A stretch of DNA of 43,700 bases from the IMG/VR virus record IMGVR_UViG_3300027896_000079, positions 1 to 43,700 of that record; one strand, given 5' to 3'. The DNA is from a virus. The translations under genes were made by a program, and so were the position numbers. The notes beneath the pieces were generated by a model that worked only from the letters and a program-made list of their open reading frames with translations, ran no database searches and had not been told where the DNA came from. The first letter of the stretch is position 1, and each line of letters starts with the position of its first letter. Shown here piece by piece: positions 1 to 43,700 of the stretch.

Positions 1-171
1 GACGTTGGCCACGGCGGCGGGGCCAGCCAGCGGCTGCCTGCCTATTCGGCTCAGGGCAAGATTTTCTCGCCACGCCCTGTCGCGTGAAAACAATTGCACC
101 CGTTTGACCGGGGGATATATGAAATGGGTGGGCATGCCGGTGCCTACCTAATCGATTAATTCAAAGATGTC
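1..171. other. GC-rich left edge without a recognised gene
   Basis: About the first 150 bases are clearly richer in G+C than the AT-rich remainder. Frame 1 is open from the edge to a TGA at 85-87 and frame 2 to a TAA at 149-151. Neither gives a protein I recognise, and both run off the edge. The segment lies just downstream of the leftward terminase gene, but I see no terminator with a T-run. If the contig is circular, frame 2 joins an ATG at 43660 to make a 63-codon ORF across the junction. A chimeric or low-quality contig end is equally possible. Confidence 0.4.
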
Positions 172-1677
172 TCAATGTTTGCCCTTGAGAAAGAACATCT
201 CAAAGGATGGTCCCGGGTCATTCGCCAGGCTGGAAGAGAATATCCAGAAATAAAGATTGTCAATGGCATCACTCAGGTCGGTTGCCTTCCATCTTGGCTG
301 GTCGGTCTTGCGTTCAGATGATTTGTCCTTCTTGAATTCCTGTGGCAGGACGGGTGCATTATCCATAGAGACATAGGATTCCATTGCATTATTCATATTG
401 ATAGCGAACTCAGGAACCTCCGGATAATTACCGGAAAGGAACTTGTGCCAGAACTGGAACTTATCCATGTGAGATGCTTCAAACAGTTGAGCGCGATTAT
501 GCACTGCCCATCCTGCCTTGCTAAGTTGTGCAGTCACATCATCGAAATAGGTCTGCCTTGAGGCAGCATCATTCTTCCGGGTGCCATCACTGCCACCATA
601 TAGATAGACTGTCTTATCCCGATGATATTCATAATACTCAATGAACTTTTTAACCAAGGTAGGCAGTGTCTCATTCTCTACATAGAAGTTCTTGATAATA
701 GGAAACCTATTGATTGACTTATGCCATTGCCCTACGATGCAACAGTTCTGTGTAGATCCAAAGTCAAAGGAAAGGTATAAAGGTTGATCCTTCAAACAAT
801 CTTTATCTCCAATGCTGTTATTAGGAGGCATTGTCTTTGGGTCTATCTTCAATGAATCGAAATAGGAATAGTCATAACTATTATAGTAACAATGCCTTTC
901 TGATGACAATTCGGGATAGAAGCCACTGATATTGCGGCGCCTTCTCTTATTATCGATCTCTATCTCATAGACAATCTGAGGTAGGTTTCTCTTCTGATGA
1001 CGGAACCATTTCTCACCAAGTATTTTTATATTTACTTTTGCTGACGCTTCGAGAAACATATAATCATCGGGATGTTCTTCGGCTAATTTCTCAAGTTCAA
1101 AAACCCAATCACCATCGGAGGTAAGTGGTTGAGATCCCATTAAAATTTCAAATAGATGAAACTTAAGATGACCAAATTCTTTTATATTGGCACGAATGGC
1201 TGGTCGTAGGTCAGAATCGATAGCACTCTTTTTCAACTTTGTAACTTCATCCAACATCATCCCATCAAAATTTCCTGATCTGACCATTTCAGGACGATCA
1301 AATGATCCGAATTCAACAACGAATCCATTAAAAAAATGTATACAATTGGTATAATCCAAAGGTGGATAGTATGGTTCTTCCCATTTCCATTTCTTTGGTG
1401 CCCGGGATCCAAGGAAATAATGTATATTACGATATAATCCCCTTCGTTCCCAATGTGCTATTATTGGCCCCATTGATTTATTTCGGATATGGAAATAGGT
1501 CAGTCCTCCAAAAAGAATCTTTCCGCGGGGCATATAGGTAAATGCCTTTATAATTTCATCGGCAAATATTGTGGTTTTGCCAGCGCCCCTCCCCCATATA
1601 CATGTTTTATAGGGTTTTGATGAAAGTTTGATAGCGATCTGAGGATCATTGTAATATGGTGCCGGTTTAATCTCCAT
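172..1677 (-). CDS. terL: terminase large subunit
   Basis: ATPase-nuclease that pumps phage DNA into the prohead and cuts the concatemer. The 501-residue protein has a Walker A at about residues 28-36 (WGRGAGKTT) and a Walker B at about 140-147 (MMLDEVTK). The C-terminal half has an RNase H-like nuclease pattern: an acidic residue in SFDFGST near 305, YGGSDGT near 365, and a late ATDLSDAID motif. Length is normal for the family. The ATG at 1677 overlaps the end of the upstream gene by 11 bases, which suggests translational coupling. It is the last gene of the leftward block, and downstream lies the window edge. Confidence 0.9.
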   Translation of the reverse strand: MEIKPAPYYNDPQIAIKLSSKPYKTCIWGRGAGKTTIFADEIIKAFTYMPRGKILFGGLTYFHIRNKSMGPIIAHWERRGLYRNIHYFLGSRAPKKWKWEEPYYPPLDYTNCIHFFNGFVVEFGSFDRPEMVRSGNFDGMMLDEVTKLKKSAIDSDLRPAIRANIKEFGHLKFHLFEILMGSQPLTSDGDWVFELEKLAEEHPDDYMFLEASAKVNIKILGEKWFRHQKRNLPQIVYEIEIDNKRRRRNISGFYPELSSERHCYYNSYDYSYFDSLKIDPKTMPPNNSIGDKDCLKDQPLYLSFDFGSTQNCCIVGQWHKSINRFPIIKNFYVENETLPTLVKKFIEYYEYHRDKTVYLYGGSDGTRKNDAASRQTYFDDVTAQLSKAGWAVHNRAQLFEASHMDKFQFWHKFLSGNYPEVPEFAINMNNAMESYVSMDNAPVLPQEFKKDKSSERKTDQPRWKATDLSDAIDNLYFWIFSSSLANDPGPSFEMFFLKGKH

Positions 1678-2299
1678 CTGGTATTATTTCTGCGTCCTGT
1701 ATCGTAAGCATATCAAGATATTCCTTGGCAGGAGATTTCTCAATTATAGCATTGACTTTGGATTGTAGGTCTAAAAGTACATTTTGAGCCTTCTTATCGA
1801 TCTGTTTGAAATATGGGCCGTTGATAAAATTGAAGGTAAGGGAAAGCATCTGGATGGGTGGTTGTATCTTCGAAGGATCCGGAAGGTCGAAGTCGTCCCG
1901 ATCGACACCGGTGATTTTGATCAGGTTTGCAACCGCCCGGTTCATCTGGTCGATATCGGAAACGGATGCTGCTAATTGGTAATTCTTCATGGCCAGCTCA
2001 TAAAGGATGTATCGGGAAGCCTCTTTTTTGGTCTTAACCACATCGCCGAATAATTCGATAGCTGAGCGAAGATCCCGGTATGCTTGTGCCTGGGAATAAC
2101 TAAACTGACTCATGAGACGATCCTTGGCCTGCTCATTGGAATGGTATTTACACAGAAGCGTAAAGGCGGCCTCGAGTCGAATCCTTAAATCATCTTCAGT
2201 TTTACTGAGTTTGATTTGGTCATTGTCAAAATATTCACGGATCTTCTCCAACTTGGTGTCGAATTTCCTCGAGGTCGAATATCTATCTATATTAGACAT
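1667..2299 (-). CDS. probable terminase small subunit
   Basis: Predicted DNA-recognition partner of the large terminase, inferred mainly from position directly upstream and overlapping it. The 210-residue protein is mostly helical and charged, with an N-terminal region (about 25-90) that could form a helix-turn-helix-like bundle and a long helical middle. The C-terminal part has a short segment (QMLSLTFNFINGPYF) that could be the strand that docks to the large subunit. I see no catalytic motif. Start ATG at 2299 overlaps the upstream methyltransferase end by 8 bases. Family membership is not certain from sequence alone. Confidence 0.6.
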   Translation of the reverse strand: MSNIDRYSTSRKFDTKLEKIREYFDNDQIKLSKTEDDLRIRLEAAFTLLCKYHSNEQAKDRLMSQFSYSQAQAYRDLRSAIELFGDVVKTKKEASRYILYELAMKNYQLAASVSDIDQMNRAVANLIKITGVDRDDFDLPDPSKIQPPIQMLSLTFNFINGPYFKQIDKKAQNVLLDLQSKVNAIIEKSPAKEYLDMLTIQDAEIIPDGD

Positions 2300-3524
2300 T
2301 ATAAATCCTTTCTACTTTTAATTCCGGATCAAATTTCTTCATCCTGTCAATGATCATCTGGCAATATCGCGGATCTATTTCTCCCATTAAGCAGTTCCGG
2401 CCAAGTTGATGTGATGCCACCATGGTGGTTCCGGATCCACCAAAAGGATCATAAACGCTTTCTCCTTTCCGGGTATTATTTATGATCGGCTTTGCCATTG
2501 CCTCGATCGGCTTTTGGGTGCCATGTGAAGTCATGATATCTTCATTGGAATTGAAAACATTTAATCCCCGGATCTCCCAAACTGTACTCTGGTTCCTTCC
2601 TCCATACCAGTTGCTATTCTTTCCTTTTCTGACTGCATATAGGCAAGGCTCATGTTGCCAGTGATAATCTCCCCGGGAAAGAACGAAGGTGGATTTAACC
2701 CATATGATTTGGCTCCGCAATTCGAATCCACAATCTGCAATATCTTTCATAATAATATCCTGGAACCGAGAAGCATGCCAGATGTAGATCACATCTCCGT
2801 TAAATAATGAATAGGCACCGATCCAACTGGGAATATCATCATTGTTTACAACTCCATTTCTCTTACCATGGACCGCATTTATCTTGTCACGCCAGGTTGG
2901 ATCATAATTAACACCATAGGGAGGATCAGTGACCATCAGGATCGGCTTTTCATCGCCAATCAATTTCTGAACACATCCTGGGGTAGTGCTATCGCCGCAA
3001 ATCAACCGGTGTCGCAATCCCTTACCTGTTAATTCGAATAGATCCCCGGGAACAATGTCCGTTGATATTGAATTTACATCCGGAAGATCTTCATCTGGAG
3101 AGAGATCAGGTATTTCAACATATTTTAATGAACTTGGGAGATCATTAACATTCAATCCAAGTCCTTTAAGGTCAATATCATCGAAAATATCATTTAGCAT
3201 CTCCACGTTCCATAATCCGACCTGGATATTTGAGGTGACATTGTATTCCTTCAGCTCGGTTTCGGTAAGCATACGGTTTGGAACCCGGATATCGATCAGC
3301 TCTTCACCACGTCCCAGGAGTTTGAGTACCGTAATCCTCTGGTGACCGGCAATGATCATATTGTCCAGATTAATGGCCGGGATCTCCACCAAGTTAAATT
3401 TCTCTAATGACCGCTGCAGTTGATCCCGCTTTTTATCGGTCAATACCCTTGGATTATAAGCAAAAGGTATCAGATCGTCAACTTTGCGTTGCTCGGTTCT
3501 CCATTCAAGTGCCAACTCTGTCAT
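2292..3524 (-). CDS. ParB-like nuclease domain fused to DNA methyltransferase
   Basis: A 410-residue two-domain protein. Residues ~12-85 form a ParB/Srx-like N-terminal domain (AGHQRITVLKLLGRG is the typical phosphate-binding signature). The C-terminal half is an N6-adenine or N4-cytosine DNA methyltransferase with catalytic DPPY at 200-203 and SAM-binding FGGSGTT at 361-367. DPPY before FxGxG, with the recognition region between, matches the beta-class order. Such fusions are common in phages next to terminase genes and probably modify phage DNA against restriction. Start ATG overlaps the upstream stop as ATGA. The ParB domain's activity is unknown. Confidence 0.88.
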   Translation of the reverse strand: MTELALEWRTEQRKVDDLIPFAYNPRVLTDKKRDQLQRSLEKFNLVEIPAINLDNMIIAGHQRITVLKLLGRGEELIDIRVPNRMLTETELKEYNVTSNIQVGLWNVEMLNDIFDDIDLKGLGLNVNDLPSSLKYVEIPDLSPDEDLPDVNSISTDIVPGDLFELTGKGLRHRLICGDSTTPGCVQKLIGDEKPILMVTDPPYGVNYDPTWRDKINAVHGKRNGVVNNDDIPSWIGAYSLFNGDVIYIWHASRFQDIIMKDIADCGFELRSQIIWVKSTFVLSRGDYHWQHEPCLYAVRKGKNSNWYGGRNQSTVWEIRGLNVFNSNEDIMTSHGTQKPIEAMAKPIINNTRKGESVYDPFGGSGTTMVASHQLGRNCLMGEIDPRYCQMIIDRMKKFDPELKVERIYNV

Positions 3525-4243
3525 TTTCTTAATGCATTATCAATTTCATCAAATTCTATCTTGTATTTATCAAGTGTGTCCTGGTTCCTCTCCCGGACCT
3601 CGGGCGTCTTTGCGTCGTCTCTCAACCTGGTGTACCGGCTGATATAAGTCCGCAATGTCTGCCGGCGTGTCATCAATTCGGCGATATCCATCTCACTTAT
3701 CTTTTTGCCTTCTTCTTTCATCGGCGATGGTGGCAGGATTCCATGCTGATCAAAATGTCGTAATCGCTCATAATCTTTAGATATGTCATCAGATAGATCG
3801 AGTATTTTCAATGCATCTTTTAATCGTTGATCATCGGAAGGAAGATATTCAAGAATAGCATGAAGATTATCCCTTATTTTGAGCTTCATCCGGATCTCTT
3901 CAAATAACTTTTTTGCATCATCCTCCAATGGCCTGGTGCCGGTTTTTTCCATTTTTGGTTCAAAAACTGACTTTATGATCTTTGGTTCTGGTCCCGGGAC
4001 CGGTTTTCTGATCATTGGAGCGATTACCTGGCGCAGTGCCATTCCGGGCGTTTTAATTAACTTCCTGAGCTCATATTCCAGCAATTCCCTATTTCGCCGG
4101 CTGGCGCCGCCCTTATGGAACAACCTGATCTCATTTTTGCTGGTGCCATATAGCTCATAAATGGCGACACCTTCAAAAAAATCCTTTCCGGAATTAAGCC
4201 AAAGGTTAATTTTTTCAATCATTAAGAGATTGTTTTTGTTCAT
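3521..4243 (-). CDS. unknown charged helical phage protein
   Basis: I do not recognise this 240-residue protein. It is highly charged and mostly helical, with a proline-rich hinge (KPVPGPEPK) near residue 95 and a long coiled-coil-like C-terminal third. There is no signal peptide or membrane segment. It overlaps the methyltransferase start by ATGA and overlaps the upstream glycosyltransferase end by 29 bases, so it is part of the terminase operon. ATG at 4243 was taken, and an ATG at 4222 would reduce the overlap. A DNA-packaging accessory role is a guess from position. Confidence 0.7.
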   Translation of the reverse strand: MNKNNLLMIEKINLWLNSGKDFFEGVAIYELYGTSKNEIRLFHKGGASRRNRELLEYELRKLIKTPGMALRQVIAPMIRKPVPGPEPKIIKSVFEPKMEKTGTRPLEDDAKKLFEEIRMKLKIRDNLHAILEYLPSDDQRLKDALKILDLSDDISKDYERLRHFDQHGILPPSPMKEEGKKISEMDIAELMTRRQTLRTYISRYTRLRDDAKTPEVRERNQDTLDKYKIEFDEIDNALRK

Positions 4244-4922
4244 TTAAAAATTGATACCACTCAGGGGCCTTGCGATCAGGAGCAAAGGAGAAACCCTTTG
4301 GATGTGATCTATAATTCATCAATACCTCCGGCCGGTTATAGATAAGATAGCCAGCTTTGAGAAATTTGATCCAAAGAGCATAATCTTCAGCAAGGGTTGG
4401 TGGGATTTCTCCATAACCACCAACTCTATTTATTACTTCCTTGCGATAAGCAACTCCGGGATGATTAACGAACCAAAATCCGGATTCGGAACTCCGTGCA
4501 TATTCTTTAGTCACTTCCCCCGGATGGTGTGACAACCATTCTCGTTGAGTATTGAAAAGACGAATCTGTACCCCGCAGATATGCCGGTCGGGGAATCGGG
4601 TAAAGAAATCATTATGCATTTCAAGAAGATGGGGTTGAGCAATATCATCCGCATCCATTCTTACAATCAATTCATTACTGCAAAACCGCAGGCCGTAATC
4701 CAGGGCATATGCGATTCCGGCATTGTGATCTGTGCGAACTATGCTCAGGCAGCAATCCTTCTTTATTTCATAGAGATAATCGGTCAGCTCCCCTTTCGGG
4801 TTATTATCGTCTACAATTATGAATTGGAAATCCTGATATGTTTGATTCAGAATGCTATCAACGGCTTCTTTTACCCAATCTAATTGGGTGGCATAAATGG
4901 GCATAAGTACGGAGATCTTCAT
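4215..4922 (-). CDS. family 2 glycosyltransferase
   Basis: A GT-A fold sugar transferase using a nucleotide sugar. The 235-residue protein opens with the classic MKISVLMPIY strand, followed by a helix with SILNQTYQDFQFIIVDD, and carries a DxD metal site at RMDADD near residue 88. The later ED in LAEDYALW near 170 fits the catalytic base position of GT2 enzymes. It is short but complete. It is the last of three consecutive sugar-modifying genes. The substrate could be phage structural protein, modified DNA, or host surface glycan, and the sequence does not say which. Confidence 0.85.
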   Translation of the reverse strand: MKISVLMPIYATQLDWVKEAVDSILNQTYQDFQFIIVDDNNPKGELTDYLYEIKKDCCLSIVRTDHNAGIAYALDYGLRFCSNELIVRMDADDIAQPHLLEMHNDFFTRFPDRHICGVQIRLFNTQREWLSHHPGEVTKEYARSSESGFWFVNHPGVAYRKEVINRVGGYGEIPPTLAEDYALWIKFLKAGYLIYNRPEVLMNYRSHPKGFSFAPDRKAPEWYQFLNEQKQSLND

Positions 4923-4923
4923 T

Positions 4924-6987
4924 TCACTGGTTTCTTTTCGGTTGTCTTTTTAGTTTGGATTTTTTCTCTACAATCTTTTTAAATGCAGCCAGGGATATAT
5001 CATTTATAATTGTCTTTCTATTGGCATCGAATTTTTTGAAATCATAATATGGGTGTGGTTCGGTTGTGGGGATCTCCGGGAAAGGGTCCCGGGTTGTTGC
5101 CTCCCCATGGAAGATAATACTGATCCCATTGCCCTCATCATCGGGCAGGGTAAGGGTATAGAGTTCAAATCCAAAATCCTTCATGCGCATGATATCAACA
5201 AGGGTCCTGAAGGCAGTACCACACCGGTCCTCTTTGGTGTACCGTTCGTTCTTGGGATTAGTATCATGCATTACGATACATCCGTTTTTGCGGATAAACC
5301 GGGATGCATTGGTAAGGTCCCAGGTAACCTGTTCGTGATTATGATCACCATCGATAAATATCATATCCCATTCATAGTTCCCTGCAGTAAGCATTTTAAA
5401 GAAATTGTCTGAGGTCATTAAAAAATCCGGTTTTTTTTCATGGGCTATCACTGGGTCAACGGCCTTCTTGTTTTCACAATTGATGTTGTAAAATGTGTCT
5501 CCGTCGCGAAGGCCGATCTCAAGGTAGTCTTTATATCCCATGGTTTTGATGATCCAGTTCATTACCGCATTACGACTCATTTCTTTTTTATTCGGAGCTA
5601 TGGCCTTAATTAATTCCTGGTCTTTCATGTCAGCATGATGGATCCGTTTGAAATATGCATTATCATAAAGGTTGCCCGGAAGGATATCCGGCTTGATCCT
5701 ATGCACCCGGCATATAACCGGAAGTGAAAGCTGATCCTGCCATGTGAATTTGATATTTTCATGCCACCAACTCATCATCAGGGCCCGGACCCGGGTAGTT
5801 GGTTTACGGACAATTACCGTACAAGCATAAAGACCTGCACCAGCCGGATGGAAAGATTTATAATATTCCGCTTGTTCATGAATGGCTTCATTGCGGTATT
5901 TAACCATGATCTCTGATGCTTTTACTTCATCATAGATGCAATTTCTTTCCGGATGGGCAAAAAGAGCTATATCTGTTTTTAAATTCTGAATACAGAATTC
6001 AACAAAAAAAGCTGAATTAATCTGGATACAACCATCAAGAAAGATGATAATATCATATTCGTTCAATTGATTTATTTCCCATGGAAAGATTTTATACCAT
6101 TTGGCACGCATTCTGGGATGCAAGTCAGTCCGGGGTTGTATTGCTTTGATAATCTTCCAGGATTCATCGGTGTTTTTAAAGTCCTTTTCAATAATTTCCG
6201 ATGGTGCATCTGTGATGCAAAAGAAATTGGCCGGAATATTTTGTTTTGGAACCGCCAGCAACCGGTCGTACCCTCCAAAAATGGTGGTATAAACTGCTAT
6301 TTTCATTTTATGATTTTTAAAGATCCATAATTCAGGCAATATTTTTTTTTTCCAATCTGGTCCGAAGATCCTTCGCATTCCGTTATCCATTTCCTGGTTC
6401 GCCTTATTCGAATAATTTTGAATAGTTCCAATAGTCTTTATGGTTCCATGCCCAATATGCCGAAAGCAACTTCCGTCATCGGCAAACATCCGGATCCCCT
6501 TCTTCATACATCGCCAGGAAAATTCAAAGTCCACGCCGGATCCAAGATTGAAATGTTCGTCAAACATTCCTGCTATTTTAAATGTATTTCGTGTGATTAC
6601 CGGGGCCGTGAGTTCGATACATCTTACCTGGCGGACACCATTCGTGAAATGATTGCGAAGTTGATCCATCCAGGAATTAAATGATGGCGTCAGAAAATCA
6701 TATAATCCGGTATCCATCAATGCCTGGATCCTATCGATGCAATTATGATCAATCACAATATCGCTATTCATGAGCCAGAATGCTTCGAATTCTTTCCATA
6801 ATGCTTTTATGGCCCGGTTCCAATTGCGCGTAAATCCAAGATTATCCTTAAACCTGATCACCTGGTTGGGGATATTAAACTTATCGCCCGATCCGTTGTC
6901 GATGATGATGGATCCTGGCACCATCCTGGCAAGATCCATGGTCATGCCTGGCGTTTTATAGTGAAGTATGAATTTACCAATGATCAT
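4924..6987 (-). CDS. three-domain protein: glycosyltransferase, DUF616-like glycosyltransferase, SAM methyltransferase
   Basis: A 687-residue fusion. Residues 1-~222 resemble a GT2-type transferase (IIIDNGSG, then LMNSDIVID as the DxD-like site, and a late GSGVDFEFSWR). A new start-like sequence, MKIAVYTTIFGGYD, opens a second domain at ~228 with features of DUF616/TOD1-type transferases (FLDGCIQI, HPERNCIYDE). Residues ~465-640 form a class I methyltransferase (DYLEIGLRDG, then DMIFIDGDHNHEQV and CIVMHDT), like Methyltransf_24 enzymes. The C-terminus is basic. It overlaps the upstream gene as ATGA. Together the domains suggest building and methyl-capping of a glycan in one polypeptide. Confidence 0.8.
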   Translation of the reverse strand: MIIGKFILHYKTPGMTMDLARMVPGSIIIDNGSGDKFNIPNQVIRFKDNLGFTRNWNRAIKALWKEFEAFWLMNSDIVIDHNCIDRIQALMDTGLYDFLTPSFNSWMDQLRNHFTNGVRQVRCIELTAPVITRNTFKIAGMFDEHFNLGSGVDFEFSWRCMKKGIRMFADDGSCFRHIGHGTIKTIGTIQNYSNKANQEMDNGMRRIFGPDWKKKILPELWIFKNHKMKIAVYTTIFGGYDRLLAVPKQNIPANFFCITDAPSEIIEKDFKNTDESWKIIKAIQPRTDLHPRMRAKWYKIFPWEINQLNEYDIIIFLDGCIQINSAFFVEFCIQNLKTDIALFAHPERNCIYDEVKASEIMVKYRNEAIHEQAEYYKSFHPAGAGLYACTVIVRKPTTRVRALMMSWWHENIKFTWQDQLSLPVICRVHRIKPDILPGNLYDNAYFKRIHHADMKDQELIKAIAPNKKEMSRNAVMNWIIKTMGYKDYLEIGLRDGDTFYNINCENKKAVDPVIAHEKKPDFLMTSDNFFKMLTAGNYEWDMIFIDGDHNHEQVTWDLTNASRFIRKNGCIVMHDTNPKNERYTKEDRCGTAFRTLVDIMRMKDFGFELYTLTLPDDEGNGISIIFHGEATTRDPFPEIPTTEPHPYYDFKKFDANRKTIINDISLAAFKKIVEKKSKLKRQPKRNQ

Positions 6988-7739
6988 ATTTCAAACCTTG
7001 ATTTTTCCGGGAACCGGCGCATAAGGAATTCCTTCAGGTTTTCGTTTAATCCCGCATCATTATGATTCAGATATATCATTCCTTTACATTTTACCTCCAG
7101 GTCGCCGGTGGAAGAAGTATAATATTCTCCATCCCGGTTATTATAAAACTGGATCCCCCGGCAATCTTTGAATAATACCGGATCTTGGTCGGAGAATAAA
7201 GTGTTATAATAGAGTGTTGAAGTAAGAAGGCGCCGGTCCAGCGCTTTATAGTTTTCAATTATCCATTTCATTTTATCCCGGTCAAATAATTCCGGAAAAT
7301 GAGTCTCGGTATTCCATCCCGGATATCCCTTGGATCTGACAGCATCAACCGACCGGTATAATTGTCCCCACCATTTCTCAAATCTCTTTGGAATTTTATC
7401 AAAGGAATATATTGCCTTAAACTTACCGATCTCCAAAAGGTCAATATTATCCAGCAAATAGATATCATCATACATCCGGATGAATTGCTCTCCGGAATTT
7501 GGATGATTAAGGTAAAGAAGGAGTTTCTGTATAGCATCAAAGACGGAATTTTCCGGCATTCCTTCACACCGCTTATGATTTATGAAATAAATTTTATCGA
7601 GATTAAGCCATTCGGGGAGATCACCAACAATCCATAACCGGAATTCTATTTTCAGGTATTTTTCTAAAGATCGGATTGAATATCGGAGTTCTTCCCAGGT
7701 GGCCTCCTTTTGAAAATAAGGATAGTAAACATCAATCAT
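6984..7739 (-). CDS. Stealth-like sugar/sugar-phosphate transferase
   Basis: The 251-residue protein has the pattern of Stealth-family capsule polysaccharide phosphotransferases: a start with YSIRSLEKYLKIEFRLWIVG, then PEWLNLDKIYFINHKRC, and an acidic FIRMYDDIYLLDN motif near residue 92. The family transfers hexose-1-phosphates, but the specificity here is unknown, and a general GT-A assignment is the alternative. It is the first gene of the sugar cassette. Its ATG lies four bases after the promoter box ending at 7744, so the mRNA is predicted to be leaderless. Confidence 0.65.
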   Translation of the reverse strand: MIDVYYPYFQKEATWEELRYSIRSLEKYLKIEFRLWIVGDLPEWLNLDKIYFINHKRCEGMPENSVFDAIQKLLLYLNHPNSGEQFIRMYDDIYLLDNIDLLEIGKFKAIYSFDKIPKRFEKWWGQLYRSVDAVRSKGYPGWNTETHFPELFDRDKMKWIIENYKALDRRLLTSTLYYNTLFSDQDPVLFKDCRGIQFYNNRDGEYYTSSTGDLEVKCKGMIYLNHNDAGLNENLKEFLMRRFPEKSRFEI

Positions 7740-7743
7740 ATGG

Positions 7744-7778
7744 CGAAAATATTACTGCAATTGCAGTTGAGAAAGGAC
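7744..7778 (-). promoter_or_regulatory. phage-type promoter for the glycosyltransferase operon
   Basis: Read leftward: GTCCTTTC at 7778-7771, exactly 19 bases, then TATTTTCG at 7751-7744, then CCAT and the ATG at 7739. The architecture is the same as at 43528, 35222 and 29620. It lies inside the 3' side of the capsid-region terminator, so the sugar genes form a separate unit. The -7 box departs from TAnnTTTG at one base. Confidence 0.7.
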
Positions 7779-7804
7779 AAAAAAACCGGGCCATTTGGCC
7801 CGGT
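7779..7804 (-). terminator. rho-independent terminator of the head operon
   Basis: Read leftward: ACCGGGCC (7804-7797), loop AAAT, GGCCCGGT (7792-7785), then a run of seven T. It is a perfect 8-bp stem just after the 233-residue gene that ends at 7841. Confidence 0.9.
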
Positions 7805-7840
7805 CAGCGTTAGCACCAATTAAGGTAAGGAAGGGATCAA

Positions 7841-8542
7841 TTACCAGGAAGCAGATGTCGGATCATAGGTGATTGCACCTTCATAGAAGGCCATGGGAAC
7901 AGATTGAATGGATTTGAAGGTTATTGTTGAGCCTTTGTCTTTTGAAACATCTTCTCCCCAAACGGTATCAATGGCATCGATGACTACGGTATTACAGGGT
8001 TCGCCGATGAGATATTTTTTGGATGCATTACAATTCTGGACGATAATCAGTCCTTTGAAGGAGATCCCATGGGCAGCAATCCATGCCTGGATAGCTTTTT
8101 CAATTCCGGGATAAAATCCAGCCAGGGAAATCTCATATCCACCGCAATCGTCATTCGATCCTTTAACCTTCTTCTGACTGGGTTTGATCGTTTTTTGGGT
8201 CATATAAAACCGGTGGAAATACTTATTGGCTTTTAACACGATATCATCCGAGATTGTAACACCATCCACCTCCCGGTCGGGAAACTGGCTCCAATCGATA
8301 TCACTATTATGGATAAGGATGATCTCGGAGTTGATCCCCCCACCACCACCGACATTGTCTCCTGTGGGACGGCTAAGATCAATCAAAGATGTTGCCAGGG
8401 CTCCGGCTGGACCTGGGAAAATAATACTTGCCAAGGCAAGTGCGCCCATGACGATTCCGGGATCCCACCCGGTTGCAAGTGAGATACCGGCGCCTGCCAG
8501 CATCGCCATAAGCATGACTGATAAAATTCGTGCTATTTTCAT
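7841..8542 (-). CDS. virion-associated protein of unknown function with hydrophobic N-terminus
   Basis: Unrecognised 233-residue protein in the head module, just downstream of the major capsid gene and followed by a strong terminator. The first ~55 residues hold two hydrophobic stretches (VMLMAMLAGAGISLA and IVMGALALASIIFPGPAGALA), then a Gly-rich linker at ~67-71 and a soluble domain with a CGGYE motif near 138. A head decoration or scaffold-like protein, or a membrane-anchored factor, would fit. The start ATG at 8542 gives the full hydrophobic segment. Confidence 0.7.
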   Translation of the reverse strand: MKIARILSVMLMAMLAGAGISLATGWDPGIVMGALALASIIFPGPAGALATSLIDLSRPTGDNVGGGGGINSEIILIHNSDIDWSQFPDREVDGVTISDDIVLKANKYFHRFYMTQKTIKPSQKKVKGSNDDCGGYEISLAGFYPGIEKAIQAWIAAHGISFKGLIIVQNCNASKKYLIGEPCNTVVIDAIDTVWGEDVSKDKGSTITFKSIQSVPMAFYEGAITYDPTSASW

Positions 8543-8586
8543 TGTTGCAGATTTGATGTTAATAATTTAAGTTAATTGAACCGGCT

Positions 8587-9558
8587 TTATTCGCTGGCGC
8601 TGGCTTCCTCTTCGCTTACAGCACATGTGATTGCCTCTTCGATCGCGAAACCAACATTTTCGTGCCAGTCACCATGAATTGATATCATCCGATGGTAGGA
8701 TTCGAATGTCGGATTGGAAATCCCATTATTGAGTTTTGTGAGCCAAATGAAGTTTTCTTTTGGTGTGGCAAACATCAGGTTTTGTCCTGCCATGCCGGCG
8801 AGTGGAGTCAATGTGAGGGGGGTTCCATCAATTAAATAATTGATCATACCTTTGTAATCAACGTTTCCTCCATAGAGATCTCTTCTCCTGCGCAAATATG
8901 CTGTGAACCATTCCGGAGCAATGCAAACATTCATTGGTTTTCTTTTGTATACTTGCTTTAAACCATCTGCAAACTTTTCGACTTGTTCGAAAATATCAAG
9001 AATAGTGAATGCTCCCAGGCCGGTGACAAAATTGATATTTGATGTTCCGGCCAAAAGTTTTGTCTTCAAAATGGTACAATATCCATCCATTGACTTTCCG
9101 GTATCCTGAGCAATATCTTCTGTCGGTTCCTCATATTCACCGGTGGCATACATTGTCATTTCTCTGTCTTCCGCAATTTTATCTGCCATTAAGACTTCGA
9201 ATACATAACGGGAGATCGGCCATTGTTCTCTGTTAATGTCTTCTTGCGCCATAAAACCAAGCCAGCTTCCCATGATTTCATCCGGATAAAATTCAACATC
9301 AACTTTATGCCGACGATGAATAATGGTAATTGGGGTGAAGGTAGCATTACCTTTTGGGGTCCATTTCTTTTGAAATCCCTGGACAAGATGATCAATGGTG
9401 GCTTTTGACGCGCGGAAATCCTCATCCTGGATTATCCTGGTCATCTGATCTGTAGATTCTGTTTTTTGAAGGATGAGAGTCCTTATTTGAGACTGATTCT
9501 GACCTAACCAGGTCCCGAATTCGGATTTTATTTCGTCAATATTGATTGTTGGGGTCAT
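8587..9558 (-). CDS. major capsid protein
   Basis: A 323-residue protein directly downstream of the head protease and upstream of another head gene. Its N-terminal helix, FHRRHKVDVEFYPDE-like strand segment (about residues 83-100) and MADKIAEDREMTMYATG region resemble capsid proteins of Bacteroidota phages. No enzyme motif is present. Size and position match an HK97-fold major capsid protein without an attached delta domain, since the scaffold function appears to sit in the protease C-terminus. The identification rests mostly on position and general resemblance. Confidence 0.75.
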   Translation of the reverse strand: MTPTINIDEIKSEFGTWLGQNQSQIRTLILQKTESTDQMTRIIQDEDFRASKATIDHLVQGFQKKWTPKGNATFTPITIIHRRHKVDVEFYPDEIMGSWLGFMAQEDINREQWPISRYVFEVLMADKIAEDREMTMYATGEYEEPTEDIAQDTGKSMDGYCTILKTKLLAGTSNINFVTGLGAFTILDIFEQVEKFADGLKQVYKRKPMNVCIAPEWFTAYLRRRRDLYGGNVDYKGMINYLIDGTPLTLTPLAGMAGQNLMFATPKENFIWLTKLNNGISNPTFESYHRMISIHGDWHENVGFAIEEAITCAVSEEEASASE

Positions 9559-9599
9559 TTTATTTTGATTTATGATGAATACTCAATGAATACTCAGGT

Positions 9600-10685
9600 T
9601 TATTTTTTGCCGGTTTCAAGTGAATCAGCAATTTCATTATGTTTGAATTTTGACGTAGGATCTTCTCCGTCGCCAGGAATAATGTCTTTGTTCTTCCCGG
9701 GGACGGTTTCTGTGGAAGCATCTTCTGCCTTCAGATCGTTGTATTTCTTGGTCATTGTGGCCAGAGAATCCTTTGTCGTTTTCAGGTCAGTAGTTAACTG
9801 ATTTTTCTCGGTTGTGACAGTTTGAAGATTGTCTTCGGCTGTCTTTTTGGCTGCAACAATAGCATTAACGGCATTCAGCACATCATCAATTGTTGCTTCG
9901 GGAGCTAAATTGAGAGCTGCAATGAATTTTGCAAGATTTTCCATGATTATATCGATTTCGTTTGTTGATTCTGATTTATTACTAATGGCTTCCTTGATTC
10001 GATCGACCAATTCAGCAAAAAAATTCTTTTTATCCTGGTCCTGCCCATTTGAATAATACTGGATCATCTCAGCATAGTTCATGTTCTTTATATTGGCCGG
10101 CAGATTTGCGGTAGTCTCTTCGATCACATCGATAATTTTTTCATCCAACGCCTCTTGAGCAGTTAAGAGATGGTCTGTGAAATCGAAATATTTTGCTTTC
10201 AGCTCTTCGGCGGTTAAACCTGTTTTTTCGGTCATGGATTGAATCAGTGATCCCTCATAAACATTTAAGAAATCAATAGATTCCTGATGATCCTTCACAT
10301 TTCCAACCGTAACGGTCATCGGGGAATGAAGCAGGATAATAGAATTTTTTGCAGCATGCCTGGTTTTCCCGGCCTCAAGGATGATTGCTGCCATTGAGGC
10401 GGCCAATCCATCATTGTAGGTGTGGATATCCTTTTTCGATTGAAGAATTACATTGAAAATGGGTAATCCCTCGTTGATTGAACCACCGGGAGAATTAATC
10501 CTGATATTGATCCGGTCATATTTAGCCTCAAGTGCCATGAATTCCGGAACGAAGTCAAAAGCAGTAGTATCGCTACCATCTTCATTAAACCAGGAGCTTC
10601 CAATGATCCCATAAATAAAGATATCGACCACTCCGGGGGTGTTTGCGCTTGTTTTTACATTCCAGAATTTTTTAGGCTTGTGCAT
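9600..10685 (-). CDS. ClpP-type prohead protease with C-terminal scaffold region
   Basis: Self-cleaving serine protease that matures the prohead. Of the 361 residues, about 18-185 form a ClpP fold: INSPGGSINEG near 63-73, nucleophile Ser97 in DGLAASMAA, and His120 in LLHSPMT. Residues ~255-361 are Ala- and charge-rich with a coiled coil (TTEKNQLTTDLKTTKDSL), typical of a scaffold moiety fused to the protease. The capsid gene follows 41 bases downstream. The leader is about 28 bases and follows a phage-type promoter at 10718-10752. Confidence 0.9.
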   Translation of the reverse strand: MHKPKKFWNVKTSANTPGVVDIFIYGIIGSSWFNEDGSDTTAFDFVPEFMALEAKYDRINIRINSPGGSINEGLPIFNVILQSKKDIHTYNDGLAASMAAIILEAGKTRHAAKNSIILLHSPMTVTVGNVKDHQESIDFLNVYEGSLIQSMTEKTGLTAEELKAKYFDFTDHLLTAQEALDEKIIDVIEETTANLPANIKNMNYAEMIQYYSNGQDQDKKNFFAELVDRIKEAISNKSESTNEIDIIMENLAKFIAALNLAPEATIDDVLNAVNAIVAAKKTAEDNLQTVTTEKNQLTTDLKTTKDSLATMTKKYNDLKAEDASTETVPGKNKDIIPGDGEDPTSKFKHNEIADSLETGKK

Positions 10686-10689
10686 AAAA

Positions 10690-10725
10690 TAATATTGTGC
10701 CCTTTTTAATGAGAATACAATATTA
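10690..10725. repeat. 9-bp inverted repeat overlapping the head-operon promoter
   Basis: TAATATTGT at 10690-10698 and ACAATATTA at 10717-10725 are perfect inverted copies 18 bases apart. The right arm contains the -7 box of the leftward promoter, and the left arm lies in the leader. A repressor or activator site is a reasonable reading. Confidence 0.5.
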
Positions 10726-10752
10726 TAATGCTGTATTGCCTTAATAAAGGAC
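10718..10752 (-). promoter_or_regulatory. phage-type promoter upstream of the prohead protease
   Basis: Read leftward: GTCCTTTA at 10752-10745, exactly 19 bases, then TAATATTG at 10725-10718 (seven of eight matches to TAnnTTTG). Unlike the other four copies, the ATG follows only after about 32 bases, leaving a short leader. Confidence 0.65.
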
Positions 10753-10763
10753 TGAAAAAAGCA

Positions 10764-11255
10764 TTATGTTCCGGGAATTCCGTCTTCGGAATGGATGAAA
10801 AGAGCCGGGTGCATCAGGTCGCCCAGGAATGTAACTTCATAACCGTTGAATCCCGGAACGTCGCCTGGTATTAGGAGTTTGTGGATTTTGGTGAAGGCGC
10901 CCTCGGTGGTTCCAAATAAACGGACCGTTCCGTTCTTATCCCTCACCTTTATCACTATTTTCCGGCCATCCATCTCAAATAATTGCTGTTCAGCATCGAG
11001 TCTATTCTTCGGAACCAGCATCTTGATGGTATAAGTATAGATCATTCCCGGATCGGTATCCTTTGGATCCGATTCTATATTAATGGTCCCATCTGATCCA
11101 TAAAGATTATTCCATGTCTTTCCTGATTTTAAGATTACAACCGCAATTAAAGTTGCAGGTGAAAAGGATATGGAATCAATGTCCTTTTGATAGATCCATT
11201 TAATTGGGTTCACGCCCCCGATATTTACTCCTGTATGAATGTCGATGTTTGTCAT
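10764..11255 (-). CDS. phage structural protein, function unknown
   Basis: A 163-residue protein from the ATG at 11255. An in-frame extension to 11321 uses a TTG and runs through a tandem repeat, so it was not used. The protein is beta-rich with no membrane segment or catalytic motif. It starts MTNIDIHTGVNIGGVNPIKW and later has FEMDGRKIVIKVRDKNG and GYEVTFLGD, a pattern often seen in tail-tube-like or head-neck proteins. It sits between the retroelement operon and the head protease. A major tail protein is possible, but I would not name it so. Confidence 0.65.
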   Translation of the reverse strand: MTNIDIHTGVNIGGVNPIKWIYQKDIDSISFSPATLIAVVILKSGKTWNNLYGSDGTINIESDPKDTDPGMIYTYTIKMLVPKNRLDAEQQLFEMDGRKIVIKVRDKNGTVRLFGTTEGAFTKIHKLLIPGDVPGFNGYEVTFLGDLMHPALFIHSEDGIPGT

Positions 11256-11278
11256 GATGATTAAATTAATAAGAATTA

Positions 11279-11324
11279 AAAAAGTCAACAAAAGCCAACA
11301 AAAGTCAACAAAAGTCAACAATTA
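11279..11324. repeat. 10-bp tandem repeat upstream of the structural gene
   Basis: Four near-perfect tandem copies of AAAAGTCAAC, one with C in place of T. Read leftward they give repeated TTGACTTTTG, so a -33 TTG may fall in this array about 20 bases before a weak TAATTTAA box. No spacers, so it is not a CRISPR array. It could be a regulator-binding array. Confidence 0.6.
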
Positions 11325-11347
11325 TCTCAAAGTTTAAAAAATACTCC

Positions 11348-11893
11348 TTAAACTGACGACATTTTTTTTACTTTTCTTTTTACTTTTTTTCGTCTGGAAT
11401 TTATTTGGTTTCTTTTATGTAAAAATCTTAGATAATCCTTTTCAAGTGTTGAATAAATATCGAGATCTTCGTTAAGATCAAATTTGTCAATAAAAATATT
11501 AATTGATTCTTTAATATTATATCCATTGTTTTTTGATTCGTCCATGTCGTGTTGAAAAATTGACTTGAAATATCTTGTTAAGCGAATAATGAAATAAGTT
11601 TTACTACATTTAGAAAGATAATTATTGTATATAACATTTTTGCTATCAAAATATGGAAGTCTTATTAATAACATTCCCTCATAATTACTATCTTCATGAA
11701 ATTCTTTTGGTGGTCGATTCAATAAATGTTCCAAGGTCCTTAAGAGAGGACTACCTTTTGGAAAATCTATTGGCATCTCACCATAAAGTTTTCCTAAAAA
11801 TTTTCTCAAATATGAAGGACATTCCATTTTTATTATAACGTCTGATGGCATGGTGATAAAGTTAGTTGTGTTTTGGGTTGATTTAAAGGTCAT
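11348..11893 (-). CDS. unknown protein downstream of the retroelement
   Basis: I do not recognise this 181-residue protein. It is Lys-rich, helical in its C-terminal half, and ends in a strongly basic tail (RRKKVKRKVKKM), suggesting nucleic-acid binding. The N-terminal third has CPSYLRKFLGKLYGEMPIDF. It overlaps the upstream gene by 11 bases and belongs to the operon that starts at the DGR. An ATG at 11851 is an alternative start. Confidence 0.65.
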   Translation of the reverse strand: MTFKSTQNTTNFITMPSDVIIKMECPSYLRKFLGKLYGEMPIDFPKGSPLLRTLEHLLNRPPKEFHEDSNYEGMLLIRLPYFDSKNVIYNNYLSKCSKTYFIIRLTRYFKSIFQHDMDESKNNGYNIKESINIFIDKFDLNEDLDIYSTLEKDYLRFLHKRNQINSRRKKVKRKVKKMSSV

Positions 11894-12212
11894 AATTAAT
11901 ATTTGCGGTTACTATGAGTTCTTCATTCCTTATTATTTTATTAATGATTTTTCGTTTTTTAAGATTAAGAAAGTAGGCTTGTAATAATTTATATAAATCA
12001 ATATCAACAAGGGACCCACCAGGTAGATTTAGATAATCTGTTAAAACAATCGCACCATAATCCACCTCGGTTTCATTTAATCCGATTAAATCGCTTGTTC
12101 TTAAAGGTTTTAATCTCATTTTTAATCTCGGTATACCATCGCTTTGGTATTGAGAAAATTTATTTAATAATCTGATTAATTGTTCGTGACGTTCTTGTTT
12201 TTCGGTTTTCAT
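11883..12212 (-). CDS. unknown small protein downstream of the retroelement
   Basis: Unrecognised 109-residue protein, basic and probably helical at both ends, with a central LVDIDLYKLLQAYFLNLKK segment. It follows the RT-linked small gene after 9 bases and overlaps the next gene by 11. Its size overlaps that of DGR Avd proteins and it is basic, but I see no feature that makes it an Avd family member. Confidence 0.65.
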   Translation of the reverse strand: MKTEKQERHEQLIRLLNKFSQYQSDGIPRLKMRLKPLRTSDLIGLNETEVDYGAIVLTDYLNLPGGSLVDIDLYKLLQAYFLNLKKRKIINKIIRNEELIVTANINYDL

Positions 12213-12221
12213 ATTTTTTTT

Positions 12222-12533
12222 TTAAGTAAAAATATATCTGTCATTTTCTTCAATAATAGTAGTCGTAAAAGGGAATCCGGTTACCGGTATTTGTTGAATC
12301 ATTTCGATTAATGGTCCGGAAGAAGTAAATAATATATGCTTTATATCATTGATTGAGATTTGTAGATGCAGACATTTGTCAGCGCCTCTTTCCCGGAATG
12401 CCTGAACCTTTGATTCCTCAATCTTATGATCATGAATAATGATTTCCTTCCCCAGGATCTTCGAGATCTTGATCTTGTCACCGACAAAACTCTTCGCCGT
12501 TACAGTAATGCCGAATTGGTTAAAGTTGTTCAT
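12222..12533 (-). CDS. small beta-rich protein translationally coupled to the DGR reverse transcriptase
   Basis: A 103-residue protein whose ATG (12533-12531) overlaps the RT stop as ATGA. A longer frame from 12581 would overlap RT by about 50 bases and was not chosen. The sequence is beta-strand rich (FGITVTAKSF, KCLHLQISIND, HILFTSSGPLIE, PFTTTIIEENDRYIF), so an OB-like or ssDNA-binding fold is plausible, unlike the four-helix Avd accessory proteins. The tight coupling suggests a role in mutagenic retrohoming or in the same regulatory unit. Function is not known to me. Confidence 0.75.
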   Translation of the reverse strand: MNNFNQFGITVTAKSFVGDKIKISKILGKEIIIHDHKIEESKVQAFRERGADKCLHLQISINDIKHILFTSSGPLIEMIQQIPVTGFPFTTTIIEENDRYIFT

Positions 12534-13480
12534 GCATACAATTTTTTCATTAAATGTTTGCCATTGCAATGTTTGGCCCATCCTTTATATGATGCAATCG
12601 ATGCCGGGTTCCTGTTCCGGGCCAGCATCCTGGCAAAGTTCTGTTTGATGGTTTTGCGCAGGCGTGTATGCGTATGGAAGAAAACATACCCTAAAAAATC
12701 TATTCCCCTGGCATCCACCGGGTAAACCTGATAGTTGTCTTTCACTGTAAGTTTTAATTGCTCCTGCAGGTATTTGGTGATATCGGACAAGATCTGATGC
12801 AGGTAGGTTTTATTTCCGGCCATGATCACCAAGTCATCAGCATACCGGAAATAATATTTTACCTTTTTCTCCTCTTTGATCCAGTGGTCAAAATAAGTGA
12901 GATAGAAATTTGCAAAATATTGACTCAGATAATTGCCGATCGGAAGTCCATCGGTGCTATCGATGATCTCATCCAAGAGCCATAGAAGATCCTGATCTTT
13001 TATTTTCCTTCTTAGGAGTTGTTTTAAGATGGCATGATCAATGGATGGATAGAACTTGCGGACATCCATCTTTAAACAAAATTGTGTGCCTGAGATATCC
13101 TTGAGCGCGCATTTCACGGCATTGGCCGCCGCGTGGATCCCGCGACTTTTTATGCAACTATATGTATCAACTGTGAATGTGGATATAAACAGCGGCTCCA
13201 GGATATTCATCACCGCATGGTGCGTGATCCGGTCCGGAAAATATGGAAGTCGGTAGATGATCCTTTCCTTTGGTTCATAGATTGAAAAGGTGGTATATTC
13301 AGAAGTTTTGTAGGTCTTGTTTAACAGCATCTCATGAAGTAACCGGATGTTTCTCTCCCGGTTCTTGTCATGGAAGATAATGCCAGGCTGTTTCAACTTG
13401 CCTTTTCTGGCAATCTTATCTGCCAACTTGAGATTTTCGATGCTGCAGATCTGATGATATAAATTCCCTTTTCTTTTCAT
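12530..13480 (-). CDS. diversity-generating retroelement reverse transcriptase
   Basis: Error-prone RT that copies the template repeat RNA, misincorporating at adenines, for transfer into the variable repeats. The protein has 316 residues from the ATG at 13480 (MKRKGNLYHQICSIEN, the usual DGR RT start). A GTG at 13534 and an ATG at 13513 are alternatives. Motifs, numbered from 13480: KMDVRKFYPSID at 137-148; IGNYLSQ at 181-187, the DGR signature in place of the QGxxxSP of group II intron RTs; catalytic YADD at 213-216; DFLGYVFF later. It lies just downstream of the template repeat. The domain layout is complete, with no frameshift. Confidence 0.95.
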   Translation of the reverse strand: MKRKGNLYHQICSIENLKLADKIARKGKLKQPGIIFHDKNRERNIRLLHEMLLNKTYKTSEYTTFSIYEPKERIIYRLPYFPDRITHHAVMNILEPLFISTFTVDTYSCIKSRGIHAAANAVKCALKDISGTQFCLKMDVRKFYPSIDHAILKQLLRRKIKDQDLLWLLDEIIDSTDGLPIGNYLSQYFANFYLTYFDHWIKEEKKVKYYFRYADDLVIMAGNKTYLHQILSDITKYLQEQLKLTVKDNYQVYPVDARGIDFLGYVFFHTHTRLRKTIKQNFARMLARNRNPASIASYKGWAKHCNGKHLMKKLYA

Positions 13481-13580
13481 TGTGCCTTTGCTGTTAAAAG
13501 ATCGTTTTCCCATCGGTACCAACGCTCTTTTCACTATCGTGATTTTTTGGCATGTTGCCAGGGTCTATGCTGCTAAAATA

Positions 13581-13661
13581 GCTTAGGTGAGAGCTGACAT
13601 TCGTATTCGTATTATCGTAGTTGTAATTCGAATTCGAAAAGTCGAACCTGGACCTGGCCGA
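13581..13661 (-). repeat. DGR template repeat (TR)
   Basis: An 81-bp template on the RT-coding strand, read from 13661 down to 13581. It contains 24 adenines, many in AAY triplets in the frame used by the targets (six Asn codons). Variable repeats at 13776-13856 and 14206-14286 match it without gaps except at adenines. It sits 42 bases after the first target gene and about 100 bases before the RT start, the classic target-TR-RT order. Confidence 0.96.
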
Positions 13662-13703
13662 CCGAACTATCAGCTGATGCAGCATACCACCGGAGAATTT
13701 CAT

Positions 13704-14120
13704 TTACAGAAAGAACTTCTTATATTGCTCATTGAACTGCTTAAAAATATACAACGCCTTTTCAGATGAATCTGTGCAAAGGCGAGAGCCGACATCCGTA
13801 AACGTATAACCGCAGTAGTAATACGAATCCGAAAAGACGAACCCGGACCCGGCCGAATTAACTTGTCCCCAGGGATAATATTTCCACTGGCTCCTGTTTG
13901 TGAAGTCGGCCTTCCATCCATCATTTATTGCTTCGAAAATGACGAATAGTTCATAAACTGCAAGCCATGCCGCCCGGAATCTTGGTGGAATAATTGCTGG
14001 TAGGTCCTTTAGTTTAGGACGTTCAAGTTTTTGCTTTTTGAAAGCATCATTAATGGTCTTTATCGATTTGTAATCGAATGGGGTCTTGACCTTCCTGGTA
14101 GATTTTGTTTCCTTTTTCAT
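13704..14120 (-). CDS. DGR target protein 1
   Basis: A 138-residue protein carrying the nearest variable repeat at residues 89-115. The preceding WKYYPWGQVNSAGSGF and following VGSRLC sequences match the second target, so the two are paralogous. The variable residues alternate with fixed Phe, Tyr, Ser and Thr, which suggests a C-type-lectin-like display surface. A ~23-residue helix follows the variable segment, so the repeat is not at the very end. The N-terminus is Lys-rich and there is no signal peptide. It is far from the tail genes. Its ligand and whether it is a virion protein are unknown. Confidence 0.88.
   Translation of the reverse strand: MKKETKSTRKVKTPFDYKSIKTINDAFKKQKLERPKLKDLPAIIPPRFRAAWLAVYELFVIFEAINDGWKADFTNRSQWKYYPWGQVNSAGSGFVFSDSYYYCGYTFTDVGSRLCTDSSEKALYIFKQFNEQYKKFFL
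13763..13774. other. hairpin just after variable repeat 1
   Basis: CAGA-TGAA-TCTG, a perfect 4-bp stem with a 4-base loop, begins two bases beyond the 3' end of the variable repeat. A hairpin or cruciform at this place is known to aid retrohoming in studied DGRs. The second target shows only a 3-bp equivalent. Confidence 0.45.
13776..13856 (-). repeat. DGR variable repeat 1 (VR1)
   Basis: 81 bp aligned to the TR without gaps. There are 16 differences, all at TR adenines (replaced by G or T). The last 18 bases in the sense direction are identical to VR2, including four shared changes from TR, as expected for a fixed initiation-of-homing segment. Confidence 0.96.
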
Positions 14121-14124
14121 GATT

Positions 14125-14598
14125 TTACTTATTAATGGTTAAAAGTTCCCTGTGAATTTCAATAAACTGCTTTCCAAAATAATCTGCCAGCTCTTGAGTA
14201 GGAAAGCAAAGGCGAGAGCCGACAGTCGAATCCGTAATAACGTAGACGTAAAACGAACCCGAAAAGTCGAACCCGGACCCGGCCGACCATTGAAACCAAG
14301 GATACCATTTTTTCTCATTTCTATCATTCCAGTTTGGTTCCCATTCGCCCCGGAGAACTTTTGCAATTAATTTCAGCTTTTTATAGGCTATTTCATCCAA
14401 AGTATCTGATGAATGATAAACATCATCAGGAAATACCCCAACCTCAATGCAAGCATCTTCAAAAGTTTTTATCCGGTCCATAATATTGTCGGAAAAAAAA
14501 TCTTCTCCAAATTTTTCCATAAGGATTTTCTGAAACCATTTAGGGACATCCTTAAATAGCTTCTTTGCTGTGGGTTTTTCAAGGTTCAATGTTTCCAT
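14125..14598 (-). CDS. DGR target protein 2
   Basis: A 157-residue paralogue of target 1, with the variable repeat at residues 105-131 followed by FPTQELADYFGKQFIEIHR, a probable C-terminal helix. The conserved flank WYPWFQWSAGSGFDF and the closing VGSRLCF frame the diversified part. The N-terminal ~90 residues are unlike those of target 1 in detail (KDVPKWFQKILMEKFGEDFF). The next gene starts 4 bases after its stop. No signal peptide or membrane segment. Binding function is inferred only from being a DGR target. Confidence 0.88.
   Translation of the reverse strand: METLNLEKPTAKKLFKDVPKWFQKILMEKFGEDFFSDNIMDRIKTFEDACIEVGVFPDDVYHSSDTLDEIAYKKLKLIAKVLRGEWEPNWNDRNEKKWYPWFQWSAGSGFDFSGSFYVYVITDSTVGSRLCFPTQELADYFGKQFIEIHRELLTINK
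14206..14286 (-). repeat. DGR variable repeat 2 (VR2)
   Basis: 81 bp aligned to the TR without gaps. There are 17 differences, all at TR adenines (to G, T and once C). VR1 and VR2 differ from each other at 14 positions, again only at TR adenines, so each has diversified independently. Confidence 0.96.
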
Positions 14599-14624
14599 GG
14601 TAATTGATTTTTGATAATTAATGA

Positions 14625-15437
14625 TTAAAATATTGTCTTTTGTGGTAAATCGTAATTCCAGACTAATACCTCAAATTTTTTTCGGTCATTCTTCCGCATT
14701 CCTTTATTATTGAATGTGTGAGTAGAACTGTGCCATTTGTTTTTCTCAATATATTCCTGCAACATTTCGCTATGGTAATTACTGATGAGAAACTTCCCTT
14801 TGCATGTTTCACACCATTGTAACAGCTTTTCAAATTCATCAAAAGAATATCCCTTATAGTGTCCTTGGTCAGCATTTGGATATGGTGGATCAATATAATG
14901 GAAGGCATCTTTAACATTTCTTGATTCCAGAACCTGGAGAGCGTCCCTATTTTCAATAATGACAGATTCTATTCTTTTTACTATTTCCATTGTGAAAGCA
15001 TCCTTATTCCTTTTCATTACCGCAGGAGGTAATGTGCCCTGATCATTCGAATATTTAAGCCCCCCCCCGATCTTATTTCCATAACTTGAATTGCTGCACA
15101 TCCAGAATGCCCATGCCACATCAACTTCTAAAAATAAATTCTTGTTTTTTATTATCAGAAGCGCCCTATCGTGTAGGGTTCTTGAAAAACAAGTGGATTG
15201 TATTTTCAGATTCAACTCTTCAAAATTTGTTTTTAATTGTTGATAAAAATTAATGACAATATCAAGGATGTCATTTATGGTTTCATTTTTTGCTGGTGAT
15301 TTGGCAAAAAGTAATGCACCACCTCCGAAGAATGATTCAGTATATACTTTATGTTGTGGTATCATAGGTAGAATGATGGGAAGCATGGATGTCTTGCCAC
15401 CATAATAAATAATCGGAGATCTCATAATTCCATTCAT
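14625..15437 (-). CDS. D12-class adenine DNA methyltransferase (Dam-like)
   Basis: Transfers a methyl group from SAM to adenine N6 in DNA. The 270-residue protein has an N-terminal IIYYGGKTSMLP motif, SAM-binding ESFFGGGALLF near 34-44 and catalytic DPPY near 178-181 (HYIDPPYPNADQGHYKGYS), the order and length of the D12/Dam class. The ATG overlaps the upstream stop as ATGA. It lies just before the DGR targets and probably protects phage DNA or times replication. The recognition site cannot be read from the sequence. Confidence 0.9.
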   Translation of the reverse strand: MNGIMRSPIIYYGGKTSMLPIILPMIPQHKVYTESFFGGGALLFAKSPAKNETINDILDIVINFYQQLKTNFEELNLKIQSTCFSRTLHDRALLIIKNKNLFLEVDVAWAFWMCSNSSYGNKIGGGLKYSNDQGTLPPAVMKRNKDAFTMEIVKRIESVIIENRDALQVLESRNVKDAFHYIDPPYPNADQGHYKGYSFDEFEKLLQWCETCKGKFLISNYHSEMLQEYIEKNKWHSSTHTFNNKGMRKNDRKKFEVLVWNYDLPQKTIF

Positions 15438-15604
15438 TTCACATCCTTTCCAATCGACATAAATCCCCTGGTTATCTTTCCGAAAAGAATCCCGGCCTGA
15501 TCAGGATAAAAGAATACCAGGATGAACAGATAAATCGCGATCGCAAAAATCACGACGTTAACCAGGGTGCCCGACAGGCTTTCAATTTTATAGAGTAACT
15601 TCAT
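15434..15604 (-). CDS. small single-span membrane protein
   Basis: A 56-residue ORF with one clear transmembrane helix at about residues 14-33 (LVNVVIFAIAIYLFILVFFY). It starts with ATG at 15604 and its stop overlaps the methylase start (ATGA), which supports it being a real gene. Function unknown. Confidence 0.65.
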   Translation of the reverse strand: MKLLYKIESLSGTLVNVVIFAIAIYLFILVFFYPDQAGILFGKITRGFMSIGKDVK

Positions 15605-15619
15605 TGGTTATTCATATTT

Positions 15620-15991
15620 TTATGATCCATAATCAATTACAACTATTTTGCCCTTGTAAAATCCGTAGCTATCGGATTTATTTTCTGCAGTAATAAGGCA
15701 GTTTTCGTTTACATGAAGTAACGCCTGAATGTCATCGTAATAAGTAATATATTCTTCATCACTCAATACTTTTACTTTTGGCATTACTATTAATAATCCA
15801 AATGGAAGATGAAATAATATCGGACAAACCCTACCAACAACATCCTTATTTTTACTGGTTTCAACCTCGCCTAAATTATTTAATAACCCCCAAAGAAAAT
15901 TCCGATAGCAGTATAGGAAATTGGGTATTTTAAAAGCAAACCTTTTTGTTAAAAAAACAATTCTTGTACAACCTTGTCTATTTATTTTCAT
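15620..15991 (-). CDS. unknown protein with a kinase-like motif pattern
   Basis: A 123-residue protein from the ATG at 15991. The frame extends to 16099 but would overlap the upstream gene deeply. The order of CTRIVFLTKRFAFKIPN (a beta strand with a Lys), a middle CPILFHLPFGLLIVMPKVK and a final GKIVVIDYGS resembles a minimal protein-kinase-like fold with a DFG-like DYG. It is too short for a full kinase and lacks a clear catalytic HxD. It overlaps the upstream gene end by 14 bases. Confidence 0.6.
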   Translation of the reverse strand: MKINRQGCTRIVFLTKRFAFKIPNFLYCYRNFLWGLLNNLGEVETSKNKDVVGRVCPILFHLPFGLLIVMPKVKVLSDEEYITYYDDIQALLHVNENCLITAENKSDSYGFYKGKIVVIDYGS

Positions 15992-16223
15992 GGCTCTTAA
16001 TATAAATTCTACCTTCTTTAAAAAATGGAAGCAATTTTTTTCCTTCCGTAAATTCTGAAATGGAGTGAACCTCAAAAACTCCTGAGTAAAAAGTTTCAAT
16101 CAGATATTGAATTCCGATTTTCTTCCTGCCATGAACATGAAAATCATCCATAGTTGCTTTTTTGAATCCTTTAGGTAAGGTTTCGAAGTATGGAAGATTA
16201 AACCTGTCTATTTTTGGTTCCAT
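15978..16223 (-). CDS. unknown small protein
   Basis: Unrecognised 81-residue protein from the ATG at 16223 (MEPKIDRFNLPYFETL). An in-frame TTG at 16256 would add 11 residues. It has no membrane segment or known motif. It is the first gene after the inverted-repeat region and overlaps the kinase-like gene. Confidence 0.55.
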   Translation of the reverse strand: MEPKIDRFNLPYFETLPKGFKKATMDDFHVHGRKKIGIQYLIETFYSGVFEVHSISEFTEGKKLLPFFKEGRIYIKSHENK

Positions 16224-16256
16224 AAAAAAAAATATTTTTGCATTTCCCAAAGCCAA

Positions 16257-16427
16257 AAACCCATCCCAACATCCCTACATCCCTACATCAAACTACACTT
16301 CCCTACGCTTCCCAACACTATTTTTAATATTAACTATTTGATTTTTAGTATTATAATATTTTGTAGGGATGTAGGGATGGTTTTTCATGATTTTTTTGAG
16401 ATTTGTGATTTTTTTTATTTTTTTAGA
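16257..16427. other. noncoding region with 18-bp inverted repeat; candidate replication origin
   Basis: CATCCCTACATCCCTACA at 16270-16287 is a perfect inverted copy of 16362-16379, with a 74-base, very AT-rich stretch between. Each arm is itself two 9-base iterons, and further CCCTAC copies follow the left arm (near 16301-16320). The region lies just after the helicase gene and holds no ORF. Iterons plus an AT-rich segment next to a replication gene fit an origin. A long-range terminator or regulator site is the alternative. Confidence 0.5.
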
Positions 16428-18551
16428 TTAGAATGGCAAATCGTCAGATTTTTCAATCCTTTCATCTGAATTATTGTCAGGTGTGATTTCTTCCGGTACC
16501 CGGTCAAGGTTCACCTGTTTTCCTAAAATATCATAGTCAAAACAATAACAAGAGGTAATTCCATCCTTAAACCGGTGGGAATTTTTATAACCAATGTAAG
16601 CCGGATGATGCTTTATGTAATGCATCAAACTCACCAGGTCAACCCCATTCGTGCCGGTTTGCTTACGATGGGCCTCCATATATAGCGGATGTACTTTACC
16701 GAACCGGATAAAAAGCACACTTTTTGGGTTTGGAAAGGAAAGTCTCTGCCGGTTTTCGTTCTTTAAAGTACAATCGAGATCCATTACCGATGAAATTTTA
16801 AAATCAGAGGCTTCTGTTATCAGTTTCTGGTCAAGCAGGAACTCAACCATATTCCAGAAGCTCGCCAGGGCCTCTGAACTTGAAATTTGAACCGATAACT
16901 CAGAAATCATTGATTTTGACAATTCATAAATCTTCTCATAAGAAAAATTAAACTCGAGTGGCGCCGTGGATCCGAGGATGATCTTGACCGGGGCCAGAAT
17001 GGATGAAAAGTTGCGCACCAACCTTTCATCAAAGGATCTGTTTTCACTGATCATCTCCCCCTTTATCGTTTCCATAATATCTGAAAACACCATTCCGTAA
17101 GATTTGTCTACAAGATCCCGGCACATAATAATATCTCCGATCATGGAACTGAGACCCTGTAATTCAAGTTTCTTCAATTCGTCGTATTTGGCCATCTCTT
17201 CCGGGGTATATTTCTTCTTCTCGAATGATAAGAGGATGGATCGGGTAAAAAGGGCATTATCGTCCCGGGTGGGAAGATATTGCCCGGAGATGATGCAGGA
17301 TGAATTCACCTTTGTAATCTCAGTCCGGCTATCCTTGGTCATTTTACCCTTTTCATGGCCCATTCCATCATAAGCGCTCTTGAGCGACTGGAACCTTCTC
17401 TCATCGGTGTTATTTGTATATTCATCGAACCATACCGTTGCATTCTTAACCCTTGAAAGCCTGCGGAAGAATCCGACTTGGGTACCGGAATTCAAATTAA
17501 ATGCCGGCAGATTGTTGAAAAAGATGTTTGAAAGAGACCAGGCCAACTGACTTTTGCCAGATTGTTTTTCTCCAAAGAGAAACAGATGAGGGAATATCTT
17601 ATATTTCTCATAAATCAGATCACGGAAAACAGATGCTATAACAAAGGCAATGGCAATGATGGCCTTTTCACCGTAAACATCGATCATCAACTTGGTCCAA
17701 TCACCAAAATTCACCGGAGAAGGTTGCCAGATGAAATACCTGTCGTTCTCATATTCATCATCATCTTCACGAACATCATTATAAACGATACTGAAGGCCG
17801 GCGAGAAATATTTATTTTTCTTATGCTCGGTAATACCGAACCGATCAACCGGTTGCCATTTACCATTAAATATCCCATTGGCGAAAGCGAAGAATCCCTC
17901 GCGTTGCCATCCAAGTGTTTTCAATTCGTTACAAACCGGGAATTCATTGCTGATATTCTCGAGGATCTTCATGAAGTGAACTTTGGTTCCAAAGAAGATA
18001 TAATTGCCCTCTCCATAAACAGATTGCTGAAATTGTTCTATCGATACAAAACTCTTCGAGGGAACATCGAGGATCCTTTTGAATCCATGTTCGTTTTCTA
18101 TTTCTATCAACCGTTTGTTATCAGTTTTTGAATATATGTGGAAAAGCGGCCGAAGGATAAAATTTGAAGCCCGGAAAAGGCCATCCTTTGTAATAAAAAA
18201 GTATTTTCCTTTGTGGGAAAAGAACCCCATTCGCCTGGCTAACTTCTGATCAATGTCTTCCGGAAGTTCGATCTCGTCGATTACCATTTCGTCGGTTTTC
18301 AATGATTTTCGGAGAGATTTGAGTTTATCCTGGAAGATCTTCTTCGTGATCTTATATTTTTTTCCCAATGCCGTGATATCGATCTCTTCCTGAACCTGGT
18401 CTTCCAATTTGATAAACATCTCACAGATCTGGTTAATAGCCTCTCCCCTTTTGGTCAGATTATCACCGGCCTCTACGAGCAACTTCTCGGCCGTGATCAT
18501 CAGCATTTCTTCATCAATTAATTCAACTGAAGGGAGATCTATTTCAGGCAT
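16428..18551 (-). CDS. replicative ATPase/helicase-like protein
   Basis: A 707-residue AAA+-type protein, probably the phage replicative helicase or primase-helicase. Walker A GEKQSGKS at 327-334 and Walker B TVWFDEY at 372-378 are followed by a sensor-like SSCIISGQYLPTRDDNALFTRS segment with an Arg. The N-terminal ~320 residues contain no zinc finger or obvious primase site. The middle of the protein resembles DUF927-type or superfamily 3 helicases of mobile elements. It is the longest gene of the early leftward operon. The last residues are acidic (DERIEKSDDLPF), a tail often seen on DNA-binding phage proteins. Confidence 0.8.
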   Translation of the reverse strand: MPEIDLPSVELIDEEMLMITAEKLLVEAGDNLTKRGEAINQICEMFIKLEDQVQEEIDITALGKKYKITKKIFQDKLKSLRKSLKTDEMVIDEIELPEDIDQKLARRMGFFSHKGKYFFITKDGLFRASNFILRPLFHIYSKTDNKRLIEIENEHGFKRILDVPSKSFVSIEQFQQSVYGEGNYIFFGTKVHFMKILENISNEFPVCNELKTLGWQREGFFAFANGIFNGKWQPVDRFGITEHKKNKYFSPAFSIVYNDVREDDDEYENDRYFIWQPSPVNFGDWTKLMIDVYGEKAIIAIAFVIASVFRDLIYEKYKIFPHLFLFGEKQSGKSQLAWSLSNIFFNNLPAFNLNSGTQVGFFRRLSRVKNATVWFDEYTNNTDERRFQSLKSAYDGMGHEKGKMTKDSRTEITKVNSSCIISGQYLPTRDDNALFTRSILLSFEKKKYTPEEMAKYDELKKLELQGLSSMIGDIIMCRDLVDKSYGMVFSDIMETIKGEMISENRSFDERLVRNFSSILAPVKIILGSTAPLEFNFSYEKIYELSKSMISELSVQISSSEALASFWNMVEFLLDQKLITEASDFKISSVMDLDCTLKNENRQRLSFPNPKSVLFIRFGKVHPLYMEAHRKQTGTNGVDLVSLMHYIKHHPAYIGYKNSHRFKDGITSCYCFDYDILGKQVNLDRVPEEITPDNNSDERIEKSDDLPF

Positions 18552-18552
18552 T

Positions 18553-18939
18553 TTAAGGAGTATTATTGGGATGGCGGATTTCTTTATTACCTTCCAAAAT
18601 GAGCTTATTTATTTTATCAGTATATTCCTGCAGCCGACCAGATAGAATTAATTGCCTGGTCATTTCATAGGGCGCAAGTCTTTTTTCCAATTCTGCCGTA
18701 TAAGATCTCAGGAAGGTATTTTCCTGCCCAAGAAGCCGGTTCCTATCAATAATGAATTGAAGATCCTGGGTATATTGCCAGGCATAAAGCATGATCTCGG
18801 CAACATGGGACCAAAATTTATAACTTTCAGTTTCACCATTCTTCGCTTTTAACTTTGCCAGGATATCATTAATATCGGCAAGTTTGTTAAGAATGAGGTC
18901 CGGGGCATCCTCATAGAGACTATGATTAGTATCGTCCAT
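18553..18939 (-). CDS. unknown coiled-coil protein upstream of the helicase
   Basis: A 128-residue protein from the ATG at 18939. A TTG at 18954 would overlap the upstream stop. It is helical throughout with heptad-like spacing (residues ~65-110), suggesting a coiled coil. No catalytic motif. It ends two bases before the helicase start, so it may be a helicase loader or partner, inferred from position only. Confidence 0.65.
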   Translation of the reverse strand: MDDTNHSLYEDAPDLILNKLADINDILAKLKAKNGETESYKFWSHVAEIMLYAWQYTQDLQFIIDRNRLLGQENTFLRSYTAELEKRLAPYEMTRQLILSGRLQEYTDKINKLILEGNKEIRHPNNTP

Positions 18940-18950
18940 TTGATAATCTT

Positions 18951-19154
18951 TCAATCAATATATCCTGTAATTTTCAAAGAAGAAGGTTCACAAAGAATAG
19001 GCATAGTATTGATAGCGGTACCGGCATGCTTAAACCCCACCAGTTCTTCCTCAATAAGATAAACCGGGACCTTCCCGTTCACCAGACCCTTCTTATTGTA
19101 TGTCCGGCCTTTCTTTCCGTTTTTTGTTATCACCAACTTCCCCGGGTTTTTCAT
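18951..19154 (-). CDS. small conserved-type phage protein
   Basis: A 67-residue basic protein with KNGKKGRTYNKKGLVNGKV, a pattern seen in small proteins of Bacteroidota phages next to replication genes. Its ATG overlaps the upstream stop. Function unknown. Confidence 0.65.
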   Translation of the reverse strand: MKNPGKLVITKNGKKGRTYNKKGLVNGKVPVYLIEEELVGFKHAGTAINTMPILCEPSSLKITGYID

Positions 19155-19546
19155 TCTGTCTCCTCCAGTTGAAGTTCTGCGATTCTTGAAACCGGTTCTT
19201 TATCATTCTTTCGGAAAAGACAGAAAACCAATTGTTGTTTTTCCCAATCAATCTTTGAATTTTTATACATTGTTTTGATGATATTCCGGCATTCGGTGGC
19301 TGGGTAACCAGTATCAAGGCCGGCTACAAATTCATTTATTTGATCGAGCCTATAATATTTGAAATCAATAAGGGTAGCATAGCAGAAAAATACATCCTGT
19401 TTATTCTTCCGAATGCAGATCTCATAAGTTTTGAATTGGACAAATCGTTGGTCATTCCTCAACCGGAGGGTGGTGAAATATTTCCCGGCCAGTTTATTAT
19501 TCCAATTAAATGAGAAAACAATCTTATCGGGATTTGAGTTCATCAT
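19151..19546 (-). CDS. conserved-type early phage protein, function unknown
   Basis: A 131-residue protein from the ATG at 19546. It begins with NPDKIVFSFNWNNKLAGKYF and continues with NEFVAGLDTGYPATECR and MYKNSKIDWEKQQLVF. I recognise this pattern as one recurring in Bacteroidota phage and mobile-element early operons, but I know no function for it. It overlaps its neighbours on both sides, which supports the operon. Confidence 0.7.
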   Translation of the reverse strand: MMNSNPDKIVFSFNWNNKLAGKYFTTLRLRNDQRFVQFKTYEICIRKNKQDVFFCYATLIDFKYYRLDQINEFVAGLDTGYPATECRNIIKTMYKNSKIDWEKQQLVFCLFRKNDKEPVSRIAELQLEETE

Positions 19547-19748
19547 CAATTGCTTTTATTAATTCCTGAATTAAAAAAAGAGGATGATAAATACCATTAG
19601 AAGCATTATCTAATTGAATCTGTGTTATCTGATCAATAATTTCATCAGGTGTGTCAATCGTAAAAGATTTAATTTTTTCTTTAAGAATTTTTAATGAAAT
19701 CCTGATAAGATTCAAATTGACAGTTGAAAAATTTGTAAATGATTTCAT
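19524..19748 (-). CDS. unknown small helical protein
   Basis: A 74-residue, largely helical protein (IRISLKILKEKIKSF, then LFLIQELIKAIDDELKSR). Its end overlaps the next gene's start by 23 bases and its start overlaps the previous stop by 4. Function unknown. Confidence 0.6.
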   Translation of the reverse strand: MKSFTNFSTVNLNLIRISLKILKEKIKSFTIDTPDEIIDQITQIQLDNASNGIYHPLFLIQELIKAIDDELKSR

Positions 19749-19993
19749 GATAGGTCCTGATTTATATCAGACTGGTTTGATTTTGAAGAAAGGGTCCGGC
19801 TCATTTCACGAAGCCGGATTGCCCTTTCTTTACTTTTTTCGAAAATTCTCATTTCTTGATCATCCTTGGTGGGTGATCGGCAAAGGATCTCAATGGCCTG
19901 ATTTTCTTCCGGTAAACTCGGTTGGAGTAATACCGGTTCATTTTTTGAAAGAACCTGGCCAAATAGATCTAATTGTTTGGATTTTGGATGCAT
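19745..19993 (-). CDS. unknown small charged protein
   Basis: An 82-residue hydrophilic protein with a KQLDLFGQ segment near the N-terminus, similar to a clamp- or polymerase-binding peptide (QLxLF), then a Glu/Lys/Arg-rich helix. If the QLDLF element binds the host sliding clamp, the protein could recruit replication factors. This is an inference from the motif only. Confidence 0.55.
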   Translation of the reverse strand: MHPKSKQLDLFGQVLSKNEPVLLQPSLPEENQAIEILCRSPTKDDQEMRIFEKSKERAIRLREMSRTLSSKSNQSDINQDLS

Positions 19994-19997
19994 TATT

Positions 19998-20558
19998 TTA
20001 AATTATGCCATGTGAAGTTGCATATACAGAAATACCGGTTTTAGTAAAGCAACCAATTTTATGAGCAATAGTGGTGCATTCACGATTGACCGTGTGCGTT
20101 GAAATGTGAAGGTTGGAGGCTATTTCTTTATTAGTTTTATCAGTGCAAATTTCCTGCATGAGCCTAGTTTCATGAACCGTTAACTTTCCGTTTTTAACAT
20201 TCGGAAGTTTGCAAACTAATCCATGGCCAGGACAACTATCTCGATGGCCACAATCCCAATATTCTCTATGGATGATTCCTCCATTATCCGCGATATCAGC
20301 ATTTTTGTCAAATTCCCCAAAGTTGCATATTGCAAATTGGTGAAGTTGATCGATGGGATCAGTTATTCCCATGGCCTTAATCCCGATCATTGCCCTTAGA
20401 TCATTCTCAAGCAAAGCGCGAAGGACTCCCGCAACATCTAATGTGATTTCATTCCAGTTATGCATTTTCCCGTCGCTGATATAATGAACTTCACCATTTG
20501 TTGAAAAAAATTCAACCGAATCATTAAGAAATCCGGGAGGAGTGTTGTCTTTTTCCAT
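19998..20558 (-). CDS. LuxR/GerE-type transcriptional regulator
   Basis: A 186-residue protein with a C-terminal helix-turn-helix of the LuxR class (LTVHETRLMQEICTDKTNKEIASNLHISTHTVNRE at about residues 125-160; key residues E, T, I and the recognition helix STHTVNRE). The middle has CGHRDSCPGHGLVC, four cysteines and two histidines that could bind zinc. No response-regulator receiver domain. It lies in the early operon between a tRNA and replication genes. It is a good candidate for the activator of the phage-type promoters, but that is inference. Confidence 0.8.
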   Translation of the reverse strand: MEKDNTPPGFLNDSVEFFSTNGEVHYISDGKMHNWNEITLDVAGVLRALLENDLRAMIGIKAMGITDPIDQLHQFAICNFGEFDKNADIADNGGIIHREYWDCGHRDSCPGHGLVCKLPNVKNGKLTVHETRLMQEICTDKTNKEIASNLHISTHTVNRECTTIAHKIGCFTKTGISVYATSHGII

Positions 20559-20587
20559 TTGATTTGATTTTATTTGTTCAATTTTTG

Positions 20588-20679
20588 TAGCGCCGGCAAG
20601 GATCGGACTTGCGCTCTCCAGGTTATGAAAGTAACTTACGAAAAATTGCCCTGGCGTGTTACCTCTGCACTACGGCGCA
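20588..20679 (-). tRNA. tRNA-like gene with CAU anticodon loop and a 20-base insertion
   Basis: Read leftward: acceptor GCGCCG (20678-20673) pairs with CGGCGC near the end; TA at 8-9; D arm GTG/CAC with A14, GG and A21; anticodon stem CCAGG (20654-20650) with CCTGG (20622-20618); variable loop AGAGC; T arm GCAAG/CTTGC with a 7-base loop. The loop between the anticodon-stem arms is 27 bases instead of 7. Its last seven, TTCATAA (20629-20623), form a normal loop with anticodon CAU, preceded by an extra 20 bases (20649-20630). Position 1 would be a U-U mismatch and no CCA is encoded. Intron-bearing tRNA, decayed tRNA, or a non-decoding tRNA mimic are all open. Confidence 0.6.
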
Positions 20680-20683
20680 ATTA

Positions 20684-20926
20684 TTAAAGCGCTGCCACGC
20701 GCTTTTTTTCTTTTTCTTTTTCCGATTTCAATTCTTCAGCATATAACAATGCTTCCTCGATGATGACAGTATTGTATTTCTTATCATCAGGATCTAATAC
20801 CTGGTAGATATAAGCAATGGAAAACACAAATTGATGTTTAGAAAAAATTCGCTGCTTGAGAATCTTCGCGAAGCCTATAGGTAAAGAATCACGTAATTTC
20901 TTTAATGATTTTTTATCAAGAGCCAT
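20684..20926 (-). CDS. small early protein, possible Cro-like regulator
   Basis: An 80-residue basic protein, the first gene behind the early leftward promoter and divergent from the repressor-like gene. It begins MALDKKSLKKLRDSLPIGFAKIL and ends in an Lys/Glu-rich tail. Position suggests a Cro-type role, but no helix-turn-helix is obvious. ATG at 20926 gives a leader of about 57 bases. Confidence 0.6.
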   Translation of the reverse strand: MALDKKSLKKLRDSLPIGFAKILKQRIFSKHQFVFSIAYIYQVLDPDDKKYNTVIIEEALLYAEELKSEKEKEKKRVAAL

Positions 20927-21066
20927 AGTGATATATTGGTATTTACTTTAGTTTGTATATTGTATTATATTTGTTTATTAATTGTTTACAAATATATGGT
21001 ATATTTTCATTTTGTCAATAGTAAATATTCATTATTGGTATAATTTATTTTCATTATAAATATACA
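20927..21066. promoter_or_regulatory. divergent control region between early operon and repressor-like gene
   Basis: 140 very AT-rich bases between divergent genes. Related elements occur at 20935 (TTGGTATTTACT), 20998 (GGTATATTTTCATT) and 21035 (TTGGTATAATTTATTTTC), and ATATACAAT near the repressor start is the inverse of a TATTGTAT on the left. These may be operators. The leftward promoter is listed separately. A rightward TATATTTG lies at 20966-20973 but lacks a TTG at the right distance. Confidence 0.55.
20989..21018 (-). promoter_or_regulatory. early leftward promoter, host type
   Basis: Read leftward: TTG at 21018-21016, 19 bases, TATATTTG at 20996-20989, an exact match to the Bacteroidota housekeeping consensus TTG-N19/20-TAnnTTTG. 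It would drive the small gene at 20926, the tRNA, the LuxR-type regulator and the replication genes. Confidence 0.8.
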
Positions 21067-21432
21067 ATGCTGGATTACAAGACAATAGCCAAAACAATTC
21101 AGAATAAAAATTATTCGCTGAAATACTTTATTCCCCGTGTAACCGAAATGACGGTTCAGGGTTTTAAACTTGCTTTGAAGAAAAAAATATTAAAGGTTAA
21201 GACGCTCGAAGAAATTAGCAAAGCACTCGATTTAAAGATGAGTTATTGGTGGGAGAATGATGATCCTGGAAATATAATGAATGAAGCCCAGGGAAGTTAT
21301 ACTTCATCATTAAAAAAGGAAATCGAGGGACTTGCTTCCGAACATAAAAAGGACCAGGAAACAATTGGGCATTTGAATAAATATATTTCAACTCTTGAGG
21401 AGAAAATAGCCAAAAAGACTAAAACTGATTGA
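21067..21432 (+). CDS. probable repressor: HTH plus coiled coil
   Basis: A 121-residue protein with an N-terminal segment like a phage Cro/CI-type helix-turn-helix (DYKTIAKTIQNKNYSLKYF ... MTVQGFKLALKKK ... LEEISKALDLKMSYW, residues 3-60) and a C-terminal coiled coil at ~78-118 likely for dimerisation. It is transcribed away from the early operon across a 140-bp control region, the usual place for a phage repressor. No peptidase domain, so it is not a LexA/CI-type self-cleaving protein. Identification as repressor is inference from fold and position. Confidence 0.75.
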   Translation: MLDYKTIAKTIQNKNYSLKYFIPRVTEMTVQGFKLALKKKILKVKTLEEISKALDLKMSYWWENDDPGNIMNEAQGSYTSSLKKEIEGLASEHKKDQETIGHLNKYISTLEEKIAKKTKTD

Positions 21433-21682
21433 TTATCTTGAAATTAACTTTAAATAAAAACATCAAGTAAACTGTATGCATTTTATTTTCATAACTGATT
21501 TCCCTTCTGGTGTTTAATATATTCCCATGCTTACAGTAATACGGCCTGTATGATTATTTTGCACCCTTCTTATTCATAATCAATTAAGGTTTCGCATACT
21601 ATTAATTATAGGACAAATACCAAATTTTAACATCTTGTTAATCAACAACATACATATTTCAAAAAACATGCTAAATTTGTAC
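21433..21682. other. intergenic region with a -7 box and a small inverted repeat
   Basis: I see no gene in these 250 bases. At 21635-21648 TTGTT and AACAA flank AATC, a possible operator. TAAATTTG at 21672-21679 is a good -7 box, with the ATG at 21683 three bases later, but no TTG lies 19-20 bases upstream. Confidence 0.45.
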
Positions 21683-22204
21683 ATGATGAAAAAAATTAAA
21701 CTCAATCAAGTGAAAAAGCCAGATAAATCAAGCATTTATATCAATGCACAACGGTATACTCTGAGTCTTGGAAATGGGGCAAAGCTCTCATATACAAATA
21801 AAAGAGCATTCAACTCGGCCGTGTTCCATATCAATGAAGATCTGACCGGGATCCTTTATCAGATTAACGATGCATTCGTCTTATGCTTTACCGAATACCG
21901 TCGTTTGTGGTTTTATCTTGAAAATCAACATTTTCGTACTTTACATAAATCTGATGAGTTTAATGTTGAGCTTACCAGACTATTCAATCTCCTGTCCGAT
22001 CGTAATGGTTGGGCCAACGGAAATTATTTTGCCTTCAAATATTTTTATATGATAATTGATAATCTGGTTGGTTGGCTGGATAGCCTGATTGATTTACGGC
22101 ACAAAAAGAAACAGTATGTTGAAATGAGGTTGTTGCAGCGAAAGCAAATGGAAATTTCCGCCATCAGGAATACCCTGGAAAATGTTGGGAAAAACCAGGA
22201 ATAA
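21683..22204 (+). CDS. unknown protein
   Basis: A 173-residue protein from the ATG at 21683. The frame extends to a TTG at 21635, but the -7 box at 21672-21679 lies inside that extension. It begins MMKKIKLNQVKKPDKSSIY, has a hydrophobic middle stretch (NYFAFKYFYMIIDNLVGWLD, about 125-144) and a basic C-terminal helix. I do not recognise it. It follows the repressor-like gene and is convergent with the membrane-gene block at 22217. Confidence 0.7.
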   Translation: MMKKIKLNQVKKPDKSSIYINAQRYTLSLGNGAKLSYTNKRAFNSAVFHINEDLTGILYQINDAFVLCFTEYRRLWFYLENQHFRTLHKSDEFNVELTRLFNLLSDRNGWANGNYFAFKYFYMIIDNLVGWLDSLIDLRHKKKQYVEMRLLQRKQMEISAIRNTLENVGKNQE

Positions 22205-22216
22205 ATATCCGGAAGG

Positions 22217-22519
22217 TTAATCCGAATCCACCGGTTCCATCTTCTTCTTCAAAGCCACCAGATAACTTTCGGGAACCTTTATTAGCCACCGGAACGAAAG
22301 TGTGTTCATGTCGCTGATATCCGGATCGTAATTATATCCTGCCCGGGTGAGCTCTTCGCATAGATCCTCCTTCATGATTACAATGGTTGGATTGAATGCC
22401 TGGATGGCATCAAAGATCTCATTGGTGGAAAACGAAAGGTTTGATTCTTCGGAGTTGGTGGCCGGAGGAAATTTCTCCTTAAAACTTGTGAGAACTGTTA
22501 AAAGATTTTCCATAATCAT
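22217..22519 (-). CDS. unknown acidic protein
   Basis: A 100-residue acidic protein from the ATG at 22519. The frame from 22522 begins at a TTG and an ATG at 22513 is an alternative. No membrane segment or known motif. It follows a terminator at 22525-22549, so it may have its own promoter or be read through. The start seems reasonable, but I cannot assign a role. Confidence 0.55.
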   Translation of the reverse strand: MIMENLLTVLTSFKEKFPPATNSEESNLSFSTNEIFDAIQAFNPTIVIMKEDLCEELTRAGYNYDPDISDMNTLSFRWLIKVPESYLVALKKKMEPVDSD

Positions 22520-22524
22520 CAATT

Positions 22525-22549
22525 AAAAAAGACGGCCCGGTGAGCCATC
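22525..22549 (-). terminator. terminator after the two-span membrane protein gene
   Basis: Read leftward: GATGGC, 7-base loop, GCCGTC, then six T. A 6-bp stem with one G-U pair, placed 34 bases after the gene ending at 22583. Confidence 0.75.
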
Positions 22550-22582
22550 TACAATATTAAAGAATGATTATTTTGGATAGTT

Positions 22583-23119
22583 TTATAAAAATTGCGTGTT
22601 GGTTTTAATAGCATCCAAAATCTCTTCAAGAGTTTTTCCATCCGGGCATATCTTTCCGAAAAGATTAAAGTAATCACTTCTTGTTTTAATTAATAGGTCA
22701 AAAGATTTTGGGGTTTCGGATTGAATAAGAACAGGTGTTGTGGCGTTCAGTCCTTTTTCTTCTTGAAACTTTTGCCATGCTTTACTTCCAGTTGCAGCGG
22801 CAACAAGCAATAAGATGATGTAGGTGGGTATGCCGGGTAAACTCTTTATATTATCCCTGAATTCCAAAGGTGATAGTATCGGTTTCTCGGTAGTAATTTG
22901 TACCAATATGCCATCCTTTGGAGTAATAGTGGTTTCCTTAATGGTTTGTGTCATGAGTTTGGACATATCCTTTATTTGGATATTCGTCATATACCACGAT
23001 GCAAAGAGTAGAATCATTGCACCACCCAACAGGATAAAGAAACCTTTCCTGTTTGCCGATTTTGCAATCATACCATTAGGTTGAAGTTCCTGCAAAAATC
23101 CTATATCTGCTTTTCTCAT
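22583..23119 (-). CDS. two-span membrane protein
   Basis: A 178-residue protein with two clear hydrophobic helices at about 26-45 (FFILLGGAMILLFASWYM) and 97-112 (IPTYIILLLVAAATG), separated by a loop of ~50 residues, and a soluble C-terminus. It lies at the end of the tail module, next to the exported sialidase-like gene, and could work in host entry, lysis or superinfection control. No family recognised. Confidence 0.75.
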   Translation of the reverse strand: MRKADIGFLQELQPNGMIAKSANRKGFFILLGGAMILLFASWYMTNIQIKDMSKLMTQTIKETTITPKDGILVQITTEKPILSPLEFRDNIKSLPGIPTYIILLLVAAATGSKAWQKFQEEKGLNATTPVLIQSETPKSFDLLIKTRSDYFNLFGKICPDGKTLEEILDAIKTNTQFL

Positions 23120-23214
23120 GGCTTTTGTTTTTTGATGGAATTTATAATATTGTCAATCATTTGTTATTCACAAATTTATTTATTCGACCAATAAAATTTG
23201 CTTTTTAATTGTCA

Positions 23215-25809
23215 TTAATTTTTTACTAATGATATAGCACTTATTGAGAAATTACAGGTGCTTGGGGTTTCAATCACAAAATTACCCTCCGTATAATTTA
23301 CGGATACTGTTAATGTAACAGTATGTGTCCCTGATGTCATTACAAAATCATTTGATTTTTTAGCTAATGTTACACCCCTCCCTAAATAACAGTAATATAC
23401 ATTTCCACTATTAACAGTAGCAGTATAGGTAAGTGTGTATGTTTCTCCGATGTAAAGTGGGCCGATATTATTAGTATAACAAGCTCCTCCCCCGGTAGTA
23501 TTTATTGCAGAATTTATTACTGAACCGGTTGATGTAAAAGTTTCAAATGGATAAGCCGATAGGTTTGTCCAACTTAATATCCTTTCTGGGTTTACCGGTG
23601 CAGAATAGTTGTATGCTCGTATAGCCCGTACACTTACTTTAGAGGTGGCTTTTGTGCTTTGTTGCATGTCAGATGATACAAAAGATAATGCCCAATTTTT
23701 ATCATAGGATGCTTCTGACGATGAATGATACCAGTCTCCTATGAATCCCCCAATAGCTGTTTTATGCAAATACATCTGGGCTAATTCGTCTTTCGATGGC
23801 AAAAACCAATCGGTATATCCATTCAAAGTAAGGGTGTCACATAGGTAAGCTGCTATTGCTGTCGTTTTACAACCTTTTAAAATTTCCGCAGTATTGGATA
23901 CTCCTGTGCCAATAGTTGTTGATGTAAATGGAATTGAAAATGTTTCACAACCCCATACGGCAGATGCACTTTGGTCGTGGGTTGCAGCAATTAATCCGCT
24001 AAGTCCATCAGTTGATGTATAGAACACTATTCCCCCACCGTAGGAATCCCCAATTTCGGGAAAAGTTGCTCGACCCTTTAACCCGATATAAAAATATTTA
24101 AACGAGGGTGTCCCGTCAAATTTCATCCAAATGGTGTTACCGCAAGGAATCACGGGATTGTTTAACGCATATTTTTTTGTTACCACTCCCTTTGTTGTTA
24201 CCGTTGTTTGTGTAACCACCAAAGATTTTCCGGTTGCCGTTTCGTTAGTACCCCAACATATACGTGGTTTTCCTGTGGGCGATGTCGCATTTGAGCCTAT
24301 CTTAAAAATTAAGGTATCATAAGTTTCACCGGATGAGTACCCTAATATATGAACACTATCTGCCATTTGAATTGTATCTATATTTATTTCATGTAAAACC
24401 CTCATTGCGTCAAGCGGAGAATACGTTTTATTGGCATACAAAACTGAAACTAACGGCCCTTCTGCCAGAAGGGTATCTTCAGGAAATATAATATTATTTT
24501 TGAAAAAATTGATCACGGTTTGATGGGTACTTAATTGAGAAAGAACGACCCCAAAACCCACCCTGTTACCATTGTAATGAATCACTGACGGGTAACCATA
24601 ATTAGAAAGAACATTCACGGTATGTGGGGCACTCCATATTGTTGGACTGTCTAATAATTTTGTTGCGTCTGCATAGCGGTAACGAAAACTTTGGTATCCA
24701 AATCCTACTGTGTTTCTATAGTAGCAAACGACAACAGGGGCGCCATTGGGAGGATAAACCAAATTCAGCCAAGGGCTGATTAAATCTCCATTTTCAAAAT
24801 TAGTTATTCCTTGATTAGTCCAAGATGCACCATTATCTTCGCTTTTAAATTGATAAAAATTAAACGGAGTGAGGTCATCTCTTGATATTGCAATTATTGA
24901 ATTTCCGCCGATATATAATACATCAAACTCACTAAGCCATCGCAAACCCGAATAAACAGTGACATCGCCTCCCCATGTAGTACCATTATCTGTTGAAAAT
25001 ATCACATGAAGCTCATAATCCATTTCCGGCGCACTTCCGTTTTGAATGTAATAAGGCATCATCAGTTTGCCCCCCCCAATGGGTATCATTTTGCCGTAAG
25101 GAGCATAAAGAGCAGATGTTCTGGGATGAGGAAGTGTTCTATAAGTTGACCAAGTTTCGCCTTGATCGTCAGAATATATATAACCCCAATCAATATCTAA
25201 ACTTGTTGTGAAATTAAACCTGCGAAAAAACAAAACAAACCTTTCGGTTGGCGTTAATCCACCGGCAGGATTGTTGTCAAGATATGGAGAATTGTATACG
25301 GTAGTTGTGTCTGACCATGTATTTCCATCTGTGATGGATTTTCGTTTTACAATCCCACCCCTATTGTCTCCCCCATCAGAATGTCCATGAAAATATACAT
25401 ATAGCAATTTCCCATTTAAATATCGACCTAAAACCCCATAACCGTCAAAAGTTGTATCAGGTAATGCACCTGGATTTAAGGGACTCCATGATGATTTGTC
25501 TGTATTTACCTCCGATTTGAGATCATAACTTGACATCCCTGTCTGAGTTTGAAAATATAGACTTCCAGATAAAGTTAGCCAACCCTGAGCAAGAGCATAA
25601 GCAAAGGTTTGTGTCTTGGTTACCGCATGGGTTAATTGATAATGTGCCCTCCGTGCCTTATTATAAATTACCGTTGCAGAATCCAGACCGGTTCCTCCAA
25701 ATGCGGCGGCATCATTCTTCACCTGCCATTCGGTTAAGGTTGTTTGGGCGAAAAGGGCGATCGGGAAAATAAACCCGATCAAAATCAATAAAATTTTTTT
25801 TGTTTTCAT
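23215..25809 (-). CDS. exported sialidase-like protein with Asp boxes and a DUF1566-like domain
   Basis: An 864-residue protein from the ATG at 25809 (MKTKKILLILIGFIFP ... FAQ, a signal peptide). Asp boxes (SxDxGxxW) occur at about residues 158, 213, 272 and 323 (SITDGNTWS, SDDQGETWS, STDNGTTWG, SEDNGASWT), typical of BNR/sialidase propellers. A DUF1566-like module follows near 600-740 (GGGIVFYTS ... GYTDWFLPSKDELAQMY ... VSVRAIRAY), then a beta-sandwich C-terminus. Position at the end of the tail module suggests a fibre or glycan-cleaving tip, yet the signal peptide suggests secretion by the host cell. Catalytic residues of true sialidases are not evident. Confidence 0.8.
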   Translation of the reverse strand: MKTKKILLILIGFIFPIALFAQTTLTEWQVKNDAAAFGGTGLDSATVIYNKARRAHYQLTHAVTKTQTFAYALAQGWLTLSGSLYFQTQTGMSSYDLKSEVNTDKSSWSPLNPGALPDTTFDGYGVLGRYLNGKLLYVYFHGHSDGGDNRGGIVKRKSITDGNTWSDTTTVYNSPYLDNNPAGGLTPTERFVLFFRRFNFTTSLDIDWGYIYSDDQGETWSTYRTLPHPRTSALYAPYGKMIPIGGGKLMMPYYIQNGSAPEMDYELHVIFSTDNGTTWGGDVTVYSGLRWLSEFDVLYIGGNSIIAISRDDLTPFNFYQFKSEDNGASWTNQGITNFENGDLISPWLNLVYPPNGAPVVVCYYRNTVGFGYQSFRYRYADATKLLDSPTIWSAPHTVNVLSNYGYPSVIHYNGNRVGFGVVLSQLSTHQTVINFFKNNIIFPEDTLLAEGPLVSVLYANKTYSPLDAMRVLHEINIDTIQMADSVHILGYSSGETYDTLIFKIGSNATSPTGKPRICWGTNETATGKSLVVTQTTVTTKGVVTKKYALNNPVIPCGNTIWMKFDGTPSFKYFYIGLKGRATFPEIGDSYGGGIVFYTSTDGLSGLIAATHDQSASAVWGCETFSIPFTSTTIGTGVSNTAEILKGCKTTAIAAYLCDTLTLNGYTDWFLPSKDELAQMYLHKTAIGGFIGDWYHSSSEASYDKNWALSFVSSDMQQSTKATSKVSVRAIRAYNYSAPVNPERILSWTNLSAYPFETFTSTGSVINSAINTTGGGACYTNNIGPLYIGETYTLTYTATVNSGNVYYCYLGRGVTLAKKSNDFVMTSGTHTVTLTVSVNYTEGNFVIETPSTCNFSISAISLVKN

Positions 25810-25820
25810 TATCAAAAAGA

Positions 25821-26096
25821 TTAAAGGTTTATAAATTGAAATTCTTTCCATTCATACGCATCCGAATCATTTTTTATACAGATATAAAATGAATCAGCTA
25901 CACCCGTATCCCCAAGTAACTGTAGTTGCCTGCCGCGATAACCAACTCCCGGAGCAGGTAAATCTGTGACCGGGATAATGGTCTGTAACATAGCGGGAGT
26001 ACATTTTTTTGTTGCACCACCCTGTACGATCGGGACTAATTCTGTTCCATCCAGAGCGGTTGCTACCGGATATTTGGAATCTGATATTTTTGCCAT
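25821..26096 (-). CDS. small fibre-like phage protein
   Basis: A 91-residue protein with the tail-fibre-type start (SKYPVATALDGTELVPIVQGG ... TKKCTPAMLQ). Its C-terminal half shares a module with the 169-residue protein at 26547: FYICIKNDSDAYEWKEFQF against FYICLKN ... YYWKEIQL. It is a probable short fibre or fibre-assembly protein in the tail-tip operon. Confidence 0.65.
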   Translation of the reverse strand: MAKISDSKYPVATALDGTELVPIVQGGATKKCTPAMLQTIIPVTDLPAPGVGYRGRQLQLLGDTGVADSFYICIKNDSDAYEWKEFQFINL

Positions 26097-26124
26097 ACTA
26101 CTTTATTTTAATCATATTAAATAT

Positions 26125-26265
26125 TTATAATTCATCCAGTAAATCCTCGCCATCTTCATCCAGTAACGGTTCATGTGTTTCATCCATTAATACATTGATA
26201 AAAACAGGCTCATCCCAGGTTGCAACAAGGGGCAATCCCACACCAATTTTGACTGTATTTATCAT
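26125..26265 (-). CDS. very small protein with LLDE repeat
   Basis: A 46-residue ORF from the ATG at 26265, ending in PLLDEDGEDLLDEL. The same LLDE-G-LLDE pattern ends the 169-residue protein at 26547. It is bracketed by two structural genes with ~13-28 base gaps, which supports it being real. Function unknown; possibly a binding tag on a fibre component. Confidence 0.5.
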   Translation of the reverse strand: MINTVKIGVGLPLVATWDEPVFINVLMDETHEPLLDEDGEDLLDEL

Positions 26266-26277
26266 AATCGAAAGTTA

Positions 26278-26517
26278 TTAATCATTATACAAAATGGTAA
26301 TACCGCTGGCCGTGGTAAGTGCAGAAAACACCCTGCGTACCATTATCGGTAATACTTCTTTTTTCTCCAGGGCCCATACCTGATGTTCCCCGCCGGCTGT
26401 TTCTACTTCAACATTGCCGGGGGATCCCATTACCATTACATATACTGGCCCCTTAAAGACTGAATTATCGGGCGTAATGGTCTTCTGGTGCGTAAAAGTC
26501 AAGTTTTTAATGTCCAT
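26278..26517 (-). CDS. small tail-tip-type structural protein
   Basis: A 79-residue, beta-rich protein resembling short phage structural proteins with a typical GSPGNVEVETAGGE segment and a closing LPIMVRRVFSALTTASGITILYND. This repeat of V/I and T pattern is common in spike-base or decoration proteins. It lies in the tail-tip operon. Exact role not assigned. Confidence 0.6.
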   Translation of the reverse strand: MDIKNLTFTHQKTITPDNSVFKGPVYVMVMGSPGNVEVETAGGEHQVWALEKKEVLPIMVRRVFSALTTASGITILYND

Positions 26518-26546
26518 TGTGATTGATTTTTAAAATATTAATAAAT

Positions 26547-27056
26547 TCACGATTCATCTAATAAATTCTCGCCTGTTTCATCCAATAATGGGTATCCCAT
26601 TTCATCTAATAAAATACCCGGGGGAATTGATAATTGAATTTCCTTCCAATAATAAGTTCCGGCAGCGTTTTTAAGACAGATATAAAACAGATCATCTACC
26701 TCATTCCCACCATCAAAGAGTACTATTTTCGCTCGATATACTATTGTCGGGTTTGGTAATTCTGTAACAATCGGAATAGAGAAATCTGCAAAATATCTAT
26801 GAGGAGCAAATATTTTTATTGTATTTATCAGATCCTCAATTGAAGGCACCTCTCCCCCATTATAAGATTCAATTTCAGAATATTTTAGTTGATGGATCCG
26901 GTTCTTAATACTCAAAAACCGGTCGGTATAGATGAAATAGAGGGAATTCGTATAGGTTGTATCGATATGGATCAACAGGATATCGCGCACCGGGATCTTT
27001 AAGATGCCGGTAGCATGAGAAAATGTAAATTCAATATCATTCGCGGTCAAAAGCAT
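26547..27056 (-). CDS. tail-tip protein with shared FYIC and LLDE modules
   Basis: A 169-residue protein. The C-terminus contains a segment paralogous to the 91-residue gene (VTELPNPTIVYRA ... FYICLKN ... YYWKEIQL) followed by LLDEMGYPLLDETGENLLDE, which the 46-residue ORF repeats. The first ~80 residues are unrelated. The mosaic is typical of fibre and tail-tip genes shuffled by recombination. Not recognised as a named family. Confidence 0.65.
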   Translation of the reverse strand: MLLTANDIEFTFSHATGILKIPVRDILLIHIDTTYTNSLYFIYTDRFLSIKNRIHQLKYSEIESYNGGEVPSIEDLINTIKIFAPHRYFADFSIPIVTELPNPTIVYRAKIVLFDGGNEVDDLFYICLKNAAGTYYWKEIQLSIPPGILLDEMGYPLLDETGENLLDES

Positions 27057-27065
27057 AGATTATTT

Positions 27066-27959
27066 TTATATTTCTGGAGCGCGTACAATTCCTGTGAGAA
27101 CAATAAATTGTTTGACTCCATCCACACTTGCAAGAGAAACTTCAACCGTTTCTCCTTTTTGGATTACTATCGTTGATATTCCTCCAATAGTTACCGTTCC
27201 ACCGGTTGCCGATATCGCTGTGACATTCGCATTTCCAAGATTCATGATTTTTGTATTTCCTTTCCAATTCACATCATCAAGTATCAGATCGATCTGTGTA
27301 GTTGGGTGAGAACAAACATAAAGCCCATCTTTACCATCAAGTTGTTCATCCGGACTTTCAGATATTGTGGTAATTGGAGGAGGTGGTGGTATCTTATCAG
27401 TAACAATATGTGTCCCGGTAAGATCCAGCAAGGTAACAATGGTATACCACATATAAATTACCATTACCGAGATTCCTGAAGTTATATCTGCATCCCCTGA
27501 GAACCCAACTCCCACGGCCTGGTTTTCATGAATATCCCGGTATTCAAATTTTGGCTCAGTCATCCCTGCCAAACATGAAGTCGGATTCTTCAGATAATAA
27601 TTTGGGAAATAGCCAATATCCTGAGAAGTACCATCCGGCGGATTACCATAACAAACATTCAAAACCTGGGTCCCGATATTAAGTGGTGTTGTGGGATCAC
27701 AGGATAACATACAGCCAATTACTTTAATTGCCTTTCCAGTTCCCGGAGCCGGTATAACCGCAACCGCACCATGTTTAAAACTCCCCCCATGACTGGCATC
27801 AAAGGGATGAGTAATAAAGTTCAGGCCCAATCCTTCAAATAAGGCTTTCATGGCATATAATTCGGTAAAATTATCATTGATCATATCACCACCCGTATTT
27901 AGTGGTGTTCCTGTATGATCATCTGGGTGGGTACCCAGTTTTATTATTTGTTGAGTCAT
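27066..27959 (-). CDS. tail fibre-like protein
   Basis: A 297-residue protein with the usual tail-fibre N-terminal motif (GTHPDDHTGTPLNTGGDMI ... DNFTELYAM, about residues 7-37), here adapting the fibre to the tail. A repetitive, beta-rich C-terminal part follows, with a proline string (KIPPPPPITT). The start overlaps the upstream stop as ATGA. It probably contributes to host recognition, and it is not a DGR target. Confidence 0.7.
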   Translation of the reverse strand: MTQQIIKLGTHPDDHTGTPLNTGGDMINDNFTELYAMKALFEGLGLNFITHPFDASHGGSFKHGAVAVIPAPGTGKAIKVIGCMLSCDPTTPLNIGTQVLNVCYGNPPDGTSQDIGYFPNYYLKNPTSCLAGMTEPKFEYRDIHENQAVGVGFSGDADITSGISVMVIYMWYTIVTLLDLTGTHIVTDKIPPPPPITTISESPDEQLDGKDGLYVCSHPTTQIDLILDDVNWKGNTKIMNLGNANVTAISATGGTVTIGGISTIVIQKGETVEVSLASVDGVKQFIVLTGIVRAPEI

Positions 27960-29581
27960 GACTGGTCTTGATCAAAGGTTATTAATGAATTATCAAATGT
28001 TATAATCGAGGAGTCCCAAGTTAAAGGAACAGGAGATTGTGAATTTCCAAGGCTTATTGGTGCATAAAACTCATCATTATATGACCGCCGGTATTCAATA
28101 TCAAGCTGGACATTATCATCCATGTCCTTGCTCCGGATCACCTTCTTAGAAGTGATGACAACCGGATAGCAGCGCCCATCGATCACCTCATAGATTTCCC
28201 GGCTGAGAAACATATCGCGTAGCCATTCCAGGTAATCTTTTTTCAACCAACCGGTCGATCCGGCGAAAGTTTGTTGTTCGGGATTCTGAAATGATTTATC
28301 AGGAGCATTATAAACAGTTTCTTCATCTTCAATAATGGTATATCCCTCCTGGCGGTCATATTCCAGGTCGCTTTCAATCTTCCCGGTTAAAAGCACTGTA
28401 TCATACCAGCCAAAGGAATTCCGGAAGATAAATTGCCGGTCATGCTCGCGCACATGAGTATCGAGGACAAACTCAAAAACTTCACTTGCCAATCCTGAAC
28501 CATTTGTCAGCCATACCCTCCAACCGGTAATTGTCTTGCCTAACAGATCCAACCCAAGGTCTGTAAAACCCACCTGGAGTTCAATAACAGAGAAATTTAC
28601 CATTGTAATGGTATTCAGGTCGATTATTGAATTAGAATCATCATCGAATAAAACTTCTATATGCGGGGTAAGTGAAAGATTATCATTATTACAAGCAAGG
28701 AAGAATAATCGCTCGATCTGAGTAGTTGTGGTATTTTTCCTGCGTGGACACCAGGTAAGGAATCTTGTCAGATTAACGGCATTTTCCCAGAATGAATCAT
28801 CCTGTTCATTCCACCATACCCTTGCCTCGCGCGATAATCCTCCCATCACAGCATAACGGATATCGTCCTGGGCAATGGCAAGATAGGTGTCAATATATTT
28901 TTCGCACCAGGCAACAAAATATCGTTTTATTCCTTCATAATGAATCGTTGAATTATGGATATCCGGAACAATATGAAAAAGTGGCGGGGTAAAATCTTCA
29001 ATCAAACCCTGCAGGTAATCCGAAATATCAAAAACGGCATTTCCTTCTTCATCCACCGAGCGGAAGTCTTCACCTACCAGGTCACCGCCGGCGCCATGCA
29101 CCTGCAAAAGGATCCCAAACCCAGCCCGGTACCCGATATCGACACCGGCGGTATGAGACCCCTCGGCAACCCCGACAATATTGGTATTGACAAACCGGAT
29201 CGTAAAATCGGTTCCTTTTTGTAAAGCCGTTATGGTAATGAAATCCGCGCCATAGGAAATATCATAATTATTAAAGAGAAAATAATTCTTTAGTAAGGCT
29301 GCGGCAAAGAGAACAATCCAGTCGGCCACTGCCATTCCCGAAGTGGCTGCCGGGATCTCGTTCCCCGAACCGGAATCTGTGCTTTTAAGTGCGAATACCT
29401 GGCTGGCATTATAAGTATTAAGAGCGAAAGAATGATCTGGAGTTGTATCAATAGAAGTAAATTCAATAGTAAGCGAAGCAAATTCTCCCTGGGATGATAC
29501 AAAATTATCGCTCTGCAGCGCATAGCGGGCAGGGTTTCCTGCAAAAGATATCAAGGGAGGACGTTTGACCAATGTGATCAT
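27956..29581 (-). CDS. minor tail/baseplate-like protein
   Basis: A 541-residue structural protein, beta-rich with no enzyme motif, in the usual distal-tail place after the tape measure and the 550-residue protein. Its first ~200 residues resemble a baseplate wedge-like domain (QVFALKSTDSGSGNEIPAA ... GMAVADWIVLFAA). The start lies four bases after a phage-type promoter box, so the mRNA would be near leaderless. Exact baseplate part not assigned. Confidence 0.7.
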   Translation of the reverse strand: MITLVKRPPLISFAGNPARYALQSDNFVSSQGEFASLTIEFTSIDTTPDHSFALNTYNASQVFALKSTDSGSGNEIPAATSGMAVADWIVLFAAALLKNYFLFNNYDISYGADFITITALQKGTDFTIRFVNTNIVGVAEGSHTAGVDIGYRAGFGILLQVHGAGGDLVGEDFRSVDEEGNAVFDISDYLQGLIEDFTPPLFHIVPDIHNSTIHYEGIKRYFVAWCEKYIDTYLAIAQDDIRYAVMGGLSREARVWWNEQDDSFWENAVNLTRFLTWCPRRKNTTTTQIERLFFLACNNDNLSLTPHIEVLFDDDSNSIIDLNTITMVNFSVIELQVGFTDLGLDLLGKTITGWRVWLTNGSGLASEVFEFVLDTHVREHDRQFIFRNSFGWYDTVLLTGKIESDLEYDRQEGYTIIEDEETVYNAPDKSFQNPEQQTFAGSTGWLKKDYLEWLRDMFLSREIYEVIDGRCYPVVITSKKVIRSKDMDDNVQLDIEYRRSYNDEFYAPISLGNSQSPVPLTWDSSIITFDNSLITFDQDQS

Positions 29582-29585
29582 GGTG

Positions 29586-29620
29586 CAAATTAACCTTAAT
29601 GAAAAGAGTTTTTAAAGGAC
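29586..29620 (-). promoter_or_regulatory. phage-type promoter inside the tail module
   Basis: Read leftward: GTCCTTTA at 29620-29613, 19 bases, TTAATTTG at 29593-29586, then CACC and the ATG at 29581. Same geometry as at 43528, 35222 and 7778. It lies between the end of one structural gene and the start of the next, so the tail-tip genes can be transcribed separately. Confidence 0.7.
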
Positions 29621-29624
29621 AGAA

Positions 29625-31277
29625 TTATGGGCAAGGATAACATTCCAGGATGGCCGGCATAATCATATCTTTCTTCAATACCACCTGAATATCTTTAATG
29701 AGATATTTTGTTCCATTGATCATGTATTTCCGCGAAAAATCAAAATTCTGAAGCTCGGCAAATTCCATCTGTTTTGTTATCTTGACAAGTTTAGTTGATA
29801 AGCGGAACCGCAAAAATTCTTTCCAGAATTTACTGAACAATCCTTTTGCCCCAGGGAAAAACAATGAATAATTATCACTTTCATTCATTCCACTGGTGAA
29901 ATAATCTATTTGATTGATGGCTAAGGTTGGTAAGGCAAACAAAATCCGGGGAACAATTTTCTCCCAATCATCTCCCTTATTTCCACATATAAGACCTCCT
30001 TCGATGGGCGGATTAACCGATGGGACGGGTGGACGATAATTGAGGGTTGAAAGTGCCGTTTCAATTGTTTGTTGCGGTTCTTTTTTCGCATCCCTGAAAA
30101 AAAACATTGATTGACAGGAATAAGTGCCATAATACCAAAACCAGGTTGTGGGACTATCTTTCAAATAATATTTATGTTCATCTTCAACGTAATAAATATC
30201 CAGAAATTGGGCAATTGGCCAGGGAGGTAGATCCATGAATGTTTTTACAGACCCTTTGATTTTATCTTTAACCTTATCATCCTGATCTTTGATATATTCC
30301 ATTTTTGGATCATCCCCATCAATATCCATTTGTGAAACAAACCCAAACCCCTGATCTTCTAATACTGTTTGAATGCTTAAAATATTTTTTGAGAATTCAA
30401 TAAATGATGAATCTAAAATGATCTTCTTGGTGGGAACAATACGAATCTTCTTATTGATCCCATCAATAAATGTAGCCGAACAGAAATATTTTTCAAGAGC
30501 CCCAATGAAATCAATGAGTAATAAACCTGGAATATGATTATTAAACCGAAGGTCGGAAATAAGCGAAGTAATACCATTATTACAATTAAAAGAATTGTAA
30601 AGAACCAATCTGGATAATTCAGGATCAGGAGTAAATAATTCATCCGTTAATTTATATCCTAATTGTGAAGAAATTAATGACAAAACATATGGAAGATAGA
30701 GCATGGGAATAATTATGGTCCTGTCACCACCGGTGGTTAATGTCCATAGACGGGCGCCCCCATGAAAATCATTATAAAGTTGAAGGTCCGGATCTGTTGT
30801 CGGCGGATCAAAAAAAAGATCATTAAAAATTGTAGGACAGGCAAAAGGATAATCAGGGTATTTTGAATCCTTTGAATTTGTCAAATACCACATTGCATCT
30901 ACTTCTGTGGCAAAGGTTTTATCTCCATAATCAAATTGGTTTAGATTTAATTTTTTTGCTTTAGCATAGAAATCGCTATCGCTATTAATGATCGATCCTT
31001 CCAAAGTTTTGGGATCTAAGGTTTGCATTTTCACAATCCCAAAAAAGAGAGGATGTCCATTCCATAGGAATGTTCCAGGATTGGATTTATATACATCGGT
31101 GGTAGACTGGATCCGGTGCCGGAACCCGAATATTTTACTATTTTTTGATGTATTGGAAATTTTGAATGGATAAGAATAGCTGCCCAGATCATTGAAGATC
31201 GGGCTTTTCAGGTTCATGGTGAAGGAGAAATCATCACCAAGATCTATATATTTATCATCAATTTGAAGGTCAAGCAT
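29625..31277 (-). CDS. distal tail protein
   Basis: A 550-residue protein between the tape measure and the baseplate-like protein. It begins MLDLQIDDKYIDLGDDFSFT and has no catalytic motif or membrane segment. Order and size suggest the distal tail or baseplate hub component that connects tape measure to fibres. It starts 5 bases from the tape measure stop, in one operon. Confidence 0.7.
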   Translation of the reverse strand: MLDLQIDDKYIDLGDDFSFTMNLKSPIFNDLGSYSYPFKISNTSKNSKIFGFRHRIQSTTDVYKSNPGTFLWNGHPLFFGIVKMQTLDPKTLEGSIINSDSDFYAKAKKLNLNQFDYGDKTFATEVDAMWYLTNSKDSKYPDYPFACPTIFNDLFFDPPTTDPDLQLYNDFHGGARLWTLTTGGDRTIIIPMLYLPYVLSLISSQLGYKLTDELFTPDPELSRLVLYNSFNCNNGITSLISDLRFNNHIPGLLLIDFIGALEKYFCSATFIDGINKKIRIVPTKKIILDSSFIEFSKNILSIQTVLEDQGFGFVSQMDIDGDDPKMEYIKDQDDKVKDKIKGSVKTFMDLPPWPIAQFLDIYYVEDEHKYYLKDSPTTWFWYYGTYSCQSMFFFRDAKKEPQQTIETALSTLNYRPPVPSVNPPIEGGLICGNKGDDWEKIVPRILFALPTLAINQIDYFTSGMNESDNYSLFFPGAKGLFSKFWKEFLRFRLSTKLVKITKQMEFAELQNFDFSRKYMINGTKYLIKDIQVVLKKDMIMPAILECYPCP

Positions 31278-31282
31278 GTTTA

Positions 31283-34200
31283 TTAATTTGTTTTTGATGC
31301 ATCTTTTTTAATCTGATCAACCTTACCTATTTCTTCCATTAAATGATCATAAGAGAGATATGCAGGTGTTTTTATTTTTGAATTTTTATTAAATTCCTTT
31401 AAGGCGGCTAATAGTTCCGGATCCTTCAAATAAATAATTTTATCACTTGAAATTGAAGATTTAGAAGATGAAGGATAATTGCCGCCTGTAAATTGTGGTA
31501 CCCGCGCAAAATTTATAGCATTCAGAATCCATGGGAAGTTCATCTGAAGATTTTTAATTGTAGGTGCATCGACAACCAATTCGGGACCGGCCTCAGAAAT
31601 AAGGGTGGGTTTGGCCAGGATTCCTTTTTTTGAAGGATTGATATAATTTATTTCTGATGATCTTTCATCATCCTGATCAATAACCTCATATTTACCTTTT
31701 GCAGATTCCCGGATCTTGACCCTTTCAATAATATTCAAGACTTCCGGGAAGTTCTCCTGTAAATTTTTTGTCGTCCTCGCATCTATAATTAATATAGGAC
31801 CTTCCTCCGATATTAAAGTTGGTTTTTCATAGATTCCTGTCTTTGGCTTTCCGCTCCATTCTGCTGAATAGGTTTTTCCATCATCCTGACCAATCACATT
31901 ATATTTACCATCTGCAGATTGCGGAACCCTGGCCTTTTCAATAATCTCCAATACCTCCGGGAAATTCTCCTGCAGATTCTTGGTCGTTTTGGCATCTATA
32001 ATCAGTTCGGGACCCTCTTCCGATATCAGGGTTGGTTTATCATAGATCCCCGTCTTTGGCTTACCGCCCCAATCTGCAGAATAAGTCTTGCCATCATCCT
32101 GGCCAATCACATCATATTTACCTTTTGCTGCAGCGGGAACTGGGGTGGCAATCAAGACAGCCAATTGAATTGCATCCATTGCTGCGACAATTATTGGCAT
32201 GACAATATCTGCAGGAGGAGCAATATTTGAAGCCTGGATAATGGCTTGCAAAAGTGCAATGGTGGCATTAAAAATAGCTAATTCTTTTTGTCGGACCGCC
32301 TGGTCATGTGCGACTTTCCTTTTTTTAGCATCAGCCTCCTCATCCATTTTAGCAATAGCATCATCATATTGCTTCTGGGTGATTTTCTTGGAATCTAATT
32401 GTTTTTTTAAATTATCTTTCTTTTTATTATTAGCATCCTCATCTTTTTGTAATCCCTGGTTTTCAATCTCATTTTGAGCATTAAAAATGGAGGATAATGC
32501 CCCAATGGCCACCTGGGCCATTTCCAAAAGAGATTTAAGCTCCTTTGCGCGTTCTTTTCCCAGGGATTTATAAAAATCACCCCAAATCTTTTCCTGGGAA
32601 TCAGCAGCATCTTTTGCAGATTTTTTCTTAGCAATAGAAATTTCTTTATCAATTTTTAATTCGGCATCACGCTGTGCTTCGAGTAGTTTGCGTTTACCGG
32701 CCATATCAAGATCACCAAATTGATCGGCCCCTGATCGGGATGACATAGTTCCTGATTCGGCCTGATTCAATAATTCCTGATTTTTTAGCGCATATTTTAA
32801 TATTATTGCCTGCCTATCCTTTTCAGTAAGTTCAGTATTAGCAAGTTCAGCATCTTCCTGCTCTTTCAACCATGCCTGGCTGTCAATTAACCATTGAGTC
32901 GAACCTATTTTATCAGCCTTGATCTTTTCGGTCCATTTATCAGTTTCGGCTTTATTATCTAATGTTTTTTTGAGTTGTCTATATTTTTCCTCAATATCTT
33001 TTATTTGTTGCTCAGTAAGATTAGCATTGCTGAGCTCAATTTCCTTCATTTTATCGAGAAGAGTCTTACTATCTGCAAACCATTTTGCAGATCCATCGAT
33101 ATCAGCCTTGACGATTGCTTCCCATTTTTCTTTTTCAGTTTTTAAGGAATCCTCGATTTTCTTCTTATCATATTTCTGATTGATCTTATCCGCTTGTTGA
33201 TTTGCCAGGTCGATCAAAGAGGCACGCAGATCATTCTCCTGTTGCGAATTCCCTTTTATCTTATCAAGATCACGGACCAGATCAAGTTCAACCATCTTCA
33301 ATTCCTTCTCGCGCTCATCCTGGATCAATTGAATAAGACTTTCTTCTAGTTTTTTCCTTATATCAAGAAGGAATTTCGAATAAGTTTCCGCTTTATGAAC
33401 TAATTCCTTCTGGCTTTTATCATCTATACCCGCGATTTCATTTGTAACTGTTGCTTTTTGTTTTAGCATCCGGCGGGTTGACATATTATATTCATTTTCA
33501 ATATCAGATATGTTCTTTTCGGCACCCATTAATCCACTTATAACTTTTGGTATACCAGTGGCCTCATCTATTTTTCCACCAATTTTGTAAAATTCACTTA
33601 CCTTTTTTGCCAATTCTTTATGAAATCCGGTCGTTTGCTCTGCTGCGGTTGTTAATTTCTTATATCCTGCAACTTCTACCTCTAATTGACTTTCACGGGT
33701 TTCGTTTCTTTTAGTTCTTGCATCTTTGAGATTTAATTCTGCCTGGTTTAATTTTTCGAGGTTCTGATTATAGAATTTATAATATTCACGCTCATCAGCA
33801 TTCATATTAGCGATTTCTAATGCTTCCTTTGCTTTTAATTGGATATGAACAGTAGCCTGATTGAATGCTGTATTTGCGGTGAGTTCCTGTTGTTTGGCCA
33901 CCTTAATATCATTATCCATTACTTCATGCATCAAATCAAGATATTTTTGGATTGCTGTCAGTTTATCTTCTTTTGATGTGGCAGTATAAATATCCTGGTA
34001 TAATGATGTTGCTTCGGCCCTTAATTTTGAATTTTTTAGAGAATTAGTAAGGATCATTAAATTAAGTTTTTCCTCCTGTTCAACAAGATCCTTTGCTAAA
34101 CGACTCGCAGTTTGAAAATTGGTAAAGATATTTGACCAATCCCCGGTATTTATACTTATAAACAATGAATCAAATCCCGCTTTCAATCCCTCAATTGTTC

Positions 34201-34561
34201 CCCTTAAGGTTGTTGCACTTCCCCATGTACTATTTATAATATTTTTAATTCCTTCAAAAGCGCCATATGCCACCGCTGTTCCTGTTATCATTCCAGTTCC
34301 AAAACCTGTAATTTCTTTCACAATATTTTGAAACGAATTCCCACTTTCATTTGCCTTTCCTGTGACCTCTCCAATCTTTCCTTTTAAATCATCCAATTTC
34401 TTTTTTGCGGCTGCATAATCGGCATTATTAAGAGGATCCGGAATTTTACCCAATTCAGCACCTAATGCCCGGGCGGCCGCCCTCATTTCATTAAGAGTGG
34501 CATTGGCCTTCTGTCCATTGAGAATTACCTCAACCCTTGCTTCTTCGGTTTTATTTGCCAT
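31283..34561 (-). CDS. tape measure protein
   Basis: A 1092-residue tail length determinant that runs inside the tail tube. Most of residues ~250-760 is charged coiled coil (Lys/Glu/Asp/Leu-rich). A glycine- and hydrophobic-rich stretch near residues 75-105 (GFGTGMITGTAVAYGAFEG) fits the membrane-active segment usual in these proteins, and a second hydrophobic stretch (ADIVMPIIVAAMDAIQLAVL) lies near 800. The C-terminal ~230 residues hold three tandem ~70-residue repeats, listed separately. Long tape measure with no contractile-tail genes: siphovirus-like. Confidence 0.9.
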   Translation of the reverse strand: MANKTEEARVEVILNGQKANATLNEMRAAARALGAELGKIPDPLNNADYAAAKKKLDDLKGKIGEVTGKANESGNSFQNIVKEITGFGTGMITGTAVAYGAFEGIKNIINSTWGSATTLRGTIEGLKAGFDSLFISINTGDWSNIFTNFQTASRLAKDLVEQEEKLNLMILTNSLKNSKLRAEATSLYQDIYTATSKEDKLTAIQKYLDLMHEVMDNDIKVAKQQELTANTAFNQATVHIQLKAKEALEIANMNADEREYYKFYNQNLEKLNQAELNLKDARTKRNETRESQLEVEVAGYKKLTTAAEQTTGFHKELAKKVSEFYKIGGKIDEATGIPKVISGLMGAEKNISDIENEYNMSTRRMLKQKATVTNEIAGIDDKSQKELVHKAETYSKFLLDIRKKLEESLIQLIQDEREKELKMVELDLVRDLDKIKGNSQQENDLRASLIDLANQQADKINQKYDKKKIEDSLKTEKEKWEAIVKADIDGSAKWFADSKTLLDKMKEIELSNANLTEQQIKDIEEKYRQLKKTLDNKAETDKWTEKIKADKIGSTQWLIDSQAWLKEQEDAELANTELTEKDRQAIILKYALKNQELLNQAESGTMSSRSGADQFGDLDMAGKRKLLEAQRDAELKIDKEISIAKKKSAKDAADSQEKIWGDFYKSLGKERAKELKSLLEMAQVAIGALSSIFNAQNEIENQGLQKDEDANNKKKDNLKKQLDSKKITQKQYDDAIAKMDEEADAKKRKVAHDQAVRQKELAIFNATIALLQAIIQASNIAPPADIVMPIIVAAMDAIQLAVLIATPVPAAAKGKYDVIGQDDGKTYSADWGGKPKTGIYDKPTLISEEGPELIIDAKTTKNLQENFPEVLEIIEKARVPQSADGKYNVIGQDDGKTYSAEWSGKPKTGIYEKPTLISEEGPILIIDARTTKNLQENFPEVLNIIERVKIRESAKGKYEVIDQDDERSSEINYINPSKKGILAKPTLISEAGPELVVDAPTIKNLQMNFPWILNAINFARVPQFTGGNYPSSSKSSISSDKIIYLKDPELLAALKEFNKNSKIKTPAYLSYDHLMEEIGKVDQIKKDASKTN
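31490..32140 (-). repeat. three tandem repeats near the end of the tape measure gene
   Basis: Units of about 70-75 residues each with GKY-VIGQDDGKTYSA (third unit degenerate), KPKTGIY-KPTLISEEGP-LIIDA and TKNLQENFPEVL. The first two copies are closest. The DNA is visibly repeated about every 210-230 bases, so unequal recombination could change copy number. Confidence 0.8.
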
Positions 34562-34563
34562 AA

Positions 34564-35001
34564 TTATGATATTGATTTTGATTCGATTCCTTCTTTAATA
34601 ATTGGCCCGGAACCATTAGCATAACTTTTTCCCATGATCTCACTTAATCGCATTACTTCATGTGCCAATGTTTTTGAATACCATTTCTTTGGTTTTCTTT
34701 GATCCCCAAGCATTTTTCCAACTATTCTTCTATTGGTGGCATTAAGTTTCACATCATCGATCTTGGTACCTCTTCCGACTCCCATATCAACAAATCTTCC
34801 ATAATAGAGAAAAGTAAAATTGATTTTAGCGATATCACCATTAGCTTGTTCAATCACGGTTTTCACAAATGATTGCCATAAATGATTAGTCCGTACCATC
34901 TTAAGTTTAACCAATCGCTGTCGCCAAATCTTAATGGTGATATCCGCCCAAGCTTTTGCAACCTCCGGGTTATTGATCTTGTCTTTAATATTATCGGCCA
35001 T
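34564..35001 (-). CDS. tail completion/HK97 gp10-like protein
   Basis: A 145-residue protein with FLYYGRFVDMGVGRG (about 64-79), the signature region of HK97 gp10-like tail-terminator/completion proteins, plus a basic surface. It lies directly upstream of the tape measure and overlaps the small upstream gene by one base (TGATG). It probably joins head and tail or ends the tail tube. Confidence 0.65.
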   Translation of the reverse strand: MADNIKDKINNPEVAKAWADITIKIWRQRLVKLKMVRTNHLWQSFVKTVIEQANGDIAKINFTFLYYGRFVDMGVGRGTKIDDVKLNATNRRIVGKMLGDQRKPKKWYSKTLAHEVMRLSEIMGKSYANGSGPIIKEGIESKSIS

Positions 35002-35183
35002 CAGGTCAGTTCTATTTTTGTAATAATGATCTTTTCCACCGTATCAAAATCTGTATTCTCCTTGATTTTCTTCAGGGCATTTTGCCTGGCGCCGCGACGG
35101 GTCATAGCATCAACCTCTATTTCACGCGGATAGAATGTTTTTGGGGCAACCTTAACCTGGTAATAAACCCTCCATGTTTTCAT
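35001..35183 (-). CDS. small unknown protein at the start of the tail operon
   Basis: A 60-residue basic protein (MKTWRVYYQVKVAPKTFYPR ...), beta then helix. It is the first gene after a phage-type promoter, with the ATG four bases beyond the -7 box, so leaderless translation is predicted. Function unknown. Confidence 0.65.
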   Translation of the reverse strand: MKTWRVYYQVKVAPKTFYPREIEVDAMTRRGARQNALKKIKENTDFDTVEKIIITKIELT

Positions 35184-35187
35184 AATG

Positions 35188-35222
35188 CAAAGAAAAACCG
35201 GAGGAAGGGTTAAATAAAGGAC
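35188..35222 (-). promoter_or_regulatory. phage-type promoter for the tail operon
   Basis: Read leftward: GTCCTTTA at 35222-35215, 19 bases, TTTCTTTG at 35195-35188, CATT, then ATG at 35183. The -7 box departs from TAnnTTTG only at the second base. Confidence 0.72.
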
Positions 35223-35303
35223 ATAAACAATAGCAATATTTTACTATTGACATAATATAGGATTATTTATTAACTTGCTGGCTTAAACCAACAAATCAAC
35301 ATC

Positions 35304-35831
35304 ATGAAAAAGAATATTATCTTTTGTCTTATTCTACTTTCTTCATGTAGTTATAGCTTTCTGCCGTTTAAGGAACCAATCAAGAATAATTATTCAATGA
35401 TATGTAAAGGTTCATTTGATGAAACATGGAACTCCGTTCTGAATTATCTCGGAGCAAAAAGCTATAAAACTATTAAACTCGATAAGAAAAATGGAATCAT
35501 CGAGACAAAGGAAATTAGTTTTATAAGAAATTTTACTTTTGAAGACGATAGAGGGATACCAAAGGATTCAACCGCCTATATGGTTGTTGCCCTGGCCTAT
35601 TATGGACCATCTTATTATTATGCGGAAAACCCTATGTATCTTAAAATTCGAATACAGGTATTATTGGAAAAATTAGGTGAAGGAACAAAAATATCAGTGA
35701 AATTATTGCCCTTTGCAGTAAGGGTCGCTGGTTTGAGGGAGAATGAAAAAAATAAATATTATAAAGATTGGGATAAAGTTGTTAGATCTTCGGGTGTTTT
35801 AGAAAACGAACTCTTCTCTCAATTAAGATAA
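35304..35831 (+). CDS. predicted lipoprotein
   Basis: A 175-residue protein with a lipoprotein signal (MKKNIIFCLILLSSC, lipobox LSSC with Cys15), so it would be anchored in the host envelope. The mature part contains a SFDETWNSVLNYLG segment near 38-50 and a V/I-rich domain. It is divergent from the tail operon and could be a superinfection-exclusion factor, a common role for phage lipoproteins. No family name is recognised. Upstream TTG (35247) with a weak TAACTTGC near 35271 may be its promoter. Confidence 0.75.
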   Translation: MKKNIIFCLILLSSCSYSFLPFKEPIKNNYSMICKGSFDETWNSVLNYLGAKSYKTIKLDKKNGIIETKEISFIRNFTFEDDRGIPKDSTAYMVVALAYYGPSYYYAENPMYLKIRIQVLLEKLGEGTKISVKLLPFAVRVAGLRENEKNKYYKDWDKVVRSSGVLENELFSQLR

Positions 35832-35847
35832 ACCTAATAAATAGTTA

Positions 35848-35877
35848 TTGACTTTCTCCTTAGAAGATGTATATTTG
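35848..35877 (+). promoter_or_regulatory. host-type promoter of the accessory cassette
   Basis: TTG at 35848-35850, 19 bases, TATATTTG at 35870-35877, an exact consensus match. It drives the RNA with the cloverleaf leader and the 103-residue gene. Confidence 0.82.
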
Positions 35878-35917
35878 CAATGTGTAAATGTAGTTCCATT
35901 GAATTTTCATCTTCTAA
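35860..35917. repeat. 10-bp inverted repeat over the accessory promoter
   Basis: TTAGAAGATG at 35860-35869 is the inverse of CATCTTCTAA at 35908-35917. One arm lies in the promoter spacer and the other in the leader, as for an operator pair or a DNA loop. Confidence 0.5.
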
Positions 35918-35923
35918 ATAGGG

Positions 35924-35992
35924 AAATGCGTGAGGCTCCGGATACCGTAAGGTCCGGACGGTTACTACAACCGACACAAGCCTCACGCATTT
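35924..35992 (+). ncRNA. cloverleaf-like (three-way junction) leader RNA
   Basis: A perfect 14-bp closing stem (35924-35937 with 35979-35992) encloses two hairpins. The first, 35938-35957, is CCGG, bulge AU, ACC, GUAA tetraloop, GGU, CCGG. The second, 35959-35973, is CGGUU, 5-base loop, AACCG. A 5-base ACACA linker joins the second hairpin to the closing stem. It sits between a consensus promoter and the 103-residue gene, 21 bases before its ATG and just before an AGGAG. A riboregulator or protein-binding leader is inferred. Confidence 0.65.
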
Positions 35993-36013
35993 TCTCATTA
36001 GGAGAACTTCAAA

Positions 36014-36325
36014 ATGTTAAAAATTGAACATGCCTTTGAAATAAAGGCAGAGATCACACTTAAGGAAAACGATATTGTTATCCTTAACAAAATCCCCTTC
36101 AGTAAAGATTTCCTTCAACAACTTTCATTCATCTTCGAGGCGCTTGCTTTATCCGATACCAGGGAAAACCTCATTGCCGGCCTTGCAGGTCATATGTGGC
36201 TATTAACCCGGCTCGAGGAAGAAGCACCATTTAAAGATCACCAGGAGCAATTCTTCACAACCGTCTCCACCCTATTCGATGCCATGAAGCAATATCAGAA
36301 GATTGTGCAATTTGAAAAGATTTAA
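36014..36325 (+). CDS. unknown accessory protein
   Basis: A 103-residue protein beginning MLKIEHAFEIKAEITLKEND, with helical later parts and no membrane segment. It has an AGGAG site about 10 bases upstream, unusually clear for this genome. The leader RNA precedes it. A strong terminator follows at 36355. Function unknown. Confidence 0.7.
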   Translation: MLKIEHAFEIKAEITLKENDIVILNKIPFSKDFLQQLSFIFEALALSDTRENLIAGLAGHMWLLTRLEEEAPFKDHQEQFFTTVSTLFDAMKQYQKIVQFEKI

Positions 36326-36354
36326 TTCTTAATTCAACTTCCCGTCGCGCGCTG

Positions 36355-36380
36355 GCCCCGGGGAAACCCGGGGCTTTTTT
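36355..36380 (+). terminator. strong rho-independent terminator
   Basis: GCCCCGGG, GAAA tetraloop, CCCGGGGC, then six T: a perfect 8-bp GC stem after the 103-residue gene. Confidence 0.92.
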
Positions 36381-36420
36381 GAAAGAGTTATAAATATTTT
36401 AAAAATAATTACCAAAAAAC

Positions 36421-36451
36421 TTGACAAATATAAATATAAGTCGTATATTTA
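36421..36451 (+). promoter_or_regulatory. promoter of the second accessory gene pair
   Basis: TTG at 36421-36423, 20 bases, TATATTTA at 36444-36451, one base from the consensus, shortly before the ATG at 36477. Confidence 0.7.
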
Positions 36452-36476
36452 CCAAATAATTCAAAAAACAAAAACC

Positions 36477-36689
36477 ATGGAAACGATCGAAATTAACAAA
36501 GCCACAAGAATACTGGCTACAGAATTACCAGAAAAAGTTCAGGGACGCATAATGGAAATATGTGTTCGTGAAGGCAGAAATTTTGATTATATAAATTTCA
36601 AGCCTATTAATGATAATATGATGATGATGATGGACGGGAATGCTTATACTGGTTGGAATTATTTCATCGAAGAAGAGGAGATTGACTAA
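36477..36689 (+). CDS. unknown accessory protein, acidic end
   Basis: A 70-residue protein (METIEINKATRILATELPEK ...) with a Met-rich NDNMMMMMDGN stretch and an acidic C-terminus (FIEEEEID). It is the first gene of a two-gene unit between a terminator and a second terminator. Its stop overlaps the next ATG (TAATG). Function unknown. Confidence 0.65.
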   Translation: METIEINKATRILATELPEKVQGRIMEICVREGRNFDYINFKPINDNMMMMMDGNAYTGWNYFIEEEEID

Positions 36690-36859
36690 TGAACCGTAAA
36701 ACAGTAATCATCCTCGAAGTTCCAGAATCCGATCCTGAGTGCTGGGGAAACCTGAAAAAACTATGTTTTGCCAAAGGGTTTCCATACCATACATTAAAGA
36801 AAATGAAAATGCCAATTGATCATGGTGATTATAAAATATACCGCGTTCCCTTTAATTAA
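36689..36859 (+). CDS. small unknown protein
   Basis: A 56-residue ORF starting within TAATG after the 70-residue gene, which supports coupled expression. It reads MNRKTVIILEVPESDPECWG and later FPYHTLKKMKMPIDHG. A terminator begins about 29 bases after the stop. Function unknown. Confidence 0.6.
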   Translation: MNRKTVIILEVPESDPECWGNLKKLCFAKGFPYHTLKKMKMPIDHGDYKIYRVPFN

Positions 36860-36887
36860 ATTTAATATGATTATTTTCTGATTAGGT

Positions 36888-36912
36888 CCCGGGGATTCCC
36901 GGGGCTTTTTTT
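36888..36912 (+). terminator. rho-independent terminator
   Basis: CCCGGG, loop GATT, CCCGGG, then GC and seven T. Similar in build to the terminator at 36355. Confidence 0.85.
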
Positions 36913-37037
36913 GACAAAATCTGTCCAAAACAGGTGGTATAAACCATTCAACCTCCCGGAGATCGTGCGTTATAAACGATCTAATGAAGCCAAAAAATCC
37001 GGTTTATCGCCGGATTTCTGGAAATGCTTAATTTTGA

Positions 37038-37346
37038 ATGTCACCTCAAAAAATAAGCAATATGGAAGATTATCAAATTATCAAGGATGCTGTTGTCCAG
37101 TTTCTTCTTGACAATTTTGCGATTTGCAGAGCTGAATGTACAGCTTTATATATAGGTTTTTCCGCACTCTCAGGTTTATTACCCGCCGAAGGCCGTAAAC
37201 TGATGGCGGATCAGATGCGCGAAATGTTTCAGAAATCTTTGCTTGCAACTCGTGAAGAGCTTTCATTGCTTGATTATCGATTGAGTGAAAGAATGAAAAA
37301 CGATCTGAAAGATATTCAAGGTTTATTCGAAACAGATCAGCCATAA
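37038..37346 (+). CDS. unknown helical protein
   Basis: A 102-residue protein from the ATG at 37038 (an ATG at 37062, MEDYQIIKDAVVQF, may be the true start). It is mostly helical, with ECTALYIGFSALSGLLP near 33-51 and a charged C-terminus. It converges with the leftward gene ending at 37375. Function unknown. Confidence 0.6.
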   Translation: MSPQKISNMEDYQIIKDAVVQFLLDNFAICRAECTALYIGFSALSGLLPAEGRKLMADQMREMFQKSLLATREELSLLDYRLSERMKNDLKDIQGLFETDQP

Positions 37347-37374
37347 TTGTCAATTGTCAATTATCCATTATCAA

Positions 37375-37887
37375 TTATTTATGTCCGCTCATTCCCGCCT
37401 TTGGTTGCTCAAGCCAGGCGTCGGGATCAATTTTCAGGTCATTGATCGAGCAGATAGTATCAAAAGAAAACAACCATCCCCAATCATTATCAAATACCGG
37501 TCCCATCATCTCATATTTGACTGATGAGAGATCTATCTCAGCAATATCTCCATTACATTCCGAATCCTTTTTTATTCTCGCAAGGATCTGCTGAGCGATC
37601 TTCCAGGTTGATGCCATGGCCACGACTTCACCATCGAAATCATCAACCTGCGCCACATGATCAATAATAATAAAGCCTGATTTGGGCCTGTTCAGGATAT
37701 TATCCTCATTCCCCGCATCGATACCACCGGTAACCGATACCAATACCAGAGCAGGATATTGAAGATCCGATCGGATGCTTGTCTCCAGCTCATTGATATC
37801 CATGATGTAAAATCCTTTGATATTCTTATGTTTCCCGGCAATCGCATGGAAATATTCAATATGATCCTCAACGTCAAATTCTTTCAT
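37375..37887 (-). CDS. unknown phage protein, possibly tail-neck
   Basis: A 170-residue protein with an alternating alpha/beta pattern (LQYPALVLVSVTGGIDAG near 43-60, WGWLFSFDTICSIN near 137-150). It is the last gene of the lysis/portal operon, followed by a ~30-base gap to a convergent gene. No named family. A neck or tail-completion role is only a positional guess. Start overlaps the next upstream gene as ATGA. Confidence 0.65.
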   Translation of the reverse strand: MKEFDVEDHIEYFHAIAGKHKNIKGFYIMDINELETSIRSDLQYPALVLVSVTGGIDAGNEDNILNRPKSGFIIIDHVAQVDDFDGEVVAMASTWKIAQQILARIKKDSECNGDIAEIDLSSVKYEMMGPVFDNDWGWLFSFDTICSINDLKIDPDAWLEQPKAGMSGHK

Positions 37888-38705
37888 TTCTTTGCGTTTT
37901 TTTCTGTTTCTTCAATGAACCTGAAGTATTCAATAGATTTCTGCTCGAGTCCCATGAGGACATTATAAAGATTGCTATTCATTACCTTATCAAGACTTTC
38001 ATCATCGGTCTTCCCGTCGGCCAGGGAGATCACCAATCCGGCCCATCCCTGGGAGTCGTCCCCATAATCTTCTTTCTTCTGCCGGTAAATGTTCGGGAAC
38101 TTCTTTGGCAGACTTCCCAGTACTCCGGAAAAGAACAAAAAAACAGCATATTTGAGAGCATGATCCTTCCTGGCAATCTTATCAGTTCGTCTCGTTAATT
38201 TCCGATCGATAAATTTCACCCGGGGATCTATAGATTCAGTAAAATATTTGCGCAGGATCCATAGAATTTTTTTATGACGGTAAAGAATGGCGGTCATTTC
38301 GTCCAGGTATTTATCATCTTTGGATGCTATATAAGCATCATAGCGAACATTGGCCTTTACAAATTCCCCGAATGTACAATATCCCATCAGGTCATCCGGG
38401 CCATAAAGCCACCGGCCAATGATCCGGTTACCGGTCCGGATCCTTTTTATGACGTTTTTTGTCAGATCCACATCATTTAATAGGAAATTCAGGGTTTCGG
38501 TGAGAAAATAGACATCCTCATTATTGATCATCCGAAGGATCTTCTTTTTTATATGGAGGAAGTATATGAGAACCTTCGATTTAAAATCGACAATGGATAA
38601 TCCCTTCGAAAACAATCCTGCAATATAAATGAGCTGATTATAGGTCAATTCATTCCATTTTGAAGGGAATTCTCGCTTTGTCTGTCCTATTTCAACAGTA
38701 TTCAT
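37884..38705 (-). CDS. unknown phage protein
   Basis: A 273-residue protein, basic, with no membrane segment or recognised catalytic motif. Its middle has YGPDDLMGYCTFGEFVKANVRYD and a long helical, Lys-rich region. It overlaps the 170-residue gene and starts just after the spanin-like gene end. Position in an operon of lysis and structural genes does not fix its role. Confidence 0.65.
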   Translation of the reverse strand: MNTVEIGQTKREFPSKWNELTYNQLIYIAGLFSKGLSIVDFKSKVLIYFLHIKKKILRMINNEDVYFLTETLNFLLNDVDLTKNVIKRIRTGNRIIGRWLYGPDDLMGYCTFGEFVKANVRYDAYIASKDDKYLDEMTAILYRHKKILWILRKYFTESIDPRVKFIDRKLTRRTDKIARKDHALKYAVFLFFSGVLGSLPKKFPNIYRQKKEDYGDDSQGWAGLVISLADGKTDDESLDKVMNSNLYNVLMGLEQKSIEYFRFIEETEKNAKK

Positions 38706-38706
38706 A

Positions 38707-39384
38707 TTATTTCAGTAGATAATGATCGATGATTATGCCACCACTGGCCCCAATAATTAGTTGTACGTACCATTTCTCATACCATTTTGTTTGTGGAGAG
38801 ATGATCGTAAACTGAACAACTTTCCCGGTAGTAGTATGTGGGTTCTCCTGGATGATGGAACCGGCGAGATGTCTGCTGCTATACCAATGATCACGCTTCC
38901 AGTAATAGTCAATCGTTGTATTATTACGTATGGAATAGTCAATTCCGGCATAGGTATTGAAGATAAATCCATGTAGATCCAACCATTTGTCATTCCATTT
39001 AAAGGCCTGGGCCGTCTTGGTAGTATCTCCTTTCCTAAAAACAGTATCGTGGATGGGAAGTTTTAAGGTATCTTGAGTAATGGAACCGACCTCAGTATGA
39101 CTTGCCAGGTTCTTCCAATAAGAAATATCTGATTTGAGGTTGGTGATAATACTATCATTCATTGAATTCAGTTGTGCCTGGCTGAATTGATCAGCCCTGA
39201 AAGTGGCGATCTCCCGGGAAAGTTTATCCCGGGTTTTTGTCAGGATGGTTGTGGCCAACTGAACATTGATAAATGCCTGCTGGTTCTGTTTGAGATTTGA
39301 TCTGGCCTGGATTAATAATGCCAGGATTATACCGGCAACGATCACCAGTGTAATGATGATAAAAATGTATTTCCAGGGTTTCAT
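38707..39384 (-). CDS. spanin-like lysis protein
   Basis: A 225-residue protein from the ATG at 39384 (an upstream TTG at 39390 was not used). One N-terminal membrane helix (YIFIIITLVIVAGIILALLIQ, residues 5-25) leads into a coiled coil (~30-100), and a second hydrophobic stretch (WYVQLIIGASGGIIIDHYLL) ends the protein. An inner-membrane tether with periplasmic coiled coil fits an i-spanin that disrupts the outer membrane in lysis. It lies in the lysis cassette. Bacteroidota phages often have such proteins. Confidence 0.65.
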   Translation of the reverse strand: MKPWKYIFIIITLVIVAGIILALLIQARSNLKQNQQAFINVQLATTILTKTRDKLSREIATFRADQFSQAQLNSMNDSIITNLKSDISYWKNLASHTEVGSITQDTLKLPIHDTVFRKGDTTKTAQAFKWNDKWLDLHGFIFNTYAGIDYSIRNNTTIDYYWKRDHWYSSRHLAGSIIQENPHTTTGKVVQFTIISPQTKWYEKWYVQLIIGASGGIIIDHYLLK

Positions 39385-39402
39385 GATCAATAAGGGTAAG
39401 TT

Positions 39403-39594
39403 TTATTTCTTCTTCCTTTTGATAATGATAGGTGCATTGGCCATCTCTCGGATTGCCAAGATGCCATCGATACAGGCCTGTTTGGACTCATAGCCCTCCA
39501 TGCCTATGATTTCTCCATTTGCAGCTTTCGGATGAAACCGCCACCGGCCGTTCTTATCCTGGAATGCTTCCCATTTTGCTGTTCTCTTTGCCAT
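39403..39594 (-). CDS. YegP/DUF1508-domain protein
   Basis: A 63-residue protein with the DUF1508 pattern: KWEAFQDKNGRWRFHPKAANGE then IGMEGYESKQACIDGILAI. This small beta-beta-alpha unit is found in bacterial YegP and phage genes, and its role is not well understood. It sits in the lysis cassette, ahead of the spanin-like gene. Confidence 0.8.
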   Translation of the reverse strand: MAKRTAKWEAFQDKNGRWRFHPKAANGEIIGMEGYESKQACIDGILAIREMANAPIIIKRKKK

Positions 39595-39626
39595 TTGAAT
39601 AATTTTGAAATAAAATTCATAAAAAA

Positions 39627-40190
39627 TTAATAAGTTACAAGTGTAAATGTGGTGATCCTGAAATAATTTGCCGGCTCTATCGATCGCGATTTATTCCAGA
39701 TTCCATCTCCGTTTGACTGTGAACCGGTGGCTCCTCCCGAAGTATTCCCTTCAACGGTAAGACCATATTGTTTATACCATTTGCGGACAAACCCGGCATG
39801 GCCATGGATTGTTTTGCCGTTTTGCCATATAATAATTGTACCTGGTGGGATCTTAACCTTGCCGATCAGCACATCTTTGGCAGGAATGCTGCCTTTGATC
39901 TTAAAATCCCTGGCCATTCCGGATCTTATCTTTGGATATTTGACTTTTGCAGAATCAAGACACAGGGTTATGAAAAAAGCACAATAAGAAGAATTTGGAG
40001 CACCATGACCCCTTCTTATTATATATTCAATTTTGGGACCATCATTATTGCCTGTTGCCTCCCGGGTTCCCACATAGGATTCAGCAATTTTTAAATGCTT
40101 TGGCAATGATTGACTATGACATAGCAATACAGCCAAAAACAATAAGAGCATTACCAATATAAATGATCGCATAAGCAACATTTTTGTCAT
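39627..40190 (-). CDS. exported cysteine peptidase-type endolysin
   Basis: A 187-residue protein from the ATG at 40190, preceded by other candidate starts (TTG 40211, ATG 40181, ATG 40172). A signal peptide or signal-anchor (MRSFILVMLLLFLAVLLCHS) is followed by a CHAP/NlpC-type catalytic core with a YCAFF cysteine, HGHAGFV histidine and TVEGNTSG third element, the order of peptidoglycan amidases or endopeptidases. It probably hydrolyses the host wall at lysis. It overlaps the holin-like gene. Confidence 0.78.
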   Translation of the reverse strand: MTKMLLMRSFILVMLLLFLAVLLCHSQSLPKHLKIAESYVGTREATGNNDGPKIEYIIRRGHGAPNSSYCAFFITLCLDSAKVKYPKIRSGMARDFKIKGSIPAKDVLIGKVKIPPGTIIIWQNGKTIHGHAGFVRKWYKQYGLTVEGNTSGGATGSQSNGDGIWNKSRSIEPANYFRITTFTLVTY

Positions 40191-40416
40191 TGATAGCTTG
40201 GACTGTATCAATTTTATGAAAGATTATATCATCCACCAGTTTAAGAAGGAAAATCCCAATGATGGCCTTTGCCAATCCGATCGTAAAGCTCGAAAATTGA
40301 ACAAAATATTTGATCGAAAAAAAAGTAACACTCCCTATGAATAATATGAAAAGGATCACCAGGCCATATTTCAGCAATTTGAAATGATTCTTAAAATAAG
40401 CGATGAGTTTTTTCAT
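40114..40416 (-). CDS. holin-like membrane protein
   Basis: A 100-residue protein with three likely membrane helices (about 16-38, 43-60 and 79-98; e.g. YGLVILFILFIGSVTFFSI). It starts MKKLIAYFKNHFK with a basic N-terminus. It lies upstream of and overlaps the endolysin gene. A holin or holin regulator is the natural reading from this arrangement. Confidence 0.65.
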   Translation of the reverse strand: MKKLIAYFKNHFKLLKYGLVILFILFIGSVTFFSIKYFVQFSSFTIGLAKAIIGIFLLKLVDDIIFHKIDTVQAINDKNVAYAIIYIGNALIVFGCIAMS

Positions 40417-40434
40417 GATGGTTAGGGTTATTTT

Positions 40435-40773
40435 TTAATTTTTATGCTTAATTGTGTCTGGCTTGATTCCGAAAAATTGCATCATAATCCCCATATTTGT
40501 ATTTAGTTGATTGAATTTCCCAGCTACATCCTCTTTGATATTTTGTAACTTCAGGTCCATTTCAATACGATCAACTTTCTCATATTTTAATTCCTTTATA
40601 TTTTTTTCCGCTTCATTATTGCGTTCCATTCCCACACCCCATGAAATCAATCCAGCACCAAAGATTGAAATTATTGCTATCCCCGATCCCCAACGTATCC
40701 ATTTTTTTGTTTTCTTTTCCCAATTCTCCATAAATCCAGTTATGAAGTCATGGTGTTCGTGGGTCTCTTCCAT
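40435..40773 (-). CDS. single-span membrane protein with coiled coil
   Basis: A 112-residue protein with one membrane helix (about 29-48, GSGIAIISIFGAGLISWGVG) and a charged coiled coil after it. Layout is like hemolysin-XhlA-type or holin-associated proteins. It is the first gene of the lysis cassette. Confidence 0.6.
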   Translation of the reverse strand: MEETHEHHDFITGFMENWEKKTKKWIRWGSGIAIISIFGAGLISWGVGMERNNEAEKNIKELKYEKVDRIEMDLKLQNIKEDVAGKFNQLNTNMGIMMQFFGIKPDTIKHKN

Positions 40774-40800
40774 TTTTCGTTTGTTTGATGAGATTATATT

Positions 40801-41802
40801 TTATGCCAAGAAGAATCCTTTGTCTTTACTATTCTTAAATTTGCCCCTATCTTCCGGTGCCATTCCCGGGATGATTCGACGAGAAGAATTATAATAGGTT
40901 TGATATCTTGTTTCTGAAGCATTGGTATCAAGGTATTCCTGTAGTCCCTTTAGTTCAGCCTCCCCATCCCTTTGGCATGCTTCAACCATTATCCCAATCC
41001 GGTCTTTATTCGCATTGGCTTTGCCTTGTACCTTATCGAAGGTATTTGATGCTGTCTCAAAAACACCCCAATCCAGGATATCAATCGAGATTTCCTGCAG
41101 TGCCCGGGCCATGGTGAGGTGTGCCAACGACGGCCTGATCAGATCCAGCACCGATGAATCATCATCAGATATATCTGAACTCCCGCTTCCATTGAGGTTT
41201 TTCTTCAATTCATCAAAATAATCTTTTCCGAGTGTAGGAAGAATATATTTTCTCTCGATGCTGGTGATTATCGGCTTTAAGGAAATGAATACCCTGCGGC
41301 TTTCGCGGATATCTATTATCTTCTGAAATTCCCTTGCATTATGGATGAATAGATCGTTATCAATTGGACTATAATCCGGGAAATCCGAGCGGTGATCCTC
41401 CAGATATTTGAGAAGCAGGTCCATGTTTGCATTTGCCCTCGCAATCCATGATTCCTTCAGGTTCATGATCTGGTATTGCATGGCAGGCCGGTGAGAATCC
41501 GTCTGTACCGTCTGGATTCCCTGGGCAGATATGCTAACAGCAATCTCATCCGCTCCAATCCATAAGGCATAAAGTGATATGGGGATCCGAATCCGCATTA
41601 AAAGAATGTCATATTTTGAAATATTATCTGATCCGCTCCCATTTACAATTCCATCCAACAGATCATAGAAAGCCTCACCTATGTAAGGTTTAATAAATCG
41701 CTGTTCAGCCTCATCAATATATGGCTGATAATTAACAAGAACATTGCTGATATTGATGGTCGAAGCCGATCTTACCTGGGAGATATTTGTGATGAGTGAC
41801 AT
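40801..41802 (-). CDS. head-tail connector-like protein with internal duplication
   Basis: A 333-residue protein adjacent to portal and overlapping its stop (TAATG). It is made of two similar halves: YIDEAEQRFIKPYIGEAFYD with NGSGSDNIS near 28-62, and ITSIERKYILPTLGKDYFDE with NGSGSSDIS near 179-212. Many Bacteroidota phages have a single such unit as a connector/adaptor (DUF6712-type). The tandem form here is unusual. Function inferred from position and resemblance. Confidence 0.6.
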   Translation of the reverse strand: MSLITNISQVRSASTINISNVLVNYQPYIDEAEQRFIKPYIGEAFYDLLDGIVNGSGSDNISKYDILLMRIRIPISLYALWIGADEIAVSISAQGIQTVQTDSHRPAMQYQIMNLKESWIARANANMDLLLKYLEDHRSDFPDYSPIDNDLFIHNAREFQKIIDIRESRRVFISLKPIITSIERKYILPTLGKDYFDELKKNLNGSGSSDISDDDSSVLDLIRPSLAHLTMARALQEISIDILDWGVFETASNTFDKVQGKANANKDRIGIMVEACQRDGEAELKGLQEYLDTNASETRYQTYYNSSRRIIPGMAPEDRGKFKNSKDKGFFLA

Positions 41803-43157
41803 TATGCTTGGTTTGTATCAATACGTTTTGTGGTTTTTGTCGGATGCTGGTCCTGGGTCTGGCTGGTATCCACCGTAACATAATCAAATTGAATTGTAGG
41901 ATCCCATTTGTTGAACTTCTTGACAAAATAGAGTGGCCAGAGAGAACTTTGTCGCGGAACTCCCATATCAGCATTCAGCATCCAATAGGCTTCACGTTTG
42001 TCGGATCCCGATCCTGCGCCGAGTTTACCACCACCACCAGGTACTCCTGATCCTCCTATCAGGCAGGGATCTATACCCATCCCGAAAAGGATTTCCGAGT
42101 TTGCGGCCTGTGTATCGGGAAGGTAAGCACCATCAACAAGTTTATTATCGATGACTTCTATTGTCCATCCATCCTTAAGTTTCTTATCAAGCTTATCCCA
42201 TGTCAAGAATGAAACAAAACTTTTACCCGAATTTTCAACATCAGATAAAAATTCATTTAATTCATCCAGTGTCTCCTGGATCCCTTTCAGTTTCTGCTCC
42301 TTGGTATAATCAGGAGAAGGATATTTATTGTCAAAATAAAAATCCGGGATCTGAACATGGTATTTGATCGTCATCTGGTTCTTCATGATGGCATATTTCA
42401 ATGCTGGGACCTTATAGGCAATCTCAAGCCATTTGTTCACCCGCATGGCATTCCATGGGGCCAGTGAATAATAGGTTGAATTCAGGGTTTTATAAGTGAT
42501 CTGGATGGCAAATTTTGCATCCGGATACTGGCCGGTGGCTGGATCCAACTTCGAAGGATCCCACATCGGTATTTTCTCAACGATAGCCGTATTATCAACA
42601 TCGGGCATTGTGTCCCATTGAGCAGAATAATAGAGAAAGGGAATCTTTCTGGTTACCGGATCCATCTTTGCAACCCGGCAATAAGCAGAATCTTTAACAT
42701 AAATTCTGTTTATCTTATCTTTTCCTTTATTAAGAATACATTCAACCCATCCATTATAAAGGGTTTCAAGCCCCAGGATCAATCTCGGCCAGTTGAAATT
42801 AATCTCATTGATCTCAAAGAAATCCACAATCTCCTGGTCGGCGACAATTTCCTGGGTCATTGCATTGTTTGCATCCTTAATATTTCTGTAAGAGATGATA
42901 CCCCGGCCAAAATGAACCGTCTGACGTTTTTCGATCGCCTTACCGGCGACATGACTCTTTCCAATATCTTCAAGAACGTGTTGTGGAAAAAGATTATCAT
43001 CGCCCCAGGTAGAATATGGAAGGCCGGTCAGATCCTGCGGAACTGCCGGTTGATCTTTTGAAGCATCTGGTTTTACAAGTCCTTTTCCGGTAACGATTGC
43101 CTTTCCTCCAGGAAGAATTGCATAACCAGTTTCAACTATTGTAGCTCTGTTTTTCAT
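41802..43157 (-). CDS. portal protein
   Basis: A 451-residue protein from the ATG at 43157 (TGATG overlap with the upstream stop; an upstream TTG was not used). The family forms the dodecameric ring through which DNA enters the head. It begins MKNRATIVETGYAILPGGKA, has a long coiled-coil-like middle, and a Gly-rich C-terminal region (GGSGVPGGGGKLGAGSGSDK) near 378-400. Its location ahead of connector and lysis genes, and its general resemblance to portal proteins of Bacteroidota phages, support the call. No catalytic motif. Confidence 0.72.
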   Translation of the reverse strand: MKNRATIVETGYAILPGGKAIVTGKGLVKPDASKDQPAVPQDLTGLPYSTWGDDNLFPQHVLEDIGKSHVAGKAIEKRQTVHFGRGIISYRNIKDANNAMTQEIVADQEIVDFFEINEINFNWPRLILGLETLYNGWVECILNKGKDKINRIYVKDSAYCRVAKMDPVTRKIPFLYYSAQWDTMPDVDNTAIVEKIPMWDPSKLDPATGQYPDAKFAIQITYKTLNSTYYSLAPWNAMRVNKWLEIAYKVPALKYAIMKNQMTIKYHVQIPDFYFDNKYPSPDYTKEQKLKGIQETLDELNEFLSDVENSGKSFVSFLTWDKLDKKLKDGWTIEVIDNKLVDGAYLPDTQAANSEILFGMGIDPCLIGGSGVPGGGGKLGAGSGSDKREAYWMLNADMGVPRQSSLWPLYFVKKFNKWDPTIQFDYVTVDTSQTQDQHPTKTTKRIDTNQA

Positions 43158-43489
43158 CAGAAACAAACTTTCTGGCCATTGAACTCAATGATCAATCGAA
43201 TGTGAATCTTGCGTATCTGGCCGTTAGGTAACAATATATTTCGCGTCTGGTTAATCCAATGGTTCGGATCCTTCGGGCTTTTGGGAATATCGGTGGGTGC
43301 CAGTCGGGTATCAAATATCACTTTCCCTTTCTTCTTGCCCACACATTTACATCCTTGTTTTATTTCAATGATTTCTCCGCCCGTTTTCCTGATCCTGTCG
43401 GCCGTCACAAATTTGATATCGAATTTAACCGGCATTCCTGCCCCGTCAAATTGATCCATTTGCTCAAGTACATTCAACAATCGAATCAT
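43157..43489 (-). CDS. unknown protein at the start of the portal operon
   Basis: A 110-residue protein, basic with a KQGCKCVGKKKGK segment near residues 44-56. It is first in the leftward head-lysis operon, and the ATG is four bases beyond a phage-type -7 box. The stop overlaps the portal start (TGATG). Function unknown. Confidence 0.7.
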   Translation of the reverse strand: MIRLLNVLEQMDQFDGAGMPVKFDIKFVTADRIRKTGGEIIEIKQGCKCVGKKKGKVIFDTRLAPTDIPKSPKDPNHWINQTRNILLPNGQIRKIHIRLIIEFNGQKVCF

Positions 43490-43493
43490 GATG

Positions 43494-43528
43494 CAAGTAT
43501 ATATTCTCCATTCTCATAATTAAAGGAC
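43494..43528 (-). promoter_or_regulatory. phage-type promoter for the portal operon
   Basis: Read leftward: GTCCTTTA at 43528-43521, 19 bases, TATACTTG at 43501-43494, CATC, then ATG at 43489. The -7 box matches TAnnTTTG at seven of eight positions, the best of the near-leaderless copies. Confidence 0.75.
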
Positions 43529-43700
43529 AAAAAAATAGATAATATTTTTTGCCAGAATTCACCGGCCATATCTCAGCTCGCCTAAACCTCAAATAAAACC
43601 TGTATGTTTATTTTTCTCAAATTTTTTCTTCTATTTTCCTGTCTTTTTGTCTGTTAGGCATGACAAAACGTCTTTTATTATCAAAAATCTCACGATCGAC
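43529..43700. other. right-end noncoding region
   Basis: AT-rich and without a recognised gene. A rightward ATG at 43660 opens a frame that runs off the window, and if the contig is circular it continues for 63 codons to 151. No terminal repeat with the left edge beyond three bases is visible. Confidence 0.45.

What the first reader, a model, noticed from the sequence alone, without database searches (positions are those of the whole stretch)
12222..14598. Two-target diversity-generating retroelement in the phage
Seen: an 81-bp template (13581-13661) and two gap-free variable repeats (13776-13856, 14206-14286), all in the same frame. All 16 and all 17 differences from the template fall at its 24 adenines. 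The RT has IGNYLSQ and YADD. Known: adenine-specific mutagenic retrohoming is the hallmark of DGRs. The two targets differ from each other at 14 positions, so both have been diversified separately.
Basis: partly seen in the sequence, partly recalled or inferred. Interest (0 to 1): 0.88.

Follow-up and report, generated by a model that had tools for sequence, protein, structure and literature searches.

The report
Two-target mutation cassette with new helper
This phage carries a real self-mutating cassette that rewrites two of its own small genes at adenine positions. Its family lacks the usual helper protein and instead carries a small, previously undescribed (as far as I could check) partner of the copying enzyme, plus an RNA fold that closes around the template.

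Summary
It is a diversity-generating retroelement (DGR). Near-identical contigs of relatives differ almost only inside VRs, at template adenines and in different VRs independently, so the family is active. Two-target DGRs are already known. What is less ordinary: (1) the two targets are distinct paralogues kept as a pair across Bacteroidota phages and prophages; (2) there is no Avd and no BPP-1-type hairpin after the VRs; (3) a 103-aa protein (phrog_19665, "ACC"), overlapping the RT stop codon, accompanies the RT in 133 of 136 testable loci, is fused to the RT in hankyphage and, separately, within this clade, and was found beside or fused to a DGR RT in 7 of 7 strong hits from about 1,190 sampled genomes; (4) covariation supports a structured RNA whose long-range helix closes the TR. 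ACC's model is OB-like; its only significant structural matches are phage RTs, followed at weaker scores by phage SSBs. Best reading: an Avd-less DGR whose RT works with a dedicated OB-like domain, probably handling cDNA. That role is inferred. Wu et al. 2018 could not be read and may already list this accessory.

The parts
14125..14598 (-). Target gene A (157 aa), helical N-terminal domain plus C-terminal variable segment
   Evidence: ORF; phrog_11581 E 2e-25; paralogue clade A; AF2 model: N-terminal helices pLDDT ~95, variable segment ~50
14206..14286 (-). Variable repeat 2, in target A
   Evidence: 17/17 mismatches at TR adenines
13704..14120 (-). Target gene B (138 aa), paralogue of A, TR-proximal
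   Evidence: ORF; phrog_11581 E 3e-20; paralogue clade B
13776..13856 (-). Variable repeat 1, in target B
   Evidence: 16/16 mismatches at TR adenines
14208..14221 (-). IMH-like 3' signature of VR2 (CGGCTCTCGCCTTT)
   Evidence: fixed G/G/T where the TR has A, conserved over 79 distinct DGRs
13778..13791 (-). IMH-like 3' signature of VR1
   Evidence: as above
13581..13661 (-). Template repeat, 24 adenines
13583..13596 (-). IMH*-like 3' end of the TR (CAGCTCTCACCTAA)
   Evidence: A in 72/79, 71/79 and 61/79 TRs at the three fixed columns
13680..13691 (-). 5' arm of RNA helix P1 that closes the TR
   Evidence: covariation
13562..13572 (-). 3' arm of RNA helix P1
   Evidence: 6 of 11 pairs with changes on both sides
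13548..13560 (-). RNA hairpin P2
   Evidence: 2 of 4 pairs with changes on both sides
13499..13528 (-). RNA hairpin P3 in the spacer before the RT start
   Evidence: 7 of 9 pairs with changes on both sides
12530..13480 (-). DGR reverse transcriptase (316 aa from the conserved ATG; frame open from 13534)
   Evidence: phrog_1423 E 6e-122; RVT_1 E 5e-17; PDB 8ub7 E 2e-41; IGNYLSQ, YADD
12222..12533 (-). ACC: 103-aa DGR accessory protein, start codon overlapping the RT stop (ATGA)
   Evidence: phrog_19665; next to RT in 133/136 loci; fused to RT in hankyphage and in L196; OB-like model

Best explanation
This is an active-type, Avd-less DGR of a tailed phage of Bacteroidota. The minus strand carries, in order, target A, target B, TR, RT and ACC. 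The TR lies in a structured RNA: a long-range helix (P1) brings the two ends of the TR together and two hairpins (P2, P3) follow. The RT makes adenine-mutagenised cDNA from the TR, and the cDNA replaces either VR. The fixed TR-A versus VR-G/G/T signature at the 3' end marks the VRs as recipients and the TR as donor (IMH against IMH*). ACC is a dedicated RT partner, separate here and a C-terminal RT domain elsewhere. It takes the place that Avd has in BPP-1, probably by binding the template RNA or the single-stranded cDNA through an OB-like barrel. Shown: repeats, A-bias, DGR RT, RNA helices, exclusive association and fusion of ACC with DGR RTs, and VR-only variation in relatives. Inferred: nucleic-acid binding by ACC, its equivalence to Avd, the donor/recipient role of the 3' signature, and the use of the diversified targets as binding proteins.
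For: TR/VR statistics. RT identity. Near-identical contigs of relatives that differ only at TR-A in one VR or another. Conserved two-target layout with paralogue clades A and B. ACC adjacent to RT in 123 loci by the first profile and near the RT in 10 more on closer search; the next commonest neighbour family is in only 37 of 131 loci. One ACC per genome, at the DGR, in 14/14 genomes, and 7/7 strong non-seed hits in about 1,190 sampled Bacteroidota and Bacillota genomes beside or fused to a DGR RT. RT-ACC fusions in hankyphage, BT-TP2 and BS-TP4, apparently LoVEphage, and within this clade in L196. ACC model pLDDT 90; its only significant viral structure matches are two phage RTs, with phage SSBs among the next. 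No Avd in the record, with BPP-1 Avd as positive control for the model. RNA covariation.
Against: No solved structure matches ACC at E <= 0.001, and SSB similarity is only at E around 0.01, so nucleic-acid binding is not shown. This phage itself has no near-identical relative in the collections, so its own activity is not measured. The record is a metagenomic contig without bacterial flanks, and an Avd elsewhere (host or missing part) cannot be excluded. ACC may be unnecessary for retrohoming. Loci were gathered by RT similarity and include near-duplicates, so they are not all independent.
Confidence: 0.78

Rival explanations
1. ACC is a phage gene with its own job (for example a replication SSB or a regulator) that merely travels next to the DGR, and the DGR needs only RT and RNA.
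For: No biochemical evidence links ACC to retrohoming. L157 and L158 have DGR RTs without a detectable ACC.
Against: Neighbours other than RT, targets and ACC are not conserved. ACC is fused to the RT in two separate lineages. Strong ACC hits were not found away from a DGR RT.
Confidence: 0.12
2. This is a BPP-1-type DGR whose Avd is supplied from elsewhere, and ACC is an add-on.
For: Avd is essential in BPP-1 (PMC12875486). The contig has no host flanks.
Against: No Avd in the record. None of 158 VRs in the clade has the GRNA-loop hairpin that BPP-1 needs, although the same scan finds it in BPP-1. Avd-less DGRs are known in the crAss lineage (PMC7290462).
Confidence: 0.08
3. The cassette in this particular phage is a fossil: the VRs were diversified once and the system is now silent.
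For: No sister contig of this phage was available, so no current variation could be seen. Many near-identical contig pairs of relatives show no VR difference at all.
Against: RT, ACC, both targets and the RNA are intact and close to the family consensus, and relatives with the same layout vary now.
Confidence: 0.12
4. The two targets are subunits of one hetero-oligomer, so one template diversifies two faces of one binder, giving combinatorial diversity.
For: A and B are separate paralogue clades kept together as a pair. Two targets are fused into one ORF in L150 and L111.
Against: Some loci have three or four targets or distant extra ones. A few A/B assignments do not follow the two clades. 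No complex was modelled and no interaction was tested.
Confidence: 0.2

Closest known systems
BPP-1 (Bordetella phage) DGR
   Same: RT of the DGR type, TR/VR with adenine-only differences, TR next to RT, 3' IMH/IMH*-like distinction, structured spacer RNA before the RT
   Different: No Avd. No GRNA-loop hairpin after the VR (0/158; BPP-1 control positive). Two small targets with no detected similarity to Mtd. ACC present. Any BPP-1 counterpart of the P1 helix was not established.
Avd-less lineage-3 DGRs, e.g. crAssphage LMMB (PMC7290462)
   Same: Target-TR-RT order, no avd, RT 50% identical, IGNYLSQ
   Different: LMMB diversifies one large tail-collar fibre gene and has no phrog_19665 hit; its RT has a C-terminal extension that might be a diverged ACC (not shown)
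Hankyphage (Bacteroides phage p00) DGR
   Same: Its so-called Avd ORF is DUF4376. Carries the ACC domain, fused to the RT C-terminus (residues 327-433, phrog_19665 E 3e-18). Activity detected in cultures (PMC12135933)
   Different: One very large target and a distant RT; ACC is fused, not separate
Two-target gut phage DGRs with tentaclins (PMC10743442)
   Same: One TR diversifies two target genes
   Different: There the two targets have different architectures (Ig-domain tentaclin and C-lec protein). Here they are small paralogues; no Ig domain, no C-lec fold recovered

Membership tests
Diversity-generating retroelement | TR/VR pair whose mismatches fall at TR adenines | tested here: met
   16/16 and 17/17
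Diversity-generating retroelement | Adjacent RT of the DGR clade, with [I/V/L]GxxxSQ | tested here: met
Diversity-generating retroelement | Variation in populations concentrated at VR adenine sites | tested here: inconclusive
   Met in near-identical contigs of relatives; not measurable for this phage itself
Diversity-generating retroelement | IMH in VR versus non-identical IMH* in TR | tested here: met
   conserved three-position TR-A/VR-G,G,T signature over 79 DGRs; function inferred
[quoted passage not shown]
   No PDB profile or fold match; variable segment modelled at pLDDT ~50
BPP-1-type DGR with Avd | Avd (PF22296 / PF05635) | tested here: not met
   no match in the 43.7-kb record at E <= 10; BPP-1 Avd control E 7e-36
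BPP-1-type DGR with Avd | GC-rich hairpin with GRNA loop after the VR | tested here: not met
   0/158 VRs; BPP-1 control found
phrog_19665 (ACC family) | Profile match over its whole length | tested here: met
   window E 1e-6, 74 of 75 family members match
OB-fold single-stranded DNA-binding proteins | OB barrel similar to known SSBs | tested here: inconclusive
   OB-like strand-strand-strand-helix-strand-strand order; SSB matches only at E about 0.01; no PDB match at E <= 0.001
OB-fold single-stranded DNA-binding proteins | Binds ssDNA or RNA | not testable with these tools
   needs protein
[quoted passage not shown]
   targets are 138 and 157 aa, no Ig domain
Accessory gene of Wu et al. 2018 that has no Pfam/CDD entry | Sequence identity with that family | not testable with these tools
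   paper not held; its existence is known only through PMC10053308

The most novel reading that the evidence does not exclude
A small OB-like protein, encoded beside the DGR reverse transcriptase or fused to its C-terminus, is the general substitute for Avd in a large Avd-less DGR lineage that includes hankyphage. It acts with a template RNA whose ends are clamped by a conserved long-range helix. This would be a second, separately evolved way of building the DGR retrohoming complex.
Probability: 0.5. Interest if true: 0.8.

Novelty: new variant of a known kind. Interest (0 to 1): 0.6.

Why it matters
In BPP-1, cDNA synthesis needs Avd, and roughly a quarter of DGRs lack it (PMC7290462); how those work is open. 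A DGR-specific domain that is separate in some phages and fused to the RT in others, together with a covarying template RNA, gives a concrete and testable answer. It also explains the long C-terminal part of the hankyphage RT. If confirmed it supplies a compact RT-ACC-RNA set for targeted hypermutation in Bacteroidota, and a profile and RNA pattern for finding Avd-less DGRs.

Tried and rejected
PDB fold and profile searches for ACC gave nothing significant, and none for the target. A free-energy duplex test of the TR-flanking arms was too permissive to discriminate and was replaced by an aligned pair count. The idea that the targets are tail fibres was not supported: no tail similarity, and the cassette sits among variable neighbours. 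The idea that the cassette carries the BPP-1 VR hairpin was rejected. Direct folding of the window RNA alone is weak (z -1.5); the support is comparative. The identity between TR and VR at non-A columns was dropped as evidence because the repeat finder requires it. Weak phrog_19665 hits L200 and L202 (E about 4e-4) have no RT nearby; L202 lies in a ParB-like gene and L200 shows no related gene, so both are taken as chance.

Full report
CHECK. On the minus strand the TR (13581-13661) and the two VRs (13776-13856 in target B, 14206-14286 in target A) align without gaps. All 16 and 17 differences fall at the 24 TR adenines (chance 2e-11 and 3e-12), and the VRs differ from each other at 14 sites. 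No third VR exists in the record. The record is a 43.7-kb virus contig.

RT. The RT matches phrog_1423 (E 6e-122) and best matches PDB 8ub7 (E 2e-41; I take this 328-aa entry series to be the BPP-1 RT from general knowledge), well ahead of group II RTs. In a tree with BPP-1, hankyphage and crAss DGR RTs it lies on their side of a fully supported branch against three group II RTs, and it has IGNYLSQ and YADD. The outgroup is small and several branches are long. The alignment of 25 relatives shows an invariant ATG at window 13480, so the upstream GTG start is probably not used.

ACTIVITY. No contig near-identical to this phage was returned. Relatives L099-L104 are near-identical contigs from different samples. 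L103 and L104 differ at 13 sites, all at TR-A in one VR, and at none of 5,842 other positions. L101 and L103 differ at 12 TR-A sites in another VR and at 1 of 6,783 others. L102 and L103 differ at 24 VR sites, 22 of them TR-A, and at 1 other. So cassettes of this family diversify now, and their targets do so independently.

TWO TARGETS. Almost every complete relative carries target A (~155 aa) and target B (~135 aa) ahead of the TR, with offsets of about 610 and 195 bases. With the VR columns removed, A and B sort into two paralogue groups (6 and 5 label changes against 33 in shuffles; the tree has few columns and is weak inside). Some loci have three or four targets, and L150 and L111 have two fused. 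Two-target DGRs as such are known (PMC10743442; PMC6642488). The target model has a well predicted helical N-terminal domain and an unresolved variable segment. No C-type lectin match was obtained, so that fold is only inferred from other DGRs.

ACCESSORY. The ORF at 12222-12533 begins in an ATGA overlap with the RT stop. It matches phrog_19665 (unknown function), as do 74 of 75 family members, and no Pfam family. It was found beside the RT in 123 of 139 loci, overlapping the RT in all but one. A closer search found it in 10 more: near the RT, about 1.3 kb after it, or just before it. Three loci end too early to tell, leaving three without it (L157, L158, L161). The commonest other neighbour family is in 37 of 131 loci, so this is not general synteny. 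Searched genome-wide, it is present once per genome and beside the RT in 14 of 14 genomes. In samples of 396 and 395 Bacteroidota and 399 Bacillota genomes, the 7 strong non-seed hits were all beside or fused to a DGR RT. Two weak hits (E about 4e-4) had no RT and are taken as chance.

FUSIONS. The hankyphage RT contains the domain at residues 327-433 (phrog_19665 E 3e-18) and BS-TP4 at 387-496 (E 2e-18). BT-TP2 has it too, and in LoVEphage the ORF that holds the RT's C-terminal part continues into it. Within the window's own clade, L196 carries RT and ACC in one frame. At least two fusions therefore seem to have occurred. The small hankyphage ORF called Avd in the literature on size and charge (PMC6199706; PMC12135933) is a DUF4376 protein, while the BPP-1 Avd control scores E 7e-36.

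FOLD. ACC is modelled at pLDDT 90 with strands and one helix in OB order. Foldseek gives no PDB match at E <= 0.001. Among predicted viral structures the only two significant matches are phage reverse transcriptases. Six of the top 50 are annotated single-stranded-DNA-binding proteins and two more are RTs.

RNA. RNAalifold on 25 relatives gives a helix P1 joining the two flanks of the TR, a hairpin P2 and a hairpin P3. Over 24 pairs 97.3% of cells pair, 15 pairs have changes on both sides, and there are 49 such cells against 12.6 in shuffles (0/500); slid controls pair 37-47%. P1 can be read in 91 of 104 distinct DGRs, including some with distant RTs; 65 distinct helix sequences pair at 94% against 73% (maximum 78%) when partners are shuffled. 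Rfam has no match at its gathering thresholds.

TR/VR SIGNATURE. At three columns near the 3' end the TR keeps A (72, 71 and 61 of 79 distinct DGRs) where the VRs have G, G and T in nearly all. A TR with those bases would never damage the target, so the conserved A is probably useful. The natural reading is the IMH/IMH* distinction known from BPP-1. Unlike BPP-1, no VR here has a GRNA-loop hairpin downstream (0/158, BPP-1 control found), and no Avd is present.

VERDICT. The ACC partner, the lack of Avd and VR hairpin, and the TR-closing RNA helix make it a variant. Its mechanism is inferred, and its novelty is subject to Wu et al. 2018, which could not be read and which, according to PMC10053308, names one accessory protein without a Pfam entry.

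Noticed in passing
L185:2523-3827 and 3824-4309 (hankyphage): The RT has a C-terminal ACC domain. The neighbouring small ORF that papers label Avd is a DUF4376 protein.
   Followed up: yes
L196 (Bacteroidia genome G482): RT and ACC of the window's own clade are fused into one open frame.
   Followed up: yes
L150:6928-7785; L111:3577-4425: Two target domains, each with its own VR, fused in one ORF.
   Followed up: partly
L015, L075, L107, L102, L136: Three or four VRs per cassette, some 4-6 kb away from the TR.
   Followed up: partly
L083:5977-6588, L084:5893-6501, L085:5890-6519, L183:4944-5528 (LoVEphage): Target-family proteins with no detected VR or DGR nearby, lying among early-region genes; fixed relatives of the diversified targets.
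   Followed up: partly
L178:4004-5299 (crAssphage LMMB): RT has a ~70-aa C-terminal extension that looks like a diverged ACC by eye; profiles do not confirm it.
   Followed up: partly
L186:2799-4342 (LoVEphage): The RT appears split over several annotated ORFs, the last of which carries the ACC domain.
   Followed up: no
L177:4016-5041 (crAss cr52_1): Annotated RT has internal stop codons under the standard code, consistent with recoding.
   Followed up: no
23215-25851: Large protein among the tail genes with a C-terminal stretch similar to the adhesin Lcl; not a DGR target here, and a candidate for the real receptor-binding protein.
   Followed up: partly
4215-7739: Three consecutive genes that look like glycosyltransferase or polysaccharide genes, next to the putative capsid gene.
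   Followed up: no
2292-3524 and 14625-15437: A protein that looks like a ParB-type domain fused to a DNA methyltransferase, and a Dam-type methyltransferase directly ahead of target A.
   Followed up: no
20588-20679: tRNA-like match in Rfam (40 bits) that ARAGORN does not call.
   Followed up: no
31283-34561: Probable tape-measure protein with three copies of a ~50-aa repeat (GKYxVIGQDDGKTYSA...KPTLISEEGPELIID).
   Followed up: no
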